This document shows positions 1 to 64,000 of a stretch of 64,000 nt of DNA, piece after piece; position 1 is the stretch's first letter, and the number at the start of each line of letters is the position of its first letter. The notes beneath the pieces were generated by a model. It was not told the origin of the DNA and did not search any database. It worked only from the letters and a program-made list of their open reading frames with translations. The position numbers and the translations under genes were made by a program. Source of the DNA: Prevotella sp. (lineage in GTDB: Bacteria; Bacteroidota; Bacteroidia; Bacteroidales; Bacteroidaceae); NCBI GenBank assembly GCA_017471245.1, contig JAFUVB010000005.1:25730-89729 (forward strand). Direction: 5' to 3'.

Positions 1-1
1 C

Positions 2-493
2 TATGATGCTGATCAGCAGGGCTATCCCTATCTGAAGCGCTTCTTGATGGAGGCTTCCAAGCGCAAGCAGTGTTTCCTGGGCGAGAACATGAACAGCAAG
101 CTTGTGTTGCTCACCGATACCGTGTATCCGCTCATCAAGGTTACCTTTGGCGGCAACGACGAATTCCGCGACCCCATGGAGATAGATGCCGAGCAGTTTG
201 TGTCGGTGAAGGGATTCAAGGCAAAGGGAAAGCGAATTTCCACATGGGCCATACAGAGCATCGAGGAGCTGGAACCGCAGCGGTTGCCTGAACCTGAAGA
301 TGCCGAAGAAGAGTCGGCCGACGAAATGGAAGATGCTGATGAGGCAGAGCAGGATCCCGTAGCAGAGGTAGCTGCCATAGAAGAGCCCGACGAAGAACCC
401 GAGACCGATGCCGACGACCGGCAGCAAGCCCCACCGCCAGCTCACACATCCACACATACCGCTCAGTTAAGTCTTTTCCCAGATGAAGAATAG
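2..493 (+). CDS. parC: DNA topoisomerase IV subunit A (ParC/GyrA family), C-terminal part
   Basis: The open frame runs in from before the window; about 163 codons are visible and the true start is missing. The first residues read YDADQQGYPYLKRF, which fits the end of the beta-propeller domain of Bacteroidetes GyrA/ParC proteins. The protein ends in a long acidic, low-complexity tail rich in Glu, Asp and Pro (from about base 270) and finishes in QLSLFPDEE. The type II topoisomerase A subunit cuts and rejoins DNA and decatenates chromosomes with ParE. An internal ATG at 44 is not a start, because the frame upstream of it is open and coding. The stop overlaps the next gene by 11 bases, so the two are probably co-transcribed. 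ParC rather than GyrA is inferred from the neighbourhood and tail, not proven. Confidence 0.8.
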   Translation, partial: YDADQQGYPYLKRFLMEASKRKQCFLGENMNSKLVLLTDTVYPLIKVTFGGNDEFRDPMEIDAEQFVSVKGFKAKGKRISTWAIQSIEELEPQRLPEPEDAEEESADEMEDADEAEQDPVAEVAAIEEPDEEPETDADDRQQAPPPAHTSTHTAQLSLFPDEE

Positions 494-1259
494 TCTGTTC
501 ATTATATTGATGCTCGTGCTCCTGCCTTCGGCGGTAGTGGCACAGCAGCATGCCGCAGCCGAGAAGGCGTGGATGATAGGAGTGGGGGGAGTGAACATTC
601 TCGACACTTATATCAGTCCTGAAAAATACAGCGGCGAGGAGCTGCGCTTCGTTTCTTATGCTGCTTTCCACGGCAGCAAGCATCCGGAAATCGTGACGCA
701 GTTCACCCATGAGGGCAATCTGCAGATGGCATCGCCACGTTCTGACAATGCCGATGATTTGGCGGCATCCTATCGTTTCGCCTATGCCATGCGCCGAGAG
801 TGGAAACTGGGAGAGCGATTCTTCCTTCAGGCAGGTGCCCAGACCGACTTCTCGCTGGGCTTCCTCTACAACAGCAGGAATGGAAACAATCCCGCCCAGC
901 TGAAATCACACCTCTCCGTGGCTCCCAATGCCGTGGTTTGCTACAGCTTCCCCTTGTGGCGCAAGGAGATCGGCATACGCTATGAAGTGAGTGTTCCCCT
1001 CCTTGGAGCCATGTTCACACCCAACTACGGGCAGTCGTACTATGAGATTTTCTCGCGTGGCAACTATGATCACAACATTGCGTTCACCACTCCGTTCAAT
1101 GCCCCTTCTCTCGGACAGTTGCTGGCAGTGGACATTCCCATCAAGAAAACCACCGTGCGCCTCGGCTATTTGGGTGACTACAGGCAGGCGGATGTGAACA
1201 GCCTGAAATATCATACCTATTCCCATCTCCTCGTCATCGGACTGGTGAAGCACTTCTAA
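483..1259 (+). CDS. DUF3316 family outer-membrane beta-barrel protein
   Basis: 258 residues with a clear signal peptide (MKNSLFIILMLVLLPSAVVAQ). The mature part has alternating hydrophobic/polar stretches, many aromatic residues and a terminal Phe (LVKHF), as in small outer-membrane barrels. Its pattern matches the Bacteroidetes DUF3316 family, whose function is unknown. It starts inside the last codons of parC (11-base overlap), so it is probably translationally coupled to it. The 75 bases after it contain a short imperfect hairpin (arms near 1271 and 1307) before the S41 protease gene. No enzymatic motif is visible. Confidence 0.7.
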   Translation: MKNSLFIILMLVLLPSAVVAQQHAAAEKAWMIGVGGVNILDTYISPEKYSGEELRFVSYAAFHGSKHPEIVTQFTHEGNLQMASPRSDNADDLAASYRFAYAMRREWKLGERFFLQAGAQTDFSLGFLYNSRNGNNPAQLKSHLSVAPNAVVCYSFPLWRKEIGIRYEVSVPLLGAMFTPNYGQSYYEIFSRGNYDHNIAFTTPFNAPSLGQLLAVDIPIKKTTVRLGYLGDYRQADVNSLKYHTYSHLLVIGLVKHF

Positions 1260-1334
1260 CATCATGTGAGCTCGCCGAAACGCCTCTTCTTCGATGAAGT
1301 TGAGGTAGGCGAGACTTCAATAAACTATCTGTCT

Positions 1335-2342
1335 ATGTCAGCAAAAAAGAAAATATATATCGCGTTGTCCGTGTTGCTCGGTGTGTTTTTGTGCGCTTCC
1401 TGTGTTGATGAGGAAGAGTTCAAGAACAATAACCAGGGAAATTTCGAGGCTCTGTGGAAGATCATGGATGAGCACTACTGCTTCTTCCGTGAGAAAAACA
1501 TCGACTGGAATGCCATTCACGACAAATATGCCAAGCAGGTGAACGGCAATATGAACAGGGATCAGCTGTTTGAAGTGCTTGCCAACATGATCGGTGAGCT
1601 GCGCGACGGGCATGTCAACCTGTACACTTCATTCGATATGGGGCGCAACTGGTCGTGGCACGAGGACTTTCCGAGCAATTTTTCCGACTCCCTGTTTAAC
1701 CAATACATGGGGAACGATTATAAGATTGCGGCAGGATTGAAATATAAGACACTCGACGATAATATAGGTTATGTGTATTATGGTTCGTTCTCTTCAGCCA
1801 TCGGAGATGGAAACCTCGACGAGGTGATGATGGAACTTGCGCCCACGCGTGCATTGATTCTCGACTTGCGCAATAACACCGGCGGCAACCTCACATACGC
1901 GGAGAAACTGGCAGCACGGTTCGTCAATGAGGAAACACTGGTGGGCTATATGCAGCATAAGACAGGTCGCGGTCATGATGACTTCTCTGCCCTTGAGGAA
2001 CAGCGCATCAAACCCAGCAAAGGTGTTCGTTGGCAGAAGAAGGTGATTGTGCTGACCAACCGCAGCGTATACAGTGCAGCCAATGAATTTGTGAAATACA
2101 TGAAGAGTCTTCCGCAGGTTACCATTGTTGGCGATAATACCGGCGGCGGTGCCGGTCTGCCTTTCTCAAGTGAGCTGCCTAACGGATGGGGTGTTCGTTT
2201 CTCTGCCTGTCCGATGTATGATGTGAACAAGCAGAGCACCGAAAGCGGTATTGCGCCCCACCATGCTGTGTCGCTCAGCCAGGAGGATCTCCTGAAGGGC
2301 AGGGACACCATCATCGAGTTTGCGCGCAGTATCGTTCCATGA
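1335..2342 (+). CDS. S41 family peptidase, lipoprotein
   Basis: 335 residues from the ATG at 1335. The open frame extends back to a GTG at 1266, but only the 1335 start puts a lipoprotein signal first (MSAKKKIYIALSVLLGVFLC followed by ASC, lipobox Cys). The C-terminal half carries S41/tail-specific protease signatures: LDLRNNTGG around residues 175-185, and NRSVYSAANEF, in which Ser247 is the likely nucleophile. A GDNTGGGAGLPFS segment follows, typical of the family. It should be a membrane-anchored periplasmic or surface serine protease; the substrate is unknown. It shares its direction with parC and the ABC ATPase gene and may be in one transcript with them. Confidence 0.85.
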   Translation: MSAKKKIYIALSVLLGVFLCASCVDEEEFKNNNQGNFEALWKIMDEHYCFFREKNIDWNAIHDKYAKQVNGNMNRDQLFEVLANMIGELRDGHVNLYTSFDMGRNWSWHEDFPSNFSDSLFNQYMGNDYKIAAGLKYKTLDDNIGYVYYGSFSSAIGDGNLDEVMMELAPTRALILDLRNNTGGNLTYAEKLAARFVNEETLVGYMQHKTGRGHDDFSALEEQRIKPSKGVRWQKKVIVLTNRSVYSAANEFVKYMKSLPQVTIVGDNTGGGAGLPFSSELPNGWGVRFSACPMYDVNKQSTESGIAPHHAVSLSQEDLLKGRDTIIEFARSIVP

Positions 2343-2396
2343 CACACCGAGCGTTGATGCAGAAAGAGACAATCACTCAAAAAAAGCTTTGAAAAA

Positions 2397-3167
2397 ATGA
2401 TCACACTGACCTCGCTAACCATAGGTTATAACACCAAAAACAGCAAGAAAATCGTGGCTGAGAACATTTCTGCCTCCATTCAGGAGGGGGAACTCACTTG
2501 CCTGATCGGCCCCAACGGGGTGGGGAAGTCTACCTTGCTGCGCACGCTCAGTGCTTTCCAACCGCCCCTTTCCGGTGAGATAGCCATCAACGGGCAGGCA
2601 CTGTCGAGGCTCACCGACCGGCAACTCAGCCGCCTGATAGGCATCGTGCTCACCACCAAACCCGACATACAGAACATGTCGGTGTATGAACTCGTATCTT
2701 TAGGGCGCAGTCCGTATACCGGTTTCTGGGGGAAACTATCCGACGAGGATAAGCATATCGTGGAAGAGAGCATCCAGATGGTGGGTATCAGCCACTTGGA
2801 GAAGCGCATGGTGCAGACACTGAGCGACGGAGAACGCCAGAAAATGATGATTGCCAAGGCATTGGCACAGCAGACTCCCGTCATCTTCCTCGACGAGCCC
2901 ACTGCCTTTCTCGATTATCCCAGCAAGGTGGAGATGCTCCAACTGCTCCATCAGCTGAGTCGTGAAACGCAGAAGACCATTTTCCTTTCAACCCACGATT
3001 TGGAGCTCGCCCTGCAGATTGCCGACACACTCTGGCTGATGCAGCCGCAGAGACCCGTAGCTATCGGTACGCCAAGAGCACTCGCCCAAGGAGGGCAGTT
3101 AGGGGCTTTCCTCAATCGTCCGGGACTGCATTTCAACGAAACGACACTGGCCATTCACGTGGAATAG
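2397..3167 (+). CDS. ABC transporter ATP-binding protein, FecE/BtuD type
   Basis: 256 residues. Walker A is at residues 38-46 (GPNGVGKST), the signature is LSDGERQK, Walker B is VIFLDEPTAFLD, and the switch His is in STHDLELAL. The sequence type is that of iron-siderophore, haem or cobalamin importers (FecE, FhuC, BtuD). Such an ATPase normally works with a FecCD-type permease and a binding protein, but neither lies within the window on either side, so it is an orphan here. The stop codon lies inside a perfect inverted repeat that looks like a terminator. Substrate is not assignable. Confidence 0.85.
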   Translation: MITLTSLTIGYNTKNSKKIVAENISASIQEGELTCLIGPNGVGKSTLLRTLSAFQPPLSGEIAINGQALSRLTDRQLSRLIGIVLTTKPDIQNMSVYELVSLGRSPYTGFWGKLSDEDKHIVEESIQMVGISHLEKRMVQTLSDGERQKMMIAKALAQQTPVIFLDEPTAFLDYPSKVEMLQLLHQLSRETQKTIFLSTHDLELALQIADTLWLMQPQRPVAIGTPRALAQGGQLGAFLNRPGLHFNETTLAIHVE

Positions 3168-3179
3168 CCAGTGTCGTTT
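3139..3179 (+). terminator. Perfect 13-bp inverted repeat spanning the stop of the ABC ATPase gene
   Basis: The arms AAACGACACTGGC (3139-3151) and its exact complement (3167-3179) enclose a 15-base loop that contains the last codons. The TAG stop is at 3165-3167. T-rich sequence follows (TTTACTTTCC). It lies between convergent genes, so it can end transcription of the ATPase gene. Confidence 0.6.
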
Positions 3180-3269
3180 ACTTTCCGTTGCGTTGTTCGT
3201 ATTGTCGTTTGTTACGTATCTTTCTTTCTGTATTGATGTTTGTAGCCAGAAGAGCAGGCAACGCGGATG

Positions 3270-3452
3270 CTATTTTGTTTCATCTTCATAATCCCAGATG
3301 GAAAATGGCTTAACGCGTATCTCGCTCTTGTCCATAATCATTGGCTCATCAAATACTTCCATTTGCGTTTCTTGTGATTCTGCCAATAGACTTTCGTCTT
3401 CATTGGCAAAGGCAATGCGGCCGATGGCTGGTATTTTATATAGTTTTTTCAT
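3270..3452 (-). CDS. Small protein, unknown function
   Basis: 60 residues, beginning MKKLYKIPAIGRIAF and followed by an acidic, Ser/Glu-rich stretch. Short proteins of the form MKK-x-Y-x-x-P, with no obvious signal peptide or helix-rich fold, are common in Prevotella; their role is unknown. The start is preceded by GGAAGGAACC. It begins 29 bases after the end of the secreted protein gene on the same strand, so it is probably the second gene of that operon. I cannot assign a function. Confidence 0.55.
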   Translation of the reverse strand: MKKLYKIPAIGRIAFANEDESLLAESQETQMEVFDEPMIMDKSEIRVKPFSIWDYEDETK

Positions 3453-3481
3453 TGTAGTTTTCTGTTTTTATGGTTCCTTCC

Positions 3482-4609
3482 TCATTTAACTATCACTTTC
3501 CTGCCATTGCGGATATAGATGCCCTTTCCTGAGGGCGCATCCACGCGCATGCCCTTCAGGTTATACCAATTGTCATCTTTCAGGCACGAGCCATCATCGG
3601 TGATGCCATTGATTCCTGTGGTAGCTTCCTCTCCGAAAGCATAGAAATCCTTTGCTCCTGTATCTTTGATGACGAGGTAGACTGAGCCGGCAGGGAACTC
3701 GACACCTGTATTCACTCTATAGAAACCGACTTTCCCATTCTTCGCGGCAATGCCATAGATCGTGCTTGCATCTCCGACTACAGATTTACTGCCAACTTTC
3801 AGCAAGTTGTCGTTAAGTTTTTCCACAGTTCCCATGCTGAGCTTACGTGCGATATAATGATTCATATCACCATATAATATGACTGGAGTGCCAAGGGGAA
3901 CTTGTTTAACCTCTTCGAGGGTCACTTTCTGTTTGTTTGCATCCGTAACGATATACACTTTCAGGTTCTTGGTGTCCGTGAAATCATAATCGGTTGAAGT
4001 CAATGTTACAAATGATGAGTAGGAGTCATATTTTTTCGTAACAACAATATCACCTTCTTTGGAAATTTTTTTGAATAAGTACGAATATTTGGTGTTTTTT
4101 GTCTTGTTGCAGGAAAAAGTAGTGGTAGAGTTGCATATATACAAACCGGTGGCTGTGTTTTTGAAAGTAACTCCATTATTGTTTAATTCTATCGTCCACT
4201 TTATCCTGCTGTATGTATCATCTTTCACTCTCTTTAAATCTTTTGTAGAATCGGAAGTGCCTGTTCCACCTTGAATAAACTCTCCCGAAGCAGTGAATTG
4301 TAAATAATAAGTATTAGCTTCTCCTTCTACAGGAATCAGTTTGATGCCATCAGGAATCTGAACTGCTGGCGACAACAAAAGATTGTTGATCATATTTGTC
4401 TTGCTGGGTTTTGATGTAGCAAAAGGCTTATCTTCTGTTCCTTTTAGTGCATACTCCCCATCGACTTGGCAGATGGCATACTCGTCTTCGACATCAATAT
4501 CTTCCAAAGATGTCACCTTTTGATAAAGCTCTTCTGCGCTCACTTGCGTGCTGCCTGCTATCAGCAGTGCAGCAATAAAAAGAATTCTGATTGAAAATCT
4601 ATATTCCAT
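3482..4609 (-). CDS. Secreted protein with C-terminal GIYI-x-NGRKVIVK tail
   Basis: 375 residues. There is a signal peptide of about 25 residues (cut near QVSAEE). The middle region is rich in Thr, Ser, Lys and Tyr and contains repeated phrases such as TATGLYIC and SGEFIQGG, suggestive of beta-trefoil or fascin-like lectin folds, but this is only a resemblance. The last 30 residues (WYNLKGMRVD then GKGIYIRNGRKVIVK) form the tail seen on many secreted Prevotella proteins, similar to type IX secretion C-terminal domains. It is transcribed from its own -7 box at 4630-4637, divergent from the MATE gene. Function unknown. Confidence 0.65.
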   Translation of the reverse strand: MEYRFSIRILFIAALLIAGSTQVSAEELYQKVTSLEDIDVEDEYAICQVDGEYALKGTEDKPFATSKPSKTNMINNLLLSPAVQIPDGIKLIPVEGEANTYYLQFTASGEFIQGGTGTSDSTKDLKRVKDDTYSRIKWTIELNNNGVTFKNTATGLYICNSTTTFSCNKTKNTKYSYLFKKISKEGDIVVTKKYDSYSSFVTLTSTDYDFTDTKNLKVYIVTDANKQKVTLEEVKQVPLGTPVILYGDMNHYIARKLSMGTVEKLNDNLLKVGSKSVVGDASTIYGIAAKNGKVGFYRVNTGVEFPAGSVYLVIKDTGAKDFYAFGEEATTGINGITDDGSCLKDDNWYNLKGMRVDAPSGKGIYIRNGRKVIVK

Positions 4610-4629
4610 AAAGTTGTTGATTTTTGTGA

Positions 4630-4637
4630 CAAAGGTA
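4630..4637 (-). promoter_or_regulatory. -7 promoter box TACCTTTG for the secreted protein gene
   Basis: A perfect Bacteroidetes TAnnTTTG box on the minus strand. It ends 20 bases before the ATG at 4609, which predicts a leader of about 13-16 bases. CAAA at 4656-4659 supplies a TTTG -33 element at a suitable distance. Confidence 0.7.
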
Positions 4638-4764
4638 TGAATATTTTAGACAAACAAAGAGAATATGCGAATAATTAACAAAATTTATACATAAAGGATC
4701 TTGCGATGAATTGTTACATTTTACAAAAACTACCGACAAATGAACAAATATGAATTATTATTCG

Positions 4765-4772
4765 TATCTTTG
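4765..4772 (+). promoter_or_regulatory. -7 promoter box TATCTTTG for the MATE gene
   Basis: A perfect TAnnTTTG box. The predicted start of transcription is near 4777-4779. This rules out the upstream TTG codon at 4778 as a useful start and supports the ATG at 4793, 20 bases after the box. Confidence 0.75.
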
Positions 4773-4792
4773 CATCCTTGAAGAAAGAACCG

Positions 4793-6172
4793 ATGAAAAA
4801 AAGTGATGTGTTATTGGAAATGATTCGCGACGGTCAGCGAATGACAGGCGGACAGAAACTCAACTTGATATATCAGTTGAGTATTCCTTCCATATTGGCA
4901 CAGATCACGAGTGTGATGATGTTTTTCATCGACCAGGCTATGGTTGGGCGTATCGGTGTGGAAGCAGCGGCAGCCTGTGGCTTAGTTGAATCCTCAACGT
5001 GGCTTTGTGGCAGTATGACAAGCGCTGCCTCGATGGGTTTTTCCGTGCAAGTGGCTCATTTCATCGGTGCAAAAGATTTTGAAAAGGCGCGTTCCGTATT
5101 TCGCCACGGGCTGATTTGCACATTGCTGTTCAGCCTTTTCATCAGCATTGTCGGGCTTTTGATATCTGGCAGGTTGCCTTTTTGGTTAGGCGGCGGTGCA
5201 GATATTGCAGGCGATGCCACCATCTATTTTGCCGTATTCATGATGGTGATCCCGTTTTTCCAGCTTTCCAATCTGTCGGGAGCCATGCTCAAGTGTTCGG
5301 GCAACATGCGCATACCCAGTATTATGAGTGTGATGATGTGCGTGTTGGATGTGTGTTTCAATTACATCTTCATCTTTGTGTTCCATCTTGGAGTGCTGGG
5401 TGTGGCCATCGGCACAGGGCTTGCCATTGTGATTGGCGGCAGCGTGCAGGCATATTATGCAGTGTTCAAGAGCGATATGCTTTCTTTGGTGAGAAGAATG
5501 GAGAGGTTCGTGTTTAATTGGGACTACATCAGGAATGCCCTGAAGATAAGTGCTCCGATGGCAGCACAGTCGATATTGATGAGCGGGGCGCAGATTGTGA
5601 GCACCATGATTGTGGCTCCTTTGGGCAATATTGCCATAGCAGCCAACACATTTGCCATCACTGCCGAGAGCCTTTGCTATATGCCTGGCTACGGAATAGG
5701 TGATGCTGCAACCACCTTGATAGGTCAGAGCATGGGTGCGGAGCGCAAGGAACTGTGCAAGAGCTTTGCCAGAATGGCTGTGTTCTCGGGCATGATTGTG
5801 ATGGCTCTGATGGGGGCTGTGATGTATTTGACTGCTCCTCAGCTCATGGCAATCATGACTCCTGTGCAGGATATCGTGGATCTGGGTGCTGCGGTATTGA
5901 GGATCGAGGCTTTTGCAGAACCCATGTTTGCTGCATCAATCGTATGCTATAGCGTTTTCGTTGGTGCCGGCGACACCTTCAAGCCTGCCTTGATGAACCT
6001 GTGTTCGATGTGGTTGGTGCGCCTTACATTGGCTGCTCTGCTTGCCCGCGACTATGGATTGCGCGGTGTATGGACGGCAATGGCAATCGAACTGGTTTTC
6101 CGTGGAAGCATTTTCTTGTGGAGATTGTTCCGTGGGAAATGGATTGAGAGACCGTTGAGCATTGACCATTGA
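4793..6172 (+). CDS. MATE family multidrug/cation antiporter
   Basis: 459 residues with about twelve hydrophobic segments in two similar halves. The N-terminal half carries LNLIYQLSIPSILAQ and the motif QAMVGRIG; the C-terminal half carries SAPMAAQSILMSGAQI and GIGDAATTLIGQSMGA, matching the duplicated MATE (DinF/NorM-like) fold. It exports organic cations or drugs in exchange for Na+ or H+ across the inner membrane. The start was chosen at 4793 because the promoter box makes the TTG at 4778 unlikely. Oddly, the last five residues and the TGA stop (6170-6172) are encoded by the first units of the 7-bp repeat array that follows, so the array has overwritten or supplied the natural end of the gene. 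Confidence 0.9.
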   Translation: MKKSDVLLEMIRDGQRMTGGQKLNLIYQLSIPSILAQITSVMMFFIDQAMVGRIGVEAAAACGLVESSTWLCGSMTSAASMGFSVQVAHFIGAKDFEKARSVFRHGLICTLLFSLFISIVGLLISGRLPFWLGGGADIAGDATIYFAVFMMVIPFFQLSNLSGAMLKCSGNMRIPSIMSVMMCVLDVCFNYIFIFVFHLGVLGVAIGTGLAIVIGGSVQAYYAVFKSDMLSLVRRMERFVFNWDYIRNALKISAPMAAQSILMSGAQIVSTMIVAPLGNIAIAANTFAITAESLCYMPGYGIGDAATTLIGQSMGAERKELCKSFARMAVFSGMIVMALMGAVMYLTAPQLMAIMTPVQDIVDLGAAVLRIEAFAEPMFAASIVCYSVFVGAGDTFKPALMNLCSMWLVRLTLAALLARDYGLRGVWTAMAIELVFRGSIFLWRLFRGKWIERPLSIDH

Positions 6173-6270
6173 CCGTTGACCATTGAACATTGAGTATTGA
6201 ACATTGACCATTGAACATTGAGCATTGACCATTGAGTATTGAGCATTGACCATTGAGCATTGACCGTTGG
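6152..6270 (+). repeat. Heptad array, 17 units of NYRTTGA
   Basis: Uninterrupted 7-bp units from 6152 to 6270, such as CCATTGA, GCATTGA, ACATTGA, GTATTGA and CCGTTGA. The last five bases of most units are fixed (ATTGA) and the first two vary. All units are in one orientation. The third unit (6166-6172) supplies the stop codon of the MATE gene. The array also produces spurious ORFs with a 7-residue period on the other strand. Confidence 0.9.
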
Positions 6271-6331
6271 GCTATAATCAATAAACGTGAACCAATAACT
6301 GTTAAACAATAACCGATAAAAACAAAAGAAG

Positions 6332-8356
6332 ATGAAAACAAAAATGCTAACAATTGCGCTCGCCTTTGCGGCTTCAACGGCATGGGCGCAGAGCGGGACT
6401 TCTGGAATTGACCGGTCGAATCTCGACTTGTCTGTTCGTCCCGGAGACAATTTCTATCAGTATGCCGCAGGCGGATGGCTCAAGAACAATCCCCTTGATG
6501 CGGAGCATGTGGACAATGGGGCTTTCACCGAACTGAGTGAGCTGAGCCAGAAACGCATACAGGAGCTCATTCTGCAGTATGCCGACGGTAAGCAGGCGAA
6601 AGGCTCGCTGGGGCAGAAAATAGGCAGTCTCTACCGTTTGATGATGGATAGTGTGAGGCTGAACAAGGAGGGATTTGCTCCTATCAAGCCCACTTTGGCA
6701 AAGATTGCCGCCATCAAGACGCGCAAGGAGTATCAGCTGGTTACCGCACAGCTCGACCGCAGGGGAGAGAGTACGATGATGTTCGGCATCGGCGTGGGTG
6801 CCGACATGCGCAATGCCGATATGAACCTGGTGAGCATCGGACAGGGCGGACTGGGACTCAGCTCACGTGACTACTACCTGAACGATGATGCCCAGACCGT
6901 GAAAATACGCGACACGTATAAGTCGGTGATGAAGAATCTCTTCAAGATGGTGGGCAACGATGAAGCTGCTGCTGAGAAGAAAATGCAGGCTGTGATGGCT
7001 ATTGAGACGCGCATTGCGAAGGCAAGCTACAGCCGTGTGGAGTTGCGCGACATTGACAAGAACTATCACAAGATGACATACGCTCAGTTGGTGGAGGATT
7101 ATCCTGGCATCGACTGGGGCAATGTGTTCCTTCTCTCCGGCTTCCCGGCATTCAATTTGGTTGACGTTGGTCAGCCGGAACCCATCCACGAGGTTGAGAA
7201 GATTCTGGCAGAAGCACCCTTGGAGGATCTGAAATCGTATGCCGAGATACGCGTGATCATGGGCGCGGCAGGACAGATGAGCGATGATTTCCGCAAGGAA
7301 TCGTTCAGATTGAGCCAGGTGATGAACGGTGTTCAGCAGGATCGTCCGCGCTGGAAGCGTGCCGTTGGGCTGGTGAGCGGTGTGATGGGCGAGGCCGTGG
7401 GCAAGCTGTATGTGGAGAAATACTTCCCCGAAAGCAGCAAGCAGCAGATGCTCTCGTTGGTGAAAAACCTGCAAGTGGCACTGGCTCAGCGCATCGAAGA
7501 GGCCACATGGATGAGCCCGGAGACCAAGGCACAGGCAAAAGACAAGCTTGACAACTTCATCATCAAGATTGGTTATCCCGACAAATGGAAGGATTATAGC
7601 GGTCTTCAGGTTGACGAAAGCCTCTCGCTCTATGAGAACCTGCAGAACATCTCGGAATATATGACCCTTGATGAGCTGCAGCGCAAGGTGAACAAACCTG
7701 TTGACAAGATGGAATGGCTGATGACACCACAGACCATCAACGCCTATTACAACCCGACAACCAACGAGATCTGTTTCCCGGCAGCCATCTTGCAGCCTCC
7801 TTTCTTCGACCCGAATGCCGACGATGCCGTAAACTATGGTGCCATCGGTGGCGTGATTGGTCATGAGATGAGCCATGGTTTCGACGATCAAGGCTCGCAG
7901 TTTGATAAGACGGGAAACCAGCACAACTGGTGGACAGAGGAAGACAAGAAGAACTATACCCAGCGCACCAAGGTGCTTGAAGACTTCTTCAGCACGGTGG
8001 AAGCTGTTCCCGGAAAGAACATCAACGGCAAGCAGACGCTCGGAGAGAATATCGGCGACAACGGCGGACTGAACGTTGCTTTCCGCGCATTGCAGAACAC
8101 AATGAAGGAAAAGGCACTCGGCACCATCGACGGGTTCACTCCTGAGCAGCGCTTCTTCCTTTCCTGGGCTCGTGTGTGGGCAAGCAATATGCGCCCGGAA
8201 TACGTGGACTATCTCATCACCGTGGATACCCATTCGCCCAACAAGGCTCGTGTGAATGCCGCTCTGCCTCACATCGATGCATGGTATGACGCATTCAAGG
8301 TGAAGAAGGGCAACAAACTCTTCATCCCGAAGAAGAAGAGAGCCCACATTTGGTAG
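6332..8356 (+). CDS. pepO: M13 family zinc metallopeptidase (neprilysin/PepO type)
   Basis: 674 residues, signal peptide MKTKMLTIALAFAASTAWAQ. The zinc site HEMSH has His511 and His515 with Glu512 catalytic; the third ligand is Glu572 in GENIGDNGG. The family motif NAYYNPTTNEICFPA lies just before the zinc site. The N-terminal M13_N domain (about residues 40-430) begins RPGDNFYQYAAGGWL. Full length for the family. It is exported and cleaves small to medium peptides in the periplasm or on the surface. A good purine-rich ribosome site (AAAAGAAG) precedes the ATG. The heptad array lies between it and the MATE gene. Confidence 0.93.
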   Translation: MKTKMLTIALAFAASTAWAQSGTSGIDRSNLDLSVRPGDNFYQYAAGGWLKNNPLDAEHVDNGAFTELSELSQKRIQELILQYADGKQAKGSLGQKIGSLYRLMMDSVRLNKEGFAPIKPTLAKIAAIKTRKEYQLVTAQLDRRGESTMMFGIGVGADMRNADMNLVSIGQGGLGLSSRDYYLNDDAQTVKIRDTYKSVMKNLFKMVGNDEAAAEKKMQAVMAIETRIAKASYSRVELRDIDKNYHKMTYAQLVEDYPGIDWGNVFLLSGFPAFNLVDVGQPEPIHEVEKILAEAPLEDLKSYAEIRVIMGAAGQMSDDFRKESFRLSQVMNGVQQDRPRWKRAVGLVSGVMGEAVGKLYVEKYFPESSKQQMLSLVKNLQVALAQRIEEATWMSPETKAQAKDKLDNFIIKIGYPDKWKDYSGLQVDESLSLYENLQNISEYMTLDELQRKVNKPVDKMEWLMTPQTINAYYNPTTNEICFPAAILQPPFFDPNADDAVNYGAIGGVIGHEMSHGFDDQGSQFDKTGNQHNWWTEEDKKNYTQRTKVLEDFFSTVEAVPGKNINGKQTLGENIGDNGGLNVAFRALQNTMKEKALGTIDGFTPEQRFFLSWARVWASNMRPEYVDYLITVDTHSPNKARVNAALPHIDAWYDAFKVKKGNKLFIPKKKRAHIW

Positions 8357-8390
8357 TTTGCTTGGGGATCATATTCCTGAATTCAGTTTT

Positions 8391-8500
8391 CAAAAGATGA
8401 TGCTTTGCATGTCAAAACATCATCTTTTGCGTGTTAGAACCATACGTTTGAGCAGGCAAAACCGTATGTTTTGCAGATTGAAACCATATCTTTTTTGAGG
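8391..8500 (+). repeat. 22-bp periodic array, 5 units, beginning with a strong hairpin
   Basis: Five consecutive 22-bp units start at 8391, 8413, 8435, 8457 and 8479. Each has the form CAAAACCNTATNTTTTG plus about five variable bases. The first two units also form a perfect 12-bp stem (CAAAAGATGATG at 8391-8402, complement at 8418-8429), a plausible terminator for the M13 gene. Related arrays occur near 22.6, 40.5 and 50.7 kb. Confidence 0.8.
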
Positions 8501-8611
8501 GCAGTGGGCTGTGGTTTCATGATGAGCCTTCAGCTATCCCCCTATGCCAAAACAAGAAATTATCTGTATATGCGTGTAAGTGCCTAAAATAGAGGGCTTT
8601 ATCAAATTTTA

Positions 8612-8842
8612 TGCGTTACTTGCTGCGTTACCTGCTGCGTATTTTCATTGAACATTTATCATTGAACATTGAGCATTGCATTATCAACGACTAATGGTCA
8701 ATGGTCAATTATCAATTGTCAATGTTCAATGCTCAACGGTCAATTGTCAATGGTCAATGCTCAATGGACAACGGTCAATGGTCAATGTTCAATGATAAAT
8801 GGTCAATGAAAATACGCAGCAGGTAACGCAGCGAGTAACGCA
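8612..8842. repeat. Long inverted repeat (about 61-bp arms) with heptad units inside
   Basis: The left arm 8612-8672 and right arm 8782-8842 are complementary at about 59 of 61 positions by eye. The outer half of each arm is a unique sequence made of GCGTTACTTGCT-like 14-bp phrases; the inner half is heptad repeat (ATTGA units on the left, TCAAT units on the right). About 110 bp of further TCAATNN units fill the loop. It sits between the convergent M13 and GH43 genes and could fold as a very long hairpin in either transcript. Confidence 0.85.
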
Positions 8843-8919
8843 GAAGATTACGCAGGGTGTTTTTTAATTAATTGATACTGAGTGACTTAAACGCAGTAAC
8901 ATATAAATGCTTTTTTCCC

Positions 8920-10602
8920 CTATGGTTGTTGAGCCGAAGCATAGAGCCCTATACACACGCCGATGAACCCTCCTGAGCGGCTGGTGCTCAGGTTCACTGC
9001 ATCCACTCCCGACGCGATGGTTTTCCATTCGCCGCCTTGGGAGAAGAAGAACGAATAGTAGCGGCCGTCTCCCTCAATCTTCAGCTTCACGGGCTTGTCG
9101 GGATTGACTGTTGCTGAGCCGATGAGCGTGCGCTGGCGCTCAGCACGAGTCAGCGTAACGGCAGGTTTGCCGCCGAGAATGGTCTTTCCGAACACAAAGT
9201 TGAATTCCTCATTCTGGAGCAATGCCAGTCCTGCCATGTCTTTTTCTGATTTGGGAGCAAAGCTCACTTCGGTTTCAGCAGTGAAGGTGGTGTGCTGCTG
9301 GCGGCAGAATACAGCCGACAGAGGTTCGCGCTGGCTAATGTCTGCCTTGCTGGGTGTAATGGTCAGCCCGTTGCTTCCCCAATGATAGCGTTCCATTTCC
9401 GGGTTGCGCAGGAATATCCATCTTGAATCCAGCTTGTCGCCGTCGAAGGTATCGGTATATGTGAAATTGCCTGTCAGCAGGTTCTTTCCTGGTTGCAGCC
9501 CGGTCTTGTCAACCACAGTGGGAACCACTTTCCCCTTCTCCAGAATCTCCGGCCATCCGTCTTTCCACGTGACAGGCAGCATATACGTGTCGCGCCCCGT
9601 GTTATAGAATGGTCCTTCGTAGGCGCGGCAGCCCAGGAACACAGCCCACCAACTGCCATCCTTTGCCTGCAGCAGGTCGGCATGTCCGGTGCTTGTCACG
9701 ATGTCAGGACGGTCGGCAGGAACACCCGTGCGCTGTGTCAATATCGGATTGTTGGGGCATTCCTCCCAAACGTCGGGGTTGGTGATGTCCGACTTCAGCG
9801 GTGCCCGGAAGATTACTTCCGAATGCCAGTCGCCAGTACCGCCCTCGGCGCACATCAGGTAGTAGTATTTCCCTATTCTGTAAAGATGGGGACCTTCAAT
9901 CCAGATGGGCCGGGCTTCCACATGTGTGCCGCCGCGCACAATCTGGCTCCATGCCTTGCCGCCGTCCTTGGGCTTGATGATGCTGTCGCCTTTGGTGTCG
10001 AAGCGCAGGATGCGGATGGCGCGCTGCCCCTCATAGTCGGCTCCGCCTTCCACAGGTCCGTTGTGAACGATATATGCCTTTCCGTCGTTGTCGAAGAACA
10101 GTGATGGGTCGATGCCGTCGATTTCAGGCAAGCGTATGGGATCGCTCCAGCCTTTGGTCGGGTCAGTGGTCTTCACAACGAAATTACCCATCCGGATGTT
10201 GGTGGTAATCATGTAGAACGTCTTGTTCTTAGGGTTGTACTTGATGTCGGGTGCGAAGATTCCTTCAGAAACGCGTTGCCCGTCCAAGGGAAGTTGCGAT
10301 CTGCGGTCGAGCACATGACCTGCCTGCTTCCAGTTTACGAGATCTTTGCTTTCAAAGAGTGGCACGCCGGGAAAGAAGGCAAACGAAGAGTTCACCAGAT
10401 AGTAAGTGTCGCCAACGCGGCAGAAAGAGGGATCGGGATAGAATCCTGCCAGGATGGGGTTGAGATACTGGCGAGCCGGATCGAAATCTTTTTGGAACCG
10501 CAGATCCTGTCCGCTGTATGTGAAATACTTGAAATTGGCATTCTGTGCCATAGCTGTTGTCATGCATCCAAACATCAGCAGGGCGAATTTTATTCTTTTC
10601 AT
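8920..10602 (-). CDS. GH43 beta-xylosidase / alpha-L-arabinofuranosidase with C-terminal beta-sandwich
   Basis: 560 residues from the ATG at 10602 (MKRIKFALLMFGCMTTAMAQ signal peptide); the open frame runs further upstream without coding features. GH43 residues are visible: base Asp in GFYPDPSFCRVGD, pKa-modulating Asp in IDGIDPSLFFD, and acid Glu in WIEGPHLYRIGK. The five-bladed propeller fills about residues 30-350. A C-terminal concanavalin-like domain (about 370-555) follows, as in beta-xylosidases of subfamilies 11/12. It probably removes xylose or arabinose from xylo-oligosaccharides in the periplasm. It lies 95 bases after the GH10-CE1 gene on the same strand. The exact subfamily is inferred. 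Confidence 0.85.
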   Translation of the reverse strand: MKRIKFALLMFGCMTTAMAQNANFKYFTYSGQDLRFQKDFDPARQYLNPILAGFYPDPSFCRVGDTYYLVNSSFAFFPGVPLFESKDLVNWKQAGHVLDRRSQLPLDGQRVSEGIFAPDIKYNPKNKTFYMITTNIRMGNFVVKTTDPTKGWSDPIRLPEIDGIDPSLFFDNDGKAYIVHNGPVEGGADYEGQRAIRILRFDTKGDSIIKPKDGGKAWSQIVRGGTHVEARPIWIEGPHLYRIGKYYYLMCAEGGTGDWHSEVIFRAPLKSDITNPDVWEECPNNPILTQRTGVPADRPDIVTSTGHADLLQAKDGSWWAVFLGCRAYEGPFYNTGRDTYMLPVTWKDGWPEILEKGKVVPTVVDKTGLQPGKNLLTGNFTYTDTFDGDKLDSRWIFLRNPEMERYHWGSNGLTITPSKADISQREPLSAVFCRQQHTTFTAETEVSFAPKSEKDMAGLALLQNEEFNFVFGKTILGGKPAVTLTRAERQRTLIGSATVNPDKPVKLKIEGDGRYYSFFFSQGGEWKTIASGVDAVNLSTSRSGGFIGVCIGLYASAQQP

Positions 10603-10697
10603 TTGTTTATATATGGATTTTGGGGTTATTGATATTGAGTCATGCTGATAACGCAAACGCTACAGATGACAGATGATTGCTCATGTGAATGAAACGA

Positions 10698-12887
<2,190 letters not shown>

Positions 12888-13021
12888 CTATTGATATTAT
12901 TTGTTCGTCTTAATGAATGGCAGTCATTATCGTTGAGCGCTTTGACTTTCGTTTTTATATAAGAAGGAAAAAACAGCAAGGGTGGGCGCTAAATATAATA
13001 ATGTGGAGAGAAGGTGATTCT

Positions 13022-15154
<2,133 letters not shown>

Positions 15155-15250
15155 TCATCCGACAATATAGATATGCAGTGTATCAGATTCTTTGCGCCTT
15201 GTATCTTTTTGCAGATTTCCAGAGAGTTGGTCGGCTTCTTTGTTGTGTTG

Positions 15251-18200
15251 TTATTCTCCTTTGGAATAGTCGAAGGCATCGATATCCACATAACCACCTG
15301 ATTTCTTCGTGGCATAGCAGAAGATTGCGAACTTGGTACCCATGAAGAAACGTTGCCAGTCGAAACGCATACGGTAGTCGGTAGTGCCGATCTTTGTCCA
15401 TTGTTCACCATCGAGGCTGTAGTAGAAATTAGCTGAATCGTGACCGCCGCGCTCTCTAAGCTGGAAGTCGGCATCGATCCGCAGCCAGATTTTGTTGTTT
15501 TTCAGACTGATAGATTCTATGGTATTCTCTTCAACTTTCATCACTTCTTTGTCGCGGTCGGAGAGTTCCACAGTCATTTCATTCATCTCAAGCATCACAC
15601 ACTTGCCCTTTTTCTTGATGACGAGAGCACCGGTGTCGCTGTTGAATGCAGCCAATCCGGCACAGTCGCCGTCTTTCATCTTCGTGATGTCCATGGCGAT
15701 AGCGCCGCTGCATGTCGGTCCTTCCATGCGTTGAGTCAGCGTGTTGGGAGCAAGATAGATGTTGGGAACGATGCGGTTGGTCTTTAGCCGCAGGTATCCG
15801 GGGCGCTGTGTGAGCGACCATGCTGCATCTATAGGATTGTGATTCCACTGCCAGTGCAGTCCCAGCTTCGTTTCCGTGAAATCATCACTTTTCACAATGC
15901 TTGTCGTTGGCTGTCCGCTGATAAGCGGACGTACGATGTCAGGCACTTTCCCATTCTCGTCGCCCAGCATCGGCCACCCATTTATCCAACGGCAAGGCAT
16001 TACCGTGAGCACGCGACCAACGCCGCCCCTGTCTTGGAAGATGATTCCATACCAGTCGCCTTCTGGCGTGTCAACGATGGTTCCTTGTGCTTCATAGGAA
16101 AAGCCGCCGAATTCACTCTCCAGAATCACTTGCTTTTCATAGGGACCATGTATGTCATCAGCCCTGTAGCACACCTCGCGACGATGCCTTCTAGGGGCAT
16201 AGGTATGAGATATCATCAGCAGATAGTACTTTCCGTTATGCTTGATCATGCGACTTCCCTCCAAAAGACCTTGCTCATCGGGCTCGCGTTGGAAAATATG
16301 CTGGTGGGTTCCTTCGATGACATCAGAGAGATCGGGCTTCAGCTCCATCATCTCGCCTGTACCATAGATGACATACACTCTGCCGTCATCATCGAAGAAA
16401 AGTGAGCAGTCGTGGAAATGCCGCATCCTTGACACGATGTTCCATGGTCCTTCAGCCTTCTCCGCAGAGAAGATATAGGTATCTCCCATGGCGCCGCGCT
16501 CGTTTGGAGCCAGCAGGGCGTAGAACTTCCCGTTGTGATATTTCAGGGATGTAGCCCATTGTCCTCTGCCATAGGCTGTGCCTTGAAGCAAGTCATACTT
16601 TGGGGAGTCTGTCAGCCGGTCGAAGATATAGCCCACCGTTTCCCAGTTTTTCAGGTCTTTCGATCGCATGATAGGGGCTCCAGGCATGAGGTGCATGGTG
16701 GTAGACACCATGTAGAACGTGTCGCCTACGCGGATAACATCAGGGTCGGGAACGTCTGACCATAACATGGGATTCTGTATTTTCTCCATTTTCAGAGTCT
16801 CATAGTCTCCTAATGGTACCGGGTCTGCAGTGTATTTAGTTTGGGAAAGTGGCATGTTCACTTGCTGCAGTCCGCGCATTTCCCACCAGTCGAAGTTGAA
16901 GAGCTTCGGTCCCTTGCGACCTGTAAACACGAAACATAGGTCGTGGTGGCCACGGACGATGGAAGTGAGATCGGTGGTCAGTGTGCACCACTGTTCCCAG
17001 CCGCCTGTGCCAGGTACTTCAAGGCGACCCAGAAGCTGCCCTCCTAAGCTGTCAATGCGAATCTCTATGGCACCACCGCGCAAACCACTGGCTACGCGAG
17101 CCGTAAACATGCGTGGAGTTTTATCGCCGAAGTCTACATTTTGCAGCTTGATATAGTCACCGTTGTGGATGCTGGTAACGTATACGCCCACGGAATCATT
17201 CTGTTCCGTCTTCACGCCATGGCTGAATGCCATGGTCTCAGCCTCCACACGGCGATATGGGTCGAAATTGCCAACAGGTTTGACTCCTTCATCAGTCGGC
17301 ATTATCTTTGGAAACCTACCGTCAGCATTATATTTGAACTCCTCTACCGCGACGCTGCGACCGAAGCCACCCCCATTTGGCAGTTTTCCAGTGTGGTAGA
17401 AGAAATAGTTGTGACCTTTAAATTCAGCTACCCCGCAATGGTTGGTAAATGAATTGGTATCGCAGAGCGGCATGATTTCGCCTGCGTATGTCCAAGGTCC
17501 TGTGGGATGAGGGGCAGTAGAGTATGAAATATGCTCTGGCACACCGCCTGCTGCGTAGAGCAGATAATACTTTGAATCGGGAGATGAGGGGCGAGAGGTG
17601 ACGGGAGCTTTCATAAGCCACGGACCTTCCACATAAGAGTCTTTATATTGTTTGCCTTTTTCGCGTTTGCTCATGGCGGGTGAGCCGAATGCCTCCTCTG
17701 TCATGGGCAGCATTCCCACTGTTCCCTCGTATGATATCATGTCACGGTTCAGTTTCAAATAGTATACTTGTGGATTTCCCCACATGAGCCATGTTTGTCC
17801 GTCATCATCAATCATCACGGTAGGATCGATGTGGTCCCACTTCCCATCCTCATAAAGCGGTTTGCCGATAGCATCGCGGAACGGGCCGGTAGGCTTGTCG
17901 CTGACTGCCACACCGATAGCCATGCCGCCCGACAGTTGCGAATGCGCGCATATATACCAAAAGAACTTTCCGTCGCGCTCTATACATTGAGATGCCCATG
18001 CACGGTCGTCTGCCCATGAGAATGACTCCAAGGCAAGCGGCGAACCATGATCAGTCCAGTTCACCATGTCATCAGTGGAGTAGACGCGCCACTCCTGCAT
18101 CCAGAAAAAATCTGCCCCGTCTTCATCATGGCCGGTATAAACGTACATGCGATCGCCTACGACAAGTGGTGCCGGGTCAGAGGTAAACCATGACTGAACA

Positions 18201-18268
18201 AACGGGTTTTGTGCATAAACTGCTAAAGCAACAAGGCTCTGAATCGTAAAAAGGATTGTTCTTTTCAT
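15251..18268 (-). CDS. GH43 - CBM6 - GH43 double arabinoxylan-debranching enzyme, C-terminal tail apparently frameshifted off
   Basis: 1005 residues from the ATG at 18268 (signal peptide MKRTILFTIQSLVALAVYAQ); earlier in-frame Mets lie in the leader. First GH43 (about 20-340): Asp in FTSDPAPLVVGD, Asp in DHIDPTVMIDDDG, acid Glu in YVEGPWLM. A CBM6-like domain (about 345-480) follows. Second GH43 (about 505-800): Asp in DVPDPDVIRVGD, Asp in FHDCSLFFDDDG, Glu in LLEGSRMIK, then a concanavalin-like domain to the end. It should remove arabinose and xylose from substituted xylan. After the TAA at 15251-15253 the +1 frame stays open and coding-like to 15076, with [16 protein letters not shown] near its end. 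That resembles the secretion-type tail of the protein at 3482-4609, so a tail of about 55 residues seems to have been lost. Confidence 0.87.
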   Translation of the reverse strand: MKRTILFTIQSLVALAVYAQNPFVQSWFTSDPAPLVVGDRMYVYTGHDEDGADFFWMQEWRVYSTDDMVNWTDHGSPLALESFSWADDRAWASQCIERDGKFFWYICAHSQLSGGMAIGVAVSDKPTGPFRDAIGKPLYEDGKWDHIDPTVMIDDDGQTWLMWGNPQVYYLKLNRDMISYEGTVGMLPMTEEAFGSPAMSKREKGKQYKDSYVEGPWLMKAPVTSRPSSPDSKYYLLYAAGGVPEHISYSTAPHPTGPWTYAGEIMPLCDTNSFTNHCGVAEFKGHNYFFYHTGKLPNGGGFGRSVAVEEFKYNADGRFPKIMPTDEGVKPVGNFDPYRRVEAETMAFSHGVKTEQNDSVGVYVTSIHNGDYIKLQNVDFGDKTPRMFTARVASGLRGGAIEIRIDSLGGQLLGRLEVPGTGGWEQWCTLTTDLTSIVRGHHDLCFVFTGRKGPKLFNFDWWEMRGLQQVNMPLSQTKYTADPVPLGDYETLKMEKIQNPMLWSDVPDPDVIRVGDTFYMVSTTMHLMPGAPIMRSKDLKNWETVGYIFDRLTDSPKYDLLQGTAYGRGQWATSLKYHNGKFYALLAPNERGAMGDTYIFSAEKAEGPWNIVSRMRHFHDCSLFFDDDGRVYVIYGTGEMMELKPDLSDVIEGTHQHIFQREPDEQGLLEGSRMIKHNGKYYLLMISHTYAPRRHRREVCYRADDIHGPYEKQVILESEFGGFSYEAQGTIVDTPEGDWYGIIFQDRGGVGRVLTVMPCRWINGWPMLGDENGKVPDIVRPLISGQPTTSIVKSDDFTETKLGLHWQWNHNPIDAAWSLTQRPGYLRLKTNRIVPNIYLAPNTLTQRMEGPTCSGAIAMDITKMKDGDCAGLAAFNSDTGALVIKKKGKCVMLEMNEMTVELSDRDKEVMKVEENTIESISLKNNKIWLRIDADFQLRERGGHDSANFYYSLDGEQWTKIGTTDYRMRFDWQRFFMGTKFAIFCYATKKSGGYVDIDAFDYSKGE

Positions 18269-18324
18269 ATTGATTCCAAATAAACTGATATTATTCATGA
18301 CTTTCGAATCTTTATATTTTGCAG

Positions 18325-18332
18325 CAAAGTTA
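18325..18332 (-). promoter_or_regulatory. -7 promoter box TAACTTTG for the GH43-CBM6-GH43 gene
   Basis: A TAnnTTTG match on the minus strand, 56 bases before the ATG at 18268. Together with the plus-strand box at 18441 it forms a divergent promoter region between two GH43 loci. Confidence 0.6.
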
Positions 18333-18440
18333 CGACAAAAATCAGAGAATAACACTTCGACGATGTATCATATTCTTTTTGTGATGTATCTTTTCCTGTA
18401 TCTTTACATTACCTCGCTTGGCATACTGGGGATTTATTGT

Positions 18441-18448
18441 TATATTTG
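18441..18448 (+). promoter_or_regulatory. -7 promoter box TATATTTG for the GH43 pair
   Basis: A TAnnTTTG match on the plus strand with TTG at 18418-18420 as the -33 element (20-base spacing). It supports the ATG at 18484 or 18487 rather than the GTG at 18463. Confidence 0.65.
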
Positions 18449-18483
18449 CGAAAAACTAAGTAGTGAAATGTGAAAAGATAAAG

Positions 18484-20511
18484 ATGATGAAGACGAAAAA
18501 CTCTTTGTTGATTCTCGCGGGGTTGCCTCTTGTGTTGTGGGCACAGAATCCCGTTATCCGCGACCAGTTCGCAGCCGATCCCACCGCGCGCGTATTTAAT
18601 AATAAGGTATATGTATATCCCTCTCACGACATTGTTGCTCCCGAAGGACAGCGGCAAGACTGGTTCTGCATGGCTGATTATCATGTGTTTTCCTCTAAGG
18701 ATCTCATCAACTGGACCGACCATGGCGTGATTCTCTCGCAGGAAACCGTGCCTTGGGGGAAGTCCGACGGCTATTCCATGTGGGCACCCGACTGCGTTTT
18801 CAAGAATGGGAAGTATTATTTCTATTTCCCCAACGCTCCGAAGAACGGTCGAGGCTTTGCCATTGGCGTGGCAACAGCCGATAGCCCCGAAGGACCATTC
18901 ACCTGCGAGCAGGAACCTGTCAAGGGTGTTTCAGGCATCGATCCGTGTGTGCTGCTTGATGACGATGGCCAAGCCTACATCTATTGGAGTGGCATGGGCA
19001 TTCGCGGTGCCAGGCTGAAGGACAACATGAAAGAGCTGGACGGCGAACTGCAGGAAGTGAAGTTTCCCAGACGGGAGGGCATGCCAGAGATGCCTCCAAT
19101 GAAGGTGGGCGGACAGGAGATGAAAGGTCTGCCAGATGGATTTAAGGAAGGTCCCTTCGCCTTCAAGCGCAACGGATGGTATTATCTCACTTTCCCTTGG
19201 GTGAGGGTTGAGAATGGAACGGAGACACTGGCCTATGCCATGTCGAAGTCACCCCTCGGACCGTGGGACTTTAAGGGTATCATAATGGCAGAACATGCCA
19301 ACGGTTGCTGGACTAACCATCATAGCATCATGGAGTATCGTGGTCAGTGGTATATTTTCTATCACCATAATGCCTATTCCCCATGGATGGACAAGAGGCG
19401 TTCTGCATGTATTGAGAGAATGAGCTTTAATGCCGACGGCACGATATGCGAGGTGAAACCGACACTTCGTGGCGTTGGAATCAACAAGGCAACAGATAAG
19501 ATACAGATAGATCGCTACAGTGGTGCTTCCGCCAATGTGGAGATTGAATATCTCGATACGCTCAACCGTTTCCGTGGCTGGCAGGTGATACTCCCGCAGA
19601 AAGGCTCCTGGGTGCGCTATAATGATGTGGATTTCTGTTGTATTACCGATGGCTATGCCGTGGTATGTGCCAAGGCAAACAGCAACACCCGGTTTTGTCT
19701 CCGTGAGAAAACCGCTAACGGCAAGGTGATTGCCCGGTTCGCAGTGACCGTCAAAAGTGAAATGGGACCGTTCCGCCGTGATATGAGCGGGCAGTGGCTG
19801 ACACTGACGGCACCATTGGAATACACTCCAAAGGGCATTGCCGATCTTGTGCTTACCTGCGAGGGTGATGGTGTTGATGTGGATTGGGTTTTGTTTAAGA
19901 ACCGACCTCACTATTTCTCCTCAGTTTCCACCCCGAAGGCACAGCCAGATGAGAATGGATTCATTCGCCGTTGGATGTTGCTTGAGCCAATCAGCAAGCC
20001 CAACCGCTCGAATAATGTGTTTACAGAAACCTATTTGCGAGAGCATTTCTACATGGACTATTTCAAGGGGCAACAGACCATCTTGCCTAAAGAGGGGCAG
20101 AAAACCCGAGTGGGCAAGCAGACACTTGCCTGGCATGCCCTCGACAGCGAGAACTACAACGTGAAACTCTTCCGTTTTGCCGAGAAATGGGGACAGCAGA
20201 CCTACGGTTCTCTGTTCTGGGCAGTGACTGTTATCGACTGTCCTGAAGAAATCCGCAATGTGCGATTGGCTGCCGGTTCCAACGGAGCGTCGGCATGGTG
20301 GCTCAATGGCGAGGAAGTTCTCATGCTTTCCGGCGACCGTCGCATGGTGGTTGATGATGGTATGTCACCCCGTGTAACCCTGAAGAAGGGGCGCAACATA
20401 CTGCGCTGTTCGGTAATCAACGGCCCTGGGCTAAGCGATTTCTGCGTCCGCTTCCTCGATGAGGACCAGAAACCCGTTACTGCTTTCAGTGTGATTAGTG
20501 ATGTGAGATAA
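18484..20511 (+). CDS. GH43 family glycosidase with CBM6-like and C-terminal beta-sandwich domains
   Basis: 675 residues from 18484 (MMKTKNSLLILAGLPLVLWAQ signal peptide; 18487 is an equal choice). GH43 residues: Asp in FAADPTARVFNNK, Asp in VSGIDPCVLLDDDG, Glu in FKEGPFAFKRNGWYYLTF. A CBM6-like domain (about 345-480) follows, with a WVRYNDVDF strand. The last 180 residues form an additional beta-rich domain whose end (ASAWWLNGEEVL) resembles the galactose-binding folds of other glycosidases. Probably an arabinofuranosidase or xylosidase acting on arabinoxylan side chains; specificity is not readable. It is followed after 20 bases by a second GH43 gene, forming a two-gene operon. Confidence 0.83.
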   Translation: MMKTKNSLLILAGLPLVLWAQNPVIRDQFAADPTARVFNNKVYVYPSHDIVAPEGQRQDWFCMADYHVFSSKDLINWTDHGVILSQETVPWGKSDGYSMWAPDCVFKNGKYYFYFPNAPKNGRGFAIGVATADSPEGPFTCEQEPVKGVSGIDPCVLLDDDGQAYIYWSGMGIRGARLKDNMKELDGELQEVKFPRREGMPEMPPMKVGGQEMKGLPDGFKEGPFAFKRNGWYYLTFPWVRVENGTETLAYAMSKSPLGPWDFKGIIMAEHANGCWTNHHSIMEYRGQWYIFYHHNAYSPWMDKRRSACIERMSFNADGTICEVKPTLRGVGINKATDKIQIDRYSGASANVEIEYLDTLNRFRGWQVILPQKGSWVRYNDVDFCCITDGYAVVCAKANSNTRFCLREKTANGKVIARFAVTVKSEMGPFRRDMSGQWLTLTAPLEYTPKGIADLVLTCEGDGVDVDWVLFKNRPHYFSSVSTPKAQPDENGFIRRWMLLEPISKPNRSNNVFTETYLREHFYMDYFKGQQTILPKEGQKTRVGKQTLAWHALDSENYNVKLFRFAEKWGQQTYGSLFWAVTVIDCPEEIRNVRLAAGSNGASAWWLNGEEVLMLSGDRRMVVDDGMSPRVTLKKGRNILRCSVINGPGLSDFCVRFLDEDQKPVTAFSVISDVR

Positions 20512-20531
20512 GTATAAACAAGAAAAACAAT

Positions 20532-22022
20532 ATGAAAATGAAAAAGAATCAACATATCGATATAGTTAATACGGTGAAAGCGGTGGTGTTTCTTATCACT
20601 TGCCATTTGTCGCTTGCAACTACCCATGCACAGGTGGGACAGCCCTACATCCACGACCCCTCAACCATAGCTGAGTGTGAAGGGAAATACTACACCTTTG
20701 GAACGGGTGGGGGAGGACTCATCTCTGAGGATGGCTGGAGCTGGCACAGTGGAGCTGAGCGGCCGGGCGGGGGAGCAGCCCCCGATGTCTTGAAGATTGG
20801 CGACAGATACCTTGTTATCTATGGTGCCACGGGCGGTGGGCTCGGCGGCGGACATAATGGTCGCATTCTCACCATGTGGAACAAGACTCTTGACCCCAAG
20901 TCGCCCATCTTCAAATACTCCGATCCGATAGAAGTGTGCTATTCCGATGGTATGGAAGATCAGGACGCCATCGATCCGGGCATGCTTCTCGACCCCGTCA
21001 CCGGACGGCTGTGGGTGAGCTATGGAACCTATTTCGGCACGATCAGGCTCATCGAACTCGACCCCAAGACCGGAGAAAGGATGAAAGGCAATCAGGAACT
21101 GGATATTGCCATCGACTGCGAAGCCACCGATCTCATCTACCGAGATGGCTGGTATTATCTGCTTGGCACTCACGGCACATGCTGCGATGGCGTGAACTCC
21201 ACCTATAATATTGTGGTGGGACGGTCGAGAAAGGTGACGGGACCTTATCTCGACAACGTAGGCCGCGATATGTACCATGGTGGAGGTAAAATGGTAATTG
21301 CTGCCGGTGACCGTGTCTGCGGACCTGGTCATTTTGGAAGAACGGTTATTGATGAAGGCGTGGAAATCATGTCGTGCCACTATGAGGCCGACTTCGATCA
21401 GGGTGGGCGCAGCGTGCTTGGCATTCGTCCGCTTCTTTGGAAGAACGGGTGGCCTGTGGCTGGCGACCGTTTCCGTGGCGGAACCTTTGAGATTGAGTCG
21501 GAGCGCCGCGGCTATGCCCTTGAGCTGGCAGTGGATTTCGTAAGGATACAACAAGAGCGTCAGGCATTCTGGCACATTGATCCCAAGGAGCCCGTGGTGC
21601 CCGTTGCCAACCAAAAGCTGGAGGAGGTGATGGGCGGATGGCCTGAAGGCGATATCCCCGCGCGCATAGGCGACTATATGTTCCGTCCCCACCAGCGCTG
21701 GACTGTTACGCCAGTTCCCGAGAAGGGCGGCTATTTGGGTGGCCCTTACTTCAGCATCACCATCGAGGGAACCCACCGTGCGCTTGCCGCTACTGCCAAC
21801 AAAGAGGTTACAACGGTGCCTGCCTATACTGGCGACGACTCACAGCTGTGGCGCATTGAGCAGCTCACCGATGGAACGTTCCGCCTGATGCCCAAGGCAA
21901 TCCCCGGAACAGATGGATTGAACACGCATCTCTGCCTCTATTCGGCAGGCGACAGAACACCCACGCTCGCTGAATATGATTTCAACAGCGATAATTCCAA
22001 ATGGAATTTCCGCAATCATTGA
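20532..22022 (+). CDS. GH43 family glycosidase, arabinanase-like
   Basis: 496 residues with an N-terminal signal-type segment (VVFLITCHLSLATTHAQ). Catalytic residues fit GH43: base Asp in YIHDPSTIAE, Asp in DAIDPGMLLDP, acid Glu in IDCEATDLIY. The GTCCDG-NSTY and CGPGHFG blocks resemble endo-arabinanase-like GH43 members. The C-terminal 130 residues (RWTVTPVPEKGG, ALAATANKEV, DDSQLWRIEQ) look like a lectin or ricin-type trefoil. It may act on arabinose-containing polymers accompanying xylan. It is the second gene of the operon that starts at 18484. Convergent with xyn10C across an 890-bp repeat-rich gap. Confidence 0.82.
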   Translation: MKMKKNQHIDIVNTVKAVVFLITCHLSLATTHAQVGQPYIHDPSTIAECEGKYYTFGTGGGGLISEDGWSWHSGAERPGGGAAPDVLKIGDRYLVIYGATGGGLGGGHNGRILTMWNKTLDPKSPIFKYSDPIEVCYSDGMEDQDAIDPGMLLDPVTGRLWVSYGTYFGTIRLIELDPKTGERMKGNQELDIAIDCEATDLIYRDGWYYLLGTHGTCCDGVNSTYNIVVGRSRKVTGPYLDNVGRDMYHGGGKMVIAAGDRVCGPGHFGRTVIDEGVEIMSCHYEADFDQGGRSVLGIRPLLWKNGWPVAGDRFRGGTFEIESERRGYALELAVDFVRIQQERQAFWHIDPKEPVVPVANQKLEEVMGGWPEGDIPARIGDYMFRPHQRWTVTPVPEKGGYLGGPYFSITIEGTHRALAATANKEVTTVPAYTGDDSQLWRIEQLTDGTFRLMPKAIPGTDGLNTHLCLYSAGDRTPTLAEYDFNSDNSKWNFRNH

Positions 22023-22096
22023 TTCACTTTTCATCGTCATCAGCAATGCCTCCCAGCGATAAAAAAGCAATTTACCCGCACCCAAGCATAACATTC

Positions 22097-22440
22097 TGAC
22101 TATCAACGTGTTTATGAGAAAATAACCCGCACCCGATCCCGCACCCGATCCCACACCCGAGTCATTGACCATTGTGCATTTACCATTGACCGTTATCCAT
22201 TGAACATTGAGCATTGACCATTGAACATAAGCATTGACCATTGAACATTGAGCATTGAGCATTGTCCGTTGACCATTGAGCATTGACCGTTAACCATTGA
22301 CCATAGAGTATTGAACATTGCTTTGCTCAATGTTCAATGTTCAATGGTAAATGTTCAATGGTAAATGTTCAATGACTCAGGTGTGGGATCGGGTGTGGGA
22401 TCGGGTGCGGGTTATTTTCACATAAACACATTGATTGTCA
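22097..22440. repeat. Long inverted repeat with heptad arrays in the stem
   Basis: The outer arms 22097-22170 and about 22366-22440 match with only a few mismatches; both contain CCCGCACCCGATCCC-like 14-bp phrases and a GTGTTTATG block. Inside the left arm, roughly 22 degenerate ATTGA units run to about 22320; the right arm has about seven TCAATGN units from 22326. The centre (CATTGCTTTGCTCAATG) is itself palindromic. The organisation, unique outer arms with heptads inside, is the same as at 8612-8842, but the arm sequences differ. Confidence 0.85.
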
Positions 22441-22538
22441 GTGTGTTATGCGTAGGTGTGGGATGTTTCGTTTTTTAGCCTTGGGAGAGATGTAGCTGTT
22501 GATCATTTATCACTTTCTAATATCTTCGCGAACAAATG

Positions 22539-22627
22539 CCAATGGTCAATGGTCAATCCTCAATATTCAATGGTCAACGTTCAATGTTCAATGGTCAATG
22601 TTCAATGTTCAATGTTCAACGGTCACC
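22539..22627 (-). repeat. Heptad array, reverse orientation
   Basis: About twelve 7-bp units of the TCAATGN type (reverse complement of NCATTGA), e.g. TCAATGG, TCAATGT, TCAACGT. It is followed after three bases by a 22-bp array. Confidence 0.85.
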
Positions 22628-22630
22628 GTT

Positions 22631-22718
22631 TCAAAAGCTATGTTTTCAGAGATCAATATCATAGTTTTTGTTCGTCAAAACCATAGATTTTGAGGTGTGA
22701 AACCATAGTTTTTTTCAT
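22631..22718 (+). repeat. 22-bp periodic array, 4 units
   Basis: The units start at 22631, 22653, 22675 and 22697. The shared core reads CAAAACCATAGNTTTTG. The period is exactly 22 bp although the spacer bases vary. Same family as the arrays at 8391, 40531 and 50733. Confidence 0.75.
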
Positions 22719-22784
22719 CACAGCATAGGCAGAACCCTTGTCGGTGGCAATGGTGGCATGGTGGAAAGTATGAGATTGAAGAGC

Positions 22785-22819
22785 ACAAAAAGAGTCCGGA
22801 CTTTCACAAACCCGGACTC
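22785..22819 (-). terminator. Rho-independent terminator of the xus/xyn10C transcript
   Basis: The GAGTCCGG stem (22792-22799 with 22812-22819) is followed on the minus strand by a run of five T. It lies about 100 bases after the xyn10C stop. Confidence 0.7.
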
Positions 22820-22871
22820 CCCAAACAATGTAAAGTTCTAAAATTGTCCATGAAGCATGAACAATGGGCAG

Positions 22872-22897
22872 CCTTCGGAGGTCGGTGCCTCCGAAGG
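22872..22897 (-). other. Perfect 10-bp hairpin just after xyn10C
   Basis: The arms CCTTCGGAGG and CCTCCGAAGG with a 6-base loop start 17 bases after the xyn10C stop. No T-run follows on the minus strand, so it may protect the 3' end or assist the terminator further down. Confidence 0.55.
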
Positions 22898-22914
22898 TTT
22901 ATTTCAATGAGAGA

Positions 22915-25128
22915 TTATTTACCGCCCAAGCCGTCTGCAAAACCTGCATAGGTGTGCTTGCGGTTGTAGTTCAAATCCCAGAGACCTACAGGCTCGCCTG
23001 TACGCCAACTGCTGGAGGCAGGAGCATCGGTGATGCACCACTGGGTGATGCCATACTGCTGGTTGGCAGGAACAATCTCCACATATTTCTTGATAATCCA
23101 CTTGTAGAGATCCGACATCTCCCTATGCTGTGCCTGGGTCAAATCTTCTGTCTTCAGCGATGTGCCGCTTTCATCAACATAGCCCATGTCGAGTTCGCTC
23201 ACGCGCACCAGTTTGCCCGTGGCAGCCATCAGCTTGAACATGTTCTCAATGGCATTCTTCTTGCTCTCCTGAGTACCCTTGTTGGCATAGCAGGAAATGT
23301 GCATCTGCGTGCCGATACCGTCGATCTTGGTAACGCCGTCGGATTCCCAACGCTTGATCCACTCGATGAGGCTCTTCAGTTTGCCGTTCTTGTCCCAGTC
23401 GCTCTCCAGATTATAGTCGTTAACGAAGAGTTTGATGTCTTCCGGACCATACTGGCGAGCCAGTCTGACGGCTGTGCGCACATAGTCGAGATCGCCCATA
23501 TAATCCTGCCAGAAGAAGTTGTTGACACTGCTCTCCGTGGCATGCTGCAGTGCATAAACGCCATCACCATCGGGATTGCCGCCGGAAAGTGCCTCGTTGA
23601 CAACATCCCAAGCGTGAACATTGCCTTCGCAAGCTTCCATCATACCGCTGATCCACTTGTCCATTGCCCAGGTGAGCGTGTCCTTCTTCTCCTCGGGAGT
23701 CAGAGGAATACCGTTGCCCTGTTTCTCTATTTCAAGCACAACGTTGTCGATATAGTAGACTCCGTCGGTTGCGTTAGGCGACATGTTGAAGGCTAATGAC
23801 TGCATGATGCCGCCCCTACATGCTCCTTCATCGATAGTGATCGTCTTGTCATAGGTCTGCCAGTCAGATGAGAAGCTCACATCTGGGTATCCGCTCTGCC
23901 AGTAAATGTAATCACCGGGTCCCATGTGCGTCTGTATCGAAACTGACGTTCCTGCACATCCGCCATCGGCGCGATAGTCAAACTTCAGGTGAATCTTGTC
24001 GCCGGCGTTGATGTCTTTATTGGATGCAATCCAGAACTGGCTCTCCCAAGCATCGGCCTGAGAGCCTTTCGACTCGATGCGCGCACCGCGGCCGCCATTG
24101 ACACCTGCACCTGCGGAGATCCTGTTGATGGTGGATCCAGAGTTTTCCTTAACAAAGAAGTTGTGGGCATCGTCGCCTTCCATGTCGCCATTGTCGATCA
24201 GGCTTTCCATGTAGGTGGCAGGTCCTGCGGCATCACTGTGAGATACTGTCAAGTCTTTGAAGCAGATGCGCTGGTTTTCAACGCCTGACAATTGGAAGAC
24301 AATAAAACCGTTTGCTCCGCCTAATGGTTCATCAAACTGCACGGATGCTTCACTCCATTCGTCTGTGGTTGAAAGAGCGAGCTTCTTCTCAAAGCTCTGG
24401 TCTCCACCCCAGCCCCAACGCAGCACAACAGTGATCGATGCATCGACGGGACTCTTATAGGTAACAGACACCTTGTACTTCTTCTCGGCTTCAAGTCCCA
24501 TGTTGTCGGCTGCGAAATACTGATACCAGCCAGCGTCGCTCAAGCTGATAAGGCCTTCTTCTGGGCTGAAATCAGGAGAGTAGCCCATAGGATAGAACGG
24601 GAAAGAAGCAATCTTTGTGTAATCGATCGTATAGTCTTCTTTTTCCACCAGATCATCAGGATTGATCTCAATAGGCTTGTCTGCAAGCATGGCGTTCAGC
24701 CATTTCACAGGCTGCTGCGAGTGCCAAGCGAGCGTATGACCATATATGGAAATCCCGTTTTCGTTGGCATTCCTCACAAAAGCTTCAACCGTGCTGAAGT
24801 CCATGTCGCCCTTGTCGTTCACAATCGATGCCATCTTCATCTCGTTGCCTGCCACTATCTCATCGAAGTTCGCATTGGCAAGGCGCGTAACGACACCGTT
24901 GGCATTATAGTCGGTGGCAGCCAATGCCGCACCCAACTTGAAGTTGGATGAGATATTGGGATTGCCTGCCGAGTACTCTTTCAATGCTCCGTAATCAGCG
25001 AGATACTCCATGCCCTCGATGGAGGCTGGTTTCTCAAAATTGAATTCCAGTGGATCCATATCAGCGCAGGATGTGAAAACCGCTGCCGAAAGAAGCATTG
25101 CTCCGAAAATCTTATATGAATGTTTCAT
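22915..25128 (-). CDS. xyn10C: GH10 endoxylanase lipoprotein with carbohydrate-binding insert (Xyn10C type)
   Basis: 737 residues. Lipoprotein signal MKHSYKIFGAMLLSAAVFTSC, so probably surface-anchored. The GH10 barrel is split: the first part (about 45-155) ends near GHTLAWHSQQPVKWL, then an insert of about 320 residues holds two CBM4/22-like beta-sandwich modules, and the barrel resumes near residue 485. Acid/base Glu512 (WDVVNEAL) and nucleophile Glu645 (VRVSELDM) are present. This split layout is that of Xyn10C in the conserved xylan loci of Prevotella bryantii and Bacteroides, where it makes the first cuts in xylan at the cell surface. It is the last gene of the operon and is followed by two hairpins. 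Confidence 0.93.
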   Translation of the reverse strand: MKHSYKIFGAMLLSAAVFTSCADMDPLEFNFEKPASIEGMEYLADYGALKEYSAGNPNISSNFKLGAALAATDYNANGVVTRLANANFDEIVAGNEMKMASIVNDKGDMDFSTVEAFVRNANENGISIYGHTLAWHSQQPVKWLNAMLADKPIEINPDDLVEKEDYTIDYTKIASFPFYPMGYSPDFSPEEGLISLSDAGWYQYFAADNMGLEAEKKYKVSVTYKSPVDASITVVLRWGWGGDQSFEKKLALSTTDEWSEASVQFDEPLGGANGFIVFQLSGVENQRICFKDLTVSHSDAAGPATYMESLIDNGDMEGDDAHNFFVKENSGSTINRISAGAGVNGGRGARIESKGSQADAWESQFWIASNKDINAGDKIHLKFDYRADGGCAGTSVSIQTHMGPGDYIYWQSGYPDVSFSSDWQTYDKTITIDEGACRGGIMQSLAFNMSPNATDGVYYIDNVVLEIEKQGNGIPLTPEEKKDTLTWAMDKWISGMMEACEGNVHAWDVVNEALSGGNPDGDGVYALQHATESSVNNFFWQDYMGDLDYVRTAVRLARQYGPEDIKLFVNDYNLESDWDKNGKLKSLIEWIKRWESDGVTKIDGIGTQMHISCYANKGTQESKKNAIENMFKLMAATGKLVRVSELDMGYVDESGTSLKTEDLTQAQHREMSDLYKWIIKKYVEIVPANQQYGITQWCITDAPASSSWRTGEPVGLWDLNYNRKHTYAGFADGLGGK

Positions 25129-25161
25129 TTTTTCTTCCTGTTTAAATATGAAACTGTTAGT

Positions 25162-26193
25162 TTATTCAGCCAACTTGAACCACTCTGCCTTCACACCGCG
25201 GTCGCGAACAACCAGTGTGTCCTTAGTGGCGCAGTTGATGCCTCCATAGTTGAGCGTATAATCCAGATAGAGAACATCATGATCTTCATTGCCCCAGCTG
25301 TTCTTGTCGCCCTTGGTTACAAACTGACCGCTACCGGTAGCCGTAACGCCGGGGGAGGTAGTTGAGACAGAGCACTTGCCTTCAGCATCGAAGTTGAGTT
25401 TCAGGTTGCACTCGATAATCACTCCATCCTTATCCTTCGTGGGGCGAGCCCACTCTACTGAGTTGATGCCTAATGTGGTGAACTGGTTCTGGAGCACCTC
25501 GTCTTTTTCCACATATTCAGCATGGCGAACCTCTGTGCCTGTCTTGGCACCGCTGTAGGTGTCTTTACCACGGCGCAGATAGTTAGACTGATACTTGCTG
25601 ATATACTTCACGGCATAAAGGGTGTAGTCTTTCGGCAATACAGACCAGTCGGAAGCCTTCGCACGGTTCGGGCTGCTCACTCCGTCTTGTGGCTGACCGC
25701 AAAGAATGCTGTCAGCACCCTCAACATGTGTCATCACAACAGGAATCACGTAGTTCAGCTTTGTCGACATCGGGTCTGCAAAGAATGCATCTGTCAGCTG
25801 AACGGTGACACCACCTAACACTTTACCATTTGCGATAACAATCTGGTTGCCGCTCAAGGTGTAGTAGTTGGATGGCATGGCAACAACGGGTGTTCCATCC
25901 TCATACTTAATGCCGTTGCAGAGCGAATTGTCAACCTTGATGTCAATCACCACGTTCCGGTTGTTTTCATAAACACCACTTATTGTAGCCATAATCTGGA
26001 ACTTGTGGTCGTTGTCCATCGAGTTGTCTGTTGTAGCATCCTCGCCTAAGGTGATGGTACGTATAGGACTCTGATAGGCAAAGTAAACTGCCGAATGGTC
26101 GTTGTCGGGAAAATCCCAGTCTCCGTTTTCGCATGCCGTCAGCAAGAATGCTGCCAGCAGCAAATTGGCTATATACAATATTGTCTTATTCAT
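25162..26193 (-). CDS. xusE: DUF1735-type surface lipoprotein in the XusE position
   Basis: 343 residues from the ATG at 26193, the start that gives a lipoprotein signal (MNKTILYIANLLLAAFLLTAC). The N-terminal half contains the DUF1735/BT_3987-like pattern (VVIDIKVDNSLCNG then YYTLSGNQIVIANGKV). The C-terminal half is a beta-rich domain of unknown role. In xylan loci this position is held by XusE, thought to be a surface xylan-binding protein. Distance to xusD is 26 bases and to xyn10C 33 bases, so it belongs to the same transcript. Confidence 0.8.
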   Translation of the reverse strand: MNKTILYIANLLLAAFLLTACENGDWDFPDNDHSAVYFAYQSPIRTITLGEDATTDNSMDNDHKFQIMATISGVYENNRNVVIDIKVDNSLCNGIKYEDGTPVVAMPSNYYTLSGNQIVIANGKVLGGVTVQLTDAFFADPMSTKLNYVIPVVMTHVEGADSILCGQPQDGVSSPNRAKASDWSVLPKDYTLYAVKYISKYQSNYLRRGKDTYSGAKTGTEVRHAEYVEKDEVLQNQFTTLGINSVEWARPTKDKDGVIIECNLKLNFDAEGKCSVSTTSPGVTATGSGQFVTKGDKNSWGNEDHDVLYLDYTLNYGGINCATKDTLVVRDRGVKAEWFKLAE

Positions 26194-26219
26194 AGCTTTT
26201 AGTATTTTACATTGTTTCT

Positions 26220-28037
26220 TTACCATCCTTTATTTTGGATTAACGCATCAAACTTCAATATCTCAGAATAAGGAATCGGTCCGTAAATCATATAGTCTGA
26301 ATACTTGCGATCCTCCACATTGAACACTTCATAGTGATTGTTGGTGATGCGCATACCCTTTACAGTCTCGTTGAGTTTGGATACGCCCACATTCCAACGG
26401 CGGAGATCCCAGAAACGGAATCCTTCGAAGCAGAGTTCGATGCGGCGCTCGTTGCGGATCAGTTCGCGCATCATGTTCTTGTCGGCCTTGCATGTTTCAA
26501 GATAAGAATCCATAGCATTGATGCCGGCACGCTGGCGGATGGCCTTGATCACGTCGTAGGCAGAGAATCCGTTGGAACCAGCACCTGTCGGTCCCCAAGC
26601 TTCGTTGGCTGCTTCGGCATAGCTCAGGAAGAACTCCGTGTAACGCATCCATGGTCTGATGTGGAATTGTCCTGCCTTATTGCTCGGATTGCAGTTCACA
26701 TCCTCAACCAATAGTTTTTTCAGATAGTAGCCGGTACGTGTGGAGCGTCCGTCATCACGACCAAGAGCATCGTCGTTGCTACCGTCGACAGCAGTGTTGA
26801 TGGTCTGACCCTTGAACGTTGTACCATTGTGAATGATATAGAGGTCAAGGCGCGGGTCGCGGTTGGCGTATGGATTCTGCGGATCATAGCCGCTGTTCGG
26901 GTCGGTGATGGGCAGACCGTTTGCCATTGGGAAGGCGTCCACCAGGTTTTGTGACGGATTCACACGTCCATTGCCAAATAATGAGGGAGGGAAGTTCAGT
27001 GTTTCAATCCAAGAAGATGAATTGTCCGGGTCTTCTCCACCCTTGTTGGAGCGCCACAATATCTCAGGACGGTTGAAGCCTGGTGCTAACGAATTCAATG
27101 CAGCATACTCATTGTACCACTGATTGCCGGTAGGATCGATATTGCTCAATGGGTTACTGCCGAGACCTTCCTTCAGCACTGTTGCCAACAAGTTGGCTGC
27201 CTGATCCCATGTAACACCTGAACCGTCGCTGTAAGCGGGACTTGCTGCCATGAGAGCGGCCTGGGCGCGCACGGCCTTTGCCACGCGAGCACTCATGCGG
27301 TTCTTTGCATGGTCACCAAACACACGCGTGAAGATTTCAGATGTGGCTCCCAACTGGCGATACTTTGAAGGAACATCGTTGCTGTTGTCGATGTTACCAT
27401 AGTCTTCAGGGAGATACTTGATAGCCTCTTCCACGTCCGCATTCAGCTGGTCAATACACTCTTTGAAGGTGTTGCGTGGATTGTTGAATTCGGATGTCAC
27501 GGTTTCAGACTCTGTCAAGATGGGAATACCCATCAGCTGACCGTCGGCTGTCTTTCCGGCATGAGCTCTTAACAGATGGTACATGTAGAGTGCGCGCATG
27601 CCGTATGCCTCACCCATGAAACGCTGTTTGTAGAGTTCAGCGGCAGTTGGATCGCTTGCCCATGTAACCTTCGGAGCAAGTTCAATCATCTGGTTGATAT
27701 ACTGCCATGAAGCACGCAGATATTGCCAGGTGTCCATCGGGTTGTTGTCGGCACGCCATTGTCCTGAAGCCATTCTGCGGTAGGTGTTGTCCACGTCATT
27801 GGATACAGCATCGTCGGTGGCAACCTCTGTCATTGTCCAGCCTACAGCATCCTGCCCCAGGGGATTGCTGATATAGGCATGGCCCAGCAGTCCTACTGCC
27901 CATTGCGGCATATCCTCTAACTGTTCCATCGTCTTATGGTTCTCAACAGCAGGTTCAAACGCATCGTCGCAACCAACCAGAGCAGCTGTCAGTGGGGCTA
28001 TAATTGTTAGTATTGCTACTTTTCTAAAATTTTTCAT
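26220..28037 (-). CDS. xusD: SusD/RagB family surface glycan-binding lipoprotein (XusD)
   Basis: 605 residues with a lipoprotein signal ending in ALVGC. SusD features: helical TPR-like core with YMYHLLRAHAGK, KAIRQRAGIN, and the C-terminal LIRNERRIELCFEGFRFWDLRRW block. It partners the TonB-dependent transporter encoded directly upstream (26 bases away) and holds xylo-oligosaccharides over the channel. Complete, no lesions seen. Confidence 0.93.
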   Translation of the reverse strand: MKNFRKVAILTIIAPLTAALVGCDDAFEPAVENHKTMEQLEDMPQWAVGLLGHAYISNPLGQDAVGWTMTEVATDDAVSNDVDNTYRRMASGQWRADNNPMDTWQYLRASWQYINQMIELAPKVTWASDPTAAELYKQRFMGEAYGMRALYMYHLLRAHAGKTADGQLMGIPILTESETVTSEFNNPRNTFKECIDQLNADVEEAIKYLPEDYGNIDNSNDVPSKYRQLGATSEIFTRVFGDHAKNRMSARVAKAVRAQAALMAASPAYSDGSGVTWDQAANLLATVLKEGLGSNPLSNIDPTGNQWYNEYAALNSLAPGFNRPEILWRSNKGGEDPDNSSSWIETLNFPPSLFGNGRVNPSQNLVDAFPMANGLPITDPNSGYDPQNPYANRDPRLDLYIIHNGTTFKGQTINTAVDGSNDDALGRDDGRSTRTGYYLKKLLVEDVNCNPSNKAGQFHIRPWMRYTEFFLSYAEAANEAWGPTGAGSNGFSAYDVIKAIRQRAGINAMDSYLETCKADKNMMRELIRNERRIELCFEGFRFWDLRRWNVGVSKLNETVKGMRITNNHYEVFNVEDRKYSDYMIYGPIPYSEILKFDALIQNKGW

Positions 28038-28063
28038 ATCTTATGCGATTTTAATTTCAATGT

Positions 28064-30871
28064 TTAGAATGAAGCCTTCAAACCAATGCTATAGTAGCGG
28101 CTTTGAGGAGCACTGCCTACATTCATCTCAAGTACCTTACGCTCCTTGGCGATGGTAAGCAGGTTGCTGCCACTAATATATACATCCAGTCCTTTCACAA
28201 ACTTCACAAAGGAATTGGCAAACACTGTTTCCGGGAAGTTGTATGTCAGCTGCACCTTTCTGAGTGTGAAACGGTCGTTCTTATACATCCAGAAGTCGGT
28301 GTAGCGGTAGTTGTTGTCACCGTTACTCGTTGTCAGGCGCGGATAGATGGCTGTTGCGGCTGTCTCAGGAGTCCAAGTGTCGCGAGCTGCTTCTGAATAT
28401 TTGCTTGTGCCTGGCATCCAGTAGTAAGAGCTGTTCTTCATGCCATGTCCTCCGAGATAGAGATTACCCAACGTGAAGAAGGTGATGTTCTTCCATTTGA
28501 GGGTAAGGTTGATGCCGCTCATGAAAGGAGAGTCCCAACGTCCGAGGAATACCTGGTCGTTATTGTCAATCTTGCCGTCATTGTTCTGGTCAACATAGCG
28601 AATGTCGCCCGGGCGCACATCACCGAAGGTCTGTGTGGGTGCATTGTCAATCTCTTGCTGCGACTGGAACAGGCCCACGCTCTGCAATCCCCAGTATCCG
28701 TTCAGCGCTTTGCCGATGCGCGACTGGTATGCAAACTCATAGTTCTCGTCGCGTTTGCCTACTGTGCTCTTATACCACATTCCGCTGATGCCCAACTTTG
28801 CAAAGAACTCGCCGAAGTGCTTTTGGAAGTAAACGCTGAAGTCGATACCCGTGCGATTGTCAACATTATAGTTGGTGTAAGGGATGATGGATGAAGAGGG
28901 GTATCCCACCTGAGTGAAGTAGTTAGGATAGAGAGTTGCCACACGGGCAAGTCCGCCGTCCATCTTGTTGGTGAAGAAGTTCACGTCGAAAGTAATCAGC
29001 TTGTCGAACATGGAACCACGCAAACCAACCGTGAACTCCTTGCGCTTAACAAAGGTCATGTCGGGGTTGTCGCCACGCTGGAATTCAGTAGCTGCCATAC
29101 CTCCGTTGTCAGCCCAGCTATACCATCCGCCTGACTGCACTACTGACTGATACAGGTAGTAGCCGTCCTCATTGTCATCGGTAGTGATGTCAATATCCTG
29201 ATCAATGATGGCAACCGATGTGGTCAGCATGAGGTCATCCAAGAACGAATCCTTCAGAACATCCCTTGTGGGACGCCATCCCAAAGTCACAGCTGGAGAG
29301 AATCCGGTGCGGTTGCCCTCTGGCATTTTTGTGGAATAAGGAATGGCAGCACTGAAGTCAACGTAGTATGTATGGTCGTAGTTGTAAGACAACTGTAAGC
29401 CCATGTTCACATTGGTCGTGCGATGATAGTGGCCATTGCGCTGTGTCTGCCAGATGTTGCCCAACAGCATGCCAAACACATTGTGCTTCTCAGCGAAGGT
29501 GCGGTTGTAGTCGAACTGTCCTGAGATGTTGTAGGTGTAACGGTATGCAGAGTTGCTGATGTTCTCATTTCCCGACTTGTAGTCTTTTCCATACTGGGTG
29601 ATATCCCGAATCATGTCATTTCCGGCATAGTTGGTCCATGTAGGAGCAAAGGTGGCATAGTCGTTAGAGTAGCCCTGATTATAGGTAGAAGCATAGTCGA
29701 TACCGTATTTCGTGCGGAAGATCAGTCCCTTCACCAATGAGTTCAGGTTCACATCAAACTGTGTGTTGAACTGGAACTGGCGACTGACATACTTGCTGTC
29801 GCCTGCTGCGAAGGCATCAGCATAGGGGGTTGTCGGGTTTGCCTGAGAACCTCCGAAGAAGAAGTCGCCCTGCAGGTAGTCGCTGTTGCGCACAATGTCT
29901 AATGATGTGGCATCAGCCTCTTCGATATAGCTGATAGGAATCAGTGGAGCCACTAAATACGGGCGCCATGTTGCAGACTGTCCCCACCAGTCGGTGTTTG
30001 CGCTGTAGGAGTCGTAGAAGGTAACGTTGGCATCTGCCTTGAAAGAAAGAACCTTGTTGAGTTCCACGTCGATGTTACCACGGACAAAGAAACGGCTGAC
30101 ATAGTTGTCTTTCGTCTTGCCCACCTTCAGAGGAGAAGCCTCGCGGTAATAGCCTGTTGTCGTGTAATACTTCATGCGGTTTGTTCCGCCGGTAACCTCC
30201 ATGATTCCCTCATAGCGTGCATGTGAGTTCTTCACATAGTCGGAAGACAGCATGTTGAAATCAGGATAGCGATAAGGATTGATGCCCGAAGCATAGTTAT
30301 AGATATCCTCGGCAGAATAGTTTGCCGACAATCCGTCGTTTGCACGAGCCTGATTGAACATGCTCATATACTCGGCTGATCCCAGATACTTAGGAAACAC
30401 TTTGGGAACATAAAGCCCGCCATTGGCATGTGCGTTGATGCGCAGGTCGCCCAGCTTGCCACGCTTGGTGGTAATCTGGAGCACTCCCTTGGCAGCGCGA
30501 GGTCCATAGAGCACAACAGCTGATGCTCCTTTCAACAGTGTGATTTGGTCGATTTCGGTAGGAAGCACGTTGTTGGCATCGCGCACCATACCGTCTACAA
30601 CGACTAAATAGTCATCATTTCCCCAGATGTTGCCGTTGAAGCCGCCCACCACATTGTCAATATAGTCTAAACTGTAACTGCTGTAGGCTTTGTCTTGCAG
30701 CTCCTTCATGTCGATAACGGAGATTCCGCCCAACAAGTCTTGCTTGTCAACAGCGCGGAACGCCACGTTCACTGCCGTTGAGTCGCCAGCCTCCTGTGCG
30801 AGGAGAGGAAGAGAGGAGCCTGCCAACAGCAAACACCCAACGACCAACACCTTATTTATTATTTTGTTCAT
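28064..30871 (-). CDS. xusC: SusC/RagA family TonB-dependent transporter (XusC), short N-terminus
   Basis: 935 residues from the ATG at 30871 (MNKIINKVLVVGCLLLAGSSLPLLAQ signal peptide); a TTG at 30883 is not needed. The plug domain (GISVIDMKELQDKAY, DYLVVVDGMVRD, ITLLKGASAVVLYGPRAAKGVLQITTKRG) and the C-terminal barrel ending in ARYYSIGLKASF-like residues (SRYYSIGLKASF) are present. Unlike typical SusC proteins it lacks the carboxypeptidase-D-like domain and a recognisable EVVVVG TonB-box segment; only about 20 residues separate the signal peptide from the plug. It imports oligosaccharides with XusD. How it contacts TonB is unclear. Confidence 0.92.
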   Translation of the reverse strand: MNKIINKVLVVGCLLLAGSSLPLLAQEAGDSTAVNVAFRAVDKQDLLGGISVIDMKELQDKAYSSYSLDYIDNVVGGFNGNIWGNDDYLVVVDGMVRDANNVLPTEIDQITLLKGASAVVLYGPRAAKGVLQITTKRGKLGDLRINAHANGGLYVPKVFPKYLGSAEYMSMFNQARANDGLSANYSAEDIYNYASGINPYRYPDFNMLSSDYVKNSHARYEGIMEVTGGTNRMKYYTTTGYYREASPLKVGKTKDNYVSRFFVRGNIDVELNKVLSFKADANVTFYDSYSANTDWWGQSATWRPYLVAPLIPISYIEEADATSLDIVRNSDYLQGDFFFGGSQANPTTPYADAFAAGDSKYVSRQFQFNTQFDVNLNSLVKGLIFRTKYGIDYASTYNQGYSNDYATFAPTWTNYAGNDMIRDITQYGKDYKSGNENISNSAYRYTYNISGQFDYNRTFAEKHNVFGMLLGNIWQTQRNGHYHRTTNVNMGLQLSYNYDHTYYVDFSAAIPYSTKMPEGNRTGFSPAVTLGWRPTRDVLKDSFLDDLMLTTSVAIIDQDIDITTDDNEDGYYLYQSVVQSGGWYSWADNGGMAATEFQRGDNPDMTFVKRKEFTVGLRGSMFDKLITFDVNFFTNKMDGGLARVATLYPNYFTQVGYPSSSIIPYTNYNVDNRTGIDFSVYFQKHFGEFFAKLGISGMWYKSTVGKRDENYEFAYQSRIGKALNGYWGLQSVGLFQSQQEIDNAPTQTFGDVRPGDIRYVDQNNDGKIDNNDQVFLGRWDSPFMSGINLTLKWKNITFFTLGNLYLGGHGMKNSSYYWMPGTSKYSEAARDTWTPETAATAIYPRLTTSNGDNNYRYTDFWMYKNDRFTLRKVQLTYNFPETVFANSFVKFVKGLDVYISGSNLLTIAKERKVLEMNVGSAPQSRYYSIGLKASF

Positions 30872-30879
30872 AATAATTA

Positions 30880-30913
30880 TCAATTTTCAATTATCAATTT
30901 CAATTATCAATTC
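30880..30913 (-). repeat. Short heptad array TCAATTN inside the xus operon
   Basis: Five near-7-bp units (TCAATTT, TCAATTA, TCAATTT, CAATTA, TCAATTC) fill most of the gap between xusB and xusC. They look like a variant of the heptad family found elsewhere in the window. Confidence 0.6.
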
Positions 30914-32857
30914 TTACCACCCAGGATTCTGCTTGAACTCAGGATAGATCATCACATCCTCATTCTTGAAGGGGAGCCAGTAATGTTTTGCACTGAGATT
31001 GCGCTGGATGATCACTTCCTCCCTGAAGTTCTTGACAGCATTCTCCTTAGGATCCACGGTGATGTCAAGTCCTGGATGATAGCTGTCAGTTTCCGGATCA
31101 ATGTTTGCACCGGGAACACGGTCAAACTTCTGTCTCGTCTTAATGTTGTATGGATATACAGTCAACAGTTTCCAACGGCGGAGGTCATTGAAGCGGTGAG
31201 CCTCGAAAGAAAGCTCAACAGCACGCTCACGACGGATCTCGTCCATAAATTTGTCAGCTGAACCAAGGAAGCGGTCATCAACAGGATCAACGCCTGCACG
31301 CTCACGAATCTTATTCACTGCATCTGCCGCTGTAAGAGAGCAGGTGGAGGATTTGCCGTTGGCACCGCCGTAACCCATGTCGGCAGCCTCTGCATACATC
31401 AGATAAACATCTGCAAGGCGCAACCAGGAGAGGTGCAGGTGGAATGCATTTGTCCATCCGCTATGACCATTGTCAATTGTATTGCAGTCAATGGCAATGA
31501 ACTTATAGTTCAGGTATCCCGTCCTACTTCTATGGAGGTCTTGTATGCCATTGCCTCCATCATAGAAATTGGCATATTGGAATTGATATAAAGACTTGTC
31601 AACAGGCTGTCCGTTGAACATCTTCACGCCATCATAGATGAAATTATAATAGAAACGCGGGTCGCGATTCTTCCACGGGTGCTCCTTGTCGAAACCTGAG
31701 TCGGCCTCAGTGAGGGGAAGACCGTTCTGCATTCCGAAGTAGTTCACATAGTTGGCAGCGGGGCATAACACAATACCGTCGCCATCGGCAATCTCCTTAA
31801 TCTGATACACATTTGCCTGTCGCCAGTATGAGTCGGCACCGAAGGAAGGACTACGCATGATGGCCTCTGTTCCGCCAGGCATCATCCAGCTCTGTTTCTG
31901 AGTCCAGAACAGGGTGTGGTAGTCTTCAAATGGCACCAGCGCATATTGTGTCTGACCGCTCTCAACCAAGCTCAGCACCTGTCCGAATGCATCGGCAGCA
32001 CGTTTACAATAGTTGGAATCATACTTATATGTGTCGCCTGTTGCGTCAACACCGTTCACCATCAGCGGACTGCCGGCATAGAGCAGTGCCTTGCCCATGT
32101 ACGACAATGCCCAGATTTTGTTGGGGCGCAATTCGTTCTTACCTTTGCCAATCTGTGAGCCTGTGGCGGTATTGTCCCAGTTGATGGGCAACAGATCGGC
32201 AGCGCGCTTGAAATCTTCAGCCATCTTGTCGGCACATTCCTGGAATGACTCGCGAGGCAGATTGAATTGAGCACCCGGATCCAGAGGTTCCGTGATATAA
32301 GGCAGACCACCCCAATAGGTGCAAAGCTCGAAATAGAACCAGGCACGAAAGAATAGCAACTGACCTTCAATAAGATTGCGCTGTTCCTGAGAAGCGTCTT
32401 TCAACAGACCGTCTTGCAGGGCCTTCAAGCCAATATTTGCCTGACGGATGCCATACCAGCTGCCGCCCCAGAGAGCTTTGTCGAAACGTGCACCTGAACT
32501 TCCCTGAATTTGTCCGACAGCCCAAGGACGATCCAAAAAGCATGCCGAATTGTTGATATAGCCTCTATAGTTTCCGTTGTCAACCATAGCGGTGAATATG
32601 CTGTTTGCCCAACCACTGTCAAAAGTATGGACTTCATCCTCACCCCAGTTGAAACAACTTGTCCAGTGGCTCTTCATTACGTCAGGGATAACATTGTACA
32701 TGACTTCTACAAATCCCTGGAAATTATTGAAATTCTTGAACGCATCCTCTTCCTGGAGCACAGATTCAGCATCCTTTTCCAAATAGTCGGTACAGGAGGA
32801 GAGGCTCACCGTTCCGGCAAGAAATGCGAACATTATATATATTAATGACTTTTTCAT
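30914..32857 (-). CDS. xusB: SusD/RagB family surface glycan-binding lipoprotein (XusB)
   Basis: 647 residues; lipoprotein signal MKKSLIYIMFAFLAGTVSL then SSC. SusD hallmarks include GQLLFFRAWFYFELCTYWGGLPYI, VYLMYAEAADMG, KIRERAGVDP and ERAVELSFEAHRFNDLRRWKL. It starts 17 bases after the xusA reading frame ends and is intact, so its partner transporter would be XusA, which is interrupted here. Confidence 0.93.
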   Translation of the reverse strand: MKKSLIYIMFAFLAGTVSLSSCTDYLEKDAESVLQEEDAFKNFNNFQGFVEVMYNVIPDVMKSHWTSCFNWGEDEVHTFDSGWANSIFTAMVDNGNYRGYINNSACFLDRPWAVGQIQGSSGARFDKALWGGSWYGIRQANIGLKALQDGLLKDASQEQRNLIEGQLLFFRAWFYFELCTYWGGLPYITEPLDPGAQFNLPRESFQECADKMAEDFKRAADLLPINWDNTATGSQIGKGKNELRPNKIWALSYMGKALLYAGSPLMVNGVDATGDTYKYDSNYCKRAADAFGQVLSLVESGQTQYALVPFEDYHTLFWTQKQSWMMPGGTEAIMRSPSFGADSYWRQANVYQIKEIADGDGIVLCPAANYVNYFGMQNGLPLTEADSGFDKEHPWKNRDPRFYYNFIYDGVKMFNGQPVDKSLYQFQYANFYDGGNGIQDLHRSRTGYLNYKFIAIDCNTIDNGHSGWTNAFHLHLSWLRLADVYLMYAEAADMGYGGANGKSSTCSLTAADAVNKIRERAGVDPVDDRFLGSADKFMDEIRRERAVELSFEAHRFNDLRRWKLLTVYPYNIKTRQKFDRVPGANIDPETDSYHPGLDITVDPKENAVKNFREEVIIQRNLSAKHYWLPFKNEDVMIYPEFKQNPGW

Positions 32858-32874
32858 TTCGTTCTTTATTAAAG

Positions 32875-35800
32875 TTAAAGTGTAACTCTAAGACCAATGT
32901 TGAAACGGCGCTGTGTAGGATATGCACTCCATCCGCCTGTATTCGACTCACGGTCATCAGGCATGTCAGTCCAGAGGGCAAGGTTGTTGCCGTTGACAAA
33001 CAGCTTCAACGACTGTAGACCAACGTTGCTCAACCATCTCTCTTTGGAGAAGGTGTAGGAAATCTCAGCATACTTCAGACGGAGATATGAACCATCGAAC
33101 ATGAAACGTGTGCCATTCGAATAGGTGCTTGCCTTGGCATTCGTGCTCCAGCGAGGAAGCGGAACGTCGGCATTCTGATTCTCCGGACTCCAGTAGCTGC
33201 CTTCGTGGTAGCCTGAAGTGCGGCTGTCGTTCAAACTCACGAGATTTACATCACGCGAAACGTTGTTGGTGCCGTAGAACTGTACGAAAGCGCTCCATCC
33301 CTTATAATCCACGCCAATCTGGAAATTCATGGTGTTCTGTGGAATACTTGAGAATCCATAGGGTATATAGTCGTTCTGCGAGATTACACCATCGGCATCG
33401 TAGTCAAGAATGATATAGTTTCCCGGCATTCGGTTGCTGTCATACTCATCGTGGGCGGTACTTCCATAAAGCTCATCCCAGTTGTTGTAATAGCCATGAT
33501 CCAGATAAACATACGTTTGGTTTATCGTCTTGCCTGCCTTCTTCTGATATTCAGGAGTCAGCTGCGGGTCATCGCGTTCAACAATGGTATTCACGGCATG
33601 GGTGAATGCCATGTTACCCCAGAGCCGCCAGTCATTGTTCAACTTCTTGTTGAAACGGATGTCAAGCTCGTAACCGGAGCTCTTCACCTTACCCAAGTTG
33701 GCAACAGGTGCGTTTCCGCCATAGTAACCCGGAACGGCGCGGTCGCTGCCGGCAATCAGAATGTCGGTACGATTCTCACGGAAATAGTCGAATGAACCTG
33801 TGATCAGACCGCCCAAGAAACCGAAGTCAACAGCAAGGTCGAGCTTTTTGGCTACTTCCCAATGCAAGTCGGGGTTACCTTCCTGAGTCTTCTGCCACCA
33901 TGTGTAAGGGCTTGAACCGAAATTCGGGCTGCCTCCAGAAATCTCCTGCGCAATGTTTCCGCTGTTCTCCCACGTGTCGCGGAACAGCCAACGACCTTGG
34001 CTTACATGGTCGTCACCAATCTCACCATAGGAGGCGCGCAGTTTCAGCACGTCGATGATGTGCTTATCGCGAAGGCGCTTCATGAAAGCTTCCTCGCTGA
34101 CCATCCAACCGATAGCTCCAGAATTGAAGAATGCGAAACGGTTGTCCTTTGAGAAGATTTCTGAACCGTTGTAGGCACCGTTGTACTCTAACAGATACTT
34201 GCGGGCGAAGTCGTAAGTGGCACGGAACACCCAGTTCTCACGCAGATAGGGTGAGAAACTCCCCGTCTGGTAGCGCTCGCGGCTGAAGTTACCCATTACA
34301 CCCACGGTGTGGTCACCGAATGTGCGGCTGTAGTTCAGCTGCATAGAGTAGTTCAGACGACGGTAGGTGAGCAGGTTGTTTACACTACCAGGTCCCTGAG
34401 ACCATGCATTGTTGTTCTTATAATCGAACTTATAGTTGGTTTCAGGCTGCACGTCCGACTTGCCAATGCCCGTGTCGGGATCAATCCAGTAGTGAGCCTC
34501 GTCTTCCCAGTCGTTAGTATCGTCGATACCACGGCCTTGCTCCACGAATGAATTATCGAAGGCGAGCTTTGCCATGGCCTTCAGTCCTGGGGTGATGAAG
34601 CCGAGATCCTGTTCGAGAGTGAAGTCGGTGTTCAGGCGGTCGGTAGTGGTATAGCCGATACCTGTTGTGCTCAGATACTCCATAGAGTTCTGTGAAGCCT
34701 GAGTTGGATTGGGATCATAGTATCCCCACATGCCGTTATCATACAAAGGACGGAAGGCTCCGGGAGCAATGCCATAGAATGCCGACCATACGAGATTCTC
34801 ATATTGAGCCTGCGTGGCCTTGCGGATGGCATGTGAACCGGAGAGGTTGATATGCAGCTGTGTGGTTTTTGTGAGGTTGAAGTCAAGGTTGCTGCGAACA
34901 TTAATGCGGTCGTAGGCGAATCCCGGCTCATAACCGCGAGTGTTAGGTACCTTCTTATAAATGTCACCCTCGTGAGCATAGTCAACGCTTGTGAAATATT
35001 TCACGAACTTGGAACCGCCGGATACGTTCACGTTGAAGTTGTAAGACATGGCAACATCCTTGAGCAACTCGTCAATCCAGTTTACATTCGGATAACGTTC
35101 CCATTCCTCGCGGGTTGCAGGATTGCGATACTTGTTGAGAATATCCTGCGGAGTGAATTTCACCCAATCATCGGGAGCGTATGCCAATTCTTTCTGAATG
35201 GCTTTGTTGCGAAGAACCAAAGCATCGTAGGAGTCCATTGCATCGGGCAGCTTTGAATAGGTCTTCAAAGTGGTGCTGGCATTGATGTTGATCGTGGCTG
35301 GACCTTCTGTTCCGTGCTTTGTGGTGATAAGAATAACGCCATTCGCTCCGCGCACACCGAACACGGCTGTAGCGGAGGCATCTTTCAATACGGAAATACT
35401 TGCCACGGAGTTGATGTCAACACTCGACATGGGACGCTCGATACCATCAACCAGTACCAAAGGTTCACCACCATTCCATGAAGTAGTACCGCGAATGTAG
35501 ATCTTCGGATCCTCGTCACCAGGCTGACCGGAGGTACTCATGGTTACCACACCAGGCAGGTTTCCGGTAAGAGCCTGACCGAGACTGGTCACACCACCGG
35601 TACGTTCCAACACTTTAGAGTCGGTCTGGGTGATGGCACCCACCACAGAGGCTTTCTTCTGCTGACCGAAACCAACCACCACCACTTAAGAGAGTTGGGT
35701 GTTGTCAGTCAGCACCACACTGAAGGTGCGCTGCGAGCCCACCTTAAATTCCTTGGTTTCCATTCCCACGTAGCTGACAACTATAACTGTCTGCTCAGAG

Positions 35801-36021
35801 GGAACATCAAGCTGGAATTTGCCGTCAAAGTCTGTTACCGTTCCATGAGCGGTATTTCCCTTAACAACAACCGATGCTCCGATGAGAGGCTCACCGGCAC
35901 CGTCGACGACTGTACCGTTCACTCGGATGCTTCCGCCCTGCGCCAGCGCGTTTGCCAGCGGCAACATTAGCATCAGGAGAGAAGGAACAGCGCGTTTCAA
36001 GAGACTTTTTAGCTGTTTCAT
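32875..36021 (-). pseudogene. xusA: SusC family TonB-dependent transporter (XusA), interrupted by an in-frame TAA
   Basis: The whole reading frame is 1049 codons from the ATG at 36021 (MKQLKSLLKRAVPSLLMLMLPLANALAQ signal peptide). A carboxypeptidase-D-like domain (VNGTVVDGAGEPLIGASVVVKG) is followed by TQLS, then TAA at 35686-35688, then VVVVGFGQQKKASVVGAI in the same frame. Family members read ELDEVVVVG or LSEVVVVG here, so the stop replaces one Glu (GAA to TAA, a single base). Downstream the plug (YIRGTTSWNG, LVLVDGIERPM) and barrel to the terminal RFNIGLRVTL are intact. A GTG at 35685 could restart translation but gives no signal peptide. In an intact form it would be the main xylo-oligosaccharide importer, first gene of the xus operon. 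Confidence 0.88.
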
Positions 36022-36121
36022 CTTGTCTGATTTTGATTCATAATTATTTATATTGGTTTTATACATTATAATATTATATATATGGTGCGACTTTACATCG
36101 TCATACTGTTTTCTTTTCCAA

Positions 36122-36160
36122 GGCTGGCACAAATCTCCTTCACAGGGACACGTGCCAGCC
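36122..36160 (-). promoter_or_regulatory. Hairpin in the long 5' leader of the xus operon
   Basis: The stem GGCTGGCAC/GTGCCAGCC (36122-36130 with 36152-36160) has a 21-base loop. It lies between the promoter box at 36282 and the xusA ATG at 36021, in a leader of about 255 bases. No T-run follows, so it is not a simple terminator. Confidence 0.5.
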
Positions 36161-36281
36161 GTTGTTTCCATGATAATTAAATCACTGGCTTATAAAAAAA
36201 GCTACTAATCACTAACTACAAATACTAACTACTAACAATATAATTAACATTAAAAAAACTGCTCAGGTTTGATTTTCGTTG

Positions 36282-36289
36282 CAAAGGTA
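36282..36289 (-). promoter_or_regulatory. -7 promoter box TACCTTTG of the xus operon
   Basis: A perfect TAnnTTTG box on the minus strand. It lies about 260 bases before the xusA ATG, far more than the usual 20 bases in this window, so the operon mRNA has a long leader. The adjacent 36290-36440 region is where an HTCS would be expected to bind; I saw no clear operator there. Confidence 0.65.
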
Positions 36290-36484
36290 GGCAAATTCTG
36301 GTGTTCTCGTTTTGCAAAAAGTAGCGCGTATGTTTAATAAAGTAACATGATGTGAATTTTAATCAAAACATGAAAAGCCTTGTTATGCGGGAAACGCGCC
36401 GCCCGCCAAGCTAAAAACATGGGATGTTGTTACGAAAACTTTGTCAAATGTAACATGCGCATTGCCGGTTTGCGGGAAAATGTG

Positions 36485-36492
36485 TATATTTG
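36485..36492 (+). promoter_or_regulatory. -7 promoter box TATATTTG of the HTCS gene
   Basis: A TAnnTTTG match on the plus strand with TTG at 36462-36464 (20-base spacing). It predicts transcription from about 36499 and supports the ATG at 36528. Confidence 0.65.
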
Positions 36493-36527
36493 CAACGATA
36501 ATGATACAAATCGATAAAACACGAACA

Positions 36528-39500
36528 ATGTTACGTAAAGTTCTATTAACGGCATTTGAACTTATTTTTGCAGTGTGTTTCACACATGCACAAACCGGAA
36601 AGCTGTTTGATGCAGACAAACAGTTGTCGAGCAGTTTCACCAGTCAGGTGTATCTTGACCGGGATGGTTTCATCTGGGTTGCTACGCGAAATGGGCTCAA
36701 CCGATATGATGGCTATCAGTTTCAGTCAATAAAAAGAGAGAGAGCATGAGTCGGGCATGGCGAGCAATTATGTGAATTGCATGATACAAGATGGCAGCGG
36801 ACTTTTCTATCTTGGCATGTATGGCGCGCTTCAGACTTACGACGGCAACAGTTTCCGCGACGTGGAAGTGCGCGACCTGAGCGGAAACGTGGTTCCCTGC
36901 TATGTCACTTGTTTCCTCCAACTCAGAAACGGCGACATGCTTGCAGGCACTTCTGGTCACGGACTGCTGAAGATTACCGACCGGAGCCATGCCGTTCAGC
37001 AAAACGGTGCCTTGCGCAAAATCCTTACCGTTCAGGATATGGTAGAAGACCGGCGAGGACATGTGTGGATTGCAACCAACAGCTACGGTCTGCTCGATTA
37101 TGACGGAAAAACAGCAACGAGATATTTTGCCGACGACAAGCAAGTGGGCATTTTGCGCCAGATTTGTCTCGATCAGGACGGAAACATGTATGTGGGTACA
37201 TCTGGAAACGGTGTTTACGTGCGCAGTGCCAAAGGCGGAGAGTTCCGCCATCTCGATGCGGCAGGCAGCAAGCATGTTTCTTCACTCTATTGTTGCCGCG
37301 ACGGGCGGCTGATGATCGGCTACGACGGGAAAGGCGTGGCTATCTATAACCCGAAAACCGGGCAGATAAGCGACAACCCGTTCTTCAGTCGCGACGTGGA
37401 TCTCAGCATGAGCAAGGTTTACAGCATGGTGGAGGATGCCAGCGGCAATATCTGGTTGGGACTCTTGCAGAAAGGAATCTACATGCAGCCTAAGCAGGTT
37501 ACGGGATTCCGCTACTTGGGTTACAAGCTCGGAGGGCGCAATGTGATAGGTCAGGCGTGCGTTATCAGTACGCTGATTGATAGCCGTGGCCGCTGCTGGG
37601 TAGGCACCGACAAGGACGGTCTCTACTGTCTCGACGAGCAGCAGCGCCCAATACACCATTTCAAAGAAGGATTCCCCGCATCGGTGATGAGCATTGCCGA
37701 GGACGGTTCGGGCAGGATTTGGGTAGGCAGCTGGAACGAGGGATTCGGTTATATCGACTCTGAGGCGAAGAGCTATCATCAGTATCCCCACTACACATCT
37801 TCCAGCGGCTTTGCCATTCAAGCCTCAGGAAGCACGTTGTGGGTAGCCACGATGGGGCAGGGGCTGATTGAAATCAACCAGGAAACCGGTCATCTGAAGG
37901 CCTATACCATGGATTCCAGGGCTGCCACCGACAGGAAAGTGAACAGCATTGCCAACGACTATATCTCGAAAATGTCGCTATCGCCCGATGGCAAACGAGT
38001 GTATCTCGCCACCACAATGGGCGTTTGCTGCCTCGACGTGGAGAAAAACAGCTGGACAAGTGTGTTCGGGGAGAACTGCCTGAACTACGGAACGCCGGCG
38101 CGAATTGTGAAAGAGTATAACGGCAAACTGTGGATTGGCACTAACGACGGGCTCTACTGCTACGACATGAAGCTGAAACAGCTGAACCTTTACACCACGG
38201 AAAAGGGACTGGCTGACAATGGTATCGCTTCGATTGAGCAAGACAAGGAGGGCCGATTGTGGATTGGCACCGACCACGGTCTGTGTTGCCATGACCCGAA
38301 AACAGGGCTCACGCAGAGCTATTTCGTGGACAGCGGTCTGCAGTCGAATGAGTTTTCCGACGGAGCTTCATGGAGCCATCAGCGCGGCGTGATGCTTTTC
38401 GGCGGCGTGGGTGGCATCACCTGGTTCCGCCCGGAGAATATCCATCAGAGCCAGTGGGATGCCAAAGTGAGACTGGTCAACTTCATCGTGAACCGCCATT
38501 TGGTGAGCAGCACATCGAAATCGGGCAGGTATCATATATGCGACACCACCGTGATTGCCGCCAACCGCTTTGAACTGGCATCCCACGACAACACGTTTGC
38601 CATTCAGTTTTCCACTCTCACCTACGATGCGCCCGAGCATATCACCTATTGGTATAGCATCAACGGCGACTCGTTCACCCGCCTGCAGCCGGGCATGAAC
38701 GAGATAACGTTCACCCATCTCTCGCCAGGCACCTATCATTTCCGCGTTAAGGCGCAGCGTGACAACCAGTTCTCCGCCGAAAAAGAGTTCACCGTGGTGG
38801 TGCATTCGCCGTGGTACCGCTCCACATGGGCATATCTTGCCTATCTGCTCGCCATTGCGTTTGCCGTTTGGAGGTATCTGGTGGAGCGGCGCAGGAAGGA
38901 GCAAAACCGCCTTCGCCTGCAGGAACACATCCACGCCGAGGAGATGGGCGAGGCCAAATTGCGCTTCTTTATGAACATCAGTCATGAGATTCGCACGCCT
39001 ATGACGCTGATAATGACACCCTTGCTCTCATTGATGAAGAACGAGACCGACCCCACCAAGAAGAACGTTTATGAGACTATCAAGCGCAATGCGGAACGAA
39101 TCCTGAACCTGATCAACCAGATGATGGATCTCAGAAAGATAGACAAGGGACAGATGCAGATGCGTATGGCAGAGACTGACCTGATAGCCTTCGTGCGCGA
39201 AATCCACGATCTGTTTGAGCATCAGGCCAAGACGAAGCAGATAGAGATGGCGTTTGAGCCTGATGCCGACACGCTTCCCGTGTGGATCGACCGCCGCAAT
39301 TTCGACAAGGTGATTATGAACATCCTCTCGAATGCCTTCAAGTTTACGCCCGCAGGCGGGAAAATCGACATACGGATCCGCCACGATGCCGACCATGCCA
39401 GCATCTCCATCAGCGACAACGGGGAGAAAATACCCGAAGACAAGATTGGCAAGATATTCGAAAGGTTCTATCAGACATCATCGAAGGTGAACGACCGCAA

Positions 39501-40515
39501 CGTGGGAACGGGCATCGGACTCGACCTGACCCGCTCGTTGGTGGAGTTGCACCACGGCACCATTGAGGCGCATAATCTGGAACAAGGCTGCGAGTTCGTG
39601 GTTACCATACCGATGGGCAACGCTCATCTGAGCGAGGTGGAGATGCTTGCCGATGCCGAAACGGAAGAATCGGCATTGCATTCTGCCGACGAGAACCTGT
39701 TTAACGAAGAAGAGATTGCCCCTGCCCCCATACTGCCAAGTGGCAAAAAGCCGGTTTTGGTGATTGCTGAAGACGATGACGAAATCCGAAACTATCTCGA
39801 CAGCGAGCTAAGTCAGGACTATGAGGTGAAGGCATGCACCAATGGGCGTGAGGCATTTACGGAAATAATCCGCTCGATGCCCGCACTGGTGCTCAGCGAC
39901 GTGATGATGCCCGAGATGGACGGCAACAAGCTATGCGCGAAAATCAAATCGAACCCCGGCACAAACCACATCCCCGTGATACTGCTTACTGCCAAAAACC
40001 GAGACGAGGACAAACTGGAAGGATTAGAGACAGGTGCTGATGCCTATGTGGTGAAGCCATTTAACATGGATATTTTGCGCCGCACCATACTTAATTTATT
40101 GAACTCTCACAGGTTGCTGCAACTGAAATATGCGCGCAACGACAATCTGGAAGAGCAGGTGGACAAGGTAAAAGTGGTTTCGCCAGACGAGCGGTTGCTC
40201 AAGCGGGTGATGGAGGTAATCAACAAACATCTTGACGATTCCGACCTCAGTGTAGACATGATTGCCGACCAGGTTGGCATCAGCCGCGTTCACCTGCATC
40301 GCAAAATGAAAGAGCTGACCGGGCAGACTCCCCACGACTTTATCCGTAACCTGCGACTGAAACAGGCTGCCAACCTGCTTGCAAACCGGGGAATGAATGT
40401 CACGGAGGTGATGTATGCCTGCGGCTTCTCCAGTTCTGCGTCTTTCTCCACGGTGTTCAAGAAGTTCTATGGCATGTCGCCGCGCGACTACATGAAAGAA
40501 CATCAGGAGCGATAA
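36528..40515 (+). pseudogene. Hybrid two-component system regulator (HTCS) of the xylan locus, frameshifted near its N-terminus
   Basis: The gene is read in two frames. The first (36528-36749) has a signal peptide (MLRKVLLTAFELIFAVCFTHAQ) and the first propeller strand (VYLDRDGFIWVATRNGLNRYDGYQF), then stops at 36747. The rest continues in the +1 frame from about 36742 (EHESGMASNYV) to 40515. Removing one base from the A-run, or adding one AG to the (AG)5 tract at 36735-36744, restores about 1329 codons, the usual HTCS length. The domains are two Reg_prop propellers, Y_Y_Y, a membrane segment (about 38830-38880), HisKA with NISHEIRTP, HATPase (NILSNAFKFTP), receiver (VLSDVMMPEMDG) and an AraC-type HTH. 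It should sense xylo-oligosaccharides and activate the divergent xus operon, like XynR-type regulators. Confidence 0.88.
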
Positions 40516-40530
40516 CTATGGCAGGTTATT

Positions 40531-40662
40531 CAAAACCTATGCTTTCGGCCTTTAATATCTATGTTTTTGACCCTCAAAACCTATGCTTTTGACCCTCAAA
40601 ACCTATGTTTTTGGGCTTCAAAACCTATGCTTTTACACATCAAAACCTATGCTTTTGAAAAA
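40531..40662 (+). repeat. 22-bp periodic array, 6 units
   Basis: Units start at 40531, 40553, 40575, 40597, 40619 and 40641. The core CAAAACCTATGCTTTTG is an imperfect palindrome (CAAAA/TTTTG), followed by five variable bases such as ACCCT or GGCTT. It begins 16 bases after the HTCS stop. Confidence 0.85.
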
Positions 40663-40673
40663 GGGCGCTATAC

Positions 40674-40771
40674 TCAACGGTCAATGCTCAATGTTCAATG
40701 TTCAATGGCAAACGGTCAATGTTCAATGCTCAATGTTCAATGTTCAATGGCCAACGGTCAATGGTCAATGA
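40674..40771 (-). repeat. Heptad array, reverse orientation, 14 units
   Basis: Fourteen uninterrupted 7-bp units (TCAATGT, TCAATGC, TCAATGG, TCAACGG, CAAACGG) lie directly after the 22-bp array and before a terminator. Confidence 0.88.
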
Positions 40772-40772
40772 A

Positions 40773-40810
40773 AAAAATACGCCTGACCGATGGCCAAGCG
40801 TATTCTTTTT
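40773..40810. terminator. Bidirectional terminator between HTCS and metalloprotease genes
   Basis: The AATACGC/GCGTATT stem (40776-40782 with 40798-40804) is flanked by A-rich and T-rich runs. On the minus strand seven T follow the stem, serving the metalloprotease gene; on the plus strand CTTTTT follows. Confidence 0.7.
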
Positions 40811-40837
40811 GGGGAAGATGCCGGAGCATCTGGCATG

Positions 40838-43447
40838 TTATTTCACGTTTTCACGTTTCTCGCGAATCTTCTTTATGCGGAGCAGCAGGTCGTCGTAGTG
40901 CATGTAGTTGATAGAGTTCTTTGCACTCAAATCCTTCTGCTTCTTCACAAAATCCTCAATCTTGTTTAGGTGGAGCAGTGCGTAGAGCGTTGCATCGCTG
41001 TTCAGGGCGGTGGTGTTCACAGGGCGGTTGGTCTGCGTCTGGATAGCTCCGCCGCCTTGAGAGCCGCTTGTCTGTGTGGCAACAGGATTCAGGATGAGAT
41101 TCATACGATCGATGTAGCTGCGCTCCACCTGACGGCGATAGCTGTTAATCTTCTCATCCTTGTCGTTGATGGGCTTCCACACCGTGGCAAACACGTCGTT
41201 CAGGTATTCCTCAACAGGATATATGCCTTGCTTATACTGGTTGGCAATCATCACGGGAGCCAGCTCGTATGACAGTGTGGTGGTGGCAAGCTGCACCATA
41301 TCCGATTCTGGATCAAGTCCCAGTTTGTCAACGATGCTCTGCGGATAGAGCCATATCTGCGGTTCCATTACGTTGCGTCCCATCCATTCGATGGCCTCTT
41401 TCTGAATGGCTTTCGGAGCGAACTCGTAGGGCTTCATGCCAGGAATGGTGTTGCGGTATTTGCCGTTGATGTTGCGCTGCACGTGGCCGTAATAGCGCTG
41501 GTACTGCTGTTTCACCGAGCGATACAGCTCGTTGAGGTCGTCATACTGTCCGTCGGGCTGGGCTGTCCATGTCTCGATGTTGTCCATAATGCGCTTCAGG
41601 TTCTTGATACCGTAGTCGCTTGCCTTCATATTGTTGTCGCCAATGCTCTCAGTCTGGCTGCGCGGGTCGCTGCCACGTCCCTCGTCGCCGCAGTAAGCCA
41701 CGTGCGGGTTCTTGCGGAGCATCTCTGTCACCTGCTTGCGCAGTGCGTCTTTCTCTTTATAAGGATCCTTGAATTCCGGTCGATACTGATATCCCCACTT
41801 GATAGCCCACTTGTCGTAGTCGTTGATACGGGGGAAGAGACCCTTCTCGCCGATATTGTCTTCAGGCTGTGCCACATAGTTGAAGCGGGCATAGTCCATG
41901 ATTGAGTAGGTGTGTCCGTGAGCTTCCACCCATTTCTTGTCGCGCAGTTTCTCCACCGGAGTGAAGCTGCTGGAAAGCATGTTGTGGCGCAAACCGAGCG
42001 TATGGCCTACCTCGTGGCTGCTCACAAAGCGTATCAGCTGCCCCATCAGCTTGTCGTCGAGCTGCATTTTCTGGGCGCGCTTGTCCAACGGACCGCACTG
42101 GGTGATATACCATTTGCGCACCAGATTCATTACATTATGGTACCAGCACACGTGGGCTTCGATGATTTCGCCTGAGCGTGGGTCAACGATGTGCGGGCCA
42201 TAGGCATTCTCCGTCTCGCTCGGCAAGTAGCGGATGAAGCTGTAGCGTGCATCATCGGGACTGATGCTACCGTCGGCAGGAACCTCCTTAGCCACGATGG
42301 CGTTCTTGAAACCGGCTTCCTCGAAAGCCTTGTTCCAGTCGTTCACACCGGCAATCAGATAGGGAACCCACTTCTTGGGAGTGGCTGGGTCGATGTAATA
42401 AACAATCTGCTTCTTGGGTTCCACCAGCTTTCCTGCTGCGTATGCTTTCGGATCTTTTGGCTCCAAGCGATAGCGCGCCACAATGCTGTAGTGCTTCGAC
42501 GGGTTGGAATCGGTGAACTTGGTGATGCGGTCTACGAAATAGCCCACGCGCTCATCCTCCAAGCGCGGCTGCATGGGTGTTTCGGGCAGCAATACGATGC
42601 TGGTGTTGAGGCTCAGTGTGATGAAACCGGTGCGGCTGGCTGGTGTTGAACCACCACCACTTGGGCGCTGACCGCCTCCCAATGCACCTCCGCCACCGCC
42701 TCCACCGGCTGTATAGGTGCGCAGCGTGCTTACTTCAACGTTGATGGGATAGGTCTTGATGGTGTCGATGAATGTCCTGTCGGCTGCGATGCCGCCTAAG
42801 CCGAGCTGTCCTTTTGCATTGTTGGCGAAGCTGGTAACGCCGTTATCCTGCAAGAAAAGGTTGGTAACGTCAATCAGGCGGGCGCCAGTCTCCTTGTTCT
42901 TGCCTATCACGTCGAACTTCATCACGATGGGATCAACAGTGGAAATGTCAACCAAATGACTCATGTCTTCATTCTGGTCGGCGACTTGTGTCTTCACAAA
43001 TGTGCGCATGAACACGGTGCTGGTGTCGCGCTCTTCCAAGTAGAAGGCTGAATGGCTCACCTCTTCACCGGGAAGTTTGGAGAATCCTTGTGGCACGTTC
43101 ACGTAGCGAGCCACGGCAAGGAACATGCGGCCAAACAGGTTTTCGGGTACTTCGAAATACCATTTCTTTTCGATGTGGCGAACAGTGAACACTCCTTCCT
43201 GCACGGAACCGCCTTTCTTAATCAGGTCTTCATAGGCATTGGGATTCTTCTTCGGTGCATCCTGACGAGCACCATTCATACCCATTCCTGGTCCGCCGGG
43301 GCGGCGCGGACCGCGCGGTCCTACAGAATCTTTCTTCACCACAGGGGTATCGTCGGGAGCAACCAACGACAGTTGTGAGCCAGACGCATAGCAGTGTCCG
43401 CTCTGCAACATAAGCATAGCCATTACAGCAAGTGCAAAATGTTTCAT
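40838..43447 (-). CDS. Zinc-dependent metalloprotease of the DUF5117/DUF5118 type
   Basis: 869 residues with a signal peptide (MKHFALAVMAMLMLQSGHCYA). The zinc motif HEVGHTLGLRH has His478, His482 and His488, with Glu479 catalytic, as in metzincin-like enzymes; the family also carries an N-terminal DUF5118 and a DUF5117 domain, which fits the size. Two low-complexity inserts stand out: a Pro/Gly/Arg stretch near residues 45-60 and a Gly-rich run near residues 245-275 (encoded around 42650-42720). Probably a secreted or periplasmic protease that digests proteins or peptides. It follows a SusCD pair on the same strand, but a strong terminator separates them, so it is a separate unit. Confidence 0.85.
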   Translation of the reverse strand: MKHFALAVMAMLMLQSGHCYASGSQLSLVAPDDTPVVKKDSVGPRGPRRPGGPGMGMNGARQDAPKKNPNAYEDLIKKGGSVQEGVFTVRHIEKKWYFEVPENLFGRMFLAVARYVNVPQGFSKLPGEEVSHSAFYLEERDTSTVFMRTFVKTQVADQNEDMSHLVDISTVDPIVMKFDVIGKNKETGARLIDVTNLFLQDNGVTSFANNAKGQLGLGGIAADRTFIDTIKTYPINVEVSTLRTYTAGGGGGGGALGGGQRPSGGGSTPASRTGFITLSLNTSIVLLPETPMQPRLEDERVGYFVDRITKFTDSNPSKHYSIVARYRLEPKDPKAYAAGKLVEPKKQIVYYIDPATPKKWVPYLIAGVNDWNKAFEEAGFKNAIVAKEVPADGSISPDDARYSFIRYLPSETENAYGPHIVDPRSGEIIEAHVCWYHNVMNLVRKWYITQCGPLDKRAQKMQLDDKLMGQLIRFVSSHEVGHTLGLRHNMLSSSFTPVEKLRDKKWVEAHGHTYSIMDYARFNYVAQPEDNIGEKGLFPRINDYDKWAIKWGYQYRPEFKDPYKEKDALRKQVTEMLRKNPHVAYCGDEGRGSDPRSQTESIGDNNMKASDYGIKNLKRIMDNIETWTAQPDGQYDDLNELYRSVKQQYQRYYGHVQRNINGKYRNTIPGMKPYEFAPKAIQKEAIEWMGRNVMEPQIWLYPQSIVDKLGLDPESDMVQLATTTLSYELAPVMIANQYKQGIYPVEEYLNDVFATVWKPINDKDEKINSYRRQVERSYIDRMNLILNPVATQTSGSQGGGAIQTQTNRPVNTTALNSDATLYALLHLNKIEDFVKKQKDLSAKNSINYMHYDDLLLRIKKIREKRENVK

Positions 43448-43606
43448 ACTTTTGTTTTAGGTTATTGTAATTAATGATAAATAATTTGCTTTTTTGACGT
43501 AAGCCTGCCTGATTTGTATAATGAACTTAATCATTTTTTGCATTCATTGTATTTTCTTGTGAACAAACTCTATGTTCATTGTGATATCTTGTGAACAAAC
43601 GAAACG

Positions 43607-43651
43607 AAAAAACCACTATCGGCAAGTCTGTCGAAGAAATGCCGATAGTGG
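43607..43651 (-). terminator. Strong rho-independent terminator after the second susD
   Basis: A perfect 12-bp stem CCACTATCGGCA (43613-43624) and complement (43640-43651) is followed on the minus strand by six T. It lies 31 bases after the SusD stop. Confidence 0.88.
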
Positions 43652-43681
43652 GGTTCTATCCTTTGTTATTCCAAGAATGAA

Positions 43682-45124
43682 TCATTCATCAGTATTCTGT
43701 GTAAGGTTTGGATTCAATGATATGGCATTTTCCGGGAACGGAATGATGTATAATCGTGAATCTGGACGGAGCGTATATGTCTTATGCTCAACTTCAGTAG
43801 AAACGATGGGGAATGTCCTGACGATGGTTTTCGCATATTCCGGTTCGGTGTTCAGGCGCTTCAAGTCCCAGAAGCGATGGAAGCCGAACAGCAGTTCCTT
43901 GCGGCGCTCATTGATAATCTGCTCCATCATATCTTGCGTGTTCGATGCGGTGAACTTGCTCGGATCGAAGTTCTTGATGCGTTTCTCGCGCAGCTTGTTC
44001 AGAGTTGTCATGGCACCGTTGATATCGCCCAGTCGAGCCTGACATTCAGCAAGAATGAGATACATCTCAGCAGTGCGCAGACTCACGGTTCCATAATAGA
44101 ACTTGGAGTAAGTGATGGATGAGTTCCATAAAGCAGCACCGGAGCCTGCATCATAGTAGTATGCATTGCCCGATTTGTTGAAGAACAGGGTGAATCGCAG
44201 GTCTTCGTTCTCCTCGAAAAGCTGAACCAGTTCAGGGCTGATGAGACCTCCCGGAGTGTAGGTGAGGTTTTCCGTGGCGCTGCTCACGCTCATATAGCTC
44301 AGCAATTCCGGATTGTTGCCCTTGCCGTAGGTGTAGGCACCTTGATATTGTTTTGTGGGACCGCCGTTCTTTTCAAGCTCTATGTAGTCTATCAGGTCGC
44401 TTTTCAGAGCAAGCGATTGTTCTGCTGCTTCCTTGGCTTCCTGCCAGTCGTGATGGAAAAGGCGCACCAGCGCTTTCAGGGCGTAGCCGAAGGCTTTCGA
44501 CGGATGATACTCGTTCAGCGGCTTTTCTTGAAGCAAGGGCAGTGCCTCGTCTATTTCCTTGATGATGAAGTCGTAGACTTCAGCCACACTGCTCTTCCCT
44601 GTTCTTGCCTCCAAGTTATACTCTTTGATGACGGGGACGCCGCCGTCGCTTGCTGCCGTCTGCGGATTGTATGCCTTGGCGTAGGTGTTTACGAGAACGA
44701 AATGGTCCCATGCGCGGAAGATGCGAGCCTCTGCCTTGGCAAGATTCTTGATTTCGTCTGATCCAATGCTATTGTCAATCTCGCTCAGAACGATGTTCTG
44801 GCGGAGGATATACTGATAGCAGTTGGCGTAAATCTGGTTGTTGGGCAGAACCAAGCGGTCGGCCGACTCGTTGAAGGTGGTGTTGATGCCATTCCAGTTG
44901 AGGTTTTCATACCCAATCACGTTTGATTCCTTGATCCACGAGTTGTCGGTCAGCATGTCGAAAGGCACTGAGTAGTAGGCTCTGTTGGGAAGAGCCACGA
45001 GCTCGTAGTATTGGTATGTGGAGTCCACTGTGATGCGTCCTGTCGGCGTGATGTCGATATAGTCGTCACATGCCGTGATCGACAGAAATGCAATTGCCAC
45101 GATTGTATATAGAATCTTTTTCAT
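43682..45124 (-). CDS. SusD/RagB family lipoprotein of the FecR-controlled locus
   Basis: 480 residues; lipoprotein signal MKKILYTIVAIAFLSITAC. SusD signs: AKAEARIFRAWDHFVLVNTYAKAY, MYLILAECQARLGDINGAMTTLNKLREKR, INERRKELLFGFHRFWDLKRLN. It is shorter than the xylan SusDs and of the type paired with STN-containing SusC proteins under sigma/anti-sigma control. It begins 28 bases after the SusC gene. The ligand is not readable; the protease downstream hints at peptides or glycoproteins, but that is only context. Confidence 0.9.
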   Translation of the reverse strand: MKKILYTIVAIAFLSITACDDYIDITPTGRITVDSTYQYYELVALPNRAYYSVPFDMLTDNSWIKESNVIGYENLNWNGINTTFNESADRLVLPNNQIYANCYQYILRQNIVLSEIDNSIGSDEIKNLAKAEARIFRAWDHFVLVNTYAKAYNPQTAASDGGVPVIKEYNLEARTGKSSVAEVYDFIIKEIDEALPLLQEKPLNEYHPSKAFGYALKALVRLFHHDWQEAKEAAEQSLALKSDLIDYIELEKNGGPTKQYQGAYTYGKGNNPELLSYMSVSSATENLTYTPGGLISPELVQLFEENEDLRFTLFFNKSGNAYYYDAGSGAALWNSSITYSKFYYGTVSLRTAEMYLILAECQARLGDINGAMTTLNKLREKRIKNFDPSKFTASNTQDMMEQIINERRKELLFGFHRFWDLKRLNTEPEYAKTIVRTFPIVSTEVEHKTYTLRPDSRLYIIPFPENAISLNPNLTQNTDE

Positions 45125-45152
45125 AATGCTGTAATTATATGTTTGGTGCTTG

Positions 45153-48100
45153 TTAGAAACTGGTTGAAAGACCGATGGAATAGGAGCGCGGTGTGCGGAT
45201 GGCGCGAGAGCCTCCGTTCAAACCGTAGGTCTCCGGATCGATATCGTCGCCAACAGCCGACCATGTGAGCAGGTTGTTTGCCTGTAAGCGCAGGCGCAGG
45301 CTGTGTATACCTATCACCTTGCAGAACCTCTGCGGCAGGCTGTAGGTAAGGTTAATGTTGCGAAGCTTGCAGAAGTTGGCACTCTTCACGTAGGCATCGC
45401 TGTAGGCAAGCCAGTTGTCGAAGATTCCGGCATATTGGCGAGCGGTTGTTGACATATCTTTATACTGGCGAATGCCCGAGGTTCCGTTCCATGAGTCAAG
45501 GTCGTCGGTAGTGTTTCCGCCGCCTTCGGTAAGCGATGGGGTGGGAGTGCGCATCTTGTTACCTCCCGAATAAACCATCATGGCGTTGAGTTCAATATCT
45601 CTCCATTTGATGTTCACCGACAGTCCACCGTTCCATTTCGGTGTCAAGGTTCCGCATTTCTTCAGTGATTCCACACCTTTTAATGTGGAAGTCTGCGTCA
45701 CCGACTTCACATCGCCATTCTCATCGAATTCCACCATGTCGTTTCCTTCTGCATCCTTGATAACGGGATAGCCGTTTTGTATGCGATCCAGCTTATAAGC
45801 CCATACGGTGTTGTAGCTTTCACCGAGAATGAAGTAGTTCTGCGGAGAGAGCACGTAGTTGCTTGCGAGCGTGTTTTCGTCTACATCCACGTCGATAATC
45901 TTGTTGCGGTTCAGCGCAAAGGTCAGGTTAGCCCCCACGTGCCAGTCTTTTGTGCGCACGATATTGGCATTGAGTGAGAACTCAATACCTCGGTTGCTCA
46001 TTTCGCCGTTGTTGATCTTGCGTGCCGAAACGCCGGTGGTGGGATCGAGTGAGCGCTCAACCAGCAGGTCGGTAGCGTGACGGTTGTAGTATTCAATGCT
46101 TCCGCCCAGCACATTGTTGAGGATTCGGAAATCGAAACCTGTGTTGAACGTTGCCGTCTTTTCCCATCTCAGATGCGGATTGGGAAGATTGTTGTCGGAG
46201 TATTTCAGATAAGTGGTGGTGATGGGGTTCGTTTGCTTGGAATAAGTTGCAACGAAGAAGGTACTGCTGGTCTGATCCACATTACCGTTGATGCCATAGG
46301 TGATGCGATATTTCAGGTAGTCGAGCCACGAGAGGTTCTTCATAAAGTCTTCCTGGGAGATAGTCCAGCCGGCACCAACCGACCATAACGGGTGTTTTTG
46401 CTCATTGGTCTTCAGTCCGAACATGTCGGCTTCGTCCCATCTGATGCTTCCTGTGAGGTTATACCTGTTCATCAGCGTATAGCCAGCGTTGGCATAGAAC
46501 GAAGCATAGCGATGGCGGGTGATATATTGGGTTGTGTTCAATGTGGAAAGAGTTGTGTTTCTTCCATATAGCTCACTGGTCCATCCAGTCGTGGAGAGGC
46601 TTTCGGCATCAATGTTCTGCGATTTCAGTGTCACGGGATGATAGCCATACATCACCTGTTCGAGATCTCTTGGAACCTTGTTTTGGCGGAATTCCAAACC
46701 CATGATGGCATTCAGGCGGTGGTCGGTCCATGCCTTTTCGAATCCCAACTGGTTGCGCAGGGTGTAGTTGTTGCGGCTTGTCTCTTTCTGATAGAAACGT
46801 CCTCCTTCAGGAAGGAGTGAGTTGCCGTTGGTGTCGATCATAGCATTGTGAGTCATTCTCATGCGATAAGAGTTTTCCTCGTCGAAAGTCTGGCTCTTGC
46901 TCATCGACCATTCATACTGGTAAGATAATGTGTAGTTGAACCATTTCAGGAACTTTGCATCAACGCTGGCATAGGGGCGAAGACTCACGCCACGGTTTTT
47001 CGTGATGCTTTCTTCCATCTGGTCGAGCACATTAAAGGTGAAGGGCTTGTACTTGTCGGCATGGGCGAGGTTCTCAATCACGTTGAGGTTAACGGCACTT
47101 CCTGCATATCCGCCTTGGTTTCCGTTAGGATAGGTGATGCGGTTGCCGTTGTCGTCGAGAATGCGTAGGTAGCGTTCCTGCGAAGAATAGCCATAGCTCT
47201 GCGATGAGCTGCTGGCCGAGAACGATGCATTCAGACCTACGCTGGCAGTGAGCCACTTGTTCACTTTATACACTGAGCGGAAGTAAGTGCTCCAGTTGTT
47301 GGAGCCCTTGTCGCTGATGCTCTGGCCTTTTGAGTTGGAATAGTTGAACGAAAGTGTGTGTGCACTCTTGCCGGCACGCTGCGAAAGGTTCACATTGTAG
47401 CGCTGTGTGACAGGTGTTCTCCATGCAAGGCGCATGAATTCATCGTAGTAGTCGTTGTTTCTCCACTGTGCAAGTGTGGATTCCACTTGCTGCTGACTAA
47501 TCTTTCCGGCAGCCTGGTCGCGGTATAGTTGATAGAGCGGAGAGTAGTAGCTCGTGCCGCGAGCATCGAAATAGCCTTCCGTGCTGCCTGCGTTGGCAAT
47601 GTATGAGTTATACACTGCCGTTTGCTGATCGATTATCTGGCTGGTGTTCATCAGATGCAGCGCATCAAGTTTCTGCTGTTCGGTGATAAACCAATCGGCA
47701 TTCACGGCGATGGTGGTGCCTGGACTCTTTGCATTTTTCGTGGTAACAACGATCACGCCGTTGGCTGCGCGGGCGCCGTAAATGCTCGATGCTGCAGCGT
47801 CTTTCAGCACGGTGATCGACTCAACATCATAGGGGTTGATGTCGTTGAGCGACATTTCCGTAGGCATGTCGTCAATCACAAGGAGGGGCTGTGTGCCAAC
47901 ATCCACAGAAAGTGTTCCCACGCCGCGGATGATGGGGGCATTGGAGGTTCCGTCGCTAACGTGGTTGATGTGCAGACCAGCAACCTGTCCTTCGAGAGCA
48001 GCTTCCAGATTCTGGAAATTCTGTGAGTTCAGACGGGTGGAGTCAACGAAACCGAAAGAACCCGTCACGCGTTCACGGCTCAAGCGCTGATAACCAGTTG

Positions 48101-48716
48101 ACACCACCGTCACCTCGTCAAGTTCAGATGAGGCTGAGTGCATCTTCGCATTAATCTGGTTCTTGCCTTTTACAGACACCTGATAGGGTTCCATTCCAAT
48201 GAAATTGATCTGGAGAATGTCGTTTTCGCTGTTCACTCTCAACTGGAATTTTCCTTCCGAGTTGGTTGTCGTGCCTGTGGAGCTGCCTTTTATGCGGACG
48301 CTTGCACCGAAAAGCGGTTCGTCATCCTGGTCGGTCACAACGCCGAAGACGGTCTTCGATCCGCCCTTGTCGGCATTATTGGCCTGTGCCACCTTATTTA
48401 TATATATAAACTGTCCCTGAACGGTGCACTCAAGCGGCTTGCCTTCCAACAGCAACCTCACTGCATCGGGAGCTGTGAGACCGGTGACATCGCTTGTGAC
48501 GGTCATTCCGTTTACGTCAGAATAAGTGAACTGTACGCGGTAGTAGCCAGACATGCGTTCAATGTCTCGCAAAGCATCCGACAATTTCATGTTCTTGCAT
48601 TTGCATGTGATAAGTTTCGATGCCGTCTGTGCGTTCATATTGAGCGACACACAGCATAGCATGAATATGGCAATTACCACACTCATGGGTTTCTTTAGGC
48701 TTAAGAATTTCTCCAT
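45153..48716 (-). CDS. SusC family TonB-dependent transporter with N-terminal STN domain
   Basis: 1187 residues. After the signal peptide comes an STN (secretin/TonB N-terminal) domain at about residues 35-112 (NMKLSDALRDIERMSGYY, LLLEGKPLECTVQGQFIYIN), then a carboxypeptidase-D-like domain (VFGVVTDQDDEPLFGASVRI), a TonB-box/plug (ELDEVTVVSTGYQRL, LLVIDDMPTEM, ITVLKDAAASSIYGARAANGVIVVTTK) and a barrel ending in IGLSTSF. STN domains receive signals through the FecR anti-sigma protein, which is encoded upstream; together with the ECF sigma factor they form a cell-surface signalling switch. All coding parts appear intact. Confidence 0.93.
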   Translation of the reverse strand: MEKFLSLKKPMSVVIAIFMLCCVSLNMNAQTASKLITCKCKNMKLSDALRDIERMSGYYRVQFTYSDVNGMTVTSDVTGLTAPDAVRLLLEGKPLECTVQGQFIYINKVAQANNADKGGSKTVFGVVTDQDDEPLFGASVRIKGSSTGTTTNSEGKFQLRVNSENDILQINFIGMEPYQVSVKGKNQINAKMHSASSELDEVTVVSTGYQRLSRERVTGSFGFVDSTRLNSQNFQNLEAALEGQVAGLHINHVSDGTSNAPIIRGVGTLSVDVGTQPLLVIDDMPTEMSLNDINPYDVESITVLKDAAASSIYGARAANGVIVVTTKNAKSPGTTIAVNADWFITEQQKLDALHLMNTSQIIDQQTAVYNSYIANAGSTEGYFDARGTSYYSPLYQLYRDQAAGKISQQQVESTLAQWRNNDYYDEFMRLAWRTPVTQRYNVNLSQRAGKSAHTLSFNYSNSKGQSISDKGSNNWSTYFRSVYKVNKWLTASVGLNASFSASSSSQSYGYSSQERYLRILDDNGNRITYPNGNQGGYAGSAVNLNVIENLAHADKYKPFTFNVLDQMEESITKNRGVSLRPYASVDAKFLKWFNYTLSYQYEWSMSKSQTFDEENSYRMRMTHNAMIDTNGNSLLPEGGRFYQKETSRNNYTLRNQLGFEKAWTDHRLNAIMGLEFRQNKVPRDLEQVMYGYHPVTLKSQNIDAESLSTTGWTSELYGRNTTLSTLNTTQYITRHRYASFYANAGYTLMNRYNLTGSIRWDEADMFGLKTNEQKHPLWSVGAGWTISQEDFMKNLSWLDYLKYRITYGINGNVDQTSSTFFVATYSKQTNPITTTYLKYSDNNLPNPHLRWEKTATFNTGFDFRILNNVLGGSIEYYNRHATDLLVERSLDPTTGVSARKINNGEMSNRGIEFSLNANIVRTKDWHVGANLTFALNRNKIIDVDVDENTLASNYVLSPQNYFILGESYNTVWAYKLDRIQNGYPVIKDAEGNDMVEFDENGDVKSVTQTSTLKGVESLKKCGTLTPKWNGGLSVNIKWRDIELNAMMVYSGGNKMRTPTPSLTEGGGNTTDDLDSWNGTSGIRQYKDMSTTARQYAGIFDNWLAYSDAYVKSANFCKLRNINLTYSLPQRFCKVIGIHSLRLRLQANNLLTWSAVGDDIDPETYGLNGGSRAIRTPRSYSIGLSTSF

Positions 48717-48809
48717 AGATGCTATTTTTGTTGTTTTAAAAATAATAACTTATTTTGCTTAAAAACGAACAAAAAGCGGCATCGGTTACCTTTGGAATGT
48801 GAAAATTGA

Positions 48810-50000
48810 TTATTTTACGATGATTTTGTTTCCTTTTGATGTGATATGCGTGTGGAGCAGTTGGTTCAGTTTGTCGAGTGTCTGCTGAAGTGTTTCCTTG
48901 CGCAGGGCGCTGAAATGAATCTTCTCGTTGACCACTTCGGTGTTCTCGAAAACTACACCCACGTTATACCACCGTCCTATTTCCTGGAGGGCGGTTACCA
49001 GTGTCTGGTTCTGGAAATAGAAGAAACCGTCGGTCCATTGTGTCACGGCGTATGTGTCCACCTGTTGCACGTGGATGATTCCTTGCTTGTCGATATTTGC
49101 TCCTTGGCCCGGTTGCAGGATAATGGCTGTCGGGGTGTTGTCGGTGTTCAGTATTTCCACTGATCCTTTTACGAGTGAAACCTGTGTGCGCTCCGTAGGG
49201 TAGTGGCGGAAGTTGAATTCCGTGCCAAGCACTTTCACGTTCATCTTGTCGGTGCTCACAATGAAAGGTTTCTTCTCGTCGCGGGCAATCTTGAAGTAGG
49301 CTTCGCCGTTGAGTATAACGTCGCGTTTTTGGGCAAACGATGTGGGGAACTCTAAAGAACTCTCCGCATTGAGCCAAACCTCGGAGCCGTCGGGCAGAAT
49401 CACTTTCAGATCCATGCCGCGTGGGGTCTTCAGGGTGCGCGTGCCAGATGGTGCCGCGGCATTCTCCCGCTGGTTTTGTGCTGTATACGACTCTGATGAC
49501 CGTTTGAAGAAGGAGATGGAGTCGAGTGGGGCAACGGCTTTTTCTTCTTTTCCGTTGATGCTCATCGTGATGTTCTGCGGACTGTCGTCATACTCCATGG
49601 CGATGAACTGTTCTTTGATCTCCTCTTTCGGCATGAGATGCTGATAGGCAAGCATGGCAAGCAGCATGGCAGCCGCACCGCCAAGGGCTGCCAACAGGTA
49701 TTTCAGACGGGCGTGCTTGTCGGCAGTACCGTTGATTGCCTCCTTTTGGGCTGCGAAATGTTGCTCTGAGAATTGCTCCCATTCTTTGTCTACGTCAGGA
49801 ACAGGTGTCATGGCACGCCTCTCTGCCTGGCAGGCAAGTTTCACAGCCATATAGTCGGAGCGGTTCTGCGCGTCTGCGAAAAAGGCTGTCAGTTCCTCCT
49901 CCGAATAATCTGTCGGATTATTCAGAATCAGTGCCAAATCCATTTCTTCATGCTGATTGTTCATGGATGTTGCTTGCCCTTGATGTTGTTCTTCTGTCAT
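48810..50000 (-). CDS. FecR family anti-sigma factor with DUF4974 domain
   Basis: 396 residues. A cytoplasmic N-terminal region of about 105 residues would bind the sigma factor; one membrane segment follows (LKYLLAALGGAAAMLLAMLA). The periplasmic FecR core is VILPDGSEVWLNAESSLEFP, RDVILNGEAYFKIARDE and VKVLGTEFNFR. The C-terminal DUF4974 module (QTLVTALQEIGRWYNVGVVF) resembles an STN domain. It should hold the ECF sigma factor until the SusC signals ligand. The gene lies between sigma and susC (gaps of 59 and 93 bases). Confidence 0.93.
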   Translation of the reverse strand: MTEEQHQGQATSMNNQHEEMDLALILNNPTDYSEEELTAFFADAQNRSDYMAVKLACQAERRAMTPVPDVDKEWEQFSEQHFAAQKEAINGTADKHARLKYLLAALGGAAAMLLAMLAYQHLMPKEEIKEQFIAMEYDDSPQNITMSINGKEEKAVAPLDSISFFKRSSESYTAQNQRENAAAPSGTRTLKTPRGMDLKVILPDGSEVWLNAESSLEFPTSFAQKRDVILNGEAYFKIARDEKKPFIVSTDKMNVKVLGTEFNFRHYPTERTQVSLVKGSVEILNTDNTPTAIILQPGQGANIDKQGIIHVQQVDTYAVTQWTDGFFYFQNQTLVTALQEIGRWYNVGVVFENTEVVNEKIHFSALRKETLQQTLDKLNQLLHTHITSKGNKIIVK

Positions 50001-50059
50001 TTTGTTTGTCTTGAATGGGAACTGTTGCTATTTTGAAAACGAATTGTATGGTGGTTCGG

Positions 50060-50575
50060 TTATTCTATTTTACGTTTTTTAAACCTTTCACGGATAAATG
50101 CAAATGATTTTACCATGTATTTATGGATGGACGACTCGCTCAACTGCATCTCTTTAGCCACGTCAACATAGCGCTTCCCGTCTAAGAAACACTGGTGGAA
50201 GATGTGTTTTTGGCGTTCCGGCAATTCGGATATCACCTGATGCATATACCGGAGGTCGTCTTCAGTCTCGTTGGTGTGATGGTCGTGCCACTCACGCTCT
50301 ATTTCTAAAAACACTTTGTGGTAACCTCTCATGGCATGTTGTCGGCGCACGTGGTCTATGCTGCGGTTTCTCACCGATATGTAGAGATAGGATGCCACGT
50401 CGGTGTCGCGCAGTTTCTCGTATGCCGTCCACGCCTTGCTGAACACTTCGCCCACAATGTCTTTTGCCCATTCCTCGTTTTCCACGATGTCAAGTGCACA
50501 ATAAAACAGTTTGGAATAGTTGCTCTTGTACAACTCTCCAAATTCTTTCTGTCTTATGGTGATTGGAACACTCAT
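50060..50575 (-). CDS. ECF RNA polymerase sigma factor, Bacteroides FecI-like family
   Basis: 171 residues from the ATG at 50575, preceded by AAAGAGGAT. The open frame continues upstream to 50713, but the -7 box at 50624 lies inside that part, which rules it out. Region 2 (FGELYKSNYSKLFYCALDIV, AKDIVGEVFSKAWTAYEKL, YLYISVRNRSIDHVRR) and region 4 (ELPERQKHIFHQCFLDGKRYVDVAKEMQLSESSIHKYM, read in parts) are complete. It matches the Bacteroidetes sigma-70 family expansion that controls SusCD loci together with FecR. Expected target: the susC-susD operon immediately downstream. Confidence 0.92.
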   Translation of the reverse strand: MSVPITIRQKEFGELYKSNYSKLFYCALDIVENEEWAKDIVGEVFSKAWTAYEKLRDTDVASYLYISVRNRSIDHVRRQHAMRGYHKVFLEIEREWHDHHTNETEDDLRYMHQVISELPERQKHIFHQCFLDGKRYVDVAKEMQLSESSIHKYMVKSFAFIRERFKKRKIE

Positions 50576-50623
50576 ATCCTCTTTTTCGTGGGAATGAAGC
50601 TTTAGCAATAGCTTTTCTGCGTG

Positions 50624-50631
50624 CAAAGATA
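50624..50631 (-). promoter_or_regulatory. -7 promoter box TATCTTTG of the ECF sigma gene
   Basis: A perfect TAnnTTTG on the minus strand, 48 bases before the chosen ATG at 50575. It fixes the gene start downstream of the longer open frame. Confidence 0.7.
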
Positions 50632-50732
50632 GTAGATTTTTTTTAATAAACACAGTCAGGAGGGAGAAAAGTACCCAAATGGTTGCTGAAAAGCAGCTCT
50701 TTGGAGCCTCCATTCTTCAGGTATGCTCCAGT

Positions 50733-50864
50733 AAATTAATATAATTTGCCGAGCAAATTAATTTAATTTGTTTTGCAAATCAATTTGATTTACTATGCAA
50801 ATTAATTTAATTTACTTTTCAATTCAAATTGATTTACCGAGCAAATCAAATTGATTTACGTCTC
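50733..50864 (+). repeat. AT-rich 22-bp periodic array, 6 units
   Basis: Six units of exactly 22 bp from 50733: AAATTAATATAATTTGCCGAGC, then AAATTAATTTAATTT or AAATCAATTTGATTT cores with tails GTTTTGC, ACTATGC, ACTTTTC, ACCGAGC. The cores are palindromic. Same period and layout (palindrome plus variable tail) as the arrays at 8391, 22631 and 40531, but a different core. It lies between the sugar permease gene end and the sigma promoter. Apart from this array, the hairpin and the promoter, the 445-bp gap 50576-51020 shows no gene. Confidence 0.8.
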
Positions 50865-50875
50865 CATCGCGCCGC

Positions 50876-50912
50876 TTTTCTCGCTCCATTTCAATGAAAC
50901 GGAGCGAGAAAA
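50876..50912 (-). terminator. Hairpin after the sugar ABC transporter operon
   Basis: A perfect 12-bp stem TTTTCTCGCTCC (50876-50887) and complement (50901-50912); the loop ATTTCAATGAAAC can pair further. It lies about 110 bases after the permease stop. No clear T-run follows, so it may be a weak terminator or 3'-end stabiliser. Confidence 0.5.
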
Positions 50913-51020
50913 ACGATGAAACGGAATGACCATAATTGCTGTCAGATGCAATGGAGATTATAGTCTGTTGCAATGTGGCTTATGCCTTGCTGATGTGAAT
51001 ATGCCGCAGCCACAATCGTT

Positions 51021-51989
51021 TTAAAGCTGCTTCTTGGCAGATGCACGGTCGAGAATGACAGCCAGGAGAATGACGAAACCCTTGACAACCTGCTGCCAGA
51101 AGGGAGATACATCCAAGAGCACCAGGCCGTTGTTGAGCACACCGATGATCAGGGCGCCCACCACAGTGCCCCAGATGGAACCGCTGCCACCGCTGAGCGA
51201 TGCGCCTCCGATGACCACGGCAGCGATGGCATCCAGCTCATAGCCCATTCCGGCATTGGGCTGTGCAGAGTCGAGCCTCGCCGTGACGAGGATTCCTGCC
51301 ACTGCCGAGAGGATTCCAGCCAGCGTATAGACCAGCAAGACTACGCGGTTGACGCGAATGCCGGAAAGCAGGGTGGCACGCTCGTTGCCTCCGATGGCAT
51401 AGATGTAGCGACCTGTGCGTGTCTTTTTCATGCAGAACGCAAAGACGAGGATGATGGCGATGGCTATCCATACGGGCATGGGAACGCTCAGTAGCCAGCC
51501 GGTACCTATATATTCGAAACCGCCGCCCAGGTCGGTGATGGGGAATCCGCCAGTGTAGAGCATCGTGAGTCCGCGTGCAATGGTCATCACGCCCAGCGTG
51601 GCGACGAAAGGTGGCACTTTGAACCGTGTCACCAGTATGCCGTTGAAGCACCCGAAGGCGGCTCCCACCAACAGGGCTGCCAGGCAGCATCCCCAGAATG
51701 TGATGCCCACATAGGTGTCGATGGCCGTAAGGCTGAATCCCTGATGCGACAGTCCTGCGGCAATGGCACCAGACAAGGCGAGCACGGAACCCACCGAGAG
51801 GTCGATTCCTCCAGTCAGGATTACCAGCGTCATTCCCACAGATATGCAGAGGTTTACGGATGTCTGTCGGAGCACGTTGAAAAGGTTGTCGGTGGTGGTG
51901 AAGTTCTCCGACAGGAACGACATGGCCACGCACATGAGAAGCAGTGCGATGAATGGTTTGACAACTGATCGTGAGAGTATCTTTTTCAT
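51021..51989 (-). CDS. Sugar ABC transporter permease, RbsC type
   Basis: 322 residues with about ten hydrophobic segments and the family motif [18 protein letters not shown]. Further typical blocks are [23 protein letters not shown] and [20 protein letters not shown] (read in parts). It forms the inner-membrane channel for a pentose or related sugar with the ATPase encoded upstream. Its ATG overlaps the ATPase stop by four bases, showing translational coupling. Last gene of the four-gene operon. Confidence 0.92.
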
Positions 51990-53506
51990 TCTGGTAGTGA
52001 TGCTTTGAGGATTGATTCTTCTGAAAACTCGGAGCGCAGGAATGTCTTGCTTGTCTTTCCCTGCCTTAAAGTGATGATACGGTCGGAGATGGCGATTATC
52101 TCGGGCAGTTCCGATGATGCGATCACCACGGCTTTACCCTGTCGTGCCATCTCGTCGATGAGCTGGTATATTTCATTCTTTGAATGGATGTCGATGCCGC
52201 GAGTTGGCTCGTCGAGGAACAGGATCTTGGGTGAGGTGAGCAGCCATTTGGCAAGAACTATTTTTTGTTGGTTGCCGCCGCTGAGCTGGGCGGCAGGCTG
52301 GGTGAGCGAGGACGATTTGATGGCGAGTTGCTCGCGAAGTTTCGTGGCAATGCCCTGTTCCTTCTGCCTGTCAAGGGTGCAGACAGCCGACAGGCAGTCC
52401 TTCAGCGAGGATAGAGTGATGTTCTGTGCTATAGGCATTTGCAGCACCAGACCATCGCGCTTGCGGTCTTCAGGGCAGAATGCCATGCCGCAGGCAACGG
52501 CTTCTTCAGGATGGGTGATCCTCACCTCCTTACCTTCAATCCTGACGGTGCCTTCGGTTGTGTCAGGATGCATGCTGAAAAGAGCTTCGAAGAGTTCTGT
52601 GCGCCCGGCACCCATGAGTCCGTAAAACCCAAGCACTTCGCCTTTCCTGACGGAAAAAGAAATGTCGTCGAGCATTTTCTTGTCAGTATGTTGCTGGCTG
52701 AACAAGGACAGGTGTTCCACTTCGAGCACGGGTGCTCCGGTCTCATGTTCTTCCTTGACGAAGAATTCCTTTCTCTCTCGCCCCACCATCATGCGGATGA
52801 CCTCATCCTGACGGGTCTCGTTCATGTCAAGTTCGGCAATCAGCTTGCCGTCGCGCAAGATGGTTACGAAGTCGGCCAACCGCCATATCTCATCCATCTT
52901 GTGTGAGATATAGACGATGCCCACGCCACGATCCGTGAGTTCGCGGATGATAGAGAAGAGTATCTCCGTCTCCGATTCAGAGAGCGACGATGTGGGTTCG
53001 TCCATAATCAGCACATTGGCATCCTGCATCAGTGCCTTGGCTATTTCCACCAATTGCCGCTGTCCCACTCGCAGGTCGGCCATGAGCGTATGGGTATCTG
53101 CCTGAAGATGCAGCCGGTCGATCCATTTCCGGGCTTCCTGATGCATCTGTTTGTGGTCGATGAGCCCGAGGCGCGTCATGGGTTCTCTTCCTATGAACAG
53201 GTTCTCGGCAATGTTCATGTTGGGAATGCTGTTCAGTTCCTGGTGAATAATGGCAATACCGCTGCGCCGGGCATCGTTCACATCCCTGAAATGCCGCGTC
53301 TCTCCATTCACGAGAATGGCTCCGTCATAGTCAGTGTACACGCCGGAGAGGATATTCATCAGCGTTGACTTGCCGGCACCGTTCTCACCAACCAGGGCGT
53401 TCACCTTTCCCGCCACGATGCGCAGACTCACCTTGTCGAGTGCCACAACACCGGGAAAGCGTTTTGTCACATCCCGAGCTTCTGCGATGATCTTTCCTTC
53501 TGTCAT
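51986..53506 (-). CDS. Sugar ABC transporter ATP-binding protein, RbsA/XylG type (two ABC domains)
   Basis: 506 residues. The N-terminal ABC domain has Walker A GENGAGKST, signature LRVGQRQLVEIAKAL and Walker B LIMDEPTSSLSE. The C-terminal ABC domain has the degenerate GLMGAGRTELFEAL loop usual for this family, LSGGNQQKIVLAKWL and LFLDEPTRGIDIHS. It drives import of a monosaccharide (ribose, xylose and similar). Overlaps by four bases with both neighbours. Substrate is uncertain; nearness to a xylan locus makes a pentose plausible. Confidence 0.92.
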   Translation of the reverse strand: MTEGKIIAEARDVTKRFPGVVALDKVSLRIVAGKVNALVGENGAGKSTLMNILSGVYTDYDGAILVNGETRHFRDVNDARRSGIAIIHQELNSIPNMNIAENLFIGREPMTRLGLIDHKQMHQEARKWIDRLHLQADTHTLMADLRVGQRQLVEIAKALMQDANVLIMDEPTSSLSESETEILFSIIRELTDRGVGIVYISHKMDEIWRLADFVTILRDGKLIAELDMNETRQDEVIRMMVGRERKEFFVKEEHETGAPVLEVEHLSLFSQQHTDKKMLDDISFSVRKGEVLGFYGLMGAGRTELFEALFSMHPDTTEGTVRIEGKEVRITHPEEAVACGMAFCPEDRKRDGLVLQMPIAQNITLSSLKDCLSAVCTLDRQKEQGIATKLREQLAIKSSSLTQPAAQLSGGNQQKIVLAKWLLTSPKILFLDEPTRGIDIHSKNEIYQLIDEMARQGKAVVIASSELPEIIAISDRIITLRQGKTSKTFLRSEFSEESILKASLPE

Positions 53507-54144
53507 TTTATCTGATAGGGGATAAGTGTGAGTTTGTCTACCTGGTTGCTTTCGGATGGCACGCTGACGGCTCCTATAAACGATATCCTTCTTGTTGCCA
53601 TGCTGTCTGTGGCAATCTGAAGCAGATGGTTCTTTTGCAGCTGCTTCCCTATATAGGCGTTCATGGCAGCCGAAACGGCATTGAACTCCATGGTGTTCTT
53701 GAAATTGTCTATGTTGAACCAGCCCGATGCGTCGCGGGCAGTGTTCCCGAAGATATATTTTGTGGGGATGGTCAGCTGAACCCCATCCACCGTGGCAAGC
53801 AGTTCTCCGTCTTCACCCAGTTTCATTCCGTTACAGGCTCCCTCTACAACATAGAATATGGGGGAGCCGATGCCCAACACGCTGCCGTGGTGCGTGGCAA
53901 ACGACGGATGGTCGGTTGCTATTCCCTGTGCCAGTTCTTCAATGCTGACAGCTCTCTTGTGAAGAGTCTCCAACGAATCCTTCATCAGGGCTTCCACCAA
54001 CTGCTCCGGATTATACTGGTTCATCCTTTCGCGCTGCTGACGCTCGGTGAGGGTCTCTGTGTAGAACGCGCCCCATAGCGCGGCAATGATCAGGATGGCG
54101 ATGATAATAATCTTATATGCTCTTTTCATCTTTGTAGATTTCAA
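53503..54144 (-). CDS. DUF2291 family membrane-anchored protein of the sugar ABC operon
   Basis: 213 residues with one N-terminal membrane segment (AYKIIIIAILIIAALWGAF) and a periplasmic domain containing PTKYIFGNTARDASGWFNIDNF (in parts) typical of DUF2291. Such proteins are found beside ribose/erythritol-type ABC transporters; their job is not established, perhaps as a periplasmic helper of the binding protein. It overlaps the binding protein gene by four bases at 54141-54144 and the ATPase gene by four at 53503-53506, so the 54144 start is well supported. Confidence 0.82.
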   Translation of the reverse strand: MKSTKMKRAYKIIIIAILIIAALWGAFYTETLTERQQRERMNQYNPEQLVEALMKDSLETLHKRAVSIEELAQGIATDHPSFATHHGSVLGIGSPIFYVVEGACNGMKLGEDGELLATVDGVQLTIPTKYIFGNTARDASGWFNIDNFKNTMEFNAVSAAMNAYIGKQLQKNHLLQIATDSMATRRISFIGAVSVPSESNQVDKLTLIPYQIK

Positions 54145-55100
54145 TTGTCGATTCTTCCGAAATGCCCATAGTTGGATACGTTTTTCTTGTTGACGAGTTC
54201 CACGGCAACAGGCAGTTTCTTAGGCAGGTTGCGCTCACCCTTGATGTATTTGTCAGCGAGCGAGGCTGCTGTGATGGCCATTGTCTTTGGAAACTGCATG
54301 CCGGTAGCCTCGATTTTCCCTTCGCGAATGCCATTCACGCAGTCGTCGGCACCATCGAATCCGAACACTTTTATCTTGCTGGCTTTGCCTGCTGCGAGAA
54401 TGGCCTGATAGGCACCCATCGCCATGGCGTCGTTGCCGCAGAACACGGCATCGATATCCCGGTGAGCCTGCATCATCGACTCCATCACTTCCATGGCTTT
54501 GTTCTGGTCGAAATCTGCATTCTGCTGAGCCAGCATCTTCAGGTTTTCGTAGCAGTCAACAACGGAATGGAACCCACGGCTCCTCGCCCATGTGTTATTG
54601 TCGCCGACAAGTCCCAGAATCTCCACATAATTACCTTTCCTTCCCATCGACTCAACGAAATACTGTCCCAGTGAAATGCAGCCGGAATAGTTGTCGGAGA
54701 GAATCTGCGTGACACAGGCTCCTGGCACGTTTATTTCCCTGTCCATGCAGAAGACTGGCACATCGGCGCGTGCAGCAGCCTTCGCGTTTACTGCCGATCC
54801 GTCGGCATCGGTGGGATTAAAGAGAATGGCACGATAGCCTGAAGCAAGGATGTTGTCGAAGTGTTCGGCCTCTTTCGATGGATTGTTTTGCGAGTCAAAA
54901 AGGGTGGCTTCATATCCCAGTTCCTTGCAGCGGTCAACAGCAGCCTGCCCCAACACCACAAACCATGGATTGTTCAGTGTGGATATAACTACGGCAATGC
55001 GCTCTTTACGCCCCGAACTGTTGCTTTGACAACTCAGGCAGACGGCGATAACGGCCACCAAAGATATGGCTGCTGTTATCTTCATTGTTAATACTTTCAT
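54141..55100 (-). CDS. Sugar-binding lipoprotein, RbsB type
   Basis: 319 residues from the ATG at 55100; ATGs at 55085 and 55109 are also possible. The open frame extends upstream to 55379, but the -7 box at 55124 excludes that. Signal MKITAAISLVAVIAVCLSC makes it a lipoprotein. The fold is that of type-I periplasmic binding proteins: AVVISTLNNPWF, LFDSQNNPSKEAEHFDNILA, AILFNPTDADG, VFCMDREIN, VFCGNDAMAMGAYQAI, KVFGFDGADD. It delivers a monosaccharide to the permease and ATPase encoded downstream. Confidence 0.9.
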   Translation of the reverse strand: MKVLTMKITAAISLVAVIAVCLSCQSNSSGRKERIAVVISTLNNPWFVVLGQAAVDRCKELGYEATLFDSQNNPSKEAEHFDNILASGYRAILFNPTDADGSAVNAKAAARADVPVFCMDREINVPGACVTQILSDNYSGCISLGQYFVESMGRKGNYVEILGLVGDNNTWARSRGFHSVVDCYENLKMLAQQNADFDQNKAMEVMESMMQAHRDIDAVFCGNDAMAMGAYQAILAAGKASKIKVFGFDGADDCVNGIREGKIEATGMQFPKTMAITAASLADKYIKGERNLPKKLPVAVELVNKKNVSNYGHFGRIDN

Positions 55101-55123
55101 AAGCAACATGTTTGTCTTGTGTG

Positions 55124-55131
55124 CAAAGATA
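55124..55131 (-). promoter_or_regulatory. -7 promoter box TATCTTTG of the sugar ABC operon
   Basis: A perfect TAnnTTTG on the minus strand, 23 bases before the ATG at 55100. It separates the operon from the upstream methyltransferase-Nudix gene. Confidence 0.7.
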
Positions 55132-55189
55132 CAAAAAAATTTACAACGAAGACTGTAAATAAACAATAATGTTGCAAGAAAAGGAAAAA

Positions 55190-56344
55190 TTAGCGTGGAT
55201 ATACATTCTGCCATTCTGCTGACGAGACAACGGCCTTGTCTGCAGGAAGCCAGTCCACCGACATGAGATCTTCCGGCGACAGCCATCTGGCGGCTTCGTG
55301 CTCCTTCAATGCAAGCGTCCCTTCTTCTATATGACAGAGATAGCAGTGCATGGTCAGGTGGAACTGGGGATAGTCCCACTCAATGGTTTTTATGAACCGC
55401 TCAATGGCAATATGCGTGTCTAACTCCTCCATAATCTCGCGTTGCAACGCTTCCTCGTGTGTCTCTCCGGCCTCAATTTTTCCTCCTGGGAACTCCCATC
55501 CGTCTTTCATTTCTCCGTAACCGCGCTGCGTGGCGAAGACGTGTCCATTGTCATCATGAATAATGGCTGCGACAACTTCAATCCTGCGAATCTCTTTTTT
55601 CGCTTGTGGAGTTTTTCTCGTTATCCTTGCCAGATAATCATAATGCTCGCCCTCGGCAACCACCTCTGCCTGGTATCCACACAAATCGGCAGTTGTCTTC
55701 AAAGTGTCTGAATCGATATAGAGCCATGGAAAGGAATCGCCAACCGTGTCCTTATACTGCATCTGATATATCAGTTCGCCATAATAGCCAGGGATCTCAG
55801 GATAGTCAATGCTGCCGTCTTCGTCCATGAACAGATAGCAGATGTCGGAGGAGTCGCAGAGTAGCTGCCCATTGGGAGCAAGCAATCTGCCGAGGTGCTG
55901 AAAAAACTCGGGCATCCGCTTCAGCGTTCCAACGATTCCGATGCCGTTCATCAGCATGAGGATGGTGTCGTATTGTCCTTGAAGTGTGTTGGTTTCTTGT
56001 GGCATCAAAGAGAAAAAGTCCTGTCTCTGAACATTCTTCACTCCACGTTCTCTCATCGTGTCGACGGAATAAGGCGAAATGTCAATGGCTGTGATGTCAA
56101 ATCCCCGCTCTTGCAAGACGAGAGTATGGCAACCGGCTCCGGCTCCCACGTCAAGCACCCTTCCCCTTGCCATTCCGAGAGCAGTCTGCTCAGTCTTTGG
56201 CATGTTGTCGTATTCCCGGAACAACACGTGTAAAGGTATCTCGTCATCTTCAAGCATCGGGGAGAATACCCTGAGTTTCTCTGCTGTTCCCGTCTTGTGG
56301 TAGTCTGCAATGGCTCTCCCCATCGGATCTTTCTTTCTATTCAT
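55190..56344 (-). CDS. Fusion of a class I SAM methyltransferase and a Nudix hydrolase
   Basis: 384 residues. The N-terminal 245 residues carry a Rossmann methyltransferase with motif I VLDVGAGAGCHTLVL, the acidic ITAIDISPYSVD strand and a LLAPNGQLLCDSSD block. The C-terminal 135 residues form a Nudix domain: VVAAIIHDDNGHVFATQRG and a full Nudix box, WEFPGGKIEAGETHEEAL followed by REIMEELD, of the MutT/8-oxo-dGTP type. No stop or frame change lies between the two. Methyl acceptor unknown; the Nudix part could sanitise oxidised nucleotides. A shorter start at 56323 (MGRAIADYHKTG) is possible. Confidence 0.85.
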   Translation of the reverse strand: MNRKKDPMGRAIADYHKTGTAEKLRVFSPMLEDDEIPLHVLFREYDNMPKTEQTALGMARGRVLDVGAGAGCHTLVLQERGFDITAIDISPYSVDTMRERGVKNVQRQDFFSLMPQETNTLQGQYDTILMLMNGIGIVGTLKRMPEFFQHLGRLLAPNGQLLCDSSDICYLFMDEDGSIDYPEIPGYYGELIYQMQYKDTVGDSFPWLYIDSDTLKTTADLCGYQAEVVAEGEHYDYLARITRKTPQAKKEIRRIEVVAAIIHDDNGHVFATQRGYGEMKDGWEFPGGKIEAGETHEEALQREIMEELDTHIAIERFIKTIEWDYPQFHLTMHCYLCHIEEGTLALKEHEAARWLSPEDLMSVDWLPADKAVVSSAEWQNVYPR

Positions 56345-56526
56345 TTACATGTAAGGTTAAGTATCTTAATTCATCACATTTGTCATAAGGGGTTGATTTC
56401 AGCCCTCTTCACCATCATTCTCCTTATAAAAAAAGAGGAACATCGACGCGATGGTCGCAGTGGTCTTACCTATCGTCGTGTCTTTATTATGAAAATAAAG
56501 CTGCTACAATATCCTTAATCCTTGCG

Positions 56527-57705
56527 TTACCATTTCCAAAAGTTGAATATTCCCTTTTTCTTAGGCTTTCTCTCTATGGGTTCTCCTTCATTGTCATAAT
56601 CGTCCATGGCTTTAAAGACTTCTGTGTCATCGGGGTATTTCTTCTTTGCCATCTTCTCATATGCTTTGTCAAAACCCTTCATCACCCATGAAAGTCCACT
56701 ACTCCCGATATGCTCTGGAACCTCAACAAGAAGCTTCGGTATTTGACTCAGTGCTTTCATCTTGGCCTTCAGCTTGATTCGTCTGCCATTAACTCCCTTC
56801 AGTTCCTTCGATCCCTTTTGCAGATAATACTTTGCTATATAGCCAATGGCAATGGTCATGACGGCATTTGCAAGACCGTCAGCGAGGGGACCAAGTGGGA
56901 TTCCTGGGATGTTGAGGCTCTTTACATATTGAGAATAGTCTACAGTGGATGCGTCGAAATCTGGTACTTCAACGTCTGTTACATCCATGTCGGAAGCATC
57001 AGCTAAGCTATCCACTAATCCGTCGACAGTATCGGATACGCCCTGGAAAAAATAGCTGAAAAAGGCTGAGCAAATGACATAATAGTACATCTTAACAAGC
57101 TGTAGTTTGTTCGGGCGAAAACCTGAGGATCGCACGATATCGGCAATCATTCGGTAGTTCAGCCCCATCGTGGCCAAGGTGTCTATCAGGCTGTTCGAAG
57201 ATATGGCAGTGATGATAAAGACCTTCGAGCTGTACTTCATTATCTGGCGATCAACGGCTTTATACCTTTCTTTTAATTCCTTGTTTAGAAATGCTTTAAT
57301 CTGCTCTGTGTCTTGGCATGTGCTCAATGCTGTAAATTCGGTTTTCAACTCTGTCTGATATGCTTCTCTTTTCTTCAAGTTCAGATAATAACAATTATCG
57401 CAGATTTTCTTTCCGAAACTAACCAGCCGCTTCCTGTATTCATCGTCAGAGATGGCTTCTTCTTTATCCTCTATTGCTAATACGGGGAATTCGGGCGCAT
57501 TGTGGATGCGCTTCATCGGTTCAAGAATGGTATAATAGACAAGGAAGGCGATGAGTCCTATTAGCAAGAGGTAGAAAACATATTCGATATATGGTGTTCC
57601 GAATGCCGACGTAAACTTCTCACCGATGATAATGACATTACCAAGGATAACCACTACGGAAATAGTGATAAAGAGAGCAAGGGTGAGTATTAAGACTTTT
57701 TTCAT
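56527..57705 (-). CDS. DUF697-type membrane protein
   Basis: 392 residues. Two N-terminal membrane segments (about 5-28 and 42-62) precede a charged cytoplasmic stretch with two Cys (KKICDNCYYLN). A DUF697-like helical domain (about 150-300) has FIITAISSNSLIDTLATMG, MIADIVRSSGFRPNKLQLVKM and GPLADGLANAVMTIAIGYIAKYY (in parts). The C-terminus is basic and ends KKKGIFNFWKW. DUF697 is often seen fused to GTPases or in YcjF-like membrane proteins; here it stands alone. Function unknown. Confidence 0.65.
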   Translation of the reverse strand: MKKVLILTLALFITISVVVILGNVIIIGEKFTSAFGTPYIEYVFYLLLIGLIAFLVYYTILEPMKRIHNAPEFPVLAIEDKEEAISDDEYRKRLVSFGKKICDNCYYLNLKKREAYQTELKTEFTALSTCQDTEQIKAFLNKELKERYKAVDRQIMKYSSKVFIITAISSNSLIDTLATMGLNYRMIADIVRSSGFRPNKLQLVKMYYYVICSAFFSYFFQGVSDTVDGLVDSLADASDMDVTDVEVPDFDASTVDYSQYVKSLNIPGIPLGPLADGLANAVMTIAIGYIAKYYLQKGSKELKGVNGRRIKLKAKMKALSQIPKLLVEVPEHIGSSGLSWVMKGFDKAYEKMAKKKYPDDTEVFKAMDDYDNEGEPIERKPKKKGIFNFWKW

Positions 57706-58057
57706 ATCAGTTCATTATTTGTTTGCATGCGATGCGTTTTATTCTTTCAAGGTCTATTCAATCTTTTTCTCTGTCAGAGTCAGCAATAGTTTCTACACAC
57801 TTCTTGTCTGTCTTCAGATTTGTTATTTGGGTGTAAAGTTAGTGAAAATAATCCACTTCTCTACACGTTTCCCAAGAAAAAGTTGTTTTAAGTGCTTTAA
57901 TTACCAGATATTTCAGATTTATCTGTCGCCGTTCAGACGATGAAAACTATAGAACAAAACGCGTTGGAATACGATCTCGTCTTAGAATGGGCGGTAATCT
58001 AATGCAGAAACAAGACCTGAAAGCAGTCTGCTTTTTAGTTTATTTCTGAAATAAACA
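57706..58057. other. Intergenic region without a visible gene
   Basis: 352 bp of AT-rich sequence. On the minus strand a near-match TAACTTTA (about 57834-57841) could be a weak -7 box for the DUF697 gene. Nothing else is recognisable. Confidence 0.4.
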
Positions 58058-58177
58058 AATAGCGTGTAGCCAAGAGAGCTACACGCTATTCTATAGAGTT
58101 TGTGGTTACTTACTTCACCTCCTCTAATCTAATCATATATGAATATCAATAAGTTACTGATACTTGGTACAAATATG
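58058..58177 (-). ncRNA. Candidate small RNA or 3' element A: Shine-Dalgarno-like segment plus hairpin
   Basis: Read on the minus strand: CATATTTG (58170-58177), GTTATTGATATTC-like block, GAGGAGGTGAAGTAA (58110-58124), then a perfect 13-bp stem AATAGCGTGTAGC (58058-58070 with 58078-58090) and a T-rich tail. A homologous copy is at 61676-61810. It follows the Ntn-hydrolase gene, so it may be the 3' end of that operon rather than a separate RNA. Confidence 0.35.
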
Positions 58178-58226
58178 ATGTATAACATCCGTTGATAAAC
58201 CATCTTGGATGTTATCGCTTAGACAC

Positions 58227-58955
58227 TTATAAATGCAGCTCTTTATGAGCAATCCACTGATGACTTCCTGGTTTAAGGACTAATATATCGATTGGGCCAC
58301 CTACAGATTTTTCACGCTTCTGGAACTTTAAAGTGTCTATTGTTACTTTAATCGCATATTGAGCAAAATCGATAGCATCTTGGAGTGTAAAAAAGTTCCA
58401 CATTATTTCTACAGGCTCGCCATCTATGTATTTTCCTTCAACTTTGTACGCTATATTTTGCATAAGTCGGCTTAAAATATCCGTGATACCATCCCATATA
58501 GCTCCTTGTCTTCCAACTTCATTCCGAGAATTCACCACTTCTTCTGCCGTAAAAACTTGGTAAACGCGTTGCTCGAATGTAGAGTCTTCGTTTTGAATAT
58601 ACCCTGCAACTATGAAATGTGTATTCAAATGTGAATCTAATGCATGAAAAAAGTCGCCTATAGAATGGGCTATGTTATCAACATCATCTTCATTATGCAG
58701 TCGAATGTAATTTTCTATAAACTGCACTATTGGTATCCCTAAAACCGACGCGTCTCCACATGTTAGGATTCCAACGTGGCTGTTTGTGACAAAAACTTTA
58801 TAAGTCGTGTCTGAAACATGTATCGAATGGTGATGAACTTCTTTTTCTGGGTGTCCGTCTTTACCGATGGTTTTATATGCTGCATTGAATGAACTCCGGC
58901 TATCTCCAGCCAAAACGATGCCTTCACCAACGTAAACGCTTATTACTAATGACAT
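58227..58955 (-). CDS. Proteasome-subunit-like Ntn-hydrolase
   Basis: 242 residues. The N-terminus MSLVISVYVGEGIVLAGDSRSS follows the proteasome beta/HslV pattern: a nucleophile directly after Met (here Ser2), two beta-strands and the GDSR block that holds Asp17 of the family. The block DTTYKVFVTNSHVGILTCGDAS corresponds to the Lys33 strand and the GxxxD turn. The rest (helices near IVQFIENYIRLHNEDD, strand THFIVAGY) is compatible with the fold. Bacteroidales do not carry a true 20S proteasome, so this is a stand-alone relative, closer in size to HslV/Anbu. Activity is inferred. It follows a membrane protein gene by 34 bases. Confidence 0.65.
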   Translation of the reverse strand: MSLVISVYVGEGIVLAGDSRSSFNAAYKTIGKDGHPEKEVHHHSIHVSDTTYKVFVTNSHVGILTCGDASVLGIPIVQFIENYIRLHNEDDVDNIAHSIGDFFHALDSHLNTHFIVAGYIQNEDSTFEQRVYQVFTAEEVVNSRNEVGRQGAIWDGITDILSRLMQNIAYKVEGKYIDGEPVEIMWNFFTLQDAIDFAQYAIKVTIDTLKFQKREKSVGGPIDILVLKPGSHQWIAHKELHL

Positions 58956-58989
58956 TTTTTTCTATTATTGATTATTGTATTTCACTTAA

Positions 58990-59766
58990 TTATATGATAT
59001 TCTCATCTATCTTGATGTAGAGGTCGTTGGACCTGTTCTTCAGTTTCTTCGCCAGAGTGTCTGTCGTGGTATTCCAGAACCAGGCAGGGAAGGTGTACTG
59101 CGCGAACTGAGCGGCCAGTTTGTTCGGGAGGTTGTACTGGTAGGCAATGTTCCAACTGAGGTTTGCCAAGTCGTGTTGTGTGAGTTGCTCCTTCTTGCCC
59201 GTCTTCTCAATCTTGATCGGAAGTGTGGGTACGACAACGCCGTGAACGACTAAGGACACGATACACTCGCTCACTTGGAATAGTTCTTCGTCAGTGAAGC
59301 CGAAGGGCATCAAAGTTTGACGCACATACGCCTGAACCTTTGCCAACTTTTCTTCGTCAGCCTTTTCTTTTATGGCGATGTACTGTTCACGTTCTCTTTT
59401 GCAAGTCTCCATGAATCTACGCAGTCGTTCCTCCTGATTAAGGATTTGGTTATGCTCGGCCATTTCCTCAATGGGAGATTGCTGAACTGGCTTTTCAACT
59501 GGATGCTCGGCAATATATTTCTGTATCGCCTCCACCTCTATACGAGGACGGACATGCTTTTGAAAGGCATCTGCATAGGCAAAAGTTATCTTTGCAGCAG
59601 CCCAAAAGCAAAAGCGAAGGAGTCCATAGAAGCAAGCAAACAGCACTATTGCGATGACGGCACACGGGATATACCCCCAATGATGCGCACCGCATATCAG
59701 GATGGAAACCCCGATAGCCAATAACGCAAGCAATACGGAAATCGTTATATGAAACCACTTTGGCAT
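58990..59766 (-). CDS. Membrane protein with coiled-coil cytoplasmic domain, unknown function
   Basis: 258 residues. Two membrane segments (about 6-27 and 33-56), then a Glu/Lys/Arg-rich helical region (about 95-150) that looks like a coiled coil, then a globular C-terminal domain with QHDLANLSWNIAYQYNLPN and KLAAQFAQYTFPAWFWNT. No known domain recognised. Its ATG is two bases after the stop of the AlbA_2 gene, so the two are co-translated, and it is 34 bases ahead of the Ntn-hydrolase gene. Confidence 0.6.
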   Translation of the reverse strand: MPKWFHITISVLLALLAIGVSILICGAHHWGYIPCAVIAIVLFACFYGLLRFCFWAAAKITFAYADAFQKHVRPRIEVEAIQKYIAEHPVEKPVQQSPIEEMAEHNQILNQEERLRRFMETCKREREQYIAIKEKADEEKLAKVQAYVRQTLMPFGFTDEELFQVSECIVSLVVHGVVVPTLPIKIEKTGKKEQLTQHDLANLSWNIAYQYNLPNKLAAQFAQYTFPAWFWNTTTDTLAKKLKNRSNDLYIKIDENII

Positions 59767-59767
59767 A

Positions 59768-61318
59768 TTATTCTTTGTTAATGATTACCCATTTGCCCTC
59801 CTTACGACCACCTTCTCGTATAATGACACCAGCTGCTTGCAGCTGAGAGACATACCGTTGCAGAGTCCTGAACTTAATACCAGTCTTTTGCGCCAGTTCG
59901 CTCGTTGTGATATATGGGTCAAATAACATTTCTTTTACGATAACCTCTTGAATTCCAGTCAATTCTTTTACGCCACCTTTTACGCCACCTTTTACGCCAT
60001 CTTTGGTGACGTTGCCATCAGTAGCCACGTTCGAGTCTGTCGTAGTCTCCTTATTGATAAAGTAAGGATGGCAGGGAATGTCGATAAGAAAATAGGTTCT
60101 CTCTTCGTCCGTCTCAATCTTTGCAGCTGGAGATCCGTTGGCCTGTAGTTCATCCTGAATAGTGGGGATGCCAGTTGCTCGACCTTCTGTAAGGTCTAAC
60201 TCCTTCAAGAATTCGCCCAGTCTGCGGTTACGGTAGCGCCGTGAACGTAGCGACATACCCTTTTGTACCGCCTCCATCGGAATGGTGTGGTTTGGCCCAG
60301 AGAAACTGAGAATAGATATGCGCTCTGGTTCTACGGTGATTTCAACAGGTTCCCGAATCGTCCAGTCTCTGTGATACAAGCTATTGACAACAGCTTCTTC
60401 CAGAGCCTGATAGGGATAGTTGAAGAATGTTATGGATTGCGCCCTGTCTTTAGGCTTAATAATCTGTTTCTTGATGATGTTGGTGTTCAGATAGCTCAAC
60501 GTCTTTTCTATCATCATCGGTACACTGCCCCTGATGGGGTCCACCTCAATCAGGTTATTGGGATTCTTTTCTCTGCCTTCAGGGAAAAGAACAATTTCAA
60601 TCTGAGCCTGTTTGAAGAAACGGTCAGGCCGTTCAGAGAACATCATTGCTGCCACATTCTTGATGCGCCATCCTTCAGGCACAGCCTCTAATAAGTCCAT
60701 CTGTTCCAACACATCTTTCATATGATCCGTTAGTGAGATGTCGGCAAGACTGCTCTTAACCTTTACCAGATAGTCGTGCAAGAGCAATGGTGAGATGTCT
60801 GTCAGCTTAATTTCATCGTTGCCACGGTCATCGAAGGGCATACGATTGGCGAGGTTTATCAATTCCCGTTCGTATTCGTTCTTCGGCACGATGCTGCTGC
60901 TGTTATAGCGGATGTAATAGTTATACGTTTTCTGCTTAGCTGTTATCTGGGCTGGCACCTTATATGGCCTACGCTCACCTGGCAAAACCTTGATGACGAG
61001 AATAGTCTTTCCGTCAGCCTCTTCCATGTACAGCCGGGGCTGATAATATGGGCGCATCAGATTATTATAGCCTACCATATCCTTCTCTATCGGCTCTACT
61101 TGGTCTGGGTCAACACCGATGACAGGTCTTATAGCATGGCCATTTTCTTCCTTCACTCCAACTACTATGTATCCACCTCCTGTCTCATCAAAATCGTTGG
61201 CGAATGCACAGATAGTACGGTAGATGGCATCAGGGTTCCATCCTGTCTTATACTCTATGCGGTCGCCTTCAACAGCACGTCCGCTGAGCAGTTCTTCTAT
61301 GTTAATAGGTAGTCTCAT
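59768..61318 (-). CDS. AlbA_2 (Schlafen-like) / ATPase-fold transcriptional regulator
   Basis: 516 residues. The N-terminal AlbA_2 domain (about 12-135) has RIEYKTGWNPDAIYRTICAF and GGYIVVGVKEENG (divergent Schlafen/AlbA_2 signature). A middle region leads to the HATPase-like block (about 300-370: YPYQALEEAVVNSLYHRDW, ISILSFSGPN). A winged helix (about 445-516: TTSELAQKTGIKFRTLQRYVSQL) ends the protein. Before it sits a short GGVK repeat coded by three tandem 12-bp copies. Such proteins are often regulators in defence or stress loci. It has its own -7 box at 61334. Confidence 0.85.
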   Translation of the reverse strand: MRLPINIEELLSGRAVEGDRIEYKTGWNPDAIYRTICAFANDFDETGGGYIVVGVKEENGHAIRPVIGVDPDQVEPIEKDMVGYNNLMRPYYQPRLYMEEADGKTILVIKVLPGERRPYKVPAQITAKQKTYNYYIRYNSSSIVPKNEYERELINLANRMPFDDRGNDEIKLTDISPLLLHDYLVKVKSSLADISLTDHMKDVLEQMDLLEAVPEGWRIKNVAAMMFSERPDRFFKQAQIEIVLFPEGREKNPNNLIEVDPIRGSVPMMIEKTLSYLNTNIIKKQIIKPKDRAQSITFFNYPYQALEEAVVNSLYHRDWTIREPVEITVEPERISILSFSGPNHTIPMEAVQKGMSLRSRRYRNRRLGEFLKELDLTEGRATGIPTIQDELQANGSPAAKIETDEERTYFLIDIPCHPYFINKETTTDSNVATDGNVTKDGVKGGVKGGVKELTGIQEVIVKEMLFDPYITTSELAQKTGIKFRTLQRYVSQLQAAGVIIREGGRKEGKWVIINKE

Positions 61319-61333
61319 ATCTCAATTCGTTTG

Positions 61334-61341
61334 CAAAGTTA
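61334..61341 (-). promoter_or_regulatory. -7 promoter box TAACTTTG of the AlbA_2 operon
   Basis: A TAnnTTTG match on the minus strand, 15 bases before the ATG at 61318, predicting a very short leader. Confidence 0.65.
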
Positions 61342-61363
61342 CAATATTTCTTCCAAATAATCA

Positions 61364-61567
61364 TTAATCCCAACCTCCTTCATCGTTATTATCCATATAG
61401 CGATTCATGCCGTTGTCGTCCATAACGTCCTCAGATGCGGGGTCGAATCCACGCATATTGTCATAGCTATCGGAGCATGAAGGTCTCTCCACAGATTTTG
61501 CACTTTCTTGATATTTGAAACTTTGCTGCTGCCATATCCTATATTCTTGGTTTATAATCTTATCCAA
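61364..61567 (-). CDS. Small acidic protein, unknown function
   Basis: 67 residues, with many Asp, Gln and Ser, ending MNRYMDNNDEGGWD. The only start that gives this length is a TTG at 61567; a -7 box TATTTTTG lies at 61617-61624. It sits 45 bases before the AlbA_2 gene and could be its small partner, although the AlbA_2 gene has its own promoter. No family recognised; coding status is uncertain. Confidence 0.4.
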   Translation of the reverse strand: MDKIINQEYRIWQQQSFKYQESAKSVERPSCSDSYDNMRGFDPASEDVMDDNGMNRYMDNNDEGGWD

Positions 61568-61616
61568 ATATTTTGTTGCACTTTATCTACTTTTTTGTTG
61601 TGGTACAAATTTGATG

Positions 61617-61624
61617 CAAAAATA
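61617..61624 (-). promoter_or_regulatory. Possible -7 box TATTTTTG for the small acidic protein
   Basis: A TAnnTTTG match on the minus strand 49 bases before the TTG start. AT-rich surroundings make a chance match likely. Confidence 0.35.
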
Positions 61625-61675
61625 CAATAAAAATATCAATTAACCAAGATAAATGCAATAATTAACACAAACCGA

Positions 61676-61810
61676 AAAACCCGCACAAACTCAGTGTTTA
61701 TACGGGTTTTCTTATGATTTACTTATCGTTGTTTGTCTGTTCTTACTTCACCTCCTCGAAAATAATCCAACTTGAATATCAATAACTTACAAAGACGTGT
61801 CGCAAATATG
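61676..61810 (-). ncRNA. Candidate small RNA element B: Shine-Dalgarno-like segment plus terminator
   Basis: Read on the minus strand: CATATTTG (61803-61810), GTAAGTTATTGATATTC (61774-61790), GAGGAGGTGAAGTAA (61743-61757), then the AAAACCCG/CGGGTTTT stem (61676-61683 with 61703-61710) and a T-run. About 53 of 68 positions match element A at 58110-58177 without gaps. It lies 50 bases upstream of the next promoter box, so here it can be a free-standing transcript. The rest of the 467-bp gap 61568-62034 shows no reliable gene. Confidence 0.4.
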
Positions 61811-62006
61811 CACAGTTTTTCTGATAGTAGATAGAGCGTGGTGATAAGCATCCATAAGTATCTTTTTTCGATACTTAGCCGTTTAGAAAGTTTAACTGTG
61901 AGATTCGCAATCCGCATCATGCATTTCATCCTTTGCATATGTTAAGGCCTAATGTTAAAATAGGGATTTTTATTGTTAACAGCATTTAGTTATGACATAT
62001 TTTGTG

Positions 62007-62014
62007 TAATTTTG
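62007..62014 (+). promoter_or_regulatory. -7 promoter box TAATTTTG
   Basis: A TAnnTTTG match on the plus strand, 20 bases before the ATG at 62035. It rules out the upstream TTG at 62002 as the start. Confidence 0.65.
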
Positions 62015-62034
62015 CAGTCCGTAAAAAGATTGTT

Positions 62035-62814
62035 ATGATTACGTTATCGTTTCCTTGGTTGGTAGCATTAGTAGTGCTTTTGTTTCTGGCTATTCTTGCA
62101 TTGTTAGCATGCTTTAAGTCACCCATGCGTAAATGGGTGTGTTTCGGACTCTCGACAGTTTCCATGGCGTACCTATTATATATTATGTTGTGGCATGAGT
62201 CTGTTGGTAACGGGCCAATGCTCGACTGGTATCTTGTCGGTTTTGTCGGCATATTCGCATCTATGGCTTTGGCTGGTATAGGATTTATGGACATGGTTAG
62301 ACCTGCCGTTTTGCCAGTTGTTGTTGAGGAAGAATGTGTTGCACCAGAAGACACAATTGAAAGTGAGGTAAAGGATGAAGGCATGAATGATGTTGAGCAG
62401 TTACAGAAGGAGGAACTTATTGGAAAGGTGATGCCTTGGTTCTTGGGTCAATTAGTGAAGTATGATGAAGAGGAACAAAATGCCATCAAGGCTTGTGCTA
62501 TAGAGTTCGTTTACGATGGCACGATAACAAGTCCTTCTGTAGAAATCGCAAAGAACTCGCTCTACAGTCATCAGCGGCTCATGGAATTGTGCAGTGCCTT
62601 CATACTGCTGGATAAAGACCGCTCGGAATGTGCTGAGTTTGCAAAGACAGTCTTTGGGACGACCTTCAATAATACCGAAATCTCTACGTTGGAGAAGAAA
62701 ATCAAAGGAAGGGATAGGATGCAGATTCTAATCGATACCTATTGGGAAGCAGAGAGGATGACTATAAAAAACAATACCCGGCAGTTTGATTGCTCAGGGA
62801 CTGTCGGGACTTAA
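62035..62814 (+). CDS. Membrane protein, unknown function
   Basis: 259 residues from the ATG at 62035. Three membrane segments in the first 90 residues, then an acidic linker and a helical cytoplasmic domain (about 125-245) with GKVMPWFLGQLVKYDEEEQN and SLYSHQRLMELCSAFILLDK. The last residues (RQFDCSGTVGT) lie in a sequence that is repeated in diverged form 66 bases downstream (62845-62882). No domain recognised. It is transcribed towards the Abi_2 gene. Confidence 0.6.
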   Translation: MITLSFPWLVALVVLLFLAILALLACFKSPMRKWVCFGLSTVSMAYLLYIMLWHESVGNGPMLDWYLVGFVGIFASMALAGIGFMDMVRPAVLPVVVEEECVAPEDTIESEVKDEGMNDVEQLQKEELIGKVMPWFLGQLVKYDEEEQNAIKACAIEFVYDGTITSPSVEIAKNSLYSHQRLMELCSAFILLDKDRSECAEFAKTVFGTTFNNTEISTLEKKIKGRDRMQILIDTYWEAERMTIKNNTRQFDCSGTVGT

Positions 62815-62955
62815 AAGGGACTCCTTCCGAAAAAATAACACCTGATAGTTTGAATTGCTTCAGGGACTACCAGGAATTAACGCTGCAAAGATAAGAAGTT
62901 TTTCTGAAACTTCCAAATCTTTCGGCACTTTTTATGCTTTTTCTACTGAAAAAGT

Positions 62956-63645
62956 TCAAATACACATCACTTTACTGCAAACTTTGCCCACATGATCGAG
63001 ACCGTAGAGCATCCTTGGAGCATCAATGTCCATCCATTGAAATAAGGTCATCATGCGTGCATAATGTGACAATGCATAAGTGGTATTGATGCCAACAGGA
63101 TTACCGAAGCAGATTGGCTCATGATGAGCGATGCGGTTACGAATGTTGTTGATAAAGTTCAGTTCGTGGAAGATATAGTTATGGTCGTACTGAGTTTGGG
63201 CTGTCGAACGTGGCTTGTTGGGGAACACTCTCAAAAGCACCCTGCCCGTCAAACGATAGTGAGCGTTGGAATAAAGATACTTCCATACGCCAAACTCCAT
63301 AGCAGACAAAAGTTTAGAATGAGAGTAATTGCCGTTATGCTGTAGTTCGTTGTAGGCATTGGTAATAATCTTCTTGGTTTTCTCCACGCTACGGTCACTA
63401 TAAAAGTTTCCTCCTGGCATAACAAGGTCACGCAGCCAATCATTTCCGAGGTGGGCTACCATCTGTTTGTCTATCCGATTACGCAGAGCCACCTCAAAGC
63501 AACTTATCAGCGTATACATTTCTTGGGACAGTTTCAGATTGTAACGATAGAGGGTCATGGCCCTGCGAGTATCGCCACCACAGGCCATTACGTATTTCTG
63601 CATTCTCTTGGCAGAGAATATATCTTCGATTTCTTTGTATTTCAT
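62956..63645 (-). CDS. Abi_2 family abortive-infection-like protein (HEPN)
   Basis: 229 residues from the ATG at 63645, 21 bases after the -7 box; an ATG at 63654 is also possible. The family signs are the N-terminal MQKYVMACGGDTRRAMTLYRYN, the ISCFEVALRNRIDKQM helix and the HEPN-type ribonuclease motif RNRIAHHEPI (Arg-x4-His). Abi_2/AbiD-F proteins of this type are linked to phage abortive infection; some are toxins of RNA-cutting type. No antitoxin-like gene is directly adjacent. Role in defence is inferred from the family. Confidence 0.75.
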   Translation of the reverse strand: MKYKEIEDIFSAKRMQKYVMACGGDTRRAMTLYRYNLKLSQEMYTLISCFEVALRNRIDKQMVAHLGNDWLRDLVMPGGNFYSDRSVEKTKKIITNAYNELQHNGNYSHSKLLSAMEFGVWKYLYSNAHYRLTGRVLLRVFPNKPRSTAQTQYDHNYIFHELNFINNIRNRIAHHEPICFGNPVGINTTYALSHYARMMTLFQWMDIDAPRMLYGLDHVGKVCSKVMCI

Positions 63646-63666
63646 ATCGGACATCAATTTTGACTG

Positions 63667-63674
63667 CAAAGGTA
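63667..63674 (-). promoter_or_regulatory. -7 promoter box TACCTTTG of the Abi_2 gene
   Basis: A perfect TAnnTTTG on the minus strand. It lies 21 bases before the ATG at 63645 and covers the TTG that starts the longest open frame. Confidence 0.7.
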
Positions 63675-63717
63675 CAAAACATTAGCGAGAATCCGGCATA
63701 ATTCGGGAAATATCATT

Positions 63718-64000
63718 CTAAAACGCTTTTTCTCCACCCAGCACCCAGTCGAACTTCTTCACCCATCGCCAGACGGTGACGCGAGAGAGGTTCGTCATAT
63801 TTTGAATCTGGGGCTTTGAGAGTCCGATGCGCATCAGGTAGCACACCTGCATCTGCTGCTCGGTGAAGGTGCCGAGTTCCTTCAGCAACTGGTCTTGGAA
63901 TGTGGGGTACAGTTCATCGACGGCCCGATAGAGTTGTTTCCAGTCGGCAGGCTGCATGTTCTTCTTTCCCTCCGTTGACTGGCGGATGGCCTCGATGACA
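63718..64000 (-). CDS. Helix-turn-helix protein, C-terminal part (cut by window end)
   Basis: The frame is open to the window edge (about 93 codons visible); the ATG at 63957 is probably internal because the codons upstream (EAIRQSTEGKKN) look coding. The end contains a helix-turn-helix: LMRIGLSKPQIQNMTNLSRV then TVWRWVKKFDW. It may be a transcription regulator or the DNA-binding end of a sensor; the N-terminal part is needed to tell. Confidence 0.6.
   Translation of the reverse strand, partial: VIEAIRQSTEGKKNMQPADWKQLYRAVDELYPTFQDQLLKELGTFTEQQMQVCYLMRIGLSKPQIQNMTNLSRVTVWRWVKKFDWVLGGEKAF

Follow-up and report, generated by a model that had tools for sequence, protein, structure and literature searches.

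A frameshifted HTCS regulator beside an interrupted xusA in a Prevotella xylan locus: a probable recent double loss of function

Results

Genes of the xylan locus

The window, by which we mean the whole 64,000-nt stretch of DNA that was analysed, carries an HTCS regulator gene on the plus strand and, divergent from it on the minus strand, xusA (broken), xusB, xusC, xusD, an xusE-like gene and a GH10 xylanase gene, past which lie GH43, esterase and further GH10 genes. The tandem susC/susD pairs, the extra surface protein and the GH10 xylanase stand in the order of a xus operon, and what the locus lacks is an unbroken first TonB-dependent receptor (TAA at 35686-35688). The features discussed below are as follows.

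22915..25128, minus strand: GH10 xylanase at the operon end; open frame
25162..26226, minus strand: xusE-like surface protein (BT_3987-like_N, DUF5627); open frame
26220..28037, minus strand: xusD (second SusD-type); open frame
28064..30883, minus strand: xusC (second SusC-type); open frame, with a signal-type N-terminus at an internal Met
30914..32857, minus strand: xusB (SusD-type); open frame
32875..35685, minus strand: xusA 3' piece (plug and barrel); 936 codons open
35686..35688, minus strand: in-frame TAA in xusA; Glu at that codon in relatives
35689..36021, minus strand: xusA 5' piece (SusC-type receptor); signal-type N-terminus and CarboxypepD_reg domain, 111 codons
36282..36289, minus strand: candidate TAnnTTTG promoter-like -7 box upstream of xusA; one of two on this strand
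36485..36492, plus strand: candidate TAnnTTTG promoter-like -7 box upstream of the HTCS ATG
36528..36749, plus strand: HTCS 5' piece; signal-type N-terminus and first propeller strand, 73 codons, ending in TGA
36731..36744, plus strand: A5 run and (AG)5 tract, the site of the frame break; both frames open at 36733-36746
36757..40515, plus strand: HTCS 3' piece; 1252 codons from an internal ATG

TAnnTTTG was assumed to be the -7 promoter consensus, and three candidate boxes were found within 36100-36530, two of them on the minus strand. The gene at 25162..26226 is called xusE-like after xusE, a name used, like xyn10, within the xylan utilisation system. Judging from its position and its homologues, the HTCS most likely controls the xus operon.

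The codon replaced by TAA in xusA is Glu in all 14 matching loci from other genomes, among 28 compared; because two of these (L061 and L157) are identical, the count of distinct sequences is 13 of 13. The remaining genes of the operon are open and begin with signal-type or lipoprotein-type N-termini. A loss of xusC as well, suggested by an ORF listed with a TTG start, was rejected, because a signal-type N-terminus is encoded from an internal Met onward. No close second copy of xusA that might serve as a back-up was seen in the genome, where the next SusC-type match is 29% identical.

An HTCS gene in two frames

The reading of open frames showed that the HTCS gene is split at 36730-36749 into a frame of 73 codons and one of 1252 codons. 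The first runs from ATG 36528 to the TGA at 36747-36749, and the second is free of stops from after the TAA at 36730-36732 to 40515. The two are stop-free together only at 36733-36746, nearly all of which is occupied by the tract (A5 at 36731-36735, (AG)5 at 36735-36744), and the break is thereby pinned to A5(AG)5 without the help of relatives.

The 5' piece has a hydrophobic N-terminus and a single Pfam match, to Reg_prop, at 20.4 bits, exactly the cut-off. In the 3' piece the order is propellers, Y_Y_Y, hydrophobic segment, HisKA, HATPase, receiver and AraC-type HTH; Reg_prop, HisKA, HATPase_c, Response_reg and HTH_18 scored above the cut-off and Y_Y_Y just under it (25.7 versus 26.6 bits), and the PDB chains 4a2l (which we take to be BT4663) and 12aw match parts of it. 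These matches identify the split gene as an HTCS regulator, with propeller sensor, HisKA, HATPase, receiver and AraC-type HTH all present across two pieces and no single ORF of the window reaching from the signal peptide to the HTH. The original prediction had placed a frame break of an HTCS regulator inside an A/AG tract, with the signal peptide and first propeller strand in a separate frame from the rest, next to a broken xusA; read directly, the sequence at 36728-36760 is as it had been described, and these points agree with our analysis of the frames, the domains and the TAA on the minus strand.

The junction in related genes

Searches for the HTCS DNA region covered two sets of 299 and 398 genomes of the genus and one of 298 relatives (the sets overlap and include the own genome); the HTCS protein was searched for in genome contigs, where the best 80 of 590 relatives were considered. 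Junction counts rest on the best matches that were fetched as loci (for example, 30 loci from 116 matching genomes among the 299), compared at an identity of the HTCS second piece of at least 44%. A second strain of the species was not found in the 299-, 398- and 298-genome searches, nor among the best 80 of 590 in the contig protein search. Among the genomes searched, the best non-self HTCS match by score was G247, at 72-73% DNA identity, and the best non-self match of xusA was G034, at 76%.

All 42 distinct related junctions among the best matches fetched are in one frame. None of these 42 has five or more AG units: four units occur in one, two in 27 and one in 14, so that among the related junctions compared the AG tract is private to this genome. 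Around the junction the anchors were 17 codons apart in 33 of 36 loci, while of the other three loci two had a spacing of 16 codons and one of 15 (a few loci duplicate sequences), indicating that the region tolerates a small change of length and yet keeps its frame.

The same comparison bears on the idea that both pieces are used and yield a functional or a cytoplasmic regulator, whether through ribosomal frameshifting, polymerase slippage on the A run or a restart at ATG 36757. This ATG is in the downstream frame, seven bases past the TGA of the 5' piece, and A runs of at least five near the junction are not rare, being present in 17 of the 42 relatives. Those relatives, however, are already in one frame and need no shift, and a product of the restart would be without signal peptide. 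Moreover, Met 36757 is part of a G(M/L)ASNYVN-like motif present in most intact relatives, which argues against an adaptation for restart. We consider a use of both pieces extremely improbable.

As a separate observation, xusA (32875-36021) and the HTCS gene (36528-40515) have different nearest relatives. The former is 84% identical to xusA of genome G034; the HTCS match of that genome, found on the same contig at a distance of about 25 kb, ranks far lower than the top match. On these alignments, the difference suggests a mosaic locus.

Frequency of the AG tract

(AG)5 occurs once in the window against 0.11 expected, and 10 of 100 shuffles reach one, so as a tract in the window it is only mildly unusual. 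When the whole genome was counted, 10 distinct tracts of at least five AG units (14 overlapping hits) were found against roughly 6.4 expected, a value obtained by scaling the shuffle expectation of the window to 3.73 Mb. In the genome, (AG)5 is thus about as frequent as composition predicts. Six of the nine other tracts are within stop-free frames of 155-581 codons, which are not proved genes, and two are at frame edges. The only longer tract of the genome is an (AG)9 on contig 26, inside frames of 105-107 codons; it lies at 1501-1518 of our locus L161 (C26), and less than 300 bases downstream of it an ATG begins a frame that stays open to the end of the stretch examined.

These counts weigh on the proposal that slipped-strand changes of A5(AG)5 length in some cells toggle the HTCS and with it xylan use, which the original prediction had raised as an ON/OFF switch. 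A dinucleotide tract is indeed where the frame breaks, at codons 68-73 of the regulator between signal peptide and sensor, and this tract is the sole (AG)5 of the window. The rest of the HTCS is conserved, and a single lesion is also what would be expected of a switch caught in the OFF state. In one Neisseria survey, the lowest dinucleotide cut-off is five units (PMC5084427), which the tract just reaches, placing it at the edge of what is screened. For repeats, one review regards as decisive a repeat number that the composition of the genome does not predict (PMC11868660), and A5(AG)5 hardly fits this criterion: the tract is neither longer nor more frequent than composition predicts in the genome-wide count, nor is it kept in the related genes, where the closest of the 42 junctions reaches four units. 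Furthermore, slippage in the tract would leave the xusA stop in place and could not reverse it. Apart from where the break lies, little speaks positively for phase variation, and we regard it as improbable; the proposed switch is not supported by our data. A special form of it, in which A5(AG)5 is a young, lineage-specific slippage switch of the xylan HTCS and the stop in xusA arose secondarily in a lineage that was OFF, appears very doubtful. If true, a switching tract would give gut Bacteroidota a new means of hedging their use of fibre. Among the matches listed by full-text literature searches, as far as their text was accessible, no repeat-controlled HTCS or other polysaccharide-use regulator of Bacteroidota was found.

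The window contains other repeats. A 7-base unit (TCAATGG and variants) forms mostly intergenic arrays at 6150-6269, 8641-8808, 22163-22374, 22540-22619 and 40674-40770; a three-unit pattern of this repeat gave 61 and 41 overlapping hits in the genome and 0 for the reversed control, and some of the hits occupy facing strands within a few hundred bases of each other. A 22-base repeat of about six copies (40530-40658) directly follows the HTCS stop codon, and an AT-rich 22/44-base repeat (50733-50859) lies upstream of an ECF sigma factor and FecR gene beside a SusCD pair.

Age of the lesions and background damage

Conservation of the two remainders was determined by leave-one-out counts over the columns invariant among the other sequences. 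The HTCS second piece deviates at 10 of 378 such columns (2.6%), compared with 0.8-11.3% in nine intact orthologues, and the xusA second piece at 9 of 381 (2.4%), compared with 1.6-5.8% in six others. As the two remainders retain their conserved sites to a normal degree, the damage looks recent in these alignments, and, the comparison being one between species, it is dated only roughly. An ancient pseudogene was rejected on the same grounds, together with the presence of one lesion per gene.

Stops inside SusC-type match segments were found in 0 of 92 in the genome, a count that misses stops outside the segments, such as that of xusA. The four next-best HTCS frames measure 1298-1411 codons. 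Among the 28 matches of the search that gave these frames, one, an AraC-type HTH on contig 71, contains a TAA, and three weaker HTCS-like frames have 815, 928 and 1053 codons, so some background gene damage is possible. A genome full of broken genes is not supported, considering the SusC-type count, the length of the next-best HTCS frames and the six AG tracts in stop-free frames.

Discussion

A real and recent loss of function of both the HTCS and xusA is, in our judgement, the probable explanation and the best reading of this locus. Two lesions of different kinds lie in adjacent, functionally linked genes; the related sequences have 42 of 42 junctions in one frame and 13 of 13 Glu codons; and the genome gives little sign of widespread damage. 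The behaviour of a mutant of Bacteroides xylanisolvens favours it as well: for an insertion in its xylan HTCS it is reported that operon expression was lowered, that growth on oat-spelt xylan (insoluble) was abolished and that growth on arabinoxylan was strongly reduced (PMC4855328). The xylan PUL of Segatella copri, with tandem susCD, is described as syntenic with that of Prevotella bryantii and as induced by xylans, while its HTCS is constitutively expressed (PMC11784079).

According to this reading, the HTCS would have been frameshifted by a change of length in a chance A5(AG)5 stretch, and xusA, the first gene of the divergent operon, ended by a nonsense mutation. The 73-residue HTCS product would be inert, and a product restarted at ATG 36757 would have no signal peptide, so that its sensor could not reach the periplasm; with the one inert and the other misplaced, the xus operon would stay uninduced by xylo-oligosaccharides. 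Even if xus were expressed, XusA would be missing, by analogy with other xylan loci. Once one of the genes was lost, selection on the other would presumably have been relaxed. The strain should thus fail to induce xus. By gene content, annotation would rate the nearly complete xylan locus as functional, and as the broken switch and first transporter are hidden from such annotation, the diet predicted for this strain would be wrong.

The main rival is an error of assembly or consensus: the organism would have intact genes, and sequencing, polishing or mixed strains would have introduced one or both lesions. Repeats are a usual site of erroneous indels. The genome is a draft of 114 contigs with 94% completeness, and each gene has a single lesion in otherwise ordinary conservation. 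Against this, the xusA lesion is a stop in place of Glu and not a repeat indel, and it would take a coincidence for two adjoining genes of the same locus to carry errors of different kinds. The absence of internal stops from the SusC-type match segments also speaks against error, as do the six other AG tracts lying in stop-free frames, even though these frames are not proved genes. We consider an error unlikely. The original prediction had named decay or error as the simpler alternative to a switch, and our results uphold this view, with recent loss favoured over error.

Comparison with known systems

The simple-sequence-repeat contingency loci of Neisseria, Haemophilus and Campylobacter, as described in two articles (PMC11868660, PMC5084427), resemble the HTCS gene in having a frame break in a short repeat near the 5' end, whereas the repeat here is at about the level of composition and absent from the related genes compared. 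The HTCS proteins of Bacteroidota PULs (PDB 4a2l; xylan HTCS BXY_29350 of Bacteroides xylanisolvens) have similar domains, and BXY_29350 adjoins a tandem susCD xylan operon as the gene of the window does (PMC4855328). The difference is that the HTCS gene of the window is in two frames, while all 42 related junctions fetched are single-frame. The literature on xusABCD of Prevotella bryantii and the syntenic Segatella copri PUL (PMC8002723, PMC11784079) describes two SusC/SusD-type pairs, a further surface protein, a GH10 xylanase and an HTCS next door, all of which are common to the window's locus. Unlike in those systems, xusA is stopped and the HTCS is frameshifted in the locus described here.
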